Shown in pieces: positions 1-64,000 of a DNA stretch of 64,000 nucleotides (the first letter of the stretch is position 1; every line of letters begins with the position of its first letter). The position numbers and the translations under genes are program-made. The notes under the pieces were generated by a model. It worked only from the letters and a program-made list of their open reading frames with translations, made no database searches and had not been told where the DNA came from. This DNA comes from Labia minor (taxonomy: Eukaryota; Arthropoda; Insecta; Dermaptera; Spongiphoridae): contig OY720347.1 of NCBI GenBank assembly GCA_963082975.1, positions 10,088,225 through 10,152,224 of the forward strand, read 5' to 3'.

Positions 1-1029
1 GTATTAGTTTTCCCCCAACTAAAATGCTTTGCTAAAGTCTACAAATAGTTGATGAACCAAAATATTAAATTCGCGTATTTTTTCTTCCTTCAAATTTAAG
101 TATATATCAATTTATGTTATTACCCTCCGAAAAATAAGTTTGAAAATAAAAGGTAAAATGAATGATGAAGGGGTCATCGAAAGAAACAAATTTATCCATA
201 TTTAGTGTAGCTAGACATGCGCGCCTCCTAGGACAAAGAATGAACTATTTGTATGAACGAATTTGAATAATATATTTAATATTAACAACATTTTATAAAT
301 TATATATTATCTTTTGTTTATGTGGACTACTACCAAATGGGCTAAAAGGGTAAAAAATCAGACATTAACGATTATATAAATATTTATATAACTTCTTCGA
401 TTCATATTTAGAAAAATTCTTTCAACAGATTAAATTAGAAGATAAGCATCCGTTTATTTTATTATTTTTAACAATTTATTTTCTTTTAAATATTTACCAA
501 AAGTCAACCCTTTAATTAATAAATGAACATTTGTATTAAATATTTCTTAAACAAAATTATTAAGTTAATAGTATTTAGATGAATATTTGTTATTCAGAAA
601 TGAAAAAAAAATGATTTAAAATATAATTGATCATCTGCCTTTTGACTTCTTTGACTCACTCTTGACTTTATTTATGGCAAGTGAAAATAAATTAATTATT
701 GTATTCGAAACACAAAAATTTATAGTTGCAAATCTTTTAATTAGTTATCATGTTTATTTTTTATGTTTTGTTTTTTATTAAATAAATATAAAAAATACTG
801 TGCATCGAAGGTATTAAAATATAAATATATATATATACATTTAAATTATATATATATATATATTTATAATATATGTACTATATATTGACATTTAATTCTT
901 CCAATATTTTATTAACAGAATATTCATTGAAAAAAATAAAATGATAACACATTTTTAATATAAAATATCTATTAATTCCTTTAAAATTATTGTTTTTAAT
1001 TTTAATTGTTATTAAACTTTTTGAGTTGA
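1..1029. other. AT-rich 5' flank of UBE2Z
   Basis: No coding potential or recognised repeat is visible here. The stretch is very AT-rich and contains a TA-rich microsatellite at about 826-868. The UBE2Z promoter should lie here, but no convincing core motif can be singled out. Confidence 0.5.
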
Positions 1030-4000
1030 ATGTTAAAGTTTTTGACCATCATGCAATCAGTACAAACAAACGATTTTACATCAAGTGATCCAACTTCTTG
1101 GACTACACATAAAAATTGGGATCCTATGAATAATTCTGATTGGCAAAATGAGGTTCCGTCACCACAATGTCTGCTTCGGATTAAAAGGTTTTATACTTTT
1201 ACAATTAAATTCATTTAAAATATGAAGAACGTGGATAAAATTTTTTTAAAATATTAATATTTTATTTACATCTTTTTAAATTAATTGACATTATTTATAA
1301 CTGATATGTATACAGAATAATATAAAAAAATATATGCAAAAATATTGTCTTTGTTTTCATAATATAAAATCTAATAAATAATGATACACTTGATATCAGG
1401 AATAAATATGTTTGTAAATTATTTCGTTTAATTTTCTTGTCTAAGAATTAATTTTACAAAATTTCAATCGATTAAAATAATTTATTATTATAAATAAAAT
1501 AATACAAATAAATGAATATTAAATAGACAAGTAAGTGCCTGTCAAATCATAATAACATCAGTAATTACAATTATAAGGAATCTATTTTTTTTTGGGCAAC
1601 TTTTCTTTATGATAAAGCCCTTAGTTTTCGTATTTTATATAATAAAATTTTTCCAATAGATTTATTTCTAGAGTTAAAAATTATCCAAAATAATTAATGA
1701 TAATCTAATATACTAAATTAACATTATTTACAAGAATTTGTGCTTCATTGTAGCATCGAATTGAATTAGTAGATTGGAGCAAATTGAGATATATAACAAA
1801 TCTTAAGTGGCCAAGCTTTTCTTGATCCTTACACACTTTCCACATTTGCATATAGATTATTTTTGGCTTTTTTACCCTCAAAAAGCTCCGTTTAGTTTGA
1901 CTTTTATACCCTTCTTAACCCTTACACTTTACACTTTAGGTAGCCTCAAAAATTTCTCAACATTTTTTGGTTTATCAATTATTTAAAAGAATTTATACAA
2001 AGGGTAATTGTATAAACTGGTCATCCAGTCATGGATTTGGATAAAACTTTATCAGTGGGTTCCTTTTTTAATTCCAAATAAACTTTTCTTATTCAATTTT
2101 TGCGGGTCGCTTCTAGTTTACGACATAAAAATTATTAAAGTTTACATCAGTTTGCATATAAATCCATTAATATTCTATTTAGCTACTGTTTTATTAATTT
2201 GACCATCAGAGGGCTCCACTAATTTTCAGGGTTTTTTCAGTTCGAATTAGATATAAAAAAATTAAAAAAATAATTAATTAAATAATTAGTGCATTAGTCA
2301 AAACAATACTGACATATTTCGAGGTTCATAATAAGCTAATCTGGCAAAATTTAATAATTTTTATCTCGTAAACTAGAAGCGACCCGCAAAAATCGCATAA
2401 GAAAAGTTTATTTGGAATTAAAAAAAAAGGAACCCACTGTTAAAGTTTTACCCAAATCCATGACTGGATGACCAGTTTATATAATTACCATACAAAGTTA
2501 ATTTATTTTAAAAAATTATTTTCTCTTAATATCACTTGAGTTTATAATTTTTTTTTAATATTGAATAATTTTCTATTAATTATTAATTATATTTTCAGAG
2601 ACATGATGTCAATCTATAATGAACCTCCTCCTGGATTGTTTGTTGTACCTGATGAACAAGACATGACAATGATACATGCTTTAATAACCGGTTCATTTGA
2701 TACTCCATATGAAGGAGGGTTCTTTTATTTTATTATCCGATGTCCACCTAATTATCCAATTCATCCACCTCGAATTAAATTAATGACAACTGGAGGGGGC
2801 ACCGTTCGTTTTAATCCCAATTTATATAAAACTGGAAAAATTTGTATGAGTATATTAGGGTAATTGAATTTTTTTCTTACTTTTTATTAATTTTATACTT
2901 ATTATTATTATTAAATTACAAAATATTAAAAGGATACCTTCATTTTTAATGTAAAAATAAAAAATTAAATATTATAACAAATTTTTCATATAAAATCATT
3001 TATTTTTTGTCCAAAAATATTTTTATTTTTTTTTTAATTTCTAGAACATGGTCAGGCCCATGTTGGAGTCCGGCTCAAACATTAGCAAGTGTTTTAATAT
3101 CAATACAATCACTTTTAAATGATAAACCATATCATAATGAACCAGGTTTTGAAAAGGTAAAATTTTTTAACTTCGTTATTTTATTTATTTATCTTTTTAC
3201 CATTTTCTAACAATAAATAATATCAGGATCACATAGTTCATATTTATAAGTATCACCTTAAAAGTTTCACTTATATTATGATAAGTTCTTCACCTAAACC
3301 CTTTAACATCACCGGATCCGTCAACGATCCTTGTTTTCCCTAAATTTATATTTAGTCCAGCTTTTATTTTGCCTTCATTAAGGAATTTAACTCACATGGT
3401 GTGAAGTCTACTAGTACGAAATCATCACGAAAAAGAGATCTGCAGCCATTATAACATTCTGCTAGAAGGTCTATCTGGTCCTCTCTTTCCTCCTCTAGAT
3501 ATAGATTCCTATATAAAGTTTAGTTTAACTGAATCGAAGGACTTTTTGGCTGATATTCCCTTATACACTTTGATAAGTCTTGAAAAAGTGTACTGAATCC
3601 CCATTTGAAACTGGGATGTACTATAGGTTAATTTTCGTTCAACTTCGCTCTTATTTTTGAGAAAATCAACTTGTGAATATTTTATTTATTTTAGGAAGCA
3701 AAGTTTTTGGCCTGTATTTCTATGTTTTCTGTGTCCCCTTTTATGTAGAAAAAGACCGATGTTGATATCTTCCATTTCGTTGGAATTTGCTTTTCTCTAA
3801 AGTAGTGATTGATATGTCTTGTAATAGCTGTATAGGGAACTGGACCAGATACTCTCAACACCTCAAATGTTATTTCAAAAACCAAAAAAACAGGTACTGA
3901 TGGGATGGTTGAACGTACAGAAGGGGAAACGAATGACTAACAGATTTCTGTAAGTCTCCTATAATCTTATTTTACCTCTTTGATGTCTTTTTAGATCCAT

Positions 4001-5580
4001 CCTATTTTTTTTATGCATTACCTATATTCCATGATTTTCCTATTTGTTCTTTTTATGCTTGTATGTGCCTCTGCCACTTCGAGTAGGCATTTCTGCTCGA
4101 AGAATTGATGATCCGCTTTTAATACTTTGCTCTCCTGGCTATAGTCGGAGAGACCAAAGTTGGTGTGTGAGGGGTGGCGGCCAGGAGAGGCGGGGGTACC
4201 CCCTCCTAGAGTGATTTCCCCTCCGTCACAGTCTTCTACTCTCTCAAACTAAACTATAAAAAAATGTGATATGCGCAACAGAGTTGCGCGGTGTGGTCTT
4301 GTTGGAATGGTGTGGGCAAGCGCGGAAACTGGTTGGCCGAGGGTGGGTGTCGGCTCAGGCACCAACTTTGGCCTCTCCGAATAATTGAGGACCATTGAGG
4401 ACACAAAGTTGAATTTTTCTGGAGAACTCTCCACTCTTTTCTAAAAGCGCTCTCCTCTCTACTGTGATTCACAGACTCGGTTTTGATCTGTTGCATGGTT
4501 GTTTTTAACACGGTATTAGATTAGTATTAGATTGCCTCAGTTCCTTTGATGATCCTGCGCTGCTGGACGAGCCAGGGAGAGGCTGGCGGGGACAAAGGTG
4601 CGTTTTGCGTTGTGTTCCTAGCCGATGCTGGGTAGTTTAGTTAAGATTACAAGAATTTCAACCATTTCCCCCACTCATCAATTACAAGTTTTTAATAATT
4701 GAAAAATAATAACAACTACTTATGAATAATTTGTTTATAAATAATTATATATTCAATAATTCCTTTATTTTAAACTAAATACATCAAGCTTTGACTCAAT
4801 AGAGTATATTTAAACTAATTTATATATCATGACCCCTATTAGTATGATACAAATTTTTTTAAAGTATTTAAATAGAAAAACAAATATATCTTTAATACTT
4901 CTGTAGAGTACTTTTTAATTGCAAATAATATTTTATTTTTATCCTAAAAGATATTTCAACAAGCATAAAAAAATAAAGAACTACTATAATTAGCCTACAA
5001 GGATGCTAATAAAATAATTTGAAGATTGTGAATCTTGATATTCATTTCTTGAACATTTGTTTCTAGGAGCGATGTAGTGGAGATGCTGCCCGATATAATG
5101 AGATAATTTGTCATGAAACATTACGAGTGGCAGTTTGTGGAATGCTTGAAGGAGAAACTGCACTAAACATTCCAAAGGCGTTAATAGATATTATGGAAAA
5201 GACTTATTTAGAATTTTACGAACATTATATTATGACTTCAACAAAAAAATTATATTTGACTGGCCAACAAATGCTTGTAAGTATTAATATTTATTAATTT
5301 TATAATTTTCAATATTTATAATAAAAATATTTAATACTATTATATTATTTTATACTATTTTAACCTTTTAAACTTTTAAAAACCATTATCACCAGATTAA
5401 GGGATAGATAAAATACTAATAGTGTAAAATCTTTTGCAGGACCCATTTGGTGAAGATCGAGGAGTTTTTCAATATAAAAAAATAATAAGTCGGCTTGAAA
5501 AGCTTCATGAAAAAATAAGTGCAAAACTTAATATGAAAAAGGATAAACCATCAACAAGTTCCGATTCCGATTTAGATTAA
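1030..5580 (+). CDS. UBE2Z: Ubiquitin-conjugating enzyme E2 Z
   Basis: Five exons join in frame: 1030-1187, 2599-2859, 3045-3156, 5067-5276 and 5440-5580 (882 bp, 293 aa), all with GT-AG introns. The joined protein follows human UBE2Z closely: an N-terminal WDP motif, then [57 protein letters not shown], and an acidic Ser/Asp tail. The catalytic Cys is in GKICMSILG (codon 2843-2845, about residue 135). UBE2Z is a class IV E2 charged by UBA6 that passes ubiquitin (or FAT10) to substrates in cytosol and nucleus; that role is family knowledge. The first ATG follows an in-frame TGA, and an internal ATG seven codons on is an alternative start. The vertebrate protein has a longer N-terminus, so a further 5' exon is possible. 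Intron 1 holds a foldback transposon and intron 3 a LINE relic; the exons look intact. Confidence 0.95.
2003..2489. mobile_element. Foldback/MITE element in UBE2Z intron 1, 8-bp TSD
   Basis: A 487-bp element has long inverted arms: the left arm begins GGTAATTGTATAAACTGGTC and its complement closes the right end. Both arms contain the shared block around CGTAAACTAGAAGC/GCTTCTAGTTTACG. It is flanked by a perfect 8-bp duplication ATACAAAG (1995-2002 and 2490-2497), which fits hAT or P-type insertion. Relatives lie at 27.1, 32.8 and 63.2 kb. It has no coding capacity. Confidence 0.85.
3290..3890 (-). mobile_element. Decayed RTE-like LINE reverse transcriptase fragment
   Basis: On the minus strand, frames interrupted by stops and shifts spell reverse-transcriptase landmarks in the right order. 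First comes [18 protein letters not shown] (family form: IPxxWKTSxxxLLYKKGD) near 3780. Next is [10 protein letters not shown] (family KKAFDSVE) at 3521-3553. Then DDFVLV (catalytic FADD box, here FRDD) near 3410-3426, and [12 protein letters not shown] near 3340. Order and wording resemble the RTE clade. It lies in intron 3 of UBE2Z, antisense to the gene, and is dead. Family placement is from memory of motifs. Confidence 0.75.
4100..4640. repeat. GC-richer insert with 20-bp inverted repeat
   Basis: This block in UBE2Z intron 3 is much more GC-rich than its surroundings. It holds an inverted pair, CGGAGAGACCAAAGTTGGTG at about 4145 and its complement (one mismatch) at about 4358. It could be the 5' part of the adjacent minus-strand LINE or a separate SINE-like unit. 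Open frames on the minus strand (4249-4511) overlap each other and match nothing I recognise. Confidence 0.45.
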
Positions 5581-5649
5581 AAATTATATAAATTTCTTAT
5601 ATATATATATGAATATATCCTTTGTACAATACAATAATGCGAATTATTA

Positions 5650-5655
5650 AATAAA
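5650..5655 (+). terminator. UBE2Z polyadenylation signal
   Basis: AATAAA lies 70 nt past the UBE2Z stop, the usual spacing for a cleavage/polyadenylation signal. AATAAA is frequent by chance in this AT-rich sequence, so the position is the main support. Confidence 0.5.
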
Positions 5656-5701
5656 ATCCTATTATAATAACATTTAGCATTTATTGTATTATATACATAT
5701 A

Positions 5702-5935
5702 CAGGGCCGTTCCTAGGCTATATACCGCCCGGGTGCGAGAATAATTTCCCCCAAAGTTGTTAAAAATTTACAAATAAAAAAGATAAAATAAATTTAAGTT
5801 TGGTTGTTTAAAAAATTGAAAAAAAATCGAAAGTATTCAAGATCCTGATTGCAAAATCATTTGAATTTTTTTTTTTAAGAACCATACTAGGCTTGCCGCC
5901 CGGGTGCCCCGTACCTCCTGGTCGGAACGGCCCTG
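5702..5935. mobile_element. hAT-type MITE with 8-bp TSD
   Basis: A 234-bp non-coding element with terminal inverted repeats CAGGGCCGTTCC/GGAACGGCCCTG. It is flanked by a perfect 8-bp duplication TACATATA (5694-5701 and 5936-5943). The termini and TSD length are those of the hAT superfamily. Inside both ends is a CCGCCCGGGTGC block also seen (as GCCGCCCGGGG) in the element at 27452. Confidence 0.9.
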
Positions 5936-5943
5936 TACATATA

Positions 5944-7055
5944 ACAGTATATAATATTTAAATAATAAATATTACATTGTTTTTTATAAAAATACATTCA
6001 TTTTATAATAAAACTGCTAAGTATATATTTATTATACATTTCTAAAACTAAATCTAGCTATTTTGCTTTTAATTTGTTTTTGAATGACCTTGACAATAAA
6101 AACCCAAACCTATCAAATCTTGAATGATAAGAATATTTGCCCGATGAGAATATAAGAATTTATGTGTTTATAAATATATTAGAAATAAATTATTTATATT
6201 TATCTGAAGTCTAAAAGAGAAGTAATTTTATTTTTTAATTTTATTTTTGTTAAAATATTCTACTATTCTACTATTTATTCTTTATTGTTTGTTTTGTTTG
6301 ATTAAAATATTTATAATATTACATTGGTATGTTATGTAATATTATTTATATTTATATATATATTAATTTCTAATTTTAGTATTTTTTAATATTGCGAAAA
6401 TAGATTCAAATAATCTTTATTTTTATTTATTACTTGTTCTACACATTCATAATTTTTTGTAATTTCTTTCAATGTGAAATACTAAATATATATATAAAAT
6501 ATAAATTCATAATTTATGTACATATTATATAATTTTTTATATATTTTCCTGATAAAAATATTTAAAGAACGAGATTGTTGTTTTATAAAAATAACCTGAA
6601 TTAAATTACAAAATATCCTTAAACTAGTGTATAAATTTACAATAAATATATACATACCCCGGCTTCCAGAATTTTTATTTTATTTTTATATTTATTTTCA
6701 TTGAAATTTATTTTTTTAATCTTTTATATTTAATTTATTTCTAAATTAACGAATATTCCAATTTTTCTTTAATAACAGAGTATATAATAGATTTTTTTAA
6801 TTAGGAATTTTGTCATCATTTTGTTTAAGATTTTAATGATATTAAAGAAAATCAGAAAAATATTAGGAAATTTCATATTATTAATTAAAAATTTGCCTTT
6901 AAAGGATGCAGAAAAGCCATTCTTTATATACTTACCTGCGGCTTCTTTTTTCTCTCAATTTGATATATTCCTACTAGATTATAATATTCTCGTGAGGCTG
7001 CTCCAAAATGAACATATATTGTTTATATAAGTTTGAATTTATCTCTCACTCGGGA
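5944..7055. other. AT-rich spacer without recognisable genes
   Basis: About 1.1 kb downstream of UBE2Z and of the MITE. I see only AT-rich sequence with short homopolymer runs; the one long open frame (6821-7030) has no recognisable content. Confidence 0.5.
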
Positions 7056-7063
7056 TATTCAAT

Positions 7064-7302
7064 CAGTGGTGTATTGGGAGGGGAACGACGTTCCCTTACC
7101 TTTTTTCAGAACCGGAACGCGTTCCAGTACTTTTTCATGTCCCGACAACTCTTAGAATTTCTTTTTTTGTGTTCGTTAATATTTTGTATAATAAGAATAA
7201 GAAAATATAATAACTTATATGGAAAAAAAAGTTTGCTGGAAATAGGACTTTTTATTGCTCCCACTATATGCGTTCCCTTCTTATTTTACCAATACATCAC
7301 TG
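7064..7302. mobile_element. hAT-type MITE (CAGTGGTGTATTGG family)
   Basis: A 239-bp element opening CAGTGGTGTATTGGGAGGGG and closing CCAATACATCACTG. It is flanked by perfect 8-bp duplications TATTCAAT (7056-7063 and 7303-7310). Other members: 7552-7779 (inverted), 31789 (fragment), 49461-49719 and 54945-55221. It contains short internal frames but no transposase. Confidence 0.9.
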
Positions 7303-7455
7303 TATTCAATGACGCATCAATGCAATCTACCTGCCTGTCAATGATAGACCAATGATTCATTTTTTATTAGTAGTACTTGTAATCTGGTCTCATTTATTTT
7401 GCTATTGGCCAATTGACGAATCCATACCCAGGCATGTTAAAAAAAATTTTTAAGT

Positions 7456-7900
7456 ACTGACCGACCGATAGTAAGGAGTTATTGTTTTCACATCAAATTT
7501 CACATGTGGCGATTTTTACATATCTCCACGAATCATGCATTTTCATAACAGCAGTCATGTATTGGTAAAATAAGAAGTGTGGGAGCAAAAAAATGTTTTA
7601 TTATTTTTCATATTTTTTTATTTTTTCTTATTCTTACTATACAAAGTATTATCGAACACAAAAAAGAAATTCTAATAGATGATTTAAGTGGGAGTTGTCG
7701 AAACATGAAAAAGTACTGGAACGCGTTCTGATTCAGAAAAAAGGTAAGGGAACGTCGTTCCCCTCCCAATACACCACTGCTTAACCGAAAAAAGTATTTT
7801 TAGCATGTCTGTCCGAACGTCCGTCCGTATAGATGTTTATAGCTTGAACGGCTCAACGGATTTCGATAAAATTGGTATATTTACTTAATGCATCACTATG
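7456..7900 (-). mobile_element. TIR element (CCGACCGA family), interrupted
   Basis: The sequence is the reverse complement of the 3' half of the elements at 16211-16831 and 33287-33911. It includes the end CCGACCGATAGTAAGGAG, the GATTTTTACATATCTCCACG block and the imperfect GTCCGTCCGTATAGATG tract. A hAT MITE (7552-7779) sits inside it. Confidence 0.7.
7552..7779 (-). mobile_element. hAT-type MITE nested in the CCGACCGA element
   Basis: An inverted copy of the 7064 family, from CAGTCATGTATTGG to CCAATACACCACTG. The flanks CATAACAG and CTTAACCG agree at 6 of 8 positions, compatible with an eroded duplication. Uninterrupted copies of the host element (16.7 and 33.8 kb) show that it is an insertion. 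Confidence 0.75.
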
Positions 7901-7905
7901 ATGAA

Positions 7906-9229
7906 TTGATCAGGCTACTTTTTATTTCAAGTAGCTTCCCACTTGATCACGCAAGTGGAGTAAACCTCGAAACTTAAGCCTTAATAAAAATTTTTTTTTT
8001 CCTTTCACTATCCAGCAAGTATTAGGAATTTTAAATTTTTAGCTTTGTTTATTTTATCTAATTAATTTTTCAGCGTAAAAAATCTATGAAACGTGTTTTT
8101 CACATAGATAATGAATGTAACAAACGCACTTGGAGATTGATTCTAAAAATCTATGTTAAATTCTATATTTTCGAATTAAATAATTATAGATAAGCTTTAT
8201 TGATATAAATATTTAATTAATAGAAAAATTATTATAACAGATTTGTTCTATAATAAAGATATGTTGATATAAAATAAAATAATTTTAAACCTATTTCAAT
8301 ATCCCACAAAAAATGTCAGATCAATCAGAAAAAGTTGATGTGATATAATTACACACTTTTCTACTTTATATATACTTATATAGATTGTTAAAGCAATTTT
8401 TAGAAATTTTTATTCAATATTTTATATTAAATTAATTAATTTAATTTAAATTCCTCTAATTATGGCTTTTATCTCTTTCCTTAAATAAATATATTAACCT
8501 TTCTCCCTTATAAATTTGATATAGTATCGAGTTTAATCCCAAAATCTATGAATTTATAGTATCTCAGCACAATTAATGTGGTATCTTAATTATTTTAATT
8601 CAATTCATAGAGAAAACTTGATTTTTTACAAATATTATAGCGAAAATACTACTTATTTTTTAAATACGTGGGATATATATACTTATATATCCAAAATACA
8701 TTTATAAAATATATTAATAAAAATTATTTATTTATAAATATGATATAATAATTATATTGTTATAATTATATTTACTTAACATAAACGCATAAAATCAATT
8801 TTGGAAGATTAATATATTTTTTGGTTTTATTCAATTTGTAAATTTTCTTAAAACTTCATCTTTTCTATTTCTCTTCTTATATTAAATAAATTTATTATAT
8901 AATTTAAGAATTTGGCCATTTCATGTAAATGTCACTTGCACACAATGTTTATTTTTTTCCCCATTTTTCAGGAATTTGAAAGATCATGGAAAATATTTAT
9001 ATTTAACTTGGTTACTTTTTCAATAATAATTGAATTTTGTTTACTTGAAGACGAATGAACAATACCTCCCTTACTATCGTTGGTCGGTAATAAAAGACAA
9101 ACCAACAAAAAGACCATTTTTCTAAGCTTTTAAAATAGATAATATCCATGTAGGTGTACCGTATAGTCAACTTTAAGAAAAAAAAATCTTATTTCAACTA
9201 ACCTTAATATTTTTAATTATAATATATAA
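7906..9229. other. AT-rich spacer with a solo element end
   Basis: No gene is seen. At about 9056-9095 there is an isolated terminus of the CCGACCGA family (ATACCTCCCTTACTATCG). It sits within sequence matching, inverted, the region near 16980-17110, where this terminus is absent, so it is an insertion or excision remnant. Confidence 0.5.
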
Positions 9230-10545
9230 TCGTAATTAAAAAAGTAGGATACTCCCAATAATATTTGTACAAAATCACTTTTATCTCTATCAATTCAATT
9301 AAAATATTTAAGAAATCGCTGAAATATGAATTTATTCGTTTTTAGAATCAGAAAATGAATAAAATGATATATTAAAGATAAATTTATACCTCGTAATTAA
9401 AAAAGTACATTCTCTTTATGGAATCAATGAAAATATTTAAGAAATCGTTGAAATATGAATTGATTCGTCTTTAGAAAGAGAAAAGAAATAAAATGATATA
9501 TTAAAGATAAATTTATCCCTCGTAATTAAAAAAGTAGGATTTTCCCTAATAAATATTTGTAAAAAAGTACATTCACTCTAATAATTCAATGTAAATATTT
9601 AAAAAATCCATGAAATATGAATTTATTATTTGTAAAAATTCACGTTTTTACTATAAAGTCAATGTAAATAATTATGATATCGATGAAATATGAAATGATT
9701 CGTATTTATATTCAGAAAATGAAAAAAATTATATATAATACATAAATTCATTCCTAGTTTTTAAAAAACTAGATTTTTCCCTAAGATATTTGTAAAAAAT
9801 CACGTTTTTACTATAAATTCAATGAAAATAATTAAAATATCAATGAATTGATTCGTATTAATATTCAGAAAATGAAGAATTTGATTTATTATACATAAAT
9901 GTATCCCTATTATTTAAAAAAGTAGATTTTTCCATAAAACATTTGTAAAAAATCACACTTTTTCTATGAATTCAATGTAAATAATTAAGTTATCTATGAA
10001 ATATGAATTTATTCGTCTTTAGAATCTGAAAATGAATAAAATGATATATTAAAAATAAATTTATCCCTCGTAATTAAAAAAGAAGGATTTTCCCTAATAA
10101 ATATTTATAGAAAATCACATTTATCTGTATGAATTCAATGTAAATATTTAAGAAATCCATGAAATATGAATTTATTCGTCTTTAGAATCTGAAAATGAAA
10201 AAAATAAAATATATTAAAGATAAATGTATCCCTCGTAATTAAAAAAGTAGGATTTTCCCTAATAAATATTTGTAAAAATCCATGTTTTTTCAATGAATTC
10301 AATGAAAATAACTAAGGTATCAATGAAAAATGAATGTATTCGGATTAAGCATTAGAAAATGAAAAAATGATATATAATACATAAATTTATCCTTTGTATA
10401 TAAAAATGTAGATTTTTCTCAAAAATATTTGTAGAAAAAAATCACGTTTTTTCTATGAATTCAATGAAAATAATTAAGATATCGATGAAATATGAATTGA
10501 TTCGTGTTTAGAATCCGAAATGGAAGCAAATGATAAATTTATTAG
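9230..10545. repeat. Tandem array of degenerate ~120-170-bp units
   Basis: Roughly nine consecutive units share the order: CTCGTAATTAAAAAAGTAGG, a TTTTCCCTAATAAATATTTG block, an ATGAATTCAATG block, then AAATATGAATTTATTCGTC, GAAAATGAATAAAATGATAT and AAGATAAATTTATCC. Anchors are near 9234, 9393, 9520, 9640, 9758, 9920, 10069, 10235 and 10395. Two sub-types alternate: CACATTTATC...ATATTTAAGAAATC versus CACGTTTTTACT...ATAATTAAGATATC. This is satellite-like DNA; no coding function is evident. Confidence 0.85.
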
Positions 10546-10561
10546 TAAAAATACATTACCG

Positions 10562-10601
10562 TATAGGGTTCCGCGAATCCAGAAAATTTGAAGACCACTG
10601 A
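10562..10601. mobile_element. Solo hAT-type element end
   Basis: The sequence GGGTTCCGCGAATCC followed by TTTGAAGACCACTG is the right terminus of the family seen whole at 56483-57071. No matching left end was found nearby, so this is a remnant. Confidence 0.5.
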
Positions 10602-10867
10602 TGTAGAGGAAAGAAATAATTTTTCCATTACAACCCATGTTCTCACCATCTGATTTGAAATATATTATTATATCAATATTAAAACTATAAATATATTTTT
10701 GAAAATATACTTTATGAATATATTTTGTCGTACTTGTCCAATTCCTATATCCTTAATTTTTATTTCTAATTATGAAATAATAATTAAAAATATTCAATAA
10801 AAATCAAGCAATGAAAATAAAATATCAAAATGAACTGATTAAGAAATATTATACTCTATTATAACAT

Positions 10868-13267
10868 CAGTGGAGTAACTAGGGGGGAGCAGGGGGGGAC
10901 ATATTTCCCCTGGCGCCAAATTTAGGGGGGCAAAATTAGGGAAGCCAATTTGGAACAAAAGAAGAATTAATATTTAAAGTTAAACTGTATTTTGTGTAAG
11001 GCAATAAATATTATTTATACGTTTATTAAAATCTGTTAAACCTGTTTCGTTATTCGTCATTAATATTCTTTAAAAAAAAATTAAATTATATATATCTTAT
11101 ATATAAAATTCTCGTGTCACAAAACTTTGAAAAAATACTCCTCCGAAACGGCTGGACCGATTCTTATGAAATTTTTTATGTATATTCAGTAGGTCTCAGG
11201 GCATGTCAGACTTCCTTTATAAAACCGCTAATTGGTAAGGTGTGTCCAGGGGGTGGAATTTAAATAAAATTAGTTTAGTTACAATGCTAGATCATAGAGG
11301 CGCTGGTGGCGATAATTTGACATGTATATAAATTCTAATAGGGGACTTAGAAACAATACTGTTTCATGGCTAAACGAGCTAGCGCGCCATCTTATGACTT
11401 TGCACCCTCAGTTCTTAACTCGCAAAGGCACATTTTTTTTTTAAGTATTATATATTTTTTTTTACAAATTTATTAATTTTTATTATTTTAATATTTTATT
11501 AAATTATTTTATTTTATTAAATTAATTTTATTAAATTAAATTTTATTATTAAATTTTATTTTATTAAATTAATAATTATGTCAATTAATTTTTCTGCATA
11601 AGTAAACATATATAAAAAACTATATATAAAATTTGAATTTTCATTCATTCATTCATTTAAAATGATAATTAAAGAATATCTTATTCAACATAAATTGTTG
11701 AATATATCTGATCTAAATTTTTTTTTTGATTTGTTCCTTTAAAATATAATAAATAATTAAATTAATCCCTACTAGGGCCTCGAAGGGGAAGCTTTCTCTT
11801 CTTCTTGGGAAAACCCATTCCCAGCGTCGGTTTTGTCTGCACATTGGCACATTGCTCAGAATTTAAAAATTATTGTAAAATTTCACTTTTTATTTTAAAT
11901 TCTAATATTCAAATATCAATTCAATTAAATAATTTATTCTAAAAGTTCTCATTTTAATTTATTTAATAAAATATTTAGATCATATATAACTTCATTTTTA
12001 TTTATTCTTTCTATATATTTGAATATTTCTTCTTTTCTATTTGAAAGTTAAAGGTTAAAAAAAACAATATATTATTTTTAATGTTTGATGAATACATAAA
12101 TATTTTCAAAACGTCAATTAAAATGACTAAATTATATTATTTTTGTTTTTGTTTCAATTATTAATTACAACTATATTTTAAGTGCAAAAATGATTTCTTG
12201 GTTAATTATAATATGTTTTTTTAGACAAATGATATAAACGAGATGTTTTAAATTTGTCTTTTTTATATTTTTTTATTAATAGGCTTCTTTTTTTATTTTT
12301 AATTTTTAATAAATTCTCTTTTTTGATATGATATTAATAAAAAAATAATACTAAATTGTATATAAAATTAAAAAATTAGAATATTTGAATTTTTTTAAAT
12401 TTTAACAGATGTAATCAATCATTTGCATAACGAATGGAAAATTTTGAAAATCAACTGATATTAAATTCAGAAAAAAATACTGATATATAGAATATAATAG
12501 ACCATTCGAATATAATTTAAAACTATTTCTCTCCTTCTATTTTAAATTTAAAAAAAAACGGAGTGTTAATAAATTAAGATGCCTGGATAGGTAAACGGGC
12601 TGGAAGAGGAGGCAATTTATAATTTTCTTCTAATTCAGATTGAAATTAATAGTGATAAGAAAATATATTTAGTAACACAAAATCTTAATATACAAAATGT
12701 AGAATTTGAATATGTAGAAAAATTGAATGTAATCAGGAAGGATAATAATATTTGAGAAGAATTTAAATCGAGGTTGAAATCGGGAAACGCCTGTTATCAT
12801 GCAGTAAAGAGGCTTATCTCATCAAAATTATTATCAAAAGGAATCAAAATTAAAATATATAAAGCAATTATTTTGCCTGTTGTATTATATGGGTGGGACG
12901 CATGGTCTATGACCCTGGGAGATGAGAGTAGATTTAGAGTATTCTTTCCAGCATTTATTGGCCAAAGAAAGATGAGGTCACCGGGGAATGGCGGAGACTG
13001 CATAACGATTAATTGCATGACCTCTATGCATCTTCAGAAATAGTTAGGGTTATAAAAGCGAAAAAGCTGCGATAGGCAGGGGACGTGGCTAGAAATGGAG
13101 AGGAAAAAGATATTGGATTGGAAAACGGTGCGGAGACCGATTGCAAAACGTCCGCCTGGAAGAAGGGACGTAAGAGAGATGGGACAAGGGCTCAGGATAG
13201 GGACACATGGAGAAATGTGGTTGCTGCGGCCAAGAACTTTCGAGTTCCTTAGAGTCACAGAGATAGA
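10868..13267 (+). mobile_element. Composite insert with 8-bp TSD TATAACAT
   Basis: This block interrupts an older repeat and is bounded by perfect TATAACAT copies (10860-10867 and 13268-13275). Its left end is hAT-like (CAGTGGAGTAACTAGGGGGG). Its right end is the 3' end of a LINE fragment. Internally, about 11095 onward (TCTTATATATAAAATTCTCG, then CTCCGAAACGGCTGGACCGA) resembles a Helitron 5' terminus. The parts may have arrived separately. The 11450-12590 interior is AT-rich with no recognisable gene. Confidence 0.6.
12722..13255 (+). mobile_element. LINE reverse transcriptase C-terminal fragment
   Basis: The frame beginning before 12774 reads EEFKSRLKSGNACYHAVKRL, then KGIKIKIYKAIILPVVLYGW. 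These match the non-LTR polymerase tail whose common form is IKSGNACYxxVxxLLSS...LKIKIYKTIILPVVLYGCETWSL. After frameshifts comes a second landmark, KRPPGRR (family KRPLGRPRRRW) near 13148, ending with KNF/EFL-like residues near 13230. It is 5'-truncated and broken by stops and shifts. A second copy of the tail is at 48590-48800. Confidence 0.8.
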
Positions 13268-13496
13268 TATAACATATACAATAATAATATATATAATTAA
13301 TTTACTGATTAAATTAAAATATATTTTAAATAAGAACACAAAAAGTAATGAATGTTTTATGTAATATACTGATTGAAACAAAATTGATGAAAACCTTTTA
13401 CTACTCTTAACCAAATACTATGTATCACTCGGGGGGTACAGGGGGCGGAGCCCCCGTCTAGGTGCGGAGAGCGCCGAAGGCGCTCGGGGCAGCTAG

Positions 13497-14222
13497 TATT
13501 ATTATAAATTTCTAATTTAAATATCGAAAAAAAACATTCATGGACTCTATTTATTAAAAATATTCTTAATTATTTAAATTTTTACAAACTTGTATTAATT
13601 TATGAGACTAAAAATTTGAAAAATCATATAATAAATAATATGTAGATATATTATATAACGATTTATTTTTATATTATATATATATATATATATAAAGAAT
13701 ATAGAAAAGGATATGGGATTGAATAAATAAAACAAAATAAATTTGACAAATTTCATTTTATAATATTTATTAACATTAATGAATTATTATTATACTTAAT
13801 AATTAATATTATTCGTCTTTTTTAAATAAAACATCAATTTTTCATTTAAATACAAATATACAAGAGTAATTTATTTAATTTTTATATTTAAGTAGTGTTT
13901 TCACATCGTATTAATATTCAAAAAAAAAAAAATTCTATGAGTATTTTGTTAAATTTTTATATTTTTTTAGTGTTGCTTTTATTAGCTTACAAAAAATCAA
14001 CATGGAAGACAATATGATTTAACTTTAACAATTTCTTTTGCATTTTAACATACATTGATAATTTTTTACATTTTTGAATATTAAAGTTGTTTATATACAT
14101 AATTATTAAAAAGTACATAAATCTATTTTTAATACTATTTTAATACTATAAGTACATATAAGTACACCTATACTCTTTTTATTTCAATACAACCATACAA
14201 TGAGAATTTATTTATGTTTTTT
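13497..14222. other. AT-rich spacer downstream of the F-box gene
   Basis: This spacer has a TA microsatellite at about 13674-13694 and several poly-A/T runs. On the minus strand AATAAA at 14228-14223 lies 57 nt past the F-box gene stop and may be its polyadenylation signal. Confidence 0.5.
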
Positions 14223-14284
14223 TTTATTAAAGTTGTATTTTTAATTAATAAAAAATTTATATAAATATTATTATTATATAGGTA

Positions 14285-15772
14285 TTATAAAATATCCATC
14301 ATATACATTGAAATAGTTTGGATATCACTTGCACAAGGTAACAATTTTTTACAAATGGCAACTTGTTCTGTTATTGTATCATCATCATCATCATCATTTG
14401 TATCAGTTGTATAAATGATCAATGTATGAAGACGCAAGTATTTGTTCATTTTAATTAATGAATTAACTTGTGTCTTTTTTGTCAATGGAAGAATTAATTG
14501 ATATAATTTTTTACATTTAAAAATGTATGGAAGTACTTTATTCGATATTTTATTACATGCAAACAATGATAAAATATTTAATTTTTTTATTTGATGGATA
14601 TCTTTTAGATAACTACTTCTTAATAAATCACAGAATTCTAATCGGAGATCTGTTAAATTTTCAAACTGATCAAGCATTTTCAAGGCATTTCTATGAATAT
14701 CGTCGCATGATTCTATTTTCAAATTTGTTAATGGTAACCTTTTTTCAAGAAACACTTTAACTAGTTGTTTTGTAAAGGATTTTATTTCTATTAACATTAC
14801 TTTTTTCAATTTACCTAATGGTGCAATTTCAAAATAACTCCTGAGAATTTCTTCAGGGCCATTATATCTAATTTGTAGATGTTCTAAATTTTGTAATTTT
14901 GACAAATAAGATGGCCAGGTTTTATTATCAGAATGAAAAGCGATTTCCAATTTTCTTAAATTAGAAAAGTTAACTATGGATTTCAAGGGTTCCATTCTTT
15001 TTATCAATAAGATCGGCAAATTTAATGTTACAAGTTTGTTCATTTTCATTATTAAGTTATTTATACTTTTACTACAAAAACATTCATAGGGAAGACTTAA
15101 CTTTTTTAAATTTGGAAAAAACAAATTAATATCCCTTAGAAAAATATCATAATTTAGTCTGGACCCTTTGATAATAATTTCTTCTACCTTATTGAAAATA
15201 GGACAATTTGGCCATTTACCTTCTTGGATTTCACTTGATAATTTTATTAGAAGATCTCCTATTAGAACTAATTGACTTTTGGAGAAATCTTGAAAAACAA
15301 TTTTTTTTAATCTTGGCATGGATGAATGTTTTAGCAACTTGATTAAAAATTCCAAATTCGATTCACTTACATCAACAGTTTCTATTAAAAAATGGAATCG
15401 TTCAAAAAACTGTTCAGCGTAGAAGGAATTTGGACCGTCGAATAAAATAGCAGGCAAAGAATAAACAATTCCAGTATTGATAATCACATCATAATAATAT
15501 GGGTCTTCACTAAAAAGAACCAATTCTTGGATTGTTGTATATTGCAGAATATGACCTACTAATTCTTGCGGTAATCTCCTCATATGTTGATCGAATTGAT
15601 CATCATCACTATAATTAACAGATAAACAGATTTACAAAATTAAAAAATGTTTTTTTATTATTATTCTACATAAATATCTTTTAAAAATGTGCAATACTTA
15701 CTGTTGATATTGAGAAGTATTCTTCTGAACACACACACAATGGTTGGTTTTATTCATCTTTTTGGATGGCAT
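14285..15772 (-). CDS. F-box/leucine-rich-repeat protein
   Basis: Two exons on the minus strand (15772-15702 and 15608-14285) join in frame to 464 aa. Exon 1 supplies MPSKKMNKTNHCVCVQKN... and ends CA|GTAAGT; exon 2 follows a TTAATTATAG acceptor. Residues about 33-66 (RLPQELVGHILQYTTIQELV) look like an F-box, the SKP1-binding module of SCF ubiquitin ligases. The rest is repeated leucine-rich segments (NLKKLSLPYE, NLRKLEIAF, NLEHLQIRY, NLTDLRLEF, KKLNILSLF), as in FBXL-type substrate receptors. The C-terminus has an acidic run of six Asp. The substrate is unknown. The frame is intact over 432 codons with no internal stop, so it is probably functional. The first ATG of exon 2 (15583) is an alternative start that loses little. 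Confidence 0.8.
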
Positions 15773-16100
15773 GATTAAAAAACAAAATATCAAATCAAAA
15801 ACACAACAAAACAAATTGAAAAGTACACTCAGTTAGCAAGCGTGGTAATGTTCACTTTGTGAGATGCAGAGAGCAAATGGTAACTGAAGGAAATTGAGGG
15901 TGCCGTTTAAGTCGAAAAAAGGGTAGTGTCAAAAATGGCAACCAATCAGAAGACCCCTTAAGTGAAAATAAGAAGAGTGGGGTTCGAACCTTTTTTCTAC
16001 CTCCCTATTATATTTTCTCAATATATTGATGAATATGCTTTTAATACACAAAAATGTAGACAATTCTAGAAAGACATTTCTAAAGAACATACTAACCCTC

Positions 16101-16208
16101 TAGAACAAAGAGATTGAGAGAAAATATTTTCTTTTGATAAAGTAAAATTTTTCACAATTCTTTTATACAAATTCATCAAATAATAACATTTTTTTTTAAA
16201 AAGTGGAT
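16101..16208. repeat. Direct repeat, left copy (flanks TIR element)
   Basis: From TAGAACAAAGAGATTGAGAG to AAAGTGGAT this 108-bp stretch recurs at 16883-16990 with few differences. The two copies bracket the 16211-16831 element, suggesting a local duplication into which, or together with which, the element was placed. Confidence 0.75.
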
Positions 16209-16210
16209 TA

Positions 16211-16831
16211 CCTGTGGCCAGGCCCGAACCGACCGACGGTTTGAAATAAATTAATTTCCAGCTACAGAAACAATTTCAAATAATTTTAATATATCTATTA
16301 ATGTAATAAAAAACAGATAGGCATATAACATAAATATTTTTAATTTTATTTTATTTATAATATATATGTAAGACCAGGCTGTGACGTCATGAATGGCTGG
16401 ATGACGTCATATAATTTTAAATCAAGAAAAAACTAATAAATATGATTTTTCTCGAGGATAAAACCAATACAAAGTGCATGATTCGTGGTGATATATAAAA
16501 AAATCTCCTCATGTGAAATTTGGTGTGAAAATAACCCTTCCCTTCCTATCGTCGATCGCTAATACTACCACTTTCGGTTTCCGGATTTGCACCAAAAGTT
16601 GATCAATTCATCCCACTGATGCATTAAGTAAATATACCAAATTTCATCAAAATCGGTTGAGCCGTTCAGGCTGTACACATCTATACGGACGGACAGACGG
16701 ACGGACGGACAGACATCATGCTAAAAATACTTTTTTCTGATAAGAAAATGCATGATTCGTGGAGATATGTAAAAATCTCCACATGTGAAATTTGGTGTGA
16801 AAACAATACCTCCCTTACTATCGTCGGTCGG
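16211..16831 (+). mobile_element. TIR element, CCGACCGACGG family
   Basis: A 621-bp non-coding element starting CCTGTGGCCAGGCCCGAACC and ending with the complementary CGTCGGTCGG. It holds two TGACGTCAT (CRE-like) palindromes near 16383 and 16404 and a short GACGGACGGACGGACAGAC tract. It is nearly identical to 33287-33911 (about two changes in the first 110 bp), so it was recently mobile. No transposase is encoded, and the superfamily is not assigned. Confidence 0.75.
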
Positions 16832-16882
16832 ATAAAAACATTGACGCAACATGCACTTACTCACCCTCATAAATTAAATAGG

Positions 16883-16990
16883 TAGAACAAAGAGATTGAG
16901 AGAAAATATTTTCTATAGATAAAGACAAATATTTTCACAATTCTTTTATACAAATTCATCAAATAATAACATATTTTTTTTAAAGTGGAT
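16883..16990. repeat. Direct repeat, right copy
   Basis: Partner of 16101-16208. It continues into sequence (16980-17110) that is present inverted at about 9000-9150. Confidence 0.75.
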
Positions 16991-18280
16991 AATATACATG
17001 GATATTATCTATTTTCAAAGGTTTGAAAAAGTCCTTTTTGTTGGTTTGTCCTTTTTTTCATTCTTCTACAAGTAAACAAAATTCAATTTTTAATGAACAA
17101 GGAACCAAATTAAAAATAAGTAGTTTCATAGATTTTTCAAATACCTGAATATTTTTCTTCTTGAAAAATTATTTTAAGATAGTATATAAATTATAATTTA
17201 ATATGATATATAATATAATAATATACGATAAAAATATAGTCTATAAATATATAGTAACTGTGTGTGTGTCTCTATAGTTGAGAAAAACGTTATAATAAAA
17301 GGATTGTGAATACCTGATCTCTCTCATAAATTTCGTTTTTAAAATATAATAAGTGTTATCAAATAATGTTTAAGAAAATACTTTAACACAATCGGCCTTT
17401 TTTGGGGCCACTCTCTAGCACGGGGTCCCCACAAGCATAAACTTTCATTGGGCCCTTTGATAAAACAGGTTACTCACCTCTGATCTAAATGTTATCCTCC
17501 CCTCCTCAAACAGACATTGTAGTCGATTCATATATTGTTCTCAAAGAAGTGATATTTTAAAAATTAAAACAACAAAATACAAAAAAAGTTGATATATATT
17601 TTCATAACAAAAACATAAAATATATAAAAATTATTAACAAATAGATATTCTTACATAATAATGACTATAATATAATATTTAATACAAATTAATTTCTCCA
17701 AATTTATAATAATAAAAACAATTAAGTAAATTATTTTGAGCTAGTTTTCCACATGCAATATAATACACAAATAACAATAATAATAATAATAATTTGAAAA
17801 TGTAATTAATCTTGAATCTTTAAGTAAGTAATAAGTAAAACAATAAAATTTGAGACTACAAAAAAAACATTAGATGATGATATGAATTATTGAAATTTTA
17901 ATTATTATTATTCTTAGTATATAAAACAAATTTATTAAAAAAAAAAAAAAAAAAATTTGAAGTAATCAATGAATCATTAAATGTTTGTTTTTTTAAGATT
18001 TATTTGGAGATGAATATTGAGCATTTTTAAATTTGCATTTTATTTAAAAAATATAGTTTTTGAATTTCACTTGAACTAAATGCACTATATTCACAAGAAT
18101 TAAAATATTTTCAATAATTCAATATGTACTTGTGACAAATTATATTTTTTTAAAATATAATATTTATCTTTGATTTATCATTAAAAGTAATTTATATAAT
18201 TGATTTTCTTAATTATTTTTTTATACATAGTTGAGATATAATATAGTAATATATATATATATATATATTTATTTATTTTT
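16991..18280. other. AT-rich spacer
   Basis: I see no gene or transposon end. Only AT-rich sequence, an ATA-triplet run near 17778, a poly-A tract at about 17937-17955 and a TA run at about 18249-18270. Confidence 0.45.
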
Positions 18281-18863
18281 ACTATCTCGCCAGAGATAGT
18301 ATTGCGATCACGATAATTTTCGATGATGAGATTTTGATGTTTTTATACCTTTTGAAGGTTCCTGGATCATTTTCACTAAGGTTGAGAAAAATGTCTGTGT
18401 GTGTATATGTGTGTGTATGTAGATAAGATTACGCAAAAACGGTTTGATCTAAAATCATTAAATATACCGGCATTATTCAAAATTCGTAGTTTTCTATCAA
18501 CTTTTGAGAAATGTAACTCAACCGGAAGAGGGTCATTACCTACAACGTTTTGATTTTCTTTCCTCTAAAGTGACCGTAAAAATAAAGATAAAGGTTTGAT
18601 AGTTTTTCACGTGATTAAAAATTGTATAAAACTGCTATATATAGAATTTCAGCTTGATTAAAATACCGGAATTAATTTTTTAACACTGCAAATCACGCGC
18701 CAACACGTGACATGGTGCCATCAACAAAGAGCCAAACATGCACTGATTTAATAAATATGATTTATTAATTTTAATTATAATTAATTAAATTTAATTTAAA
18801 TATAATATATGTTAATTAATCCAATTCAAATTTGCGAAATAGTCGAGTGGAGACACGCCAGCT
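18281..18863 (+). mobile_element. DINE/HINE-like (Helentron-derived) element, complete
   Basis: It begins ACTATCTCGCCAGAGATAGT, itself a hairpin, and ends with ...GCGAAATAGTCGAG plus GGAGACACGCCAGCT. Family copies show matching sub-terminal inverted repeats ACTATCTCGC and GCGAGATAGT, a GGAG-ACA-CTCC palindrome at the 3' end and an internal TG-rich microsatellite. It inserts in T-rich sites without an evident TSD. This is the architecture described for DINE-1/Helentron-associated elements. Non-coding. Confidence 0.75.
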
Positions 18864-19320
18864 TATTATTTATATAAAACAATAAAATAATTTTCATTAT
18901 TTATTTAAAAGGGTATTAAAATATTATATCAGGGAAATCTATCATGAAATTATCAATTGATAAATGTACGAGTATGGTAGGTGTCTGTTATAAGAGCTTA
19001 AGTATGTAATGAGTTTGAAAAAAGAAAATTTTATTTAGAAAATAGAGAAAGTGACATAATGTGAGGAATTATATATTCTTAAATATTATTATATTAATAT
19101 TTAATGTAGACGGTTGAGAGAATTAAATAAAAAGGTGTACACATTCATTCAGAGTAAATCCAAAGATTAAAAAAGGTAACGGTAAGCATTTTTCTTATAA
19201 ATTAATGATAGAGTTGAAAAAAACTCAAGAAAATAATTTATATGCTTCATGTACCTCTCTTATTTTAGTTAGCGTAAAAAAAGCATTAACTAAAATACAT
19301 TAGAATCGAAGAAACTTATA

Positions 19321-19979
19321 CGAGGTCTGTTCGAAAGAAAATGTGATTTTTTTATTTTCTCGGGCTGTGTAAATTCTATTATCGAAATTTTTTTCTTATG
19401 TTGGTACACATATGTTTCTCATATGTTGACATTATCAGCCACTTTGGATTAGTAGTTTGTTTTTGACAACTGAAAAAGTTAATCACGTTTTTGTGAGTTC
19501 TTTGATATGTTACTTAAAAAATATATGGAATACTACAAGAAAGTTATGAAAAAGCGTGAAGCAATACGGCTCAAGCGATCGGAATTATTGAAAAAACAAA
19601 TCATTATTAATGCACTAGTTCACACATCATTGCTTGTTCGTGATTTTTTGGCCAAAAAACAAACACCGTAATCATGCCTCAAAAACCGTATTCACCAGAT
19701 TTGGCTCCCTGCGACTTTTTCCTATTCCCAAAACTAAAGAGACCAATGAAAGGAAAGCGTTTTGTCACAAGTGATGAGATATAGTCGAAATCGAAGAACG
19801 AGCTGATGACCATACCGAAAAGCTCATTTCAGAAATGCTTCGACGAATGGAAGAAGCGCTGGCATAAGTGCATTATATCTGAGGGGAATTACTTTGAAGG
19901 GGACAAAATGGATATTGATGAATAAATAATTTTTTTTTCGAAATAATTCACAATTCACCTTTTTTTTTGAACAGACCTC

Positions 19980-19980
<1 letters not shown>
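19321..19980 (+). mobile_element. Internally deleted mariner (SETMAR-type), class A
   Basis: TIRs CGAGGTCTGTTC/GAACAGACCTCG follow a TA. Most of the transposase is missing: from the N-terminal leader the sequence jumps to EYYKKVMKK... and then to PYSPDLAPCDFFLFPKLKRP and WHKCIISEGNYFEG. The DD34D C-terminus is recognisable but has stops. The same junction occurs at 36559 and 29989. Confidence 0.85.

Positions 19981-20007
<27 letters not shown>
19981..20007. repeat. TG microsatellite at mariner end
   Basis: About 12 GT dinucleotides run directly from the mariner's right end, then ATATATC. Confidence 0.8.
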
Positions 20008-20011
<4 letters not shown>

Positions 20012-20391
20012 CATAGGGCAAGTAAAAGGGCAGAAAAAATTGTAGTAGAGGAGTTGCTGGTGGATTGTAACTAATTCTTAGTTGTATTGATGAAAAAAAA
20101 ACTTTCAAATTCAGAATGCTAAAGATTGATAAATAATTTTGTAAAATGGCACAAATATATATATAAATCACCATGTATCTAGAATCTAGATGAAAGATTT
20201 CTGAGTGAACTTTGATTTATAAAAAATAGTATTTAATTAAAAAAAAATCTTGAGCATTTATTAATAATTATAGGTAATAGTAAAATCTAAAAATCATCAT
20301 ATTTATCTTTTTTTTTTTTTTTTTTTTTAAAAAAATATTTTTAATATATATCTTACTTAAGTATATTATAAGGTATATTGTGGTAAATATT

Positions 20392-23300
20392 TTAATGTTT
20401 GGTATCTTTAATATATGAACCATGACTTGCATATTTTTTATCATATACATCATGCCAATGATCTAAAAATTCATTACCGAAACTGTGTTTTCCAAAATTG
20501 CCTTTATTTGAATTGTTATTGTCATAAATATGATCCATACTGTATCCATCCTTTTGAGAATTTCCATAACCCTAAAACAGATATATATATATATATATAT
20601 AATTAGCTATTTAAAATATTTTTTTTTTTAATTTTTATAAGAATTACCAAGTTTTTCATAATCATTAATAATACGAGGGTGGGGTGAAAAGTTTCCCGCC
20701 TGACTAAGAAAAACGATGTTTTTAAATTTTAACGATGTCAGCTGAACATGTGCGAAATATTTTGCACAACCATTTGAATATGGAAAGCTGTGTGCAAACG
20801 AATTTTTGCGTCGATTTATAACTGTTGATGAGACTTAAATTAATTTAAATTAAATTTAACCAATTAATTCATTAATTAAATAAATAAATTAATTAACAAA
20901 ATTAGAACACCGTTATGGGAAAGGTATCAGTTTTTCTTGGTCAGGCCGGAAAGTTTTCACCCCACCCTCGTAAATTACTATGTATTATAATGTAATTCAA
21001 TTAGTGACGTAAAAATTCTGAAATTTCTTAAGATAATTCTTATTCATCAATCACCCATTGCGTTATATTTATTTATTATAATATTATTTTAAATAAATAA
21101 ATGATTACAAAGTAGATTTTAATTTAAATTCATTAAAGTATTTTTTTAAATGATACTAATATAATGACAATGATACTATACCCCTAAATGTTTATTAGAT
21201 GATTTATAAGGCGCTGATGGCAATGGTGGTGGAGGATGTGAAAAATCCTCAGATATACTCTCTTTTACTTGATAACTTCCTTTAGGCACACCTTTAGTTT
21301 CTTGATCCTAAAATTATAAACTAATATGATTACTACTTACATCAGTGATTCTCAAACTTTTTTTTACCGCGGCACACTTTTACGGTTTAAAAATTTGGCG
21401 GCACACAAAGAAAAAGATAAGTGTAAAAGTTTACCATATTGAAAAAAGTGGTCCCAAAAACGGTTTACCTTTTTTTTTAGAACAAAATTGAAAAAATTTA
21501 GAAAAAAAAATCGGGAAATGTCAAAATGCCTCTTTGCATTTGTAATCATTTGGCGGTACATTTTGATATTCTCGCGGCACACTTTTGAAAATCTCGCGGC
21601 ACACAAAAGTGGTTAAGATTCACTGACTTACATATATAAATTAAGAACCAAGAATGTTCAATTTATACTTCATTATTTTTTTTTGCAATAAATAAATAAA
21701 TAAAAGTAAAAATCATCAAAATGTTACTTGGAAAAAATAATTTTACAAAATTACATAATTATATAGGATTACATATTAAATTTATATTTTAAATAATATA
21801 TAAAAAAAAATATAATAAAATTTGAAATAAAAAAAAAAAAAAATAAAATAAATAAATTTTTCACCTCGTGTTCATCATGATCATCGTAGACATCTAACTC
21901 GTTATGCTCATAACCATCACCATAACTTGAAGGCCCTGCATAATCTTTATCGCCGTAATCACCTAAGGATGGTGAAAATTTCAGACCAACATCATCATTG
22001 GAATGTCCTCCAAAATCATTTGAATGAAAATCTGAGCCGCCATAATGGTCTTTGAAACCTGATGATGTTTCATGATCTTTATGATGTCCATCTTCTGAAT
22101 GAGCTTCATTTTTTAACAGCTCCTTATTAATATAAATAACAACAAGTTTTAGTAAGAAAAATATAAATATATTATGATATTCACAAATACCTTAAGATCA
22201 GTTATATGACTGGCATGATGGAAATGACCTCCTTCTTTATGTCCAGAAGTATGACCATGACCATGACCACCATGACCCCCTCCGTGTCCACCATGACCAC
22301 CTCCATGTCCATGTCCCATATGTCCACCATGACCTCCTCCATGTCCATGACCCATATGTCCACCATGACCACCTCCATGTCCATGTCCATGACCCATATG
22401 TCCACCATGACCATGACCACCTCCATGACCATGACCTCCATGTCCATGACTCATATGTGAACCACCTGCAAATCAAAAATAAAGATTTTTCATAAAATCA
22501 TTAAAAATGTTAATAATAATGTGAGAATATGAATTTCATGTCATGTTACAACAATTAATAAATCAATGAAAATAAAATACAAAAATTAGAGAATTTCGAT
22601 TACCTGAATGGGGTTTGTGAGTTTCATGGGTGGGGTGCGGTGTCCAATAATGATGTCCACTACCACCATGCCCTCCATGGCTACCTCCATGGGAACCATG
22701 ACTTCCATGGCTATGGTCATCTCCATGATGGCCAAAACTTCCAAAATGGTGATGATGATGATGCTCCTCCTCATGATGGGATGAATGATGATGACCATGG
22801 TCATCATCTCCATGACCTACATCATAAGTATGTCCACCTCCTACATGTATCAAAATTGTTTTTGTATGTTTCTCTTCATCGACAAATTTTGGAACAATTA
22901 TCTTTAAATGGACACTAAAAGAATATTTAAAAAATAAAATAAATAAATAACTATTATATTAAAAAAAAACTGTTGAAATTATTTTTGTAATATAGAATTC
23001 TTTTATATTAATCATATTATTAAATTCATTAAAATGTACCATACATTTATTAATATTAATTAACTAACATTTCTTTTCTTTTTGTTATCTAAATTAATAA
23101 AAGAACTTAATAAAAAAAAACAAATAAATCTATTAATTTAAATTAATACAATTAATGAATGTATATATTTTTAGTTTATTTATAATTGTTTTACGTTAAA
23201 AACGTTAATTTAACTTTTATAAAATCTCTCAAGTCTTTAACTTTAGATTTTCTTAAATTTCATTATAATTAAAAATATTCAATAAAAATCAACCAACGAA

Positions 23301-26300
23301 ATTAAAATATCAAAATCATTAAGAAATATTATACTCTATTATAACATATACAATAAAATATATTTAATTAATATACTGATTAGATTCAAATATAGAACAC
23401 AAAAAGATATGAATGTTTGAATATTCTGATTTCAATCAAATTAATGAAAACATTTTACATACAGACTTTCAGCAAAATATAACTATGTATTACTTCGTGG
23501 GTATAGAGGGCAGAGCGCCAAAGGCGATCAGAGTAGCTAGTATTCATATAAATATATGGTTCCCCAAGCCACACTGAATGTTTTGGATGGGAAATTTATT
23601 GACACATTGTTATTAAAAAAAAAAAAAAAAACTCTGACTTTGTGTACGTCCTACGCAATGACAACGCCTATCAAGCCGGTTATATCAATGAGGTGTCCTA
23701 TGACCAGTAGAACGGGTCCTCTCAATCTTTACCTTGATTTTCTTGATCGCAGGCGCTATCAAGTAGCTTTTCCCCAATGTTGTTCCCGGAGGCTGGGTTG
23801 ACACCGTCCCATAGACCCCAGCTAGGGAAATTCCCTTGCCAGGCCCGGGACTTGAACCCGGGTCCATGAGAATGTGAGGCAGGTTCGCTACCCACACACC
23901 CAATGTCGCCTTTCTTATTATGAAGATAAAATTATAAATTGATTATTTCAAAAAGGAAATAAGAAGTCACCCTAGTATATATATCCTCCAAACCTCGTTT
24001 TGCATCATTCTGATTTGCGTCGTTTTATATATGTTCTTATTTATAATTTAAAAATGATTTCAAAAAATATATACCTATAAATACAAATTTTATTATGTTC
24101 AAGAAAAATTTGAATTTCGAACCAATTATTAAAAGAATGTATAGAAAAACAAGTTTCGATTTGCATCGTTTCTTTTTTCAGTTTCCAATTAGCTACACAA
24201 ACCGAGGCCTAATTTTATTTTTTAATTATTTGTCAAACTTTTTTTATTTTCATTTTCATTTTCACACCTGTTTAATTGTTTATGAATCCATTAAATCATT
24301 TATTAAATTTTTTTTTATTTTTCATTTCATACACATAATGATAAATCTTTGAACTAATTTTTTCATTAAGAATATCATAAAATCCTTTTCTTTTGTTTAT
24401 AATTTCTTTTATTATTATATTATAAATGGATATTTAGAGTGTGTCATTTTTATGTATTTTATTATATAAGTAATCCAAATGTAATTAAAAAATATATATA
24501 AATAGGTTGAGGAACATAGAATGAATATTATATAATATTTATTATAGATTGTGAAATTGAATTATAGATTTTTAATTTTAAATTCCAGTTTATTTTACCC
24601 TTTAATAATTTAACAATTAAAATAAGAAAAAATAATAAGAACACAAAATTTTTTCTCTCCAATCTTTAAAATGCCTTTGCATTGTTTTACCCGGGTATGT
24701 ACTTTCCTCATATAATAGGCCTGTCAAAAGAAAAAGTAAATTTTGAATTATTTCGTAATGTATTTATTTATTCATCAATATCCATTTTGTTGCCTTCAAA
24801 GTAATTCCCCTCAGATATAATGCACTTATGCGAGCGCTTCTTCCAATCGTCGTCCAACCATCAGCTCCTTCGATTCCGACTTTATCTCATCAATTGTGGC
24901 AAAACCCTTTCCTCTCATATGGATAGAAAAAAGTTGCAGGGAGCCAAATTGGGTGAATACGGTGGTTGAGGCATGATTATGGTGTTGTCTTTGCCAAAAA
25001 ATTACAATCAAGTAATGATTTGTGTGAGCTGGTACATTATCGTGATGCAGAATCCATGATTTGTTTTTCTACAATCCGATCGTTTGGGCCGTATTGCTTC
25101 AAGCAAACGTTGCATAACTTGTAGTATTCCTTATTAACAGTACGACCTGTTGGAAAGAACTCATGATCCACCACGCCATTGTATTCGAAGAAAACAGTGA
25201 GCAAAACCTTCACATTGATCGAACTTGGCGTGCTTTAAACTCCACTTATAAACATTTTTTTGAGACAAGGTAGACTCGCCAAATGCCACAGTCAACATTT
25301 TAAGTGCGTTGGAGCACATTATTCCATTTTTAACGCAAAATTTAATACAGATTCTTTGATACATTTTTTTTAAGTCAAATATCAAAGAAGACTTAAAAAC
25401 GTGACTATCTTTCCAATTGTCAAAAACAAACTACTAATCCAGAATGGCTGATAATGTCAATATATTAGAAACATATGTGTACCAAGTACCAACATAACAA
25501 AAAACATTTCGATAATCCAATGTACACAACCCTCGAAAATTCAAAATTCACCTTTTCATTTGAATATATCTCGTATACCTGTATTTGGATCTATTTATTT
25601 TCACAATTTAGATTTAGAATGATTAATTTTTTTTAATTTTTGTTTTAATATAAAAATTATCTGTCTAAACTTAAAAAAGTGATCTAATTGAAGCATAAAA
25701 TTTAAGATTAATAAAGATTTTAAAAAAATGTCCCCCTGTGCTACAAATTTTTTCTTTATTGATTTTAATTTATATATATATATATTTTTTTCCATCATCT
25801 TATCATCTTAATTCTAGTTTATCCATCGGCCACTCCACTATCAATAAATTCTCCCAAATCTCTCACAAATTATGAAAAAAGCCTTATTATTTTAACTAAC
25901 TTGCTTGACATTCATAAATTCAGTAATTTATAATATAAAAAAGTCTGCCAATCAATGCCCAACATAAATCTAAAAAGAATTCAATGACTTTTTGTCTTTT
26001 ACTATTTAATTACAGATTAAATCTATTAGTAAGAGTATTAATATTATCGGTAGATTGAATCCAGCTTGGAATTTGCCTATTATATTCCTATTATTTATTC
26101 TATAAATCGTAATTTTATTAATTTTATAATAACTTTGTGAATATGTAATTTATTCGCAACATAATTAAATGAAATCCACAAACATGATTACATTTCAATT
26201 GAGGAAGCAATGCAATATCGCCTGTTATTTTCTCATATTTATATTTATTAAATTTAAGAGTTTGTAGGATGGGTTTTAGTAATTTTTATTTGTTTAATTT

Positions 26301-29300
26301 TAATTTTTCAAATTTAAACTTTTTGAAAAGTGTACTCCTTCTAAATAATTCTGATAAAATATTTTGTATATATTTGAATGGGTCCCCTTAAAGCAGTGGT
26401 TTCCAACCTTTTTGTAAAAAAAATTCTTGCGCCCCCCTTAATTTTTTTAATAATCTAATTTCATAAATACTCACATAATATAGTAATTTATTTAATGGGC
26501 TACAAAATTACACATTCCACACCCAGACACACTCAATTAAGCAAAAACATATTATAGATTATTATAGATTTTAGAAAACAAATTGGTTCTAATACTTTCG
26601 CGCCCCACAGGTTGGAAAACAGTGGCTTAAAGTTTAATTGAATTAATTTAATTAGTTAAGTTTTTTAAGCGAATCTTACCTTCAATTTTTGTACTATCTT
26701 ATTTTTTTTAAAAAACAGCTTTTTAAGCATAATAATTGATTAGAAGAGATTTACAATTTGACGCAAATTAGAAAAACTTTCTCGCTTTATTTTTCAAAAT
26801 AATTATTTCTTAATGAACTGATAATGTCACGGTAGGCCGAAGGAAAATTTCCTCTTTACTGTTTATACCATACCAAAGAAAGTTTTTTTTATGATAAAAT
26901 AAAAAACCTGTCTAGTATGGGACTGCTTAACTAATCTCCTGCTTCTGACACGTTGAAATTATTGTATATCAATCTCAGATTAATCTAAAATCAGGCTTGA
27001 ATGAAGGAAATCATAAAAGGGACAATGACTAAATTTATACTAAATTTATCGAATACAAACTTATGGATATAGTCCGAATATACAATATACAAGTCCTCTG
27101 ATGGTCAAATTAATAAAACATGGTAGCTCAATAGAATATCAGTGGATTTATATGCAAATTTTAATAATTTTTATCCTTCCCGTAAACTAGAAGAGATCCG
27201 CAAAAATTGCACAAGATAAGTTTATTTGGAATTAAAAAAAGAACCCACTGATAAAGTTTGATCCAAATCCATGACATAAAGACTAATTTGAATAATTACC
27301 CATACTATATATGTAAGTACCCTAATCTACCATATAAAAGATTTTTATATTTAAAAAGAAGATGCTGAAAAGGTGACATCAATATTAGACTCGGCACAGT
27401 TTAATAAACTTTTATTAAAAACTGGTTTTATTTTTATATTATATTTTTACACAGTGGCGTACCTAGAACTTTTGCCGCCCGGGGCGATCTCCAGTTTGCC
27501 GCCCTTTTTATTATAAGTCAATCAAATAGTGGTATTTATAAATTAATGCACATAAATAAATTATTAAGTTATTTAATCAATATTAATTAATACAAAGAGT
27601 AAATTTTTTTATACATATTTGTATGCACTCGTAAACATATTTATATAATATTTACTCTTCTAGCTTTCATACTAGAAAAATCGTGTATAATGCTCTCAAA
27701 ATTTATATTTATATTTTGTCCGCCGGCCCTGCTTTTCAAAAGAAAAATCGATGATTTAAAAAAATATTGGTATATCACTTCAAAGTAATCATATAAACTT
27801 TTCAAAAGAAATGACATTTATAAACTGATATCAAAAAATTTTAGTTAGGAAAAATTGCTGAACAAAATCGTAAAGATGCGTTTACGAATTCAACGAATTT
27901 TAATGAATACAATAAAATGAAATTATTATCCTGTTCTTGGAATTAGAATTCAAAATTTACTCTAAAATGCATTTATATACACCGAGGAATAATATTCGAA
28001 ATCATATAGTTAATCATAATTTATATAAATCAAATAGTAAACTTATAATAATCATAATAATCATTTATTATTCAAGAAAGAAAAAAAAATAAATATGAAA
28101 TGAATAAGTTGCTTTTTACAACTATAACTAAATATTAGGTTGGGGAAAAAGAAATCCATTATTTTTTCGGTAGATGGCTGTAGTGATCGATATCTCGTAA
28201 ATTATCGATCAAACAATTTCAAATTTATGCTCGTTGTCAAGGTAACAGTTCGCACTAAAAGAATTCGTTTGCAGTTTTTTGTTTTGTCCATTCAGTTCTG
28301 AGTTACACGCCGTTAAAGATGGAAGTCAACAAAGAGAAAATTCGGTACATTTTACAGTTTTTCTTTGATAAGGGCGAAAATGCAAGTCAGGCGGCTGAAA
28401 ATGTGAATAGTGTTTATGGTCCCGATACTGTAACAGCTAATTACGCGCAATTTTGGTTTCGTCGATTCCGTTCGGGTATTTTTGACGTTAAGGATGCCCC
28501 TCGCACAGGCAGGCCCGTCGTCGAAAATGTCGACAAAGTCACTGAAATCATCGAAGTGGACCGGCATGTTAGTAGTCGTAGCATCGCCCAGGAGTTAAAG
28601 ATCGACCACAAAACAGTTTTAAACCATTTGGACAAAGCTGGGTTTAAAAAAAAGCTTGATGTTTGGGTGCCACTCCAATTAACACCAAAAAACATGATGG
28701 ATCGAATTTCCATCTGCGAAGCCTTGGCCAAACGTAATGAAATCAACCCATTTCTTAAACGGATGGTGACTGGGGATGAGAAATGGGTCACATACGACAA
28801 CATTATGCGAAAGCGATCGTGGTCAAAGCGCGGTGAAGCAGCTCAGACGGTGGCCAAACCGGGACTAACGGCCAGGAAGGTTCTGCTTTGCGTTTGGTGG
28901 GATTGGAAAGGAATCATTTATTACGAGTTGCTTCCATATGGCCAAACATTAAATTCAGACATCTATTGTCAACAACTGGACCGTCTGAAGCGAGCAATTG
29001 ACCAGAAACGGCCAGAATTGGCCAACAGAAGAGGTGTCATGTTCCATCAGGACAACGCCAGGCCACACACTTCTATAGTGACTCGTCAGAAACTCCGGGA
29101 GCTTGGTTGGGAAGTTTTGATGCATCCACCATACAGTCCGGACCTCGCACCAAGTGATTACCATCTTTTTCTTGCATTGCAAAACTTTTTTAGTGATAAG
29201 AAATTGGCATCAAGGGAAGAGTGTTAAAATCAATTGCTGGAGTTTTTCGCTAATAAGGACCAAGACTTTTATGAGAGAGGCATAATGTAGCTACCATTAA

Positions 29301-30649
29301 AATGGCAACAAATTATAGAACAAAATGGTGCATATTTGACCTAAATCGGACAATGCAAAACACGTTAAATAAAGTCTTGAAGTTCACGTAAAAATAATGG
29401 ATTTCTTTTTCCCCAACCTATTATAAAAAATGCCGCCCCAAGATAAGGACCGCGCCCCCCTAGGTACGCCACTGTTTTTACACTTAATGCTTTTAAAAGT
29501 AATTATAATATTATTTTTTAAAATGCCAATCAATCATTTTTTTAATTTCTTTGATGTATTTTATATTTTAAAAATTTATTTATTTGCTTTACAACATTTA
29601 TTTGAGATTCTTTTATAATATATATGATTAAGTAATTTATTAAAAACACATATAATTTAATTATTTGTTAATAAATATGTTTATATATACCAATGTATTT
29701 AAAATATTCTGTTTTTATTTAGCGATATCTTATATGTACGGTTAGTTAAATGATGAATTAATTAATTGATTGATCGATTAATTAATATATATTCTCTTTT
29801 AATATAAATGTATAAATCTAAATCTTAAATTTTCTTCATTATAGGTGCTCCTCCAAATGGGAATTGGACGCGAAGAGGTGATTTCTTCTCTCCATAAAAA
29901 ATCAAATTATGAAATATCAACCACATTACAGAGTTAGTAAAATGAGGAAATTAAAATTAGGAACATGGAATCTAAGTACTCTCTTCAGTTTTGGGAATAG
30001 GAAAAAAGTCGCCAAATCTGGTGAATACGGTGGTTGAGGCATGAGTACGGTGTTGTTTTTAGCCAAAAAAACAAGCAATGATGTGTGAGCTGGTGCATTA
30101 TCATGATTTGTTTTTCCACAATTTCGATTGTTTGAGCCGTTGCATAACTTCCTTGTTGTATACCTTATATTTTTAAAATTAAAAAATCTAAGAACACACA
30201 AATCGAACTAACTTTTTCAGTTGTCAAAAACAAATTACTAATCCAAAATGACTGATAATGTCATCATATGAGAATCATGTGTACCAACTTAACAAAAAAA
30301 ATTTCTATAATCAAATGTACACAGCCCGAGAAAATTTAAAATTCACCTTTTCTTTTGAATAGATCTCGTTTTTCATTACTTAAATTAAATTCAATTTATT
30401 TCAAATTTAATTTCACAATTCATTACAATTCATAGTAATATGATATAATCTATCTATATTAATGTATTTTTTTTTTATAAAAATTGATCAATTTTTTCTT
30501 TTCATTTTTATTAATTTTATAATGTATATACCTACCTAAAATATATTAATGTATCCTATGTATATATGATGATAAATATTAAAAGATACTTACTGTTTTG
30601 CCATCACGATATTCCCAAAAGAAAGAAGATTTATTAAAAGATAAACCAC
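20392..30649 (-). CDS. Secreted His/Gly-rich protein (first exon missing)
   Basis: Six minus-strand exons join in frame: 30649-30594, 22914-22604, 22465-22191, 22122-21865, 21307-21182 and 20571-20392. The first mapped exon is a hydrophobic leader (VVYLLINLLSFGNIVMAK) ending CA|GTAAGT. The second starts with T, giving His, then VHLKIIVPKFVDEEKHTKTI and a His/Asp-rich stretch (HHEEEHHHHHHFGSFGHH). The third is three to four 12-residue HMGHGHGGGHGG-type repeats. The last three are acidic/Gly-rich (GGSDFHSNDFGGHSNDD) and end ...YIKDTKH. About 400 aa. It looks like an extracellular, cuticle- or secretion-type His/Gly protein; metal binding by the His clusters is inference. Phases of all internal joins agree. 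Uncertain: the 7.7-kb link from the leader exon, the weak donor GTATAG after exon 5 (read-through gives an immediate stop at 21176-21178), and the unlocated initiator exon. Confidence 0.7.
20674..20970. mobile_element. Short mariner-derived MITE in intron
   Basis: TIRs CGAGGGTGGGGTGAAAAGTT and complement, flanked by TA on both sides. Inside are mariner transposase scraps: SAEHVRNILHNHLNME, then KLCA joined to NEFLRRFITVDET, showing a large internal deletion. It lies in the last intron of the His/Gly gene. Confidence 0.85.
21343..21625. mobile_element. hAT-type MITE (CAGTGATTCTCAA family) in intron
   Basis: Termini CAGTGATTCTCAAAC and TTAAGATTCACTG with perfect 8-bp duplications ACTTACAT (21335-21342 and 21626-21633). 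Internal CGCGGCACAC motifs are shared with 55976 and 56525. Confidence 0.9.
23265..23540 (+). mobile_element. Helitron-like 3' end, uninterrupted copy
   Basis: This copy joins the two blocks split at 10867/13268 and ends AAAGGCGATCAGAGTAGCTAG followed by T. The hairpin is degraded (GCGCC-AAA-GGCGA). It serves as a paralogous empty site for the 10868-13267 insertion. Confidence 0.75.
23631..23911 (-). mobile_element. tRNA-derived SINE
   Basis: Reading the minus strand, a tRNA-like head carries an A-box-like GTGGGTAGCGAACC and a B-box GGTTCAAGTCC. A conserved body follows (CTAGCTGGGGTCTATGGGAC, TTGATAGGCGTTGTC), ending AAGTCAGAG plus T-run. Other copies: 44170, 46960 and 59082. Confidence 0.85.
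24717..25573 (-). mobile_element. Internally deleted mariner (SETMAR-type), class B
   Basis: The minus strand opens YQRICIKFCVKNG...ALKMLTVAFGESTL. After KNVYKW it skips directly to the middle of the catalytic domain (KHAKFDQCEGFAHCF, standing for KARQIRSNVKV...), then runs to the C-terminus with frameshifts. The same junction is in the copy at 50679. TIR CTCGTA at the right end is intact; the left end is eroded. Confidence 0.85.
26394..26624. mobile_element. hAT-type MITE (CAGTGGTTTCCAACC family)
   Basis: From CAGTGGTTTCCAACC to GGTTGGAAAACAGTG, flanked by CCTTAAAG and GCTTAAAG (7 of 8). Near both ends is a CGCCCC block. Non-coding. Confidence 0.8.
27080..27300. mobile_element. Foldback element, one arm only
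   Basis: Matches the right half of the 2003-2489 element (CTCTGATGGTCAAATTAATA through GTAAACTAGAAG to AATTACCC). The left arm is absent. Confidence 0.75.
28135..29421 (+). mobile_element. Near-intact full-length mariner
   Basis: A 1,287-bp element with TIRs TTAGGTTGGGGAAAAAGAAA and complement, flanked by TA (28133-28134 and 29422-29423). Length and TIRs are those of a full mariner. The sequence resembles the Hsmar1-like (cecropia) branch, from memory. It is inserted in a hAT MITE inside the long intron of the His/Gly gene. Confidence 0.95.
28319..29344 (+). pseudogene. Mariner transposase, stopped twice near C-terminus
   Basis: The frame is open for 302 codons to TAA at 29225. It would continue, with a second in-frame stop (TAG, 29288-29290), to a natural TAA at 29342, giving the usual ~341 aa. 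N-terminal helix-turn-helix region (residues ~5-60, ASQAAENVNSVYG...FWFRRFRSG), linker GRP, second HTH (SSRSIAQELKIDHKTVLNHL). The catalytic triad is complete: D in VTGDEKW, D in FHQDNARPH and D in LAPSDYHLF, with 34 residues between the last two (DD34D), plus WVPLQL and YSPDL motifs. A DDE transposase cuts and pastes its element at TA. Only the last ~40 residues are cut off, so activity is doubtful but the copy is young. Confidence 0.9.
29843..29988 (+). mobile_element. LINE endonuclease N-terminal scrap
   Basis: Downstream of an open stretch, KMRKLKLGTWNLSTLF matches the start of RTE/CR1-type AP-endonuclease domains (common form RIGTWNVRTLY). It is cut off at once by a mariner fragment starting at 29989. 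Identified from one motif only. Confidence 0.6.
29989..30368 (-). mobile_element. Mariner fragment (SETMAR-type), class A deletion
   Basis: Minus strand: right-hand TIR (GAGATCTATTC), leader, then the same leader-to-EYYKEV-type junction as in 19321 and 36559. It goes on to DNAPAHTSLL and PPYSPDLA and stops within PKLKR. The left TIR end is lost against the LINE scrap. Confidence 0.8.
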
Positions 30650-30750
30650 CTGTTAAAAAAAATTAATGTAAATATAATGTAATGCATAATACATATTCAA
30701 TTGTATGATATTACTCTATTATTAAAGCTTTGTTGGTTGTTTTTATTATA

Positions 30751-30924
30751 AGGGAATTTTGTAAATAAAACCACATATTGATATTTTTTATTGTAAATTT
30801 ATTTAAAAAAATACGCAACGTTTCGATTGCAGAAGTAACAATCAAAACGTTGTGTATTTTTTTTTTTTTTTAAATAAATTTACAATAAAAATATCAATAT
30901 GTGGTTTTATTTACAAAATTCTCT
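30751..30924. mobile_element. Near-perfect hairpin MITE
   Basis: A 174-bp palindrome with about 80-bp arms that match almost base for base: AGGGAATTTTG...AACGTTTCGATTG, a very short loop, and the complement. Flanking TATA on each side may be the target duplication. It lies 100 bp upstream of the leader exon of the His/Gly gene. Confidence 0.85.
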
Positions 30925-31788
30925 TATATGATATCTAATAAATAGACGTACTATATGTTCTTTATAATCTAAAAAATGGATATATTTGTTTTGCATTTGA
31001 TAAATTTTTTGTTTATTCTAAAAAATGTTATTCAAAAATATTTATGTGATTTTTTTATTCTTTTAATTTAATTTAATTAGTACTAAAAATTTTTTAGAAA
31101 TTTTCATAATCATTCTGTTATGAAAAAAGTTTTACAAATAACAAAAAACAAAAACAAAAATCAAATAATAAATAAAGAAACAAAAAGAATAAACAAAACC
31201 ATTTAGGCGTTAAATTAATATTATCAATAAAATGACATTACACTTTTTAATTTGAAAGAAAATTCCAATTGTATTAATAGATATAAATTTAAATAAATAT
31301 TATATTATATATACAAAAAAAAACGCAAATGAATTTAATAAAATAATGACCTAGAAATTTTATAGATCAATAATTTTAATAATAATAATAATAATAGAAC
31401 ATTTAATTTTTTATAAAAGAAAAGCGTATTTTTATAAAAATTGAATTATACAAAAGAAAAAAATAAATAAATAAAAATATAATGTGTAATTTATGTTAAA
31501 ATTTGATTTCTAAAATTATAATATGTTAATGAATAAATTAATTTAATTAAGTTTATGTTTGTTTATTATTTATTTAATTATTTTCAAAATGAAGGATAAT
31601 AAAAAAAATTAATAATCGGAGATATTATTTTTAATATTATTGAAATTGAAAAAACTAATACAAAAAACAAAAATAATTAAATAAACATTACTCAAATAAA
31701 GTATATTGAAATAAAATATAAATTTCTCTTGCCTCTCTCTCTCCTCTCTCTATAAGGATATAATAAAAAGAATTGATGTATTTATAAT
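30925..31788. other. AT-rich spacer
   Basis: No gene or transposon end is recognised. Sequence is extremely A-rich, with AAC/AAT simple repeats and a TCTC tract near 31734-31750. The missing first exon of the His/Gly gene could be upstream of here, but no ATG...GTAAGT exon with a TATA box was found. Confidence 0.4.
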
Positions 31789-31842
31789 CAGTGATGCATT
31801 GCTAAAATAAGAAGTAAGGGAACGCATAATGGGAGTAAAATA
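31789..31842. mobile_element. Fragment of CAGTGGTGTATTGG hAT MITE
   Basis: CAGTGATGCATTGCTAAAAT followed by AAGTAAGGGAACGCATAATG is one end of the family, inverted relative to 7064. The rest is missing. Confidence 0.65.
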
Positions 31843-31927
31843 AAACAAGCTGTAAGTAAACTATCAATTAATCTTTTTTTTTTTTGTTATTTGAAAGTTG
31901 CAAGTGTGTACATTATATTATGTTTCG

Positions 31928-32335
31928 CAGTGTTTCCCAACGTGGGGCCGACGCCCCACAGGGGGCAATTCGAAAATGAACTTGACACTAGTTTAACCCC
32001 ATAAAAAATTATAAATAAGTAAGGGGGGCATAATAGTTTTAGAAGGACTTAGGTGGGGCATGGCTAGGGTGACCAAACGTTCCGGTTTTCCGAGATTGTC
32101 AAGAGATTTAAGGTACTCTGTCCCGGCGTCACAAAAAATGTCTTCGAGACATTCTATTGTCCCGGTATTTAAATATTTAGGTCCAAAGAACGTTTTCTTA
32201 CAATCAGTTTGGCTTATTTTCGATTTTTTATGGTTTTTAGGTTTCAAAAAAAAGGCAAATTTTGTAAATGACCCGGTTTGGTGTTTTCGAAATATGGTCA
32301 CCCTAGGGATGGCACAAAAATGGTTGGGAAACACT
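31928..32335. mobile_element. hAT-type MITE with a second MITE inside
   Basis: Outer ends CAGTGTTTCCCAACG and GGTTGGGAAACACT. No clear target duplication remains. Inside, at 32064-32308, a second inverted-repeat element sits between CTAGGGTGACCA and TGGTCACCCTAG; an ORF runs through it on both strands by chance. Confidence 0.75.
32064..32308. mobile_element. Nested MITE (AGGGTGACCA ends)
   Basis: Inverted ends GGTGACCAAACG and ATATGGTCACC bounded by CTAG on both sides, which could be a 4-bp duplication or part of the termini. Superfamily uncertain. Confidence 0.6.
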
Positions 32336-32843
32336 AAAGTATCGAATATATAACATCCAATATAAACATCCAAAGTTAACCAACGTCATCTCACGGTATT
32401 ACAGATCCGAGTGGTCCAAATATCAATGATTCTGGAGGCATAAATCGGACTGGGTTATGTTAGACTTTAAGGGCATTGTGTGATCGATTGTCGGAAACTA
32501 TGACTATAGGAAAAAGTTTAAAATACACTCCAATGGTACATACAAAATTTGTATCGTGACGTTTTCATCATTGTGTGACTTGAGTAATAAACAATAAATT
32601 AAACAAATTCAAAATACATTTAATGTATATACTCATATATACTTTATGCAATATTTATCTGAGCCAATTGGACAAACAATTTATAAAATATATTCATATG
32701 TTATACTTGTCAATCGTCTATTATATAATAATAATATTATATTACTAATTTCATTTATAAAAAAAAAATCACTGTTCTAACTTTTTTTAATATACCATGT
32801 AAATTAGTCTAAAACTTCTTGGCAAATGTTTATTAAATAGGAA

Positions 32844-33280
32844 GCTTCAGGGATTTGGAAGAAACTTTGCCAGTGGATTCCTTTATTAATTTCAAAGAAA
32901 TTTTCCTTATGCAATATTTCTCGGTCTCTTCTAATTTACGAGATAAAAATTATTAAAATTTGCAGATAACTAGTTATGAATGAACAGTCATTTAATGTTT
33001 TATTGACTAATTCTCTAATTATTCACTTATTCACTTAAGTTCGGTTTGGATATTGGGAAATTATTTAATTAATTAATTTTTTAATTTTTCTATATTCAAT
33101 CCGAACTGAAAAAAAAATCATGAAAATTAGTGGAGCCTCCTTCTGTTGGTCAAATTAATAAAACATGGTAGCTAAATAGAATATCATTGGGTTTATATGC
33201 AAATGTTTGTAATTTTTATCTCGTAAACTAGAAGTGACCCGCAAAAAGTGCATAAGAAAAGTTTATTTGGAATTAAAATA
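32844..33280. mobile_element. Foldback element (CGTAAACTAGAAG family)
   Basis: Left arm from CAGGGATTTGGAAGAAACTT through TCTCGGTCTCTTCTAATTTACG, a central AT-rich part, and right arm CGTAAACTAGAAGTGACCCG. The right arm is cut by the CCGACCGACGG element that begins at 33287. Related to 2003-2489 and 63192-63609. Confidence 0.75.
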
Positions 33281-33286
33281 AGTTGA

Positions 33287-33911
33287 CCTGTGGCCAGGTC
33301 CGAACCGACCGACGGTTTGAAATAAATTAATTTCCAGCTACAGAAACAATTTCAAATAATTTTCATATATCTATTAATGTAATAAAAAACAGATATGGAT
33401 ACATAAATAATAAATATAAACATTTTTAATTTTATTTTATTTATAATATATATGCAAGACCAGGCTGTGACGGCATGAATGGCTGGATGACGTCATATAA
33501 TTTTAAATCAAGAAAAAACTAATAAATATGATTTTTCTCGAGGATAAAACCAATACAAAGTGCATGATTCGTGGTGATATATAAAAAAATCTCCTTTGGT
33601 GTGAAAATAACCCTTTCCTTCCCATCGTCGATCGCTAATACTACCACTTCCGGTTTCCCGAATTGCACCAAAAGTTGATCAATTCATCCCACTGATGCAT
33701 TAAGTAAATATACCAAATTTCATCAAAATCGGTTGAGCCGTTCAGGCTGTACACATCTATACGGACGGACAGACGGACGGACAGACGGACAGACATCATG
33801 CTAAAAATACTTTTTTCTGTTTAGAAAATGCATGATTCGTGGAGATATGTAAAAATCTCCACATGTGAAATTTGGTGTGAAAACAATACCTCCCTTACTA
33901 TTGTCGGTCGG
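33287..33911 (+). mobile_element. TIR element, CCGACCGACGG family
   Basis: Nearly identical to 16211-16831, with a small internal deletion (CATGTGAAATTT missing near 33595) and one TGACGTCAT changed to TGACGGCAT. It interrupts the foldback element on its left. Confidence 0.8.
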
Positions 33912-34383
33912 AAAAGGAAAAGGAAACCACCGCTAAGTTATTTGTTTATTTATACATTAAAATCATCATGTGAAATTAATTACCTCAATGTTATTAAAGA
34001 TGATAATTAAATTAATTTTCTTAAGAATAAAATATTAAAATATATACAATTATATCATACAGTATTATACATACTTTAAATTCTAATGTAAAAACTTATA
34101 ATGATAAAACCAGAGAGAGAGTGGGATGATTGATAGTTTTCCTAATGTAAGTGAAATATATATATAATGTCCTATGTATGTATTCATGTATGAAATGTCT
34201 GTAACATTATGAAGTTAACTACAAATTTAGAATTTTACAATTTACAATTTTTATAGAATTTATAAAATAAAAAGAAAATTTGAAATACAAGTTGAAATAT
34301 TCTAATGTTTGATATTAATATTATTTTTTATCATAAATAGAAACCTATCAAAATTATCAATTTGTTACGAACTTCATATTTTT

Positions 34384-34845
34384 ACTATCTCGCCATGTTG
34401 AGATTTTGATGTTTTTATACGTTTTGAAGGTCCCTGAATCATTTTCACTAAGGTTGAGAAAAATGTCTTTGTGTGTGTGTATATATATGTGTGTGAGTGT
34501 ATGTATGTAGACAAGATTACGCAAAAACGGTTTAAGCTAGAATCATGAAATTTGTTACATGGCCATTAATCAAAATTCGTAGTTTTCTATCAACTTTTGA
34601 AAAATGTAGCCCAACCGGAAGAGCGTCATTATTACTTACAACATTTTGATTTTTTTTCCTCTTAAGTGCCCGTATATATATATGTTTGATAATTTTTCAC
34701 AAGATTAAAAATTATATAAAACTGATATATATAGCATTTCAGCTTTATTGAATCGCTGAAAGTACCGGAATTAATTTTTTTATACGTTGACTGCTTATCA
34801 CGCGCCAGAACGTGACGTGGTACCATCAACAAAGAGCTAAACAGT
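34384..34845 (+). mobile_element. DINE/HINE-like element, 3'-truncated
   Basis: Starts ACTATCTCGCC, has the TGTGTGTG tract and the GTAGTTTTCTATCAACTTTT core, and breaks off after the AAAGAGCTAAACA block. See 18281 for the family. Confidence 0.8.
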
Positions 34846-35083
34846 TTTGTTTTCCTTGTTAAATCATATTCATAATCATTGATATAATAATTTCATTTCA
34901 TTTCACTTTTCAACATTTCAATGCATTTGTTATACGAAAATTTATATAAAAATCAATATTCTCTATAATAGTTGAAATATCTTGATCAAATTAAATCATT
35001 TTTTTTTATTTTTAAAATAATTTCTTCTCCATCAATTATATAATATATCATTAATTTATATGTATATTATTATTATACAAATA

Positions 35084-35576
35084 TGTGTGTGTGTGTGTGT
35101 ATGTAGACAAGATAACGCATAAACGGTTTGAGCTAGAATAATGAAATTTGGTACACGGGGATTATTCAAAATTGATAGTTTTCTATCAACTTTTGATTAA
35201 TGTAGCTCAACCGGAAGAGGGTCATTACATACAACGTTTTGATTTTTTTTTCTCTAAAGTGACCGTAAATTATTTTTAGATATATGTTTGATAATTTTTC
35301 ACATGATTAAAGATTTTATAAAACTACTATATATAGCATTTCAGCTTGATTGAATCGCTGAAAGTAACAGAATTAATTTTTTAACACTGCAAATCTCACG
35401 CGCCAACACCTGACATGGTGCCATAAACAAAAACCCAAACATGCGCTGGTTTAATAAATATTATCTATTAATTTTAATTTATAATTTATAATTAATTAAA
35501 TTTAATTTAAATATAATATATTATGTTATTTAAACCAATTCAAATTGCGAGATATGCGAGTGGAGACACTCCAGCT
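35084..35576 (+). mobile_element. DINE/HINE-like element, 5'-truncated
   Basis: Begins at the TG tract and runs to GAGTGGAGACACTCCAGCT. Same orientation as the copy at 34384 and only 240 bp downstream. Confidence 0.8.
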
Positions 35577-35715
35577 AGTTTAAATTTTGTTTTGTTTATT
35601 ATCGAATTTTGAAAAAAAAATATTATGACAATTTGACTAAAGTTAATAATTTAATATTTATTTGTAAGTATTTGAAAAAAAATCTCCTATAAATTATTAT
35701 GATTATTATTAATCA

Positions 35716-35946
35716 CTCTCGTGCGGTTAGAAGCCGCCTGTCCCTCTAAGAAGAGTTTTATTCCGCCGGGAACGGCTAATATATCTGATTCGTTGTTAGT
35801 TAGATGATGACGATGATGAGTGTTGTTACTCACAATGGCCAGGCCGTGGTTGTCCATGGCGATGGATGGATGGGGTGCACTGGCCGGAGGTCGTCAACCA
35901 ACTGAATCCGAGGCATTTGTCTACCTCGTCTCTTATAGAATGGATT
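35716..35946 (-). pseudogene. Orphan 18S rRNA fragment (V7 region)
   Basis: On the minus strand, TCTTCTTAGAGGGACAGGCG followed by CCGCACGAGAG is the conserved 18S block that ends the V7 region. It continues with only degraded similarity. Upstream, about 160 nt of GC-rich sequence (ACCTCCGGCCAGTGCACC, CCACGGCCTGGCC) precedes ATAAGAGACGAGGTAG, which may be the degenerate ATAACGAACGAGACT on the other side of V7. The V7 segment would be unusually long. Not part of an rDNA unit here. Confidence 0.7.
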
Positions 35947-36212
35947 TTGTTTAAGCAAAACAAGCAGCTAATTTTTTTCCAATCGATTGCTTGGAAGGAA
36001 TTAGTGAGACAGCAAAATAAAAATATAATAAAAAAATAAACAAAAAATTATCTATAGCAATCAATCCTTTCATTTTGTACATCAATAACAACAACAACAA
36101 CAACAACAATACATAAGTTTTTGTTTTTCTTTTTTAGTCTAATCTTTTGTTTTCGGACAATCCCACAATATTTAGAAAGCATTTCTTTTTATTTGCTCAT
36201 AAGACTTCCTTC

Positions 36213-36252
36213 ATCCCCCCCCTCGGGCCCTCCCCTCCCCCCATCCACCGAT
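36213..36252 (-). other. G-run tract, potential G-quadruplex
   Basis: The minus strand has G runs of 6, 4, 3 and 8 separated by A and CCCGA, in an otherwise AT-rich region. This fits a G-quadruplex pattern. No gene is seen close by. Confidence 0.5.
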
Positions 36253-36558
36253 CATCATTTCAAGTTATTCTACCATTTATCAAGTGCCACAATGAGACCA
36301 ACAACAAATGTAGTACTTGAACTTGGCCAATCACTGTGTTTTTTTATTTATTTATTTATTTTATATACAATAACAGGCCATTTATTAACACTTTTTCTTT
36401 TTTTTAAGCACTTTTATTTTTAAGAAATTCAACGTTAAGGTTACTCAAGGTCGTTTGAAATTCAGAACATTTAGAATAAATTATTAAGTTTTAATTATGA
36501 AAATGTAATTTAAAAAAATTAGAACAAAAAAATTCTCACAAATAAAATAATATACTTA

Positions 36559-37195
36559 CGAAGTATGTTCAAAAGAAAAGGAGAATTTTGAATTTTCGCG
36601 GGTTGTGTACATTCGATTATCGAATTTTTTTTTTTATTATGTTGGTACACATATGTTTCTCATATGTTGACATTATCAGTCATTTTGGATTAGTAATTTG
36701 TTTTTGACAACTGAAAAAGTTAGTTACATTTTGTGTGTTCTTCGATTTTTTACTTAAAAAAAATAAGGAATACTACAAGGAAATTATACAATGTTTGCGT
36801 GAAGCAATACGACTCAAAAGATCGGAATTGTGGGAAAACAAATGATGGATTCTGCATTATGATAATGCCCCAGCTCACACATCATTGCTTGTTTGTGATT
36901 TTTTGGCCTCAACCACCGTATTCACCAGACTTTTTCCTATTCCCAAAATTGAAGAGACCAATGAAAGGAAAGGGCTTTGCCACAATGGATGAGATAAATT
37001 TGGAATCGAAGAACGAGCTGATGGCCATTCCGAAAAGTGAATTTCAGAAGTGCTTCGACGATTAGAAGAAGCGCTGGCATAAATGCATTATATCTGAGCG
37101 GAATTACTTTGAAGGGGACCAAATGGATATTAATGAATAAATAAAAACTTTTCGGAATACTTCAAAATTCACCTTTTCTTTTGAACAAACTTCGT
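36559..37195 (+). mobile_element. Internally deleted mariner, class A
   Basis: TIRs CGAAGTATGTTC/GAACAAACTTCG after TA. Leader, then the shared deletion junction into KEYYKEI, then FCIMIMPQLTHHC (frameshifted DNAPAHTS), PPYSP, FLFPKLKRPMKGKGFATMDE and the C-terminus WHKCIISE. A further small loss removes part of FLAKNNTVIM. Confidence 0.85.
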
Positions 37196-39180
37196 CTTGT
37201 TAGTATATTATGTATTTATTTTATTTTATTTTTTAATTTTTATTTTATTCTAAAGTCAAAATAAAAAAAATATTTCTTATTATTTTTATATAATATACTT
37301 AATTATCTCATTTTCAATTATATACCTACCATATCAATAAAATTCTTTTTTTATTATTATTTTTTTTGTTTCCATATTACATTATCAATTATTCAATGAA
37401 TCTCGTTAATTAACTTCATTATCTAAAAAATACTAATACATATTTTGTTATATTATTTATTTTAATGTCTTGATAGATATTTTACAAACACTTGTTATAT
37501 TGACAACATTTAGTATAATTTAAATTATAAACGTAATATGAAAATAAGAATTTTATGAGGGAAAAAATAAATAAAAACGTATTTATTATTACTTACTTGT
37601 ATTATTAATAATAATTAAAAATAATATATTTATAATAATTTCTTGTTATTATTTTTTATTTTCAGTTTTGCTGATTGTTTTTCATGGCATTTCTAATAAA
37701 AGGATACATAAAATATTAAAATATATTTATTCAAAATTTATTTATATAAATATTCTCTTTAATTCTTTTAATAAATGACTATACTTTTTCTTTTTTTGGG
37801 GGGGAGGGGGGCATACACTTTCTATATTACAAACAATTAATTAACACAAACTTTAAAAAAAATAGAACTTATTTTTTTTAATAAATATTATTGTAGTTAA
37901 TTAAAATCTTTCCGATACAAATATAGATAAATATAATATAAATAATAATATTAATAAATAATAATATAATAAATAATAAATAAAGATAATATAAATATAA
38001 ATAAAATTATGATACTATTCTTCTTTTTATTTCATAATTTATTGTTGAGTATTCACATTAGAGGGTTATTTTTCCCGGAGTATTTTCGTTCCCGGGAATC
38101 GGGAAATTATAAAATATACTAAATTTGAGGTGGAAATTGTAAAAGTTTTACTAAAAAGTTGAATAAATGTTGTTTTTGCCAAAAAATAAAATAAATTTAA
38201 TTCAAAAATAAAAAACAAAATTCAGTAAGATATAATATATAGGTAATCATCAAAATATAACATAAACATAATCATTTTCTTTTACTTGTTTAGAAAATAA
38301 CATTTTAGAAACGAGAGGCAATCAAGGGAAATGTCGCCTAAAACTGAGATCCTTCATATTAGAAGAGTAACGATTAGTTATTCTTTTTTACTTTTTTCTT
38401 TCTTTGTGGTTTTTTTTTTTGCATTATTTTCGATTTTTTTTTGGCATTATTTTTGTATTTTGTTTTTCTTATTTTGTTTTTTCTTTACTGTATATATCTA
38501 AAAAGATGGAAAACTGAAACTCTGAGTCTGTGATTATGTGTGCCCTCAATTAAAGACATTTATGATCGTTGATTACAGTGTTAGTTATTATGTAAATATG
38601 CAAATATGTTTTGCTTTTTTTTTGTTTTTGTTTGCTTTTTGGATGTTTTTTTGTCACCACCCAAAAAGGTGGACTGAAATAAAATACAGAATGATTGTAT
38701 ATATATTTCTTGAATAAATAAATAATAATATTTATTTATTTATCAAAAAATATAATTAGGTCTTTAACTTACTCGCTCTCAACGACAGCTTATTTATATT
38801 AATTTAAGTTAAGGGGCAGGTAATGGAGAGCAGTTAATTTGAAGAGTGTAAGGAAAATTACTCTCTTTCCAAATGGTCAAGTTCAATAGTGTATTTTATT
38901 ATTGTTACCTATTCAAGAACTATTTTATATAGAACCCTTACAAGGTGTCAGCTATGGCAATTAAAACAGACCCAACTTGTGAAATCGAATTTTAAGTATA
39001 TAATTTTAAGTATACAAAAAAAAAAAAGCAAAATGTGCAGCATCGTACACGTGGCGGAAGTGAAACTTCTTACAATCTAGAGAATAAGATAAATTTTAGT
39101 TGAGAGTGTGAGTGAGAGAGAAATAGAGAAAAATAAAGGGATCATTTCGAAAGACATATAACAGTATAAAATTTTCGTAA
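37196..39180. other. AT-rich spacer
   Basis: No gene recognised. A poly-G tract (about 37798-37812), a TTCCCGGGAATCGGGAAA motif near 38090 related to sequence at 41250-41335, and pyrimidine-rich runs at 38380-38480. A slightly GC-richer portion (38760-39080) has no clear frame. Confidence 0.4.
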
Positions 39181-39208
39181 CAAATATTCGCTTTATTATT
39201 ATTATTAT

Positions 39209-39780
39209 CTACTCTATCATCATATCTACATTGCCTGTACTATTGTCGGTTGGTGCTTCAATTGGTAATACTGATATTAATGGCTTGTGATAACTAAAAT
39301 AAGATATATATGTTCGTGATTCGATATTTTCTATATAACGTGTAAAAACAGCATCTATTGTAGTTCCAGATTTTGTTGTTGATTCCTTGGGATCGTTATT
39401 TATAAGCAGACCAAATGTTTCTCGAAGAAAGTTGATCAACGGCAACGAATCATCTCAGATCCAAAATTTACATTAAAATCTCCCCCGAGAATTAGAGGGA
39501 TTTTATCTTCGCCTCGTTCAAGTGCATTAGCACCTGTGTGGCTATAAACCAGTAGTGAACGGTGTATGAAATAAATAATATCGTCTAAATTTTGGTCGTT
39601 ATTTTTTTTCGGCATAGTGAAATCTGTGGAGTAGAGAAAAGCAGTTTTAAATGCAATAATAATTTTAAATTGATTTAGTAGTGTTAAAGTAATGTTGAGA
39701 TTCGGATAAATAACGTGAATGGTCATCGACGCACATAACTGTATGTGTTGGCGTGTGAATCGCCGACCATGTTCACACAC
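39209..39780 (-). pseudogene. Endonuclease-like relic, possibly Helentron
   Basis: Two overlapping minus-strand frames make up one domain broken by a frameshift near 39440. The first ends IPLILGGDFNVNF, the Asp-Phe-Asn motif of AP/exonuclease-III-type endonucleases. The second carries NNDPKESTTKSGTTIDAVFT and SRTYISYFSYHKPLISVLP, with the conserved TTxxGTxIDxVF block and the final H. I recall this wording from arthropod proteins next to PIF1-like helicases, i.e. Helentron-type Helitrons, but a LINE origin is possible. No helicase or Rep is nearby. It could relate to the DINE/HINE-like copies in the window, which need a trans source of transposase. Confidence 0.6.
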
Positions 39781-39846
39781 ACAATTACATGCGTCGGTAT
39801 GCGTGCACGCTGTATATTTGACTTGAGAATTTTAATTATTTCACGA

Positions 39847-40063
39847 TATATATCTTATCTTATTATGCTAGCTAAAATTGTATATATCTATCTATTTATC
39901 TATAACCATTGGTTCTCAAAAACCGCTCTAACGATTTTTTTCAAATTCACACTAGATATAGTATTTATAAAGAAATAAAGAAAAATTGAGTTTTATTGAT
40001 TACATCTCTTGAAACTTACAGCTTCATTATTAATTTCTTAATTGAAAATTATATATGGGTGAC
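39847..40063. repeat. ~210-bp direct repeat, left copy
   Basis: From ATCTTATCTTATTATGCTAG to AATTGAAAATTATATAT, repeated at 41336-41533 in the same orientation with small indels. Confidence 0.8.
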
Positions 40064-40090
40064 GTAAATGGCATCCATTTTGAAATTTTA

Positions 40091-40348
40091 CTCCCGCCTT
40101 TTTTTAATTTTGTATTAATATTTTTTTTATATTTAAAATATTTTAAAATTTATTATTTAATTTCGAAATAAAATTAAAAATATTTATTTTTAATAAAATA
40201 TATATATATATTTATTAATCCCGCTTTTTTTTTAAATGATATTGTATTAACATTTTTTTATATTTAAAATATTTTAAAATTCATTATTTAATTTCGAAAT
40301 AAAATTAAAAATATTTATTTTTAATAAAATATATATATATTTATTAAT
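40091..40348. repeat. Tandem duplication of a ~129-bp unit
   Basis: CCGCCTTTTTTTAATTTTGT... to ATATTTATTAATC occurs twice in a row (40091-40219 and 40220-40348) with few differences. Confidence 0.8.
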
Positions 40349-40379
40349 CTCTCTCAAAAAATATGAAATACGTTTAATA

Positions 40380-40735
40380 TTAAAAATAAATAAATATACA
40401 TATGAAATTTGTTATTTTTTAATATTAAAAAATATTTAATTTGAGATTAATTATATAAAAAATTTTAAAAAATTCAAAAAAACTTAGCTATAATATTTGA
40501 CATATGATAAGGTTAATTACAATTTTTTAATAGACATCCTTAATAAATAGAAAAATAATAATTTTTAAATAATATAAATAATATTTAATTATAATCTAAT
40601 CAAAGAAAATAAAAGTTTGAATCTATTTGATAGTTGATCTTTTTACATATAATTAATCTCAAATTAAATATTTTTTAATATTAAAAAAAAATAACAAATT
40701 TCATATGTATATTTATTTTTATAAATGTTTAGGCA
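40380..40735. repeat. Inverted repeat, ~75-bp arms
   Basis: Left arm (about 40380-40455: ATACATATGAAATTTGTTAT...TTTGAGATTAATTATAT) recurs as its complement at about 40655-40730. Possible foldback element; no TSD identified. Confidence 0.7.
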
Positions 40736-40839
40736 AATTTTGAAATTAATATATATTTAAATTCAAATTGTATTTAATTGCGATATCTACTGGACAAGGT
40801 GGAGATCTCGCCCTCTTTTGATCATAAGTCATACTAATT

Positions 40840-41335
40840 TTTATTCTTTGACCCAGTAGAAGCTGAGAAATATTATTCCGGGTCAACGTACTCGCGCGCA
40901 TGCGCACCATGGACTTTGGACCTAGCGTTACGTAACGCGTTACGAAATTTCAATTTTTCAATTCACTCTCCATTCTCAACCAAATGTCAGGACGCCGCTA
41001 AAGAAGTTTCACTTCAAAAAGTTAAATACAAAATAATTTGGCAATGGCTACTGCCGTCTGCCAGAGTTCACTGTAAAAAAACTCAAAAAATAGAGAAATT
41101 ATAAAGAAAAATTAAAGGGAGGGAAAAAAAAATATAACAAAAGACAAATGGATGGATGTACACTTGTATTTTCTATTTATTTCAGTTAAAAAATAAAGAT
41201 TTCGGTATCAGCACCATAATCAGCATCAAAAATAATTTGTTTTGTTTTCCCGGGAAATGTTTCGTTTTTTCCCGGGAAACGGGAAATAAAAATTGAGGGG
41301 TTTTCCTGGGAATTCTCAGGCGGGAATTCCCGGGA
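40840..41335. repeat. GC-richer block with palindromes
   Basis: Contains ACTCGCGCGCATGCGC and GTTACGTAACGCGTTAC, and the stretch GACGCCGCTAAAGAAGTTTC that returns inverted near 42070-42095. The TTCCCGGGAA motifs at 41250-41335 echo 38090. Probably pieces of one unclassified transposon; the short open frame 40916-41104 is not recognisable. Confidence 0.45.
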
Positions 41336-41533
41336 ATCTTATCTTATTATGCTAGCTAAAATTGTATATATGTATTTATCTATATATCATGGTTCTCAAA
41401 AACCGCTCTAACGATTTTTTTCAAATTCACACTAGATATAGTATTTATAAAGAAAAATTAAGTTTTATTGATGATATCTCTTGAAACATACAGCTTCATT
41501 ATTAATTTCTTAATTGAAAATTATATATTATAT
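41336..41533. repeat. ~200-bp direct repeat, right copy
   Basis: Partner of 39847-40063. Contains TTCTCAAAAACCGCTCTAAC and CACACTAGATATAGTATTTA. Confidence 0.8.
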
Positions 41534-42059
41534 GGAAAACGTCAAAATTTTTAATACTGCCTGCTAAGACAGTAAAAAAATGACAATTTTTTATCTAAAT
41601 ACATATAGTCCAGCGGTTGGACTGATGTTTTAACGAGTGGATTTCGTCGGTTCGAAACTCGCCGGGTGAATCGTTATTTAAAAATGAAAATAATGATTTT
41701 GTTATTTTTTTTTCTTTTTATCTATTGTTTACTTTTTAATAAATTACTATTCTATATTTATTTATTCATTGTTCTTTTATTAATAAAGTTTTAGATAGTT
41801 TTATAAGTTTTAATATTTTTTCAATAAAATATTATTCAATATATTTATTAATATTATTTTATTTATTATTATTGAGTACCCGAAGTTCCATTCATTTTAA
41901 TCAGATTGATGCAATGATGCAACAGTTAATAATTGTAATATTGTAATAAATTTCTATCTTGAAAATTGTTACATATTATTCAGGATATTTTAAAAACTAT
42001 TTCTTTCTTTAATTAATATTCATTTTTTCTATAAGTCAGATATATTTCCAAATATTAAA

Positions 42060-42660
42060 TAATTTTTGAAGTGAAAACTTCTTTAGCGGCGTTGAGCACT
42101 TTTGCGGGATGGGGAAAAAGTATAGAACTCGCGTGATCGTGACCAACACCATGAAACCATCTGCTTTCAAATTTCTTATAACAGAGCGCGAAATTTGAAT
42201 TGTCATTAGAACTGTTTTATAAATTATCTCTAACATATAAATATATATTTATTATGTAAAGTTCATTTCATATATACATATATAATCAAAATTATACGAA
42301 ATGAACTTCACATAATAAATATATATTTTATGTTAGAGATAAGAATTATAAAACAGTTCGTATTGCAATATTTTAAACAAAGTTGTGTATTTATATATAT
42401 ATAAATATAAGTTACAAATTTGTTTAAAATATATGTTTAAAATAATATATAAGTTATATATATATACATGCATATGAAATTCATCTTTCTCGTGAAATAG
42501 CGCGAATTTCGTCTGTTTTAAAATTTCTTACGCAGAAGTTTTCACTTCTGTCGGCCAGTCCCACGACTGCCAATTTTGCTTTTTTAATTCCGAAAAGCTG
42601 CAAAGCACGTTTTTTTGTCTTTAGTTTGTTTTATAACCACTTGGGGCGCTAAACAGTTTT
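42060..42660. repeat. Foldback and GC-richer fragments
   Basis: Two inverted arms of about 60 bp (42215-42275 and 42300-42358: AACTGTTTTATAAATTATCTCTAACAT and complement) form a hairpin. GC-richer pieces on either side (AACTTCTTTAGCGGCG at about 42077, ACTTCTGTCGGCCAGTCCCA at about 42542) share content with 40840-41335. Confidence 0.55.
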
Positions 42661-42819
42661 TCAAAAAAACACTATAGAAAAAAAATATATGTACCTATAT
42701 ATTATATATTTATGTATTATTGAGGAGCACAAGTTCATTAATTTTAATCAGATTGATGCAAATGTGTAACATTTAATAATTGTAATAAATAATTAAAGAA
42801 TTGTGTATCAATATTTTTT

Positions 42820-44160
42820 AAAGGGTAGAGCGAGAGCTCGGTGTCCCAGGTATTAATATTACCAGCCAAATCCAATAATAATGAATCATTTTTTTTAACT
42901 TAAGTACCGAGCCGAGGCTCGGGGTCCCGGTACTAACCCTCTAATCCACATACATTTTCATCTTCTGTTTAGGCTTTAAGCCCAATATACGCGGGCAGGA
43001 TATTGATTCCAGAAATAGAATGCCTTTGAAATTCACTTTTGGTCAAATAATTTCATGATTCTAACAGTATTCACATATGCTAGCTCTTATAGCAAAGGAA
43101 TACCACACTAACATTAATCCACTGTCCAAATAAATCTAAATATAAAATTATTAATTAATTTTTACTAACCTTTATGATATCTATCTATTTTTTATTAATC
43201 TCTTCAAACGTTTATTAATAATTATATTCAACTTTTAAGTTCGTTGTCCAACGTCTTTTTTATTATTTTTTTTTTAAATTATAATTTTATTAACATGCTA
43301 CTGGATATATTAGGTTTTTCTAATTGTTGCTTCATTGAATCTCAATTGAAAGGACTTAAGTCATTACTGTGCCTGCGAGTTTAGATCAGGCGAAATCTGG
43401 CTCGTTTTTTCCCTTCTTTATGATCTGCAATTCGTCAAGAAAACTAACAATAAACTAGGAAATATTAGAAATTTGAATACTATTGTGGATTTTCCCCCAT
43501 TTAATTATTTTAATAAAAATGACACAAAAATTTTTTTACTCTTTACTTTAGATAAGAAAAAAGTTTTAAAAAATGTATTTAAAGTTATCAGCTTTGAATC
43601 AAAGACATCAAATAGTTAGAAAGGTGAATTCTAGTACATGATACAATTATATGAAAATCCGTAAACATTAGATGGAATTTGATAAAAACATATCTTAAGT
43701 TAGCTTATTGTATTGTATTATAAAAATTGCTTGAATTTCGATGTGTTTTCTATTCTTGTCAAGAGAGAGAGAGAGTACCAGTAGTTTTATAATGAGGGTG
43801 TGAATCTGTAGTAAATAGTAAAAAAATAAAATTTTAAAAATAAATTACAAAACATTGAAAGTATCATACTGGTTAAAACTGTGATATTATAATATTAGAA
43901 ATTGTTTTTTCTGAAATTTGTGTTAAAAAACCTAACTATATTGTGGTTTTTCATTAAAATCATCATGTCTATCATTCAATTTTTGTCATATTTAGGCAAT
44001 TAAATTGTTTTGTTATTATTATAATTTAATGTTCTAATATTGTAAAGTTCATTTTATTTATTTTCAAAATTTTTATTATATTTTACATTAGTATTTTAAA
44101 CGAAGGACAATATTATACTGATTGTATTTAAGCTAATCTTTTATTTAGGTGTTTTATATT
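42820..44160. other. Spacer with a short GC direct repeat
   Basis: At about 42835 and 42908 a GAGC...GCTCGGNGTCCC block occurs twice, each followed by GGTANTAA. Otherwise AT-rich, with no gene recognised. Confidence 0.4.
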
Positions 44161-44169
44161 TCAAAGGCA

Positions 44170-44442
44170 CCATAGGGTGTGTGACTCACATTCTCGTGGT
44201 CCCGGGTTTAAGTCTCTGGCCTGATAAGGGAATTTCTCTAGCTGGGGTCTATGGGACGGAGTCAACCCAGCCTCCTGAATCAAAATTGGGAAAGTTACTT
44301 GATAAAAAGTAATGCCTCCGATCAAGAAAATCAAGGTAAAGATGGAGAGAACCAGTTCTACTGATCATAGGACACCTCATTGATATAACCGACTTGATAG
44401 GCGTTATCCTTGTGTAGGACGTTCAAAAGTCAGAGGTTTTAT
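44170..44442 (+). mobile_element. tRNA-derived SINE
   Basis: Head GGGTGTGTGACTCACATTCT with B-box-like GGTTTAAGTCT; body CTAGCTGGGGTCTATGGGAC and TTGATAGGCGTTATCC; ends AAAGTCAGAGG plus T-run. Same family as 23631. Confidence 0.85.
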
Positions 44443-45566
44443 ATTTCAATTTTAGTTATTTACTATTTACAAATCATTATTTTATTATTTTAAATTGAAA
44501 TTAAATGCGACTTTTAAAATTGTAAAATAGTATTATTTACTCTTTATTTAATAGCTTTAGTTCAATCTCTTGTCATCAACTTTCCTTTGCCCAATGGAAT
44601 AAGCTACTGATTATTTTATTTAATTAAATGATATAAATTTTTATTTATTTTAATTTCGTAGGTTTTAAATAAAATTATGTATATATTTCATATAATAATT
44701 TATTTATTTTAAATTAAACACTCTTAAGTTTTTATTGATTTAATACAAATTTAAGAATAAAACAACATTTCAAATTTTATATAGTAAAACATAAGAGTAA
44801 TAAAGTAATCACTTTGATGATAACATTAGTGAAAGTATTAATAAATTCATAGATAAAAATATTGTATTATTGATTAGAAAGTATTTCCAATGTTTATTAT
44901 AATAATACGAGTATTTATTTTTTTAGATGGACTCAACGGTCGATTGATTTTATTATTTTATATTAACGCTTGATTAGTTTGAATCAATTATATTTAAATT
45001 TCTGAATGGAATGTAAAAAAAAAATATTTATATCTATATTTAATTCTTTCCTCACAGTAAACTATAAATAAAATATAAGACTTGCTTATTCATGTCGATT
45101 TATAGAAACAAAATATAAAAAAACAAAAAATAAATAAAAAAATAATATTATAGAGAAAAAAAATTCTTTAAATAAATCTTCAGTAAATTGTATCAATTTG
45201 TTTATTTTTTTTTTTTTATTTTTTTGTCTCTGAAAGAATCATTAAACCAATCATTTATTATAAAATGGTAAAACGATTTTTTTAAATAAAAAAATAATTT
45301 GCTGAATCACACTCACTCTGTTGGTGCCTAAATGGGGTAGATGTTGTGTATAATCAGTTTTTTCATAATTTGAAATTTGCTAAAAATAAATACTTGAATT
45401 ATGAATTTTAACTAATTTAATAGTAAATGAAGGAAAAATAAGCCTGAAGTTCATTACTATTCAATTTTAAAATAGAGAGAGAGAGCTTTCTATTAACTTA
45501 AACTTATTTATTTCAAGATAAGATAATAAAGTATAATATAGATAATAATATAATATAGATAATATA

Positions 45567-45603
<37 letters not shown>

Positions 45604-46955
45604 TACACTCGTATGTATAGTTTCTTCTTTTTAAATTTCAGACTTTTTTGAGTGAACGCCTGATATTATGTACAGAATAGAAACTCATTCAATTTGGATG
45701 CCTACCTTTCAGGGGATTTTTTTTTAATCTGTCAAGCTTTTTCTGTTATTTCTTTTACACTTAGCTTTCGCTTATCAAATAATTGTCACGACATTTGAAA
45801 GTGAAACTCCTTCATCTTCACTTGACCGTGGAAGGGAATGTATTTGTGAAGACGGATTTTTTGTTTAACTAAAATAAAAAACAAAAACATGTATGTCCAG
45901 ACAATAAGATTCGAAGGATCGTGATTATTTTCTTGACAAGAAGGACAGGGACAGGGAGTAATTATAACCTAATAGAAAAAAATGAAATATTATGATAATA
46001 TTTTATTAAACAATAAAAAACAAAATGAGAGACAGAGTTTATTTATTAATCTACCCATATATATACATTCAGTCTAAACTGTAAACCTCAAATAATTAAC
46101 GTTAATATTTTCAAATGAATTTCTACTTTTGCATTAAAATTAATAAATCTAATAAAAAAATATATCTATATTCACTTAGATTATTTATTTATTTTTATGT
46201 ATACTTGGATTTCTTTTTATATTGTACATAAATACAGAAATTTTTTTTTAAATGTTACTTTTCTTTTTGGTTGGTTCATAAATTGCAAATAATTTTCTTT
46301 TGTAGTGTTTTTAAACGATTGAAAAAATTAATTTATTTTTATTTGTTAATTTTTTTTTATAATATAACATGCATGCAATCTTTGAAAGTTTTATTTTCTT
46401 AAGTTATCAAATAATTTTTGTAATCGTTTTTTTTTTTTCAGAAAATGTTTCAACATTGACTCGAATGATTTTAATTTTTTTATGCTTTATGGTATTTGTT
46501 TTTTTATGCTTTTTATTTCAAAAATCAAAGAAAAATAAAATAAATGATGATTTATATAAAACTTTTACCAAATGATTAAATTATAACCCTTTGATTTGAG
46601 TTTTCATAAACTATAGTCGAGTGGGACGTGGGACATCTTAAATGTCAATAATTTCAGAGGTGAATTTCTGGAACCAACGTTGACTGGTGGACTATTGATG
46701 CCCCAAATAGTATTTTTTTTTTTAAATAAATCATTCAAAATTGCTTTTTTGACTATTCATAAATTGTAGACCTAGATTGACATTTATAAAAAAGCAAGAG
46801 TATCAACGTATAGTAGAAAATTTACTCTAAAACAATCTATTTCAAGTTGATATTAATTGAATATTTTATTCAGAAATATGCATGTCAAAATCTGTAGCAG
46901 TTTCTTTCTAACCTAATACATAAATCTAATTTAATCTTGTTAACAATATATTACT
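44443..46955. other. AT-rich spacer with one GC-richer island
   Basis: Mostly AT-rich with a long TA microsatellite (about 45569-45599). The island at 45780-45970 is described separately. An open frame at 46369-46575 encodes a hydrophobic stretch but nothing recognisable. Confidence 0.4.
45786..45968 (-). CDS. Candidate terminal exon, unknown protein
   Basis: On the minus strand a good acceptor (TTTTTTCTATTAG) opens a 60-codon frame ending in TGA: a Cys-rich start (TPCPCPSCQENNHD), a hydrophobic run (NLIVWTYMFLFFILV), then a basic tail (KQKIRLHKYIPFHGQVKMKE). GC content is well above the surroundings. The shape is that of a C-terminal exon of a membrane protein. No upstream exon was found and I do not recognise the family; 60 open codons can arise by chance in this window, so this is weak. 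Confidence 0.25.
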   Translation of the reverse strand, partial: VIITPCPCPSCQENNHDPSNLIVWTYMFLFFILVKQKIRLHKYIPFHGQVKMKEFHFQMS

Positions 46956-46959
46956 GGCG

Positions 46960-47252
46960 CTACAGGGTGGGAGGTAGCGTAGCTGGTTCACATTCTCGTG
47001 GTCCCGAGTTCAAATCTCGGGTCTGGCAATGGAATTTTTCTAGCTGGGGAATTATGGGACGGAGTCAACCCAGTCCCCGAGTGTAACATTGGGAAGTTAT
47101 TTGATAAAAAGTAGCGCTTCCTAAAGAAAATCAAGAAATCAAGGTAAAGGTTGATAGGACTTGTTCTACTGATCATAGAACAACTAATAGATATAGCGGA
47201 CTTGATAGGCGTTGTCCTTGCGTAGGATGTACAAAAGTCAGAGGTTTATTTT
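46960..47252 (+). mobile_element. tRNA-derived SINE
   Basis: Head GGGAGGTAGCGTAGCTGGTT with B-box GAGTTCAAATCTCGG; body and 3' end as in 44170 (TTGATAGGCGTTGTCCTTGC, AAAGTCAGAGG). Confidence 0.85.
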
Positions 47253-47394
47253 TATAAATATAATATATTACTAGCAAAAATTTTATAAATATACATGTAT
47301 ATACTTATTTATAATCTTGAAAAATATTTATTTGAAAAAAAATTATACATATTTATATAAAAATTATAATTTTATTATTTCCGTTAGATTTCTT

Positions 47395-47690
47395 TCTCGG
47401 TAAGTTTCTCAATATTCCTAAAAATATTCTTAGAAACAATACTTCTTCGGACATTACCAATGGATAGATAATGACTTCTTTATCCAGCTTCCAAATAAGT
47501 TCCAGTTGGACAGCGTGTTCCCCATCTTTTCATTTTCTATTTTCTCAATATTATTGACAAAAGAAACTTTTATTTCAAATATGTTGGCCACACATCCTAT
47601 TCTTTTTATTGATGAGAAGTATATCTGGACTATTATAATTAATGGTTCTGTCGATGAGAATAGGATTATTGCCCGATATTAAATAAAATT
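47395..47690 (-). mobile_element. LINE C-terminal domain relic
   Basis: Minus-strand frames read NPILIDRTINYNSPDILLIN, then ELIWKLDKEVIIYPLVM and LGILRNLP. These match the region after the polymerase in some site-selective or R2/R4-like non-LTR elements (common form RTIxNNRPDIVL...RIWKLxxVxIIPVVI). Several stops and shifts. Family uncertain. Confidence 0.6.
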
Positions 47691-48319
47691 GTTTTTTTTT
47701 TTTGACTATTGGCTTTGGGTTGTATTTATAGTAAGATATTATTATTAGTATTTTTACAAATTTGTACATTCTCAGCATTTTTTATTGCTGGAAACTATCC
47801 ACCTATCCCATAGATGTTAGGTGCTTAGGCTAGGTCTAAATGGGAAAGGAATTCACCTTGGCCCATTTGATTCTTCAGATATCAATCCGTTCTTTAACCT
47901 CTGTAATGGGTTATCTTCGTATTGGTTTACACGGTAGAAGATTCTCATGACTTTAGTGTTCATCTCGTGCGTACATTAAATACGTCGATTACGAGCTTCT
48001 CTGCGGACAGTCTTCTCTTTCAAAACTTGAGTAGACGAGCCCGAATAAAAGGTGGCTTCAGTTTGATTCGCCTCTGTGAAATCCATTACATCAGGTGGTG
48101 TTTGTTGGGCTAATTTTCAATCATTTTCTTTTATATAAAAATCTAAAAATTTCAAAATGTTCCTAAATTTCTTTTCAACCAATGTTTACTTTTCGGTTGT
48201 TTAATTAATTTTAAAAATATATAAAATATGTTGTGTATAATATCGATAAATTATATATTATATATATCAAAGCATATTTTTTATTCTTTTTAAAAATGAA
48301 AGAAAAATTCTTAATAAAA
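47691..48319. other. Spacer with a GC-richer stretch
   Basis: 47800-48115 is less AT-rich than its surroundings and includes an open frame on + (47922-48113) and partial frames on -. No motif is recognisable; it may be more LINE debris. Confidence 0.35.
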
Positions 48320-48474
48320 TAACCCTGAGTGGATCACTTGGCTCGTGGGTCGATGAAAAACGATGCTAATTGCGCGTCAAAATGTGAACTGCAGGACACA
48401 TGAATATAGACAATTCGAACGCACATTGTGGTCTTAACACTTTGTCTTGGACCATTCCTTTCTAAGGAACGTAT
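48320..48474 (+). pseudogene. Orphan 5.8S rRNA pseudogene
   Basis: AACCCTGAGTGGATCACTTGG, CTCGTGGGTCGATGAAAAAC, TAATTGCGCGTCAA, GTGAACTGCAGGACACATGA and CGAACGCACATTG follow insect 5.8S rRNA in order. The length is about that of a whole 5.8S. A short deletion after AACCCTGA, AACGATGC for AACGCAGC, and other changes mark it as dead. No 18S, ITS or 28S flank it. Confidence 0.9.
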
Positions 48475-48589
48475 TCTTTTTAAAATATAATTAAAAAAAA
48501 AATTAATTAATTAATTATTATTATTATTATTAATAAATTCAATAAATCTCAGCTGTTGCCAGTTTTTTTCTTCTCTTTTTAATTTAGCC

Positions 48590-48800
48590 AATGTGGAGAG
48601 GTAAGAATGTCGAAAAATATATTGGTGGGGAGATCGATTAGGAAACGTCCACTTGGAAGACCAAGGATGCGGTAGCGGCTGGACAATGTAGGAAGGGTCG
48701 TGAGAGAGTTGAGACAAGGTAGGAGTTGGATGGTTGTGGCTCAGGATAGGGATATTTGGAGAAGTGTGATTCCTGCGGGCAAGAACTTTCGAGTTCAGTA
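48590..48800 (+). mobile_element. LINE 3'-end fragment
   Basis: The tail of the same LINE type as 12722: RSIRKRPLGRPRMR followed by a stop-containing run, VVRELRQG, VAQDRDIWRSV and AGKNFRVQ, ending in TTTCGAGTTC as there. 5'-truncated. Confidence 0.8.
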
Positions 48801-49460
48801 GAGAGTATATATTTTGCTCATTTGTTAACTAAAAGTGAGAGTGAAAGTCATTTGTAAAGTTTCAAGATTTCAAATGATTTTTTATTTGTATGATTAAATA
48901 ATATGTAATACAAGAGAGTTTTAAAAATTTAATTAAAAATAATAAAATTAAAAAATATTAATATTTCTATTAAATTTAGAAAAAAATTAAATATTTTAAA
49001 TAAATAATATTTGATTATTATATATTAAAATATAAATTTACATATTATAATCATCTTTCTGGTTGAAGATTATTTGAATTAATCTGAATATTTTACAAAT
49101 TTATTGGTGATTGATTAAAATTTAAAATTTATAAAAATTTTATGCTAAAAACTGAATAAATTGCTAAATATAATCTATTATTATAGTTTTAATGTTTCAA
49201 TCGTACATTTGAAATCATATTAAAAATGAAAAATTAATCAAAAATCATATTTGTTTTTTTCTTAGTTTTGTGGAATGACCTATTAAATTAATTACCTATG
49301 CGTACTTACCGATATTTGAAAATAAAGATAAAAACCTGAAAATATGAATTTCCTCTTATACTATCTCGTACAAAGTTATTACATTAAAATTATAATCAAA
49401 TTCATGGAAAATTTATTTTATTTAAAAAGTATTTAAATTTTATAGATATTTATGTTCATT
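48801..49460. other. AT-rich spacer
   Basis: No gene or repeat end recognised. Confidence 0.4.
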
Positions 49461-49719
49461 GCTGTATTGGGAGGGGAACGCGGGAGAACGACGTTCCCTT
49501 ACCTTTTTTCAGAACCGGAACGCGTCCAGTACTTTATCATGTCCCGACAACTCTAAATAAATCTACTGTTAGAATTTCTTTTTTTGTCTTCGTAAATATT
49601 TTGTATAGTAAGAATAAGAAAAAATAAAAACTTATAGAAAAAAATAGTTTACTGAAAATAGGACTTTTTTTGCTCCCATTATGCGTTCCCTTACTTCTTA
49701 TTCTACCAATACATCACTG
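49461..49719. mobile_element. hAT-type MITE (CAGTGGTGTATTGG family), eroded left end
   Basis: Begins GCTGTATTGGGAGGGGAACG and ends CCAATACATCACTG. The internal order matches 7064-7302. No duplication is readable at the eroded left end. Confidence 0.8.
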
Positions 49720-50162
49720 CTTATATTGTATTTACTTATATTAAAAAAATAAATTTATTTTTTTTCTAATATATTCCACAATTAATTTTTAAAAAATTAG
49801 AATTTATAATTCATATGAAATTTATTTTTATTTTTAATGAAATTCCAATTGAATTTATAAATATGCTAATGGTGATCTTAAAATAAAATAATAGACAATA
49901 ACACACACATTATATATAAATTATTTTATATATTTTTATTCATTTACATATTTAATATAATAATAAAACAAATATATTATAAAAATAAACAAACTTAAAT
50001 ATATATTATACTCGTAAATATAGATTTTTAATAAATAATTATTTTTTTTCTTTATTTTATATTTTTCTTTTTATTTAACATTTTTTTTACTGTTTTTGTA
50101 TTTTTTTTTAAAAAAATAAATGAGATTCAATAAGTGGGAGAGATGTAAAGAAATTAAAATGG

Positions 50163-51861
50163 TTAATGATAGTGGTGCTTGCCTCCTCCCCCATGTTTAA
50201 TGATCTTGTAAATGGTATGCGTATGTTTATGCTTTTTCACATGGACAGGCACGTGGATGATCACCTTTTTACTAAAAAAACAACAACATTATTTATTAGT
50301 AAATAGTATAGTAATAGTCAATAAAAAAATAATGAATTAAGATGTGTGACATAAAAAAGTAGACGTCAGAGTTGAGAAGACACCATTGGCATTGCCCGAC
50401 AACAACACCACCATCGCATTTACTTTTTTCCGTCAATCTAAATTTATTTTAGAAATATCAATAATTTAAAATTTTATTACATATTCTTAATTTTATTTTT
50501 ATTACATATTCTTAATTATAAAATATACCAATTGAAATTTTTTTAAAAGTGTTCCAAGTGATATAATTTAAATTCTACTCGTATTTTACAAAATATATAA
50601 ATTAAGAATTTTAAAATAAAAATAATAAATTAATTTTATTTCTACAACTATACTTTTAACTACAATATTAGGTATTTACGAAGTCTGTTCAAAGAAAAGG
50701 TGAATTTTGAATTTTGGCAGGCTGTGTACATTCGAAATTTTTTTTGGTTATGTTGGTACACAATGTTCCTCATATGTTGACATTATCAACCAATTTGGAT
50801 TAGTTGTTTGTTTTTGACAACAGAAAAAGTTAGTCACGTTTTTGTGTGTTCTTCGTTTTTTTACTTAAAAAAAATGTATCAAAGATGTATTGAATTTTGC
50901 GTTAAAAATGGAATAAAAACTTAAAATGTTGACTGTGGCATTTGGTGAGTCTAACTTGTCTCAAAAAAAATGTTTATAAGTGGAGGATAAAGCACGCCAA
51001 ATTCGATCAAATGTGAAGGTTTGGCTCATTGTTTTCTTCGATTACAATGGCGTGATGCTTAGTCGTACTGTTAATAAGGAATACTACAAGGAAGTTATGC
51101 AACGTTTGCGAGAAGCATACGGCTCAATAGAAATTGTGGAAAAACAAATCAGGGATAATGCACCAGCTCACACATCATTCTTGATTATTTGGACAAAAAC
51201 AACATCGTAATCATGTCTCAGCCACCGTATTCACCAGAATTTTTCCTATTCTCAAAATCGAAGAGACCAATGAAAGCAAAGCGTTTTGTCACAATTGATG
51301 AGATAAAATCGGAATCGAAGAACGAGCTCATGGCCATACAAAAAAAAAAAAAAAAAAATTATCAAGTGCTTCAACGTTTGGAAGAAGCTCTGGCACATAA
51401 GTGCATTATATCTGAGAGGAATTACTTTGAAGGGGGTAAAATGGATATTGATGAATAAATAAATACATTACGAAATAATGCAAAATTCAACTTTTTTTTG
51501 AACAAACCTCGTACATAAAAATAAAATGTTTAAATTATTTTACCAAGTATAGAGAGAGAGAGAGAGTTATGATAAAATATAATATGCGCATATAGTATTC
51601 ATATTAATTAATAAATTATTAATATTGTTTTAATTTTCTGGTAAATGATTACGTTAACTGCTCAATTTCTATCAAAGCATAAAGATAAATCTTATGATCA
51701 AACCACAAAGATTTCGTTTGGTGTGTGTGTGTGTGTGTGGTTATTAAATTTGGCTTCGCTAGCTTTCAAATCCACTGTGACTAATTGGCCTCATTTAATG
51801 GGCCCGAGTTAAGGGAGAGAATTATAATTTTTCCAAATAAAAAAAGAGACATAACACTTTT

Positions 51862-51897
<36 letters not shown>

Positions 51898-54800
51898 GGG
51901 GTAGGGGTAAAACTCTTAACGACTCATCTTCTATAATTTAGGAATAATTTATTAAAATCCAATTCATTCATTTTCAGAAATTGTAGGGCAATTTGATAGT
52001 CTGCTTTTTCGTGTGTTAATAAGTTTGAATTGTATAGAATTTCTTGTTAGAAGATTATAGGTTCTTTTTATAAAGCTCATCCATTCCGTCCCACTAAAAA
52101 TATTTCAGGTTTTTAATCTTAATTTAAATACACAAAATAAAAAAAAAATAAAACAAGTGTATCTCTTTAATAATCTAAACATTTTTTTTCACATCAAATT
52201 AATTTTAAATTATTTTTTAATTTAAATGAAAAGACAATATTAAAAATATAATTTTATAATTTAATTATAAATGTATAAAATGTATATGAACGGTTTGAGC
52301 TAGAATCATGGAATTTGTTCAAAATTCGTAGTTTTCTATCAACTTTTGAGAAATATAGCTCAACCGGAAGAGGGTCATTATCTACAACGTTTTGATTTTT
52401 TATCCTCTAAAGTTACCGTAAAAATAAAGATATATGTTTAGTAATTTTTCATATGATTAAAAATTGTATAAAACTGCTATATATAGAATTTCAGATTGAT
52501 TGAATCGCTGAAAGTACCTGAATTAATTTTTTAACACTGCAAATCACGCGCCAACACGTGACATCATCAAACAGCCAAACATGAAAAGTTGATGGATTTA
52601 AAAGTTATAAGTCATTTATTCATTAAAATAGTCTGTAAGAAATTATTCTATACCTAGATAGAGATATTTATGTATTTATTATATTTGTGTGGGGGAGATA
52701 GAGAAACAGAGAGAATCAAGTCACGCAATATTGCCTGAGTGTTTCAAACTCCTTCATATCTTTTTCAAATTTTCATTCAAGTTTTGACAAGAACATCTTA
52801 ATAGGTCTTTCCAAATTTAAATTTGTAAAAAAAAAAATATGTATAAGAAATATATAAAAGAAAAAAATTCAAAAAAATGATTTCAACAATTATTTATTCT
52901 AATGCATACTCAAAATTCATTAAAAATTTTTTATTTATTAACTATTTATTCATTTAATGACTGTTTTTTACTATCTCGCCAGAGATAGTATTGAGATCAC
53001 GAAAATTTTCAATGTCGAGATTTTAATGATTTTATACGTTTTGAAGGTTCCTGAAACATTTTCACTAAGGTTGAGAAAAATGTCTCTGTGTGTGTATGTA
53101 GACAAGATTACGCAGAAACATTTTGAGCTAGAATAATGAAATTTGATATACGGACATTATTCAAAATTCGTAGGTTTCTATCAACTTTTGAGAAATGTAG
53201 TCAACCGGAAGAGGGTCATTATCTACTACGTTTTGATTTTTTTCATCTAAAGTGACCGTAAAAATAAAGATATATGTTTGAAAATTTTTCATATGATTTA
53301 AAATTGTATAAAACTGCTATATATAGAATTTCAGCTTAATTGAATCGCTGAAAGTTTAACAAATTGATGTGGTATACACGAGTTAATAATTATTATTTTT
53401 TAATTTTAATTTATAATATAATTACTTAAATTTAATATAAATATAATATATGTTATTTAATCCAATTGAAATTTCGAGATAGTCGAGTGAAGACACTCCA
53501 GATTTATTTATTTAAAGAATTAATATAATCATTATGCAAATTTTAAGGTAAAAAAAGATAGAATTTAAAAAAATTCAATTATTTGAGTGGATAATATTAT
53601 TTCAAATTTATATTATAATTATTAAAATGATTATCCTAATGTATCAAAATTTAACTTTTTAGAACCATTATTTTGTCGATGATATTATATGGATGCAAAA
53701 AGTATTATATTACTTAACAGGGAAGGGAATAGTTTAAGAGTGTTTGTTAATTGAATTTTTCCTCACTGACTTGATTGTGGGGAATCCCATTGGGAAGCGA
53801 TTGGTTGGTAGAGAACAACAACGAGGTGGACATACAAAAATTAGTATTTAAAGAGTAGATGATAACTTTTTTCTTATCATCTATTCATAAATAAAACATG
53901 CAAGGGTAAAGAGGATGAAGAGTCAATAATGATGAATGCTTGCTTACTGGTGACTACCGCCGCCGCCACCAGCCAAGGAGCCAGCCACTGCCATCAGGAC
54001 GACCAGGAGGAGACCCAACTGAAACATCGGCAAATGTTAGTTAATCTATGACAGGGATGGCGAACCTTTTTCAATGTCCGTGCCACAAAATAATAAAAAA
54101 ATAAATCTTTTTGAAGTAACTAACGTCCCACAAAATTGTCACTATTTTTTTTCTCCACCACTTGTACACCTTTTAGCTTGAATATATAATCGAATATTTT
54201 TGTATAACTTATGACAATCCTGTATATAAAAGTGTTATAATTGGAAATATTAAACTTTAAACCAAAAAAAAAATATTTAAAATGATTATTAAAAAATTTG
54301 GAATTTATTTGAGGTAAAAATATATCTTTCCTCAAAATTGTCTATTATTTTTATTTTTTTATTTTTATTGTATGGGAATTCTTTAATTGATTTTAGTTTA
54401 TAGTTTTTAGTTGAAGATAATGACGAAATAGCAACAATTTATATCTAATACCGTGAACCACTTACAATTTGTTGTTTTGACAATGCAGTATTAAATTCTA
54501 GAAAAAGATTGCGAATCTGGCTGGCACTATTCTCCAACCGTCTTTATGGGTAAAGTATAGCTTTGTTAAGCTTGAAAAAAATAATTTTTCTCTTTTTTTT
54601 AATAAATATTGATAAAATTTACAGAATATATTAAAATAGGAGCATATAAAAATATTCTGGTAATATCTCATCCCCCCAATCCATTTTGAGTTTATAACTT
54701 CACAATTTCCCAAACAGACAGACAGATTAAATAAAATGACAGATATGAAAAATACAAAAATCATATTTGGGTTCTCCAGGGAGAGTGAAGATTTGCAAAA

Positions 54801-57800
54801 AAACTTTAAATCCTGAACAATGCGATGTGTACCTCAACAACACGCAATGGCATGAATAGTCCAAACGGTATACACTGAATCTATCATGAATGTTTTTATA
54901 CTGAAAGGGAATTCAAGCGTAATTTCAGTAATAAAAGATACAATCAGTGGTGTATTGGGAGGGGAACGCGGGGAAACGACGTTCCCTTACCTTTTTTCAG
55001 AACCGGAACGCGTTCCAGTACTTTTTCATGTCCCGACAACTCCCACTTATATCTACTGTTAGAATTTCTGTTTTTGTGTTCGTTAATATTTTGTATTGTA
55101 AGAATAAGAAAAAATAAAAACTTATATATATATATATGGAAAAAAGTAGTTTGCTGAAAATAGGACTTTTTTTGCTCCCACTATGCGTTCCCTTACTTCT
55201 TATTTTACAAATACATCACTGTATATGTAAGTGTTTAATCTCTACTAAGATAGATAAATAAATATTCAGTAATTCAAATTTCATAAATTGTAATTTTAAT
55301 ATGAATTGTTCATTTTTAATTCATTTCTATTGAAAAAAGTTAAAATTATTAAAAAAATAATTTTCTCTTTATGCGTGCCAAAAAATTTTTCAAACGTGCC
55401 ATAGGTTCGCTATCCCTGGTCTATGAACATCAGGTCGTATTCAATAACACTATTCCTTACTATATTTCAGTAAACAAATAATGAAAAAAAAAATTTCATC
55501 AAAATTTGTAACTGCTTCCATTAAATCAGGGTTTCCCAACCTTTTATCTACGTTAACTTATTTTAAACTTTTTTCTCTATTTTTATGATCCAGTATAAGT
55601 GGATTAATAAAGTTAAAGAGAATTAGGACCATTTAATAGAGAATATTTTTAACACAATTTTACAACAAAATAAACATTTCTATTAATGTATTAAGGTTGA
55701 GGCTGATATTTTTTGAAATTAGATTGAAATTTTGATTAATAATAAATTTTCAAACTTACAAATATATAATTTAAAAATTAAAAAAATATTTAAAATATAG
55801 AAATTATTGTATAAAATATTTATTTATATTTACATATTTACAAAAAATTTTCCTCAATTCAAAAAAAGGACCTAAGTTAAATGGTATTTTATTTAGTTGG
55901 AATATTTAAAAGAAAAGTTTTAATTTAAAAATCCTTTGAAAATACCTTAAAACATGGACGATTATTCCTATAATACAGTGATTCTCAACCATTTTTTTTA
56001 ACGCGGCACACTTTTAACGGTTTAAAAATTTGGCGGCACACAAAGAAAAAGATTGAAAAAAGTGGACCCAAAAACGGTTTACCTTTTTTTTTAGAACAAT
56101 ATTGAAAAAATTTCGAAAAAAGTCGGAAATGTTTAAAAGCCTCATAATCTCGCGGCACACTAAAGTGCCGCGGCACAGTGGTTGAGAATCACTGCTATAA
56201 TATATAAAAGTGTAATAAATAGAACTTTTATAAATACTACAACTATGAATACCAGCAGGATTGAATATGAATACAAACAGGCAATTGCTTTTTATTACTT
56301 TTTTATATAGTTTTTTTTTTATTTTATAAAGAAATCTCTTATTTTTTTATACTAATTGAAAGAGAAAATTTCGCCGCCAATCCCCAATAGTCACCTCAGG
56401 TTCTGTTGTCCATATTCAAAGATCCATAACCTCCCCCCCCCAGGAGTCCACAAGGACCCCGATGGGAATCGATAGTTTAAACCAGAAGTCTTCAAACTTT
56501 CTGGAATCGTGGAACCTTATACGGCAGTGATTCTCAACCACTGCGCCGCGGCACTTTAGTGTGCCGCGAGATTACTAGGCTGTTTAATTTTTTTTCTAAA
56601 TCTTTTCAATATAGTTCTAAAAAAAAAGTTATAACGTTTTTGGTAAAAACATTTCCGACTTTTTTTGTAAATTTTTTCAATATGGTTCTAAAAAAAAAGG
56701 TAAACCATTTTTGGGACCACTTTTTTTCAATATGGTAAATTTTTACGCTTATCCTTTTCTTTGTGTGCCGCCAAATTTTTAAAACGGGAAAGGTGTGCCG
56801 CGGTAAAAAAAAAGGTTGAGAATCACTGCTATACGGCAATATATTTTTCAACGGAACCCTATAGAATTAATATTAATATTAAGTTAATACTTAAAAAAAA
56901 TTCGTAATATTAGAGCTATATGGTATTTAACTTTTATTATTATACCAAAGAAAGATAATGTTAAAGACACTTTGTAAACAATGATAATTCAAAAATGAAA
57001 AATTAAGGAAAAATAACGATAGTCACGGAACCCTGGGGTTTGGTTTACGGAACCCAATTTGAAGATCACTGGTTTAAACCATAAAATTTAAGTTTAAATA
57101 TCATATTCAATGTTTGTTTTACCCATATTAAAGCAAAATAATTTATGAATTAACAAATTATTGTATTATTTCAAAAATGTTCTTTTTTCTTTTATATTCA
57201 TTTTTTGCTATTAATATAAATCATACGCTTTCAATTTTTGTTTTTGTTTTTGTATTTCTTATTTTATTTATTTTGATTATTATTTTTTTATATATATATA
57301 AATGGAAACCAACGATTGGATTTAATTTCATTAAAAGAATATCATTATCATCATCTTTTGTTGTTTTGCGGTTAAAAAGCATAACAACTTTCCAAATATA
57401 AATAGTATAAGATACTAAGGTAGGTTGTTAGTAAATGTATATGAACTGAAGATATGATTTGTCATTTTTTTCTATATAATTAATAACAAAATTATATTAT
57501 TAATTAATAGAATTAATATATAATGATTTCTAAAAAAAAAAAAACTATTTGTTACTTTTTAAGAAGGTTAGTTATATTATTTTCACTTTATCCATGTAAT
57601 AGATATTATTATATTATTAAACAAGTAATCATTATTTTTAATTATTTGTAATTTAAAATAAAATAGTCACATGAAATAATAAATGAATCTTTTATGTTAA
57701 CATAAGATCAAATTTGCTTTCCAATTTTGATTAACATTTTTATAAAACTTGACGAATTATTTATATATTTATATATTATATGTATAAAGAAAAAAAGAGA

Positions 57801-60800
57801 AATGAAAATTTTATAAATTATCCAGAGATTAATATTTTTACTATGTCGCCAGAGATTTCGTATTGCGATCACGAAAATTTTCGGTGTCGAGATTTTGATC
57901 TTTTCCCGAATCATTTTCACTAAGGTTGAGAAAAATGTCTGTGGGTGTGTGTATGTGTGTATGTATGAAAGCAAGATTACGCAAAAATTTACGGGAATTA
58001 TTCAAAATTCGTAGTTTTCTATCAACTTTTGAGAAATGTAACTCAACCGGAAGAGGGTCATTACCTACAACGTTTTGATTTTTTTTTCCTCTAAAGTGGC
58101 CGTCAAAATAAAGATATATGTTTGATACTATTTCACATAATTAAAAATTGTATAAAACTGCTATATATAGCATTTCAGCATGATTGAATCGCTGAAAGTA
58201 CCGGAATTTATTTTTTAACACTGCAAATCTCACGCTCCAACACGTGACGAGGTACCATCAACAAAGAGCCAAACATGCGCTGATTTAATAAATATTATTT
58301 ATTAATTTTAATTTATAATTAATTAAATTTAATTTAAATATAATATATGTTAATTAATCCAATTCAAATTTGTGAGATAGTCGATTGGAGAAACTCCAGC
58401 TTTTTTTTATAAATTTCTTGACAAATAAACAATACAATATCTATAATATTATCTAAATATCAATTTTTATAATATATTAAGAAATAATTAACATAAATTA
58501 TTTTGTAAATTTTTTAAATGGCTAAAAATAGTTTTGACCAGGAGGGTAATTCGCCTAACTTGAGTACGAGGGATAGAACCTCGTCAAGTTCATTTAGATT
58601 TAAGTATAACTAAAATTAATTCATAATAATTCTAAAAAAGTTGACTAAAATGGAGATTTATTCCAAGGCCAATAATTATTAAAGTAAAAAAAAGGAGATT
58701 TGTTTTGTGCCCTTACGAAAATAAATATATAATTAAATTAATTTTATATCATAATTAAATGAAGTCAAATAAAATTATTTCAATAATATCAACTTTTAAA
58801 AAATGTATAAATATGTTATTATTGCGTTAGCTCTTAAAAAAGGCAAGTCTAAATAGTAAAAGAATGAAATGAGTTTAGAAATTAAAATAAAAATAGAAAA
58901 ATCAATAAATAAAATTATTAGTTAGGGTGAAATTAAAGCCTAAGTCATATCCGGTACGACTTACGATCCAGGAATTAATTAAGAATTATTACATTTATGT
59001 TTAAAGCACTTGAATATTGTAATAAATTCGAAAAATCTTACAAATATGCTTTAATATAAAATATCTTAATTCATAAAAAAAAACCTCTGATTTTGTAGGT
59101 TATATCAATGAGGTGTCCTATGATCAGTAGAACGGGTCCTCTCAACCTTTACCTTGATTTTCTTGATCAAGTATCTTATCCCCAATGTTGTTCCCGGAGG
59201 CTGAGTTAACACTGTCCCATAGACCCCAGCTAGGGAAATTCCCTTGGCAGGTCCGGGACTTGAACCCGGGTCCATGTGAATGTGAGGCAGGTTCGCTACC
59301 CACACACCCAATGGCGCCTTCATCTTAATTCATTAAAGAATCAATATTAAAAAAATAAATAAACAAACCTTGTATTTTCTTTATATATATATATATAATA
59401 TATATAAATTATATACATGGTATATAGTATAAATTATATGTATATAGTCTAAAACAATATGGCTGATGTCATAGTTGTGTTACTAATATCACACATGTCA
59501 GTAGTACGACATAGGAAGAGGTACGATTAACGCAACATTCAACTAGTCATTTAATATAAATATTATCAAACTAAAATTTATTTTCTTTTTCTTTATTAAG
59601 AATCCCTTATGATTACTGATAAAATAAATTTAAAATGATGTAATTGAATGTAATGAATTATAATATTGGGATAACTTTGTATTTTGAATTTATAATTTAT
59701 TTTAATGATCATTAGGTATAGAAAATTGTTTGAAAATAAATCCAAAGGTGATATATTAATACACATTAATAAATAAATTTTTAGAACAGCAATTGCCAAT
59801 TTTTTTATTATTAGCAGGGACTTTAAGGTTGACAAAACTCAATTGTATGTGTCAATATAAAAACAAGTAATGTAAAATAAAATCAATATCTAGTACATAA
59901 AACTGCTAAAATTCTATATAAAGTATTTGAAAATGAATAACAAAATTTTATGCGATTCGATCCGAAGACATGAATTTCTAAGCCGCTGCTCAATTATTTT
60001 AGTCTTTGCAAGACAAATTAATACAATCTTACTAGATATCTTATATAAGATAATTTTTTTTCATCTATATAAATCTAAAATTAATTGAAAAAAATTGAAT
60101 TAACAATTATCAATTATCAAGTGTCATTGACTACAAATAAGCTGGAGTGTCTCAACTCGACTATCTCGCAAATTTGAATTGGATTAAATAACATATATTA
60201 TATTTAAATTAAATTTAATTAATTATAAATTAAAATTAATAAATAATATTTATTAAATCAGCGCATGTTTGGCTCTTTGTTGATGGCACCAAGTCACATG
60301 TTGAGATTTGCAGTGTTAAAAAATTAATTCCGGTACTTTTAGTGATTCAATCAAGCTCAAATTCTATATATAGTAGTTTTATACAATTTTTAATCATGTG
60401 AAAAATTACAAACATATATCTTTATTTTTACGGTCACTTTAGATGAAAAAAATCAAAACGTTGTAGATAATGACCCTCTTCCGGTTGACTACATTTCTCA
60501 AAAGTTGATAGAAACCTACGAATTTTGAATAATGTCCGTATATCAAATTTCATTATTCTAGCTCAAAATGTTTCTGCGTAATCTTGTCTATATACATACA
60601 CACACATATATACACAGACACAAAGACATTTTTCTCAACCTTAGTGAAAATGATTCAGGAACCTTCAAAACCTATAAAAACATCAAAATCTCGAAATCGA
60701 AAATTTTCTTGATCGCAATACTAACTCTAGCGAGATAGTAAAAATGTATTTGAACTTAAGTGAATAAAAAAAAAAGTATTTTTTAACGATTGATAGAAAA

Positions 60801-61056
60801 TTTTTAAATTATATATATATAGGGAGAGTGTAAACTAATAATAGGAATTGTATAAGAATAAACATAATTAGGAAATAAAACAAAAAGAAATAATATTTTA
60901 TAATTAATAAAAAGTTTAAAATCTTTCATGGATCCAATGTTCCATCATGTTTCTAGATGGATTGTTTCATTGATTTTTTCATCATCTTCAGTTGCTTAAT
61001 AGAAATTAATTAAAACATTATAGGATTCTGACACTTACTAATTTATGGAAGTGCAT
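50163..61056 (-). CDS. Small secreted His/Gly/Val-rich peptide, three exons
   Basis: Minus strand, exons 61056-61039, 54018-53948 and 50271-50163 (198 bp, 65 aa). Exon 1 codes MHFHKL and ends at GTAAGT. Exon 2 (TGTTTCAG acceptor) codes LGLLLVVLMAVAGSLA then GGGGGSH, ending CA|GTAAGC. Exon 3 (TTTTTTTAG acceptor) supplies T, completing His, then KKVIIHVPVHVKKHKHTHTI and YKIIKHGGGGKHHYH, then TAA. Phases agree at both joins. The product is a classical signal peptide plus a ~45-residue basic His/Gly/Val peptide, probably secreted to cuticle or gland lumen; function unknown. Its leader/module junction and KxIIxVP...KHTxTI pattern match the big gene at 20392-30649. An ATG 9 nt before exon 2 (54027) would allow a shorter transcript. 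AATAAA lies at 50056-50051. Introns of 3.7 and 7.0 kb are full of transposons. Confidence 0.75.
50679..51511 (+). mobile_element. Internally deleted mariner, class B
   Basis: TIRs CGAAGTCTGTTC/GAACAAACCTCG. Reads YQRCIEFCVKNG, then (frameshift) the VYKW end joined directly to KARQIRSNVKVWLIVFFDYN, then EYYKEVMQRLREAYGS, DNAPAHTS, PPYSP, SKRPMKAKRFVTIDEIKSES, LEEALAHKCIISE. Same deletion junction as 24717. A poly-A expansion near 51340 disrupts the frame. Confidence 0.85.
51864..51895. repeat. TA microsatellite
   Basis: About 16 TA dinucleotides in intron 2 of the small secreted-peptide gene. Confidence 0.85.
52288..52583 (+). mobile_element. DINE/HINE-like fragment, both ends missing
   Basis: Core only, from GAACGGTTTGAGCTAGAATC to ACATCATCAAACAGCC. 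Confidence 0.8.
52970..53502 (+). mobile_element. DINE/HINE-like element, complete
   Basis: ACTATCTCGCCAGAGATAGT at the left, TGTGTGTATGTA tract, CGAGATAGTCGAGTGAAGAC and ACTCCAG at the right. The block after CGCTGAAAGT is altered relative to other copies. Confidence 0.8.
54052..55418. mobile_element. hAT-type element, 1.37 kb, with nested MITE
   Basis: Termini CAGGGATGGCGAACC and GGTTCGCTATCCCTG, with ATCTATGA/GTCTATGA flanks (7 of 8). A second MITE (54945-55221) sits inside. Two minus-strand frames (54120-54335, 54498-54764) are not recognisable as transposase. It lies in the intron 25 bp upstream of exon 2 of the small secreted-peptide gene. Confidence 0.85.
54945..55221. mobile_element. 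Nested hAT MITE (CAGTGGTGTATTGG family)
   Basis: CAGTGGTGTATTGGGAGGGG to AATACATCACTG, close to 7064-7302 but with an internal TATATATA expansion. No clear duplication. Confidence 0.8.
55976..56194. mobile_element. hAT-type MITE (CAGTGATTCTCAA family)
   Basis: Termini CAGTGATTCTCAACC and GGTTGAGAATCACTG with perfect 8-bp duplications CTATAATA (55968-55975 and 56195-56202). Confidence 0.92.
56483..57071. mobile_element. hAT-type MITE containing another hAT MITE
   Basis: Outer termini CAGAAGTCTTCAAAC and TTTGAAGATCACTG with a perfect 8-bp duplication GTTTAAAC (56475-56482 and 57072-57079). Sub-terminal GTGGAACC/CGGAACCC also pair. Inner element at 56525-56828. Confidence 0.9.
56525..56828. 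mobile_element. Nested hAT MITE (CAGTGATTCTCAA family)
   Basis: CAGTGATTCTCAACC to GGTTGAGAATCACTG, with flanks TTATACGG/CTATACGG (7 of 8). An inverted relative of 55976. Confidence 0.9.
57080..57839. other. AT-rich spacer
   Basis: No gene or repeat end recognised. The frame 57177-57401 is T-rich hydrophobic codons only. Confidence 0.4.
57840..58401 (+). mobile_element. DINE/HINE-like element, complete
   Basis: ACTATGTCGCCAGAGAT at the left, TGTGGGTGTGTGTATG tract, GTGAGATAGTCGATTGGAGA and AACTCCAGCT at the right, followed by a T-run. Confidence 0.85.
58402..59081. other. AT-rich spacer
   Basis: No gene recognised. A slightly GC-richer piece at about 58536-58595 (ACCAGGAGGGTAATTCGCC, GATAGAACCTCGTCAAG) is unclassified. 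Confidence 0.4.
59082..59316 (-). mobile_element. tRNA-derived SINE, 3' part shortened
   Basis: Minus strand: GTGGGTAGCGAACC, B-box GGTTCAAGTCC, body CTAGCTGGGGTCTATGGGAC. The GATAGGCGTTGTC block is deleted before the AGAGG plus T-run end. Confidence 0.85.
60140..60740 (-). mobile_element. DINE/HINE-like element, complete, inverted
   Basis: On + it begins AGCTGGAGTGTC and ends GCGAGATAGT. It contains both sub-terminal repeats, the palindrome (as GGAG-TGT-CTCA, one mismatch) and a CACACACAT tract, and lies 0.3 kb downstream of exon 1 of the small secreted-peptide gene, in its intron. Confidence 0.85.
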
Positions 61057-61083
61057 GATGTTTATCGTGGGCGCCTTGGCGAA

Positions 61084-61136
61084 GCACTGACTGACAGGCA
61101 AATCTCTACTGACCTGCATGGTTCTCCACTTTTATA
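61084..61136 (-). promoter_or_regulatory. TATA-type core promoter of the small peptide gene
   Basis: Minus strand TATAAAA at 61136-61130, with arthropod initiator-like TCAGT motifs whose A lies 26 nt (61110) and 44 nt (61092) downstream. The ATG of exon 1 follows at 61056. The block is much less AT-rich than its surroundings. The spacing of the first motif is slightly short, so the exact start is open. Confidence 0.6.
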
Positions 61137-61730
61137 CATCTCCCCCACAGGGTTTCCGCTCGGTTGCAGTGGCTTCTCTCCACCTCCTTCAATTCCAAAA
61201 TCTCCAGTGAGGTGGGAGGAAAGTGAAATTGCAATTTAAGAATTAATACTAATAAAAATAATAATTGTCAACCTACTAAACTTCATTATTATACATAATA
61301 CTTTGAAAAAAACAAATATAGCAAACATTATATGTAGAAATGTTAAACTTAAATGATCAACTTCATTTTGTAATAAAAGTTTTCAATTAATACTTCATAC
61401 TTCGTCGTTAAAAAAAACATCACAAGAATTTTTTAATATAATTCAGGATAGAGTGGAAAATATTCTGCCAGTAATTCTTAAACATAAATAAATTATTTTA
61501 TTAAATTATAATAGATTTCTTTAGTAATAGGAAATAAAAAGTGAATTGAAATATCTACTATGTTTGCTGTAATGACTGTATCTTAATAGTCTTATAAAAT
61601 TATAGTATTGGTAAAATAATTCAATTGGATATTACTTTAGATTAAAATGGCTTAAATATTTTTAATGACTAATAAATGAAAATAAAATATAAAATGTAAG
61701 TAAATATTTAAAAAATTGTTTAATAATATA

Positions 61731-62013
61731 CGAAGTTTGTTCAAAAGAAAAGGTGAATTTTTTGAATTATTTCGAAAAGTATTTATTAATTCATCAATAA
61801 CCATTTTGTCCCCCTCAAAGTAAAGTAAAATCGAAGAACGCACAAAACGTGAATATTTTTTTCAGGTGTCAAAAACAAACTACTAATCCAAAATGGCTTA
61901 TAATGTCAACACATGAGAAACATATGTGTACCATCATAACAAAAATATTTCGATAATTGAATTTACACAGCCCGTCAAAATTAAAAATTCACCTTTTCTT
62001 TTGAACAGACCTC
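61731..62013. mobile_element. Mariner-derived MITE, almost no coding left
   Basis: About 283 bp with both SETMAR-type mariner ends: CGAAGTTTGTTCAAAAGAAA and a complementary right end, plus a scrap of the 3' tail (ATTACTTTGA-like). The smallest member of the deletion series at 19321, 24717, 36559 and 50679. Confidence 0.8.
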
Positions 62014-62037
62014 TTATAAAATGTCTAATAATTCTTA

Positions 62038-62435
62038 CGAGGGTCATTCAACAAGTACTTAGCCTCACCGTCCGATGGCGCTGCTATCACAAGAGTTTTA
62101 CCATTATGTAGTACATTCTTTTACTAGCCTACTGTCAAAGTTTCAATCAATTCCCTTCACTAGTTTTGTTTTGACAGCCTTTGGAAGGGAGCGTGTCGAT
62201 CAGTTGTACAAAAATGAAAAAAAAACCAATTCGACCCAAATTCATTCCCGGCAAGTGACTTTTTCAGGTTTGGAAACAAAAAGTAATCACAGGGGCCAAA
62301 TCTGGGTAGTAAGTTGGATGAGGCAGCAATTCGTAGCGCAATTCGACCAATTTGGCCATGGCCATTTTTGTACAACTCTTTTGTGATAGCAGCGCCATCG
62401 GACGGTGCGGCTAAGTACTTGTTAAATGATCCTCG
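62038..62435. mobile_element. Deleted Tc1/mariner element of another family
   Basis: TIRs CGAGGGTCATTCAACAAGTA and complement (one or two mismatches), flanked by TA. The minus strand retains FGPCDYFLFPNLKKSLAGNEF, the third-Asp region of a mariner-type transposase. About 400 bp remain. Confidence 0.85.
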
Positions 62436-62437
62436 TA

Positions 62438-63191
62438 TATTAACTAAACTAATTAAACAAAAAGAAACAACAACAACAAAAAGATACATATACAAGAATT
62501 ATCATCTCTGAATCTACTTTATACAATTTACGATATATAATAAATAAATTAATTAATAAAATGTGATTATTTTTATATGTAATTATTATTATTCGATTAA
62601 TGTTACTCATTAAAATTAATAAAATTTCACGTTATTATTTTTTATTATATTTTTTTCTTTATTTTATATAAAACTAATTAAATAATATGTCAAAAAAAGA
62701 ATGATTGAAAGTAAAAATATTGACAATTTCTTATTTAGAAACAAAAAAAAAATAATGAAGACCAATTGAATCAATTTGAATAATGATATTTCAAATTTTA
62801 CTTCCCAGTAATTTTATATTCTATTTTATTTTCTAAAAGATTATTTGTTATATTATACAATTGTATATATGTTTGTATTCAGCAGACATTTGAAAGTTGA
62901 ACAATAAAATTATTTAAATTAACAAATAATAGGAAAAATTAAACTATGTATTTTAAAAAAAGCGATTTTTTCCCCTTCCGATATGGAAATAAATAAATAA
63001 ATAAATTCCTATATGTCATGTAAGAAAACATTTGAGGAACACACATCAGGAAATATAATTTACATAAATATTAATAAATATGTATGTAGGTATGTTTTAG
63101 GTTTTGTAGATGATTTAGAATTTAATTATTATTATTATAATTAAGGATTTCAATTTGTTTAACGAGTCAAGACAAAATTTAAAAAGGTTTT
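62438..63191. other. AT-rich spacer
   Basis: No gene or repeat end recognised. Confidence 0.4.
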
Positions 63192-63609
63192 TGTTTACAA
63201 AACGAGGGATTTGGATGGAACTTTGCAAGTGGATTTCTTTATTAATTCTAAAGAAACTTTCCTTATGCAAGATTTCTCGGTCTCTAATAGTTTACGAGAT
63301 AAAAATTATTAAAATTTGCAGATAACTTGTTATGAATGAACAGCCATTTAATAATGTTTTATTGACTAATTCACTAATTTTCGTTTTTTTCGGGTCGGTT
63401 TGGATATAGAAAAATTATTTAGTTAATTATTTTTTTATTTTTCATATATAACCAAATCGAACTGAAAAAAAACCCCGAAAATTAGTGAAGCCCTGTAAAC
63501 TAGAAGAGTCCGCAAAATATTGCATAAGGAAAGTTTCTTTGGAATTAAAAAAGGAATCCACTGTGGCAAAGTTTCTTCCAAATCCCTGAAGCTTCCCGTT
63601 TTGTAAACA
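63192..63609. mobile_element. Foldback element (TGTTTACAAAACG ends)
   Basis: Ends TGTTTACAAAACG and CGTTTTGTAAACA with long complementary arms (GGGATTTGGATGGAACTTTG and AAAGTTTCTTCCAAATCCC). Sub-terminal GTTTACGAGATAAAAATTAT is shared with 32844 and 2003. No clear target duplication. Confidence 0.8.
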
Positions 63610-63649
63610 TTAGCTTTACAAATTTTATAAAGTCAATGATAAATGATTA

Positions 63650-63674
63650 TTATATATATATATATATATATATA
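63650..63674. repeat. TA microsatellite
   Basis: About 12 TA dinucleotides. Confidence 0.85.
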
Positions 63675-63867
63675 AATCAACGTTTTAGATATTTCTTATT
63701 TCTTTTTTTATAAAAAATCAAACTCAATTTAGGGGGTCTAACCAAAACCGAAAAACATGGCAAGGGGTCTACGACACAATAAAGTTTGAGAACCTTTGAT
63801 ATAGACAGATTAAATAAAATTAATAATAAAAAAGAAATAGTATTTTTTTAATTTTAGTTATTAAAAT

Positions 63868-64000
63868 ATATCTTTATTTTTACGGTCACTTTAGAGGAAT
63901 AAAAATCAAAACGTTGTAGGTAATAACCCTCTTCCGGATGAGCTACATTTCTCAAAAGTTGATAGAAAACTACGAATATTAAATGATGCCCGTATACCAA
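63868..64000 (-). mobile_element. DINE/HINE-like element, cut by window edge
   Basis: Inverted core (ACGGTCACTTTAGAGGAAT, AAAACGTTGTAGGTAAT, GTTGATAGAAAACTACGAAT) running off the end of the window. The 3' terminal part is missing on the left. Confidence 0.8.

Follow-up and report, generated by a model that had tools for sequence, protein, structure and literature searches.

The 64,000-nucleotide stretch of Labia minor DNA analyzed here (the window) probably contains a real protein-coding gene, hereafter gene A, of arthropod type judging from its promoter and layout, that would encode a secreted His/Lys/Gly peptide, most likely structural. We read it as a real small secreted-peptide gene because of its splice signals, its codon composition, the controls on its exons, and another gene of the window, hereafter gene B, which is probably related to it and shares its intron phases. 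Gene B and its proposed link to gene A are new, and the layout of gene A itself is ordinary.

Structure and Coding Evidence of Gene A

Gene A lies on the minus strand and is built from three exons of 18, 71, and 109 nucleotides that join in phase into 65 codons, for a spliced coding length of 198 nucleotides, stop included (Table 1). Its translation reads MHFHKL, then LGLLLVVLMAVAGSLAGGGGGSH followed by a His codon split by the second intron (CA/T), then KKVIIHVPVHVKKHKHTHTIYKIIKHGGGGKHHYH and a stop, i.e., a signal-peptide-like start continued by a His/Lys/Gly peptide. The introns measure 7020 and 3676 nucleotides, with donors GTAAGT and GTAAGC and acceptors TTTCAG and TTTTAG, giving GT-AG borders at both. 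The initial annotation had proposed this gene, and its coordinates, exon lengths, phase, borders, and 65-residue product were all recovered from the sequence. Its figure of more than 98% intron also holds: exons account for 198 of the 10894 bases of the locus (1.8%) and introns for 98.2%.

The base composition of the exons departs from that of the window. Exon 2 has a GC content of 0.66 against a window mean of 0.264, a level met at four places in the 64 kb, including exon 2 itself. Across the whole reading frame, GC occupies 38/66 third positions, stop included (p 9e-8 against the window GC of 0.264), and 20/29 fourfold sites (p 2e-6 against the window GC).

Table 1. Features of genes A and B and of the gene A locus, in window coordinates.
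Feature	Position	Strand	Basis
TATA box (TATAAA)	61131..61136	-	sequence
Initiator-like TCAGT, A(+1) 61110	61108..61112	-	motif; combination not significant alone
Gene A exon 1, MHFHKL, donor GTAAGT	61039..61056	-	sequence
hAT-type element, gene A intron 1	54052..55418		terminal repeats and target duplication
Branch-site-like CTAAC, gene A intron 1	54036..54040	-	motif scan
Gene A exon 2, signal-peptide core, split His codon CA/T at end (phase 2)	53948..54018	-	sequence; exon scan and controls
Degenerate mariner, gene A intron 2 (ends approximate)	50678..51514	+	terminal repeats and Transposase_1 match
Branch-site-like CTAAT, gene A intron 2	50295..50299	-	motif scan
Gene A exon 3, KKVIIHVPVHVKKHKHTHTIYKIIKHGGGGKHHYH and stop	50163..50271	-	sequence; His-content control; low-confidence beta-hairpin model
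Two AATAAA motifs 3' of gene A stop, starts 50075 and 50056	50051..50075	-	sequence
Gene B signal-peptide exon, VVYLLINLLSFGNIVMAK and CA/T	30594..30649	-	top of 16 exon-scan matches
Gene B core exon, VHLKIIVPKFVDEEKHTKTILIHVGGG...	22604..22914	-	similarity search, sequence
Gene B exon, GHGGGHGGH repeats	22191..22465	-	sequence
Gene B exon (acceptor AATAAG, poor score)	21865..22122	-	sequence, splice scoring
Gene B last exon and stop	21176..21307	-	sequence

Chance Controls

Chance does not account for exons 2 and 3 of gene A in these controls, whereas exon 1 taken by itself is within what chance gives. We scanned both strands of the window for internal exons resembling a signal peptide, entered in phase 0 and left in phase 2, and obtained 16 segments, of which the best two were the gene B exon starting at 30649 (top) and gene A exon 2. 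The exon 2 score was reached by these two segments in the window and by none in the reversed window, and 40 sequences from an order-3 Markov model gave a mean of 0.075 segments per window at that score. The comparison for exon 3 took in phase-2 open segments that span 30 codons or more, have an acceptor score of at least 2, and contain at least 20% His in the first 60 residues. The window has five of them (exon 3 of gene A, three gene B starts that overlap, and one segment antisense to gene B), and the reversed window has none.

These controls are to be read with their settings in mind. The splice matrices were rough values, and the phases of the scan, its score cut of 21.4, the TATA spacing of 26-33 nt used below, and the 20% His cut were all chosen after seeing gene A. 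Only the recovery of gene B is therefore independent of these choices. The branch-site-like motif CTAAY stands 19 and 25 nt before the two gene A acceptors; 222 of the 5027 AGs in the window (4.4%) are preceded by one, and the motif scan placed it at 0/5 gene B acceptors. It lends weak support because its frequency ahead of good phase-2 acceptors is 2/38 in the window, no higher than the 2/32 of the reversed window.

Promoter and First Exon

The TATA box that the initial annotation had placed upstream of the gene A ATG is there, in the form TATAAA. The A(+1) of the initiator-like motif lies 26 nt from the first T of the TATA box and 54 nt before the ATG. TATA, initiator, ATG, and donor taken together are no rarer than chance: the full set occurs twice in the window and once in the reversed window, and simulated sequences average 2.65. 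A looser TATA-N-TCAKT pattern occurred 29 times in the window, where simulation gave 15.7 on average, many of the 29 being adjacent matches in TA runs; adding the ATG and the donor left no excess, and the promoter motif was therefore rejected as independent support. The exon 1 donor ranks only in the top 11% of window GTs. Excerpts of a study of Drosophila embryos report TATA promoters with a weak initiator and TCAGT as a mark of paused, not TATA, promoters (PMC7863008), a pattern that counts against the TATA/TCAGT promoter reading for gene A. Support for exon 1 comes instead from the GC richness of the 5' region (197 bp at 0.48, which 1.7% of window positions attain), from the A at -3 of the ATG, and from gene B, whose signal-peptide exon calls for a preceding exon in the same phase.

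An unlikely alternative is that gene A is real and its translation starts elsewhere, either at an in-frame ATG that stands 9 nt ahead of exon 2 (54027; MFQLGLLLVV...), or in another first exon such as that at 54853, leaving 61056-61039 noncoding. Sixteen ATG-donor combinations pass a lenient filter in 54050-63900 (some share an ATG, and 61056 is included), and a TATAAA/TCAGT pair at 54900 on the minus strand would suit such a start. However, exon 2 is preceded by a CTAAC motif and a TTTCAG acceptor, and in gene B a stop codon directly ahead of the acceptor of the matching exon means that an upstream exon is needed there. In addition, under limits set after gene A was seen, 61056 is the sole minus-strand ATG in the window that combines a TATA-initiator spacing of 26-33 nt with a donor score of at least 3 and a short open exon.

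The pair at 54900 lies within the hAT element: TATAAAA is joined by a TCAGT starting 22 nt on, and then by the ATG at 54853 and a phase-0 donor. It is a possible transposon-borne alternative first exon of gene A.

Mobile Elements and Other Features of the Window

Recognized repeats make up 5079/10894 bases of the gene A locus (47%) and none of the exon bases. The mariner and hAT insertions described in the initial annotation are both present. The hAT-type element is bounded by 15-bp ends (14/15 alike) and 8-bp flanks (7/8 alike), and its near end is 33 bp away from where exon 2 begins, with the branch-site motif close by in the gap; the single fragment of it that was scanned matched no transposase family. 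The ends of the degenerate mariner in intron 2 match at 25/28 positions, and one of its two translated fragments matches Transposase_1 with an E of 0.0021, below Pfam's cut-off. Copies of a dispersed AT-rich repeat, which may correspond to the DINE-like insertions of the initial annotation, occur near 52.3, 53.1, 58.0, and 60.2 kb.

The exons and splice sites were said to have stayed intact despite these insertions, and they have: the reading frame runs without a stop or frameshift, and the donors and acceptors keep GT-AG. This bears on the possibility that gene A is a decayed gene, or a chance chain of open segments without a product. Eleven kilobases of repeat-rich intron, a first exon that is not significant, and a similarity to the gene B core that is weak by itself would all fit such an origin; the intact frame and splice sites, the GC-rich synonymous sites, and the behavior of exons 2 and 3 beyond their controls argue against it, and we consider it quite improbable. 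The small secreted-peptide gene of the initial annotation is supported by its splice signals, composition, controls, and gene B as its probable relative. The selection that the initial annotation had read into it is a matter of composition and intactness, which indirectly suggest that selection on the product is likely.

Elsewhere in the window, a far better preserved mariner than the copy in the gene A intron lies at 28319-29227 on the plus strand, where a 302-aa transposase ORF matches Transposase_1 (E 1e-26) and HTH_48 (E 3e-15). The only Rfam match at gathering threshold in the window is a 5.8S rRNA at 48321-48471 on the plus strand (75 bits, full model length); it lies in AT-rich surroundings and looks like a stray or pseudogene copy. 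At 2561-2863, plus strand, a ubiquitin-conjugating enzyme fragment (UQ_con, E 2.8e-19) is probably an exon of a larger gene. A single 432-aa ORF at 14285-15583, minus strand, appears F-box/leucine-rich-repeat-like by eye, with a sub-threshold F-box match only (E 0.76).

Gene B, a Longer His/Gly-Rich Gene

Gene B is also on the minus strand, between 30649 and 21176, with five exons seen and a further upstream first exon not seen. Joined, the five exons run uninterrupted through 343 codons up to a stop, the exons after the core being His/Gly-rich as well. Gene B probably encodes a secreted protein rich in His and Gly, 343 residues or longer, and is a probable relative of gene A. The protein is long and partly acidic. 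The signal-peptide exon lies 7.7 kb upstream of the core exon, which opens T/GTC CAT TTA AAG... and ends at a donor at 22603 scoring 8.3. Three of the four scored acceptors are unremarkable (22914, top 27%; 22122, top 49%; 21307, top 21%). GC is low at third positions (64/344), so the high GC at the third positions of gene A is not general to the pair.

Because a stop codon stands just before the acceptor of the signal-peptide exon, gene B needs an upstream exon of phase 0. The interval from 30650 to 49000 yielded no first exon whose TATA and initiator are well spaced, and 14 looser ATG-donor combinations occur there, e.g., the TATA-less 38303 (MLFSKQ).

Relationship of Genes A and B

Genes A and B have two arrangements in common. 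(i) In both, the signal-peptide exon is entered in phase 0 and left in phase 2 inside a split CA/T codon. (ii) In both, the motif VPxxVxxxKHTxTI occupies codons 7-20 of the next exon, with equal spacing from the splice junction. When relaxed, this pattern, which was derived from genes A and B themselves, matched only these two genes in six frames of the window and nothing in the reversed window. Taken together, the phases, the split codon, and the offset of the motif make common descent of the two genes likely. They are most likely diverged members of one secreted family, itself most likely structural.

Residue similarity says less. An in-register alignment of the cores is identical at 9/26 residues, a score reached in 480 of 200000 shuffles of a 26-residue stretch picked after the match had been seen. 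The whole gene A peptide matched gene B with an E of 0.007, without composition correction and among the matches listed. By sequence search alone, the similarity was not significant in the 64-kb window: the cores matched at 19.6 bits, against 20.4 for an HT-repeat in the window and 20.0 for the best match in the reversed window. As the score falls below the reversed control, core similarity was rejected as stand-alone proof of homology.

We also modeled the core exons of both genes, 35 residues each, with single-sequence AlphaFold. The gene A model has strands at residues 3-13 and 16-26 (mean pLDDT 72.1, pTM 0.30) and the gene B model at 9-12, 17-24, and 28-34 (mean pLDDT 71.6, pTM 0.33), both at low confidence. 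In both models, two strands are joined by a turn (residues 13-16) that precedes the HT of KHT, and the third strand (28-34) of gene B has no equivalent in gene A. Short alternating sequences often model as hairpins, so the likeness in fold is mild support.

The two genes could also be parts of one 40-kb locus, in which the MHFHKL exon would be spliced either to the exons at 54018 and 50271 or to those from 30649 and 22914 onward. The phases fit, and gene B has no well-spaced TATA/initiator first exon of its own in 30650-49000; nevertheless, we regard this arrangement as very improbable. If true, the output of a single promoter would be either a very small cationic peptide or a long His/Gly protein, the signal-peptide and core cassettes being exchanged between them.

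Predicted Product and Function of Gene A

The gene A signal peptide is probably cleaved between GSLA and GGGGG, a site read by eye. With cleavage assumed there, the predicted mature peptide has 43 residues, including 11 His, 8 Lys, and 9 Gly and no Asp, Glu, Arg, Cys, or Phe, and is linear and cationic. The gene A product matched no Pfam family up to E 10 and no NCBIfam family, and its best match among solved structures had an E of 5. Pattern searches gave 63 matching stretches in viral contigs and 64 in prokaryote contigs, with no relative confirmed in either, as would be expected of an animal gene. A search of the literature for strings of the peptide found no match, which says little, and literature searches on copepod and His-rich peptides and on vajk gave no relative.

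Closer parallels are found in cuticle genes. According to excerpts of PMC2259329, the CPR genes of Anopheles gambiae have TATAAA in 126/153 promoters, and those with introns have a split signal peptide in 86% of cases and first coding exons of 3-36 nt. Gene A resembles them in its TATAAA and TCAGT-type initiator, the AATAAA after its stop, a first coding exon within this size range, and a signal peptide split by an intron (PMC2259329, in part). Thus, the 'hidden' layout of tiny exons emphasized in the initial annotation is present but, by the same excerpts, ordinary for arthropod cuticle-type genes. Unlike CPR proteins, gene A has no R&R chitin-binding consensus, judging from the Pfam search, and its mature length of 43 aa falls short of their 87-837 (PMC2259329, in part).

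TcCP30 of Tribolium is described in extracts from PMC4440208 as a low-complexity, His-rich major cuticle protein without an R&R motif. It shares with gene A a signal peptide, the absence of R&R, a Gly-rich composition, and about a fifth or more His; with 11/43 His under the assumed cleavage site, gene A is within the range of roughly 20% or more that marks His-rich low-complexity cuticle proteins. TcCP30 differs in having 36% Glu and 19% Arg, a length of 171 aa including the signal, and a single exon (PMC4440208, in part), whereas gene A is Lys-rich, without acidic residues, and divided into three exons. The His-rich cuticular proteins of lepidopteran scales are likened to gene A by composition, namely high His; most of them, unlike gene A, belong to the RR-2 type and carry the R&R consensus, and one was cross-linked in vitro by laccase2 and catechols (excerpts of PMC8062583).

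If gene A is real, a structural role is our first choice, held at about even confidence, in view of the cuticle-type gene layout, His cross-linking, and the TcCP30 precedent. Its expression can be rationalized as follows. (i) The TATA/initiator promoter would give a short mRNA of ~370 nt once spliced, in which exon 1 would supply the start of the signal peptide, exon 2 its remainder, and exon 3 the mature peptide, the core exon being presumably shared by descent with the longer gene B. (ii) The product would enter the secretory route, where removal of the signal peptide would leave the linear cationic 43-aa His/Lys/Gly peptide to be secreted. (iii) The peptide may then serve as a small component of cuticle or of a gland secretion, where its predicted His/Val/Lys beta-hairpin could pack with others or cross-link through His, in the manner reported for other His-rich cuticle proteins.

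A secreted antimicrobial or metal-binding peptide is a less likely reading, to which we would give about half the weight of a structural role. Eight Lys and 11 His in 43 residues with no acidic residue are in keeping with it, as is armadillidin, an antimicrobial isopod peptide that is likewise short, linear, cationic, and Gly-rich, with some His (11%; excerpts of PMC5031766). However, the gene A peptide has no GGGF(H/N)(R/S) repeat, and its Gly content is 21% against 47% in armadillidin (PMC5031766, in part). The probable relative, gene B, a long and partly acidic His/Gly protein, is more like a structural or metal-binding protein, and we favor the structural role.

Significance

If confirmed, gene A would add a small secreted peptide of a type that can escape gene finders, since none of its exons exceeds 109 bp and its introns, spread over 11 kb, are filled with mobile elements. 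It would also be tied to a longer His/Gly-rich protein through a common exon. The signature of the pair, a phase-2 CA/T junction followed by VPxxVxxxKHTxTI, may be used to seek such genes in other arthropods.
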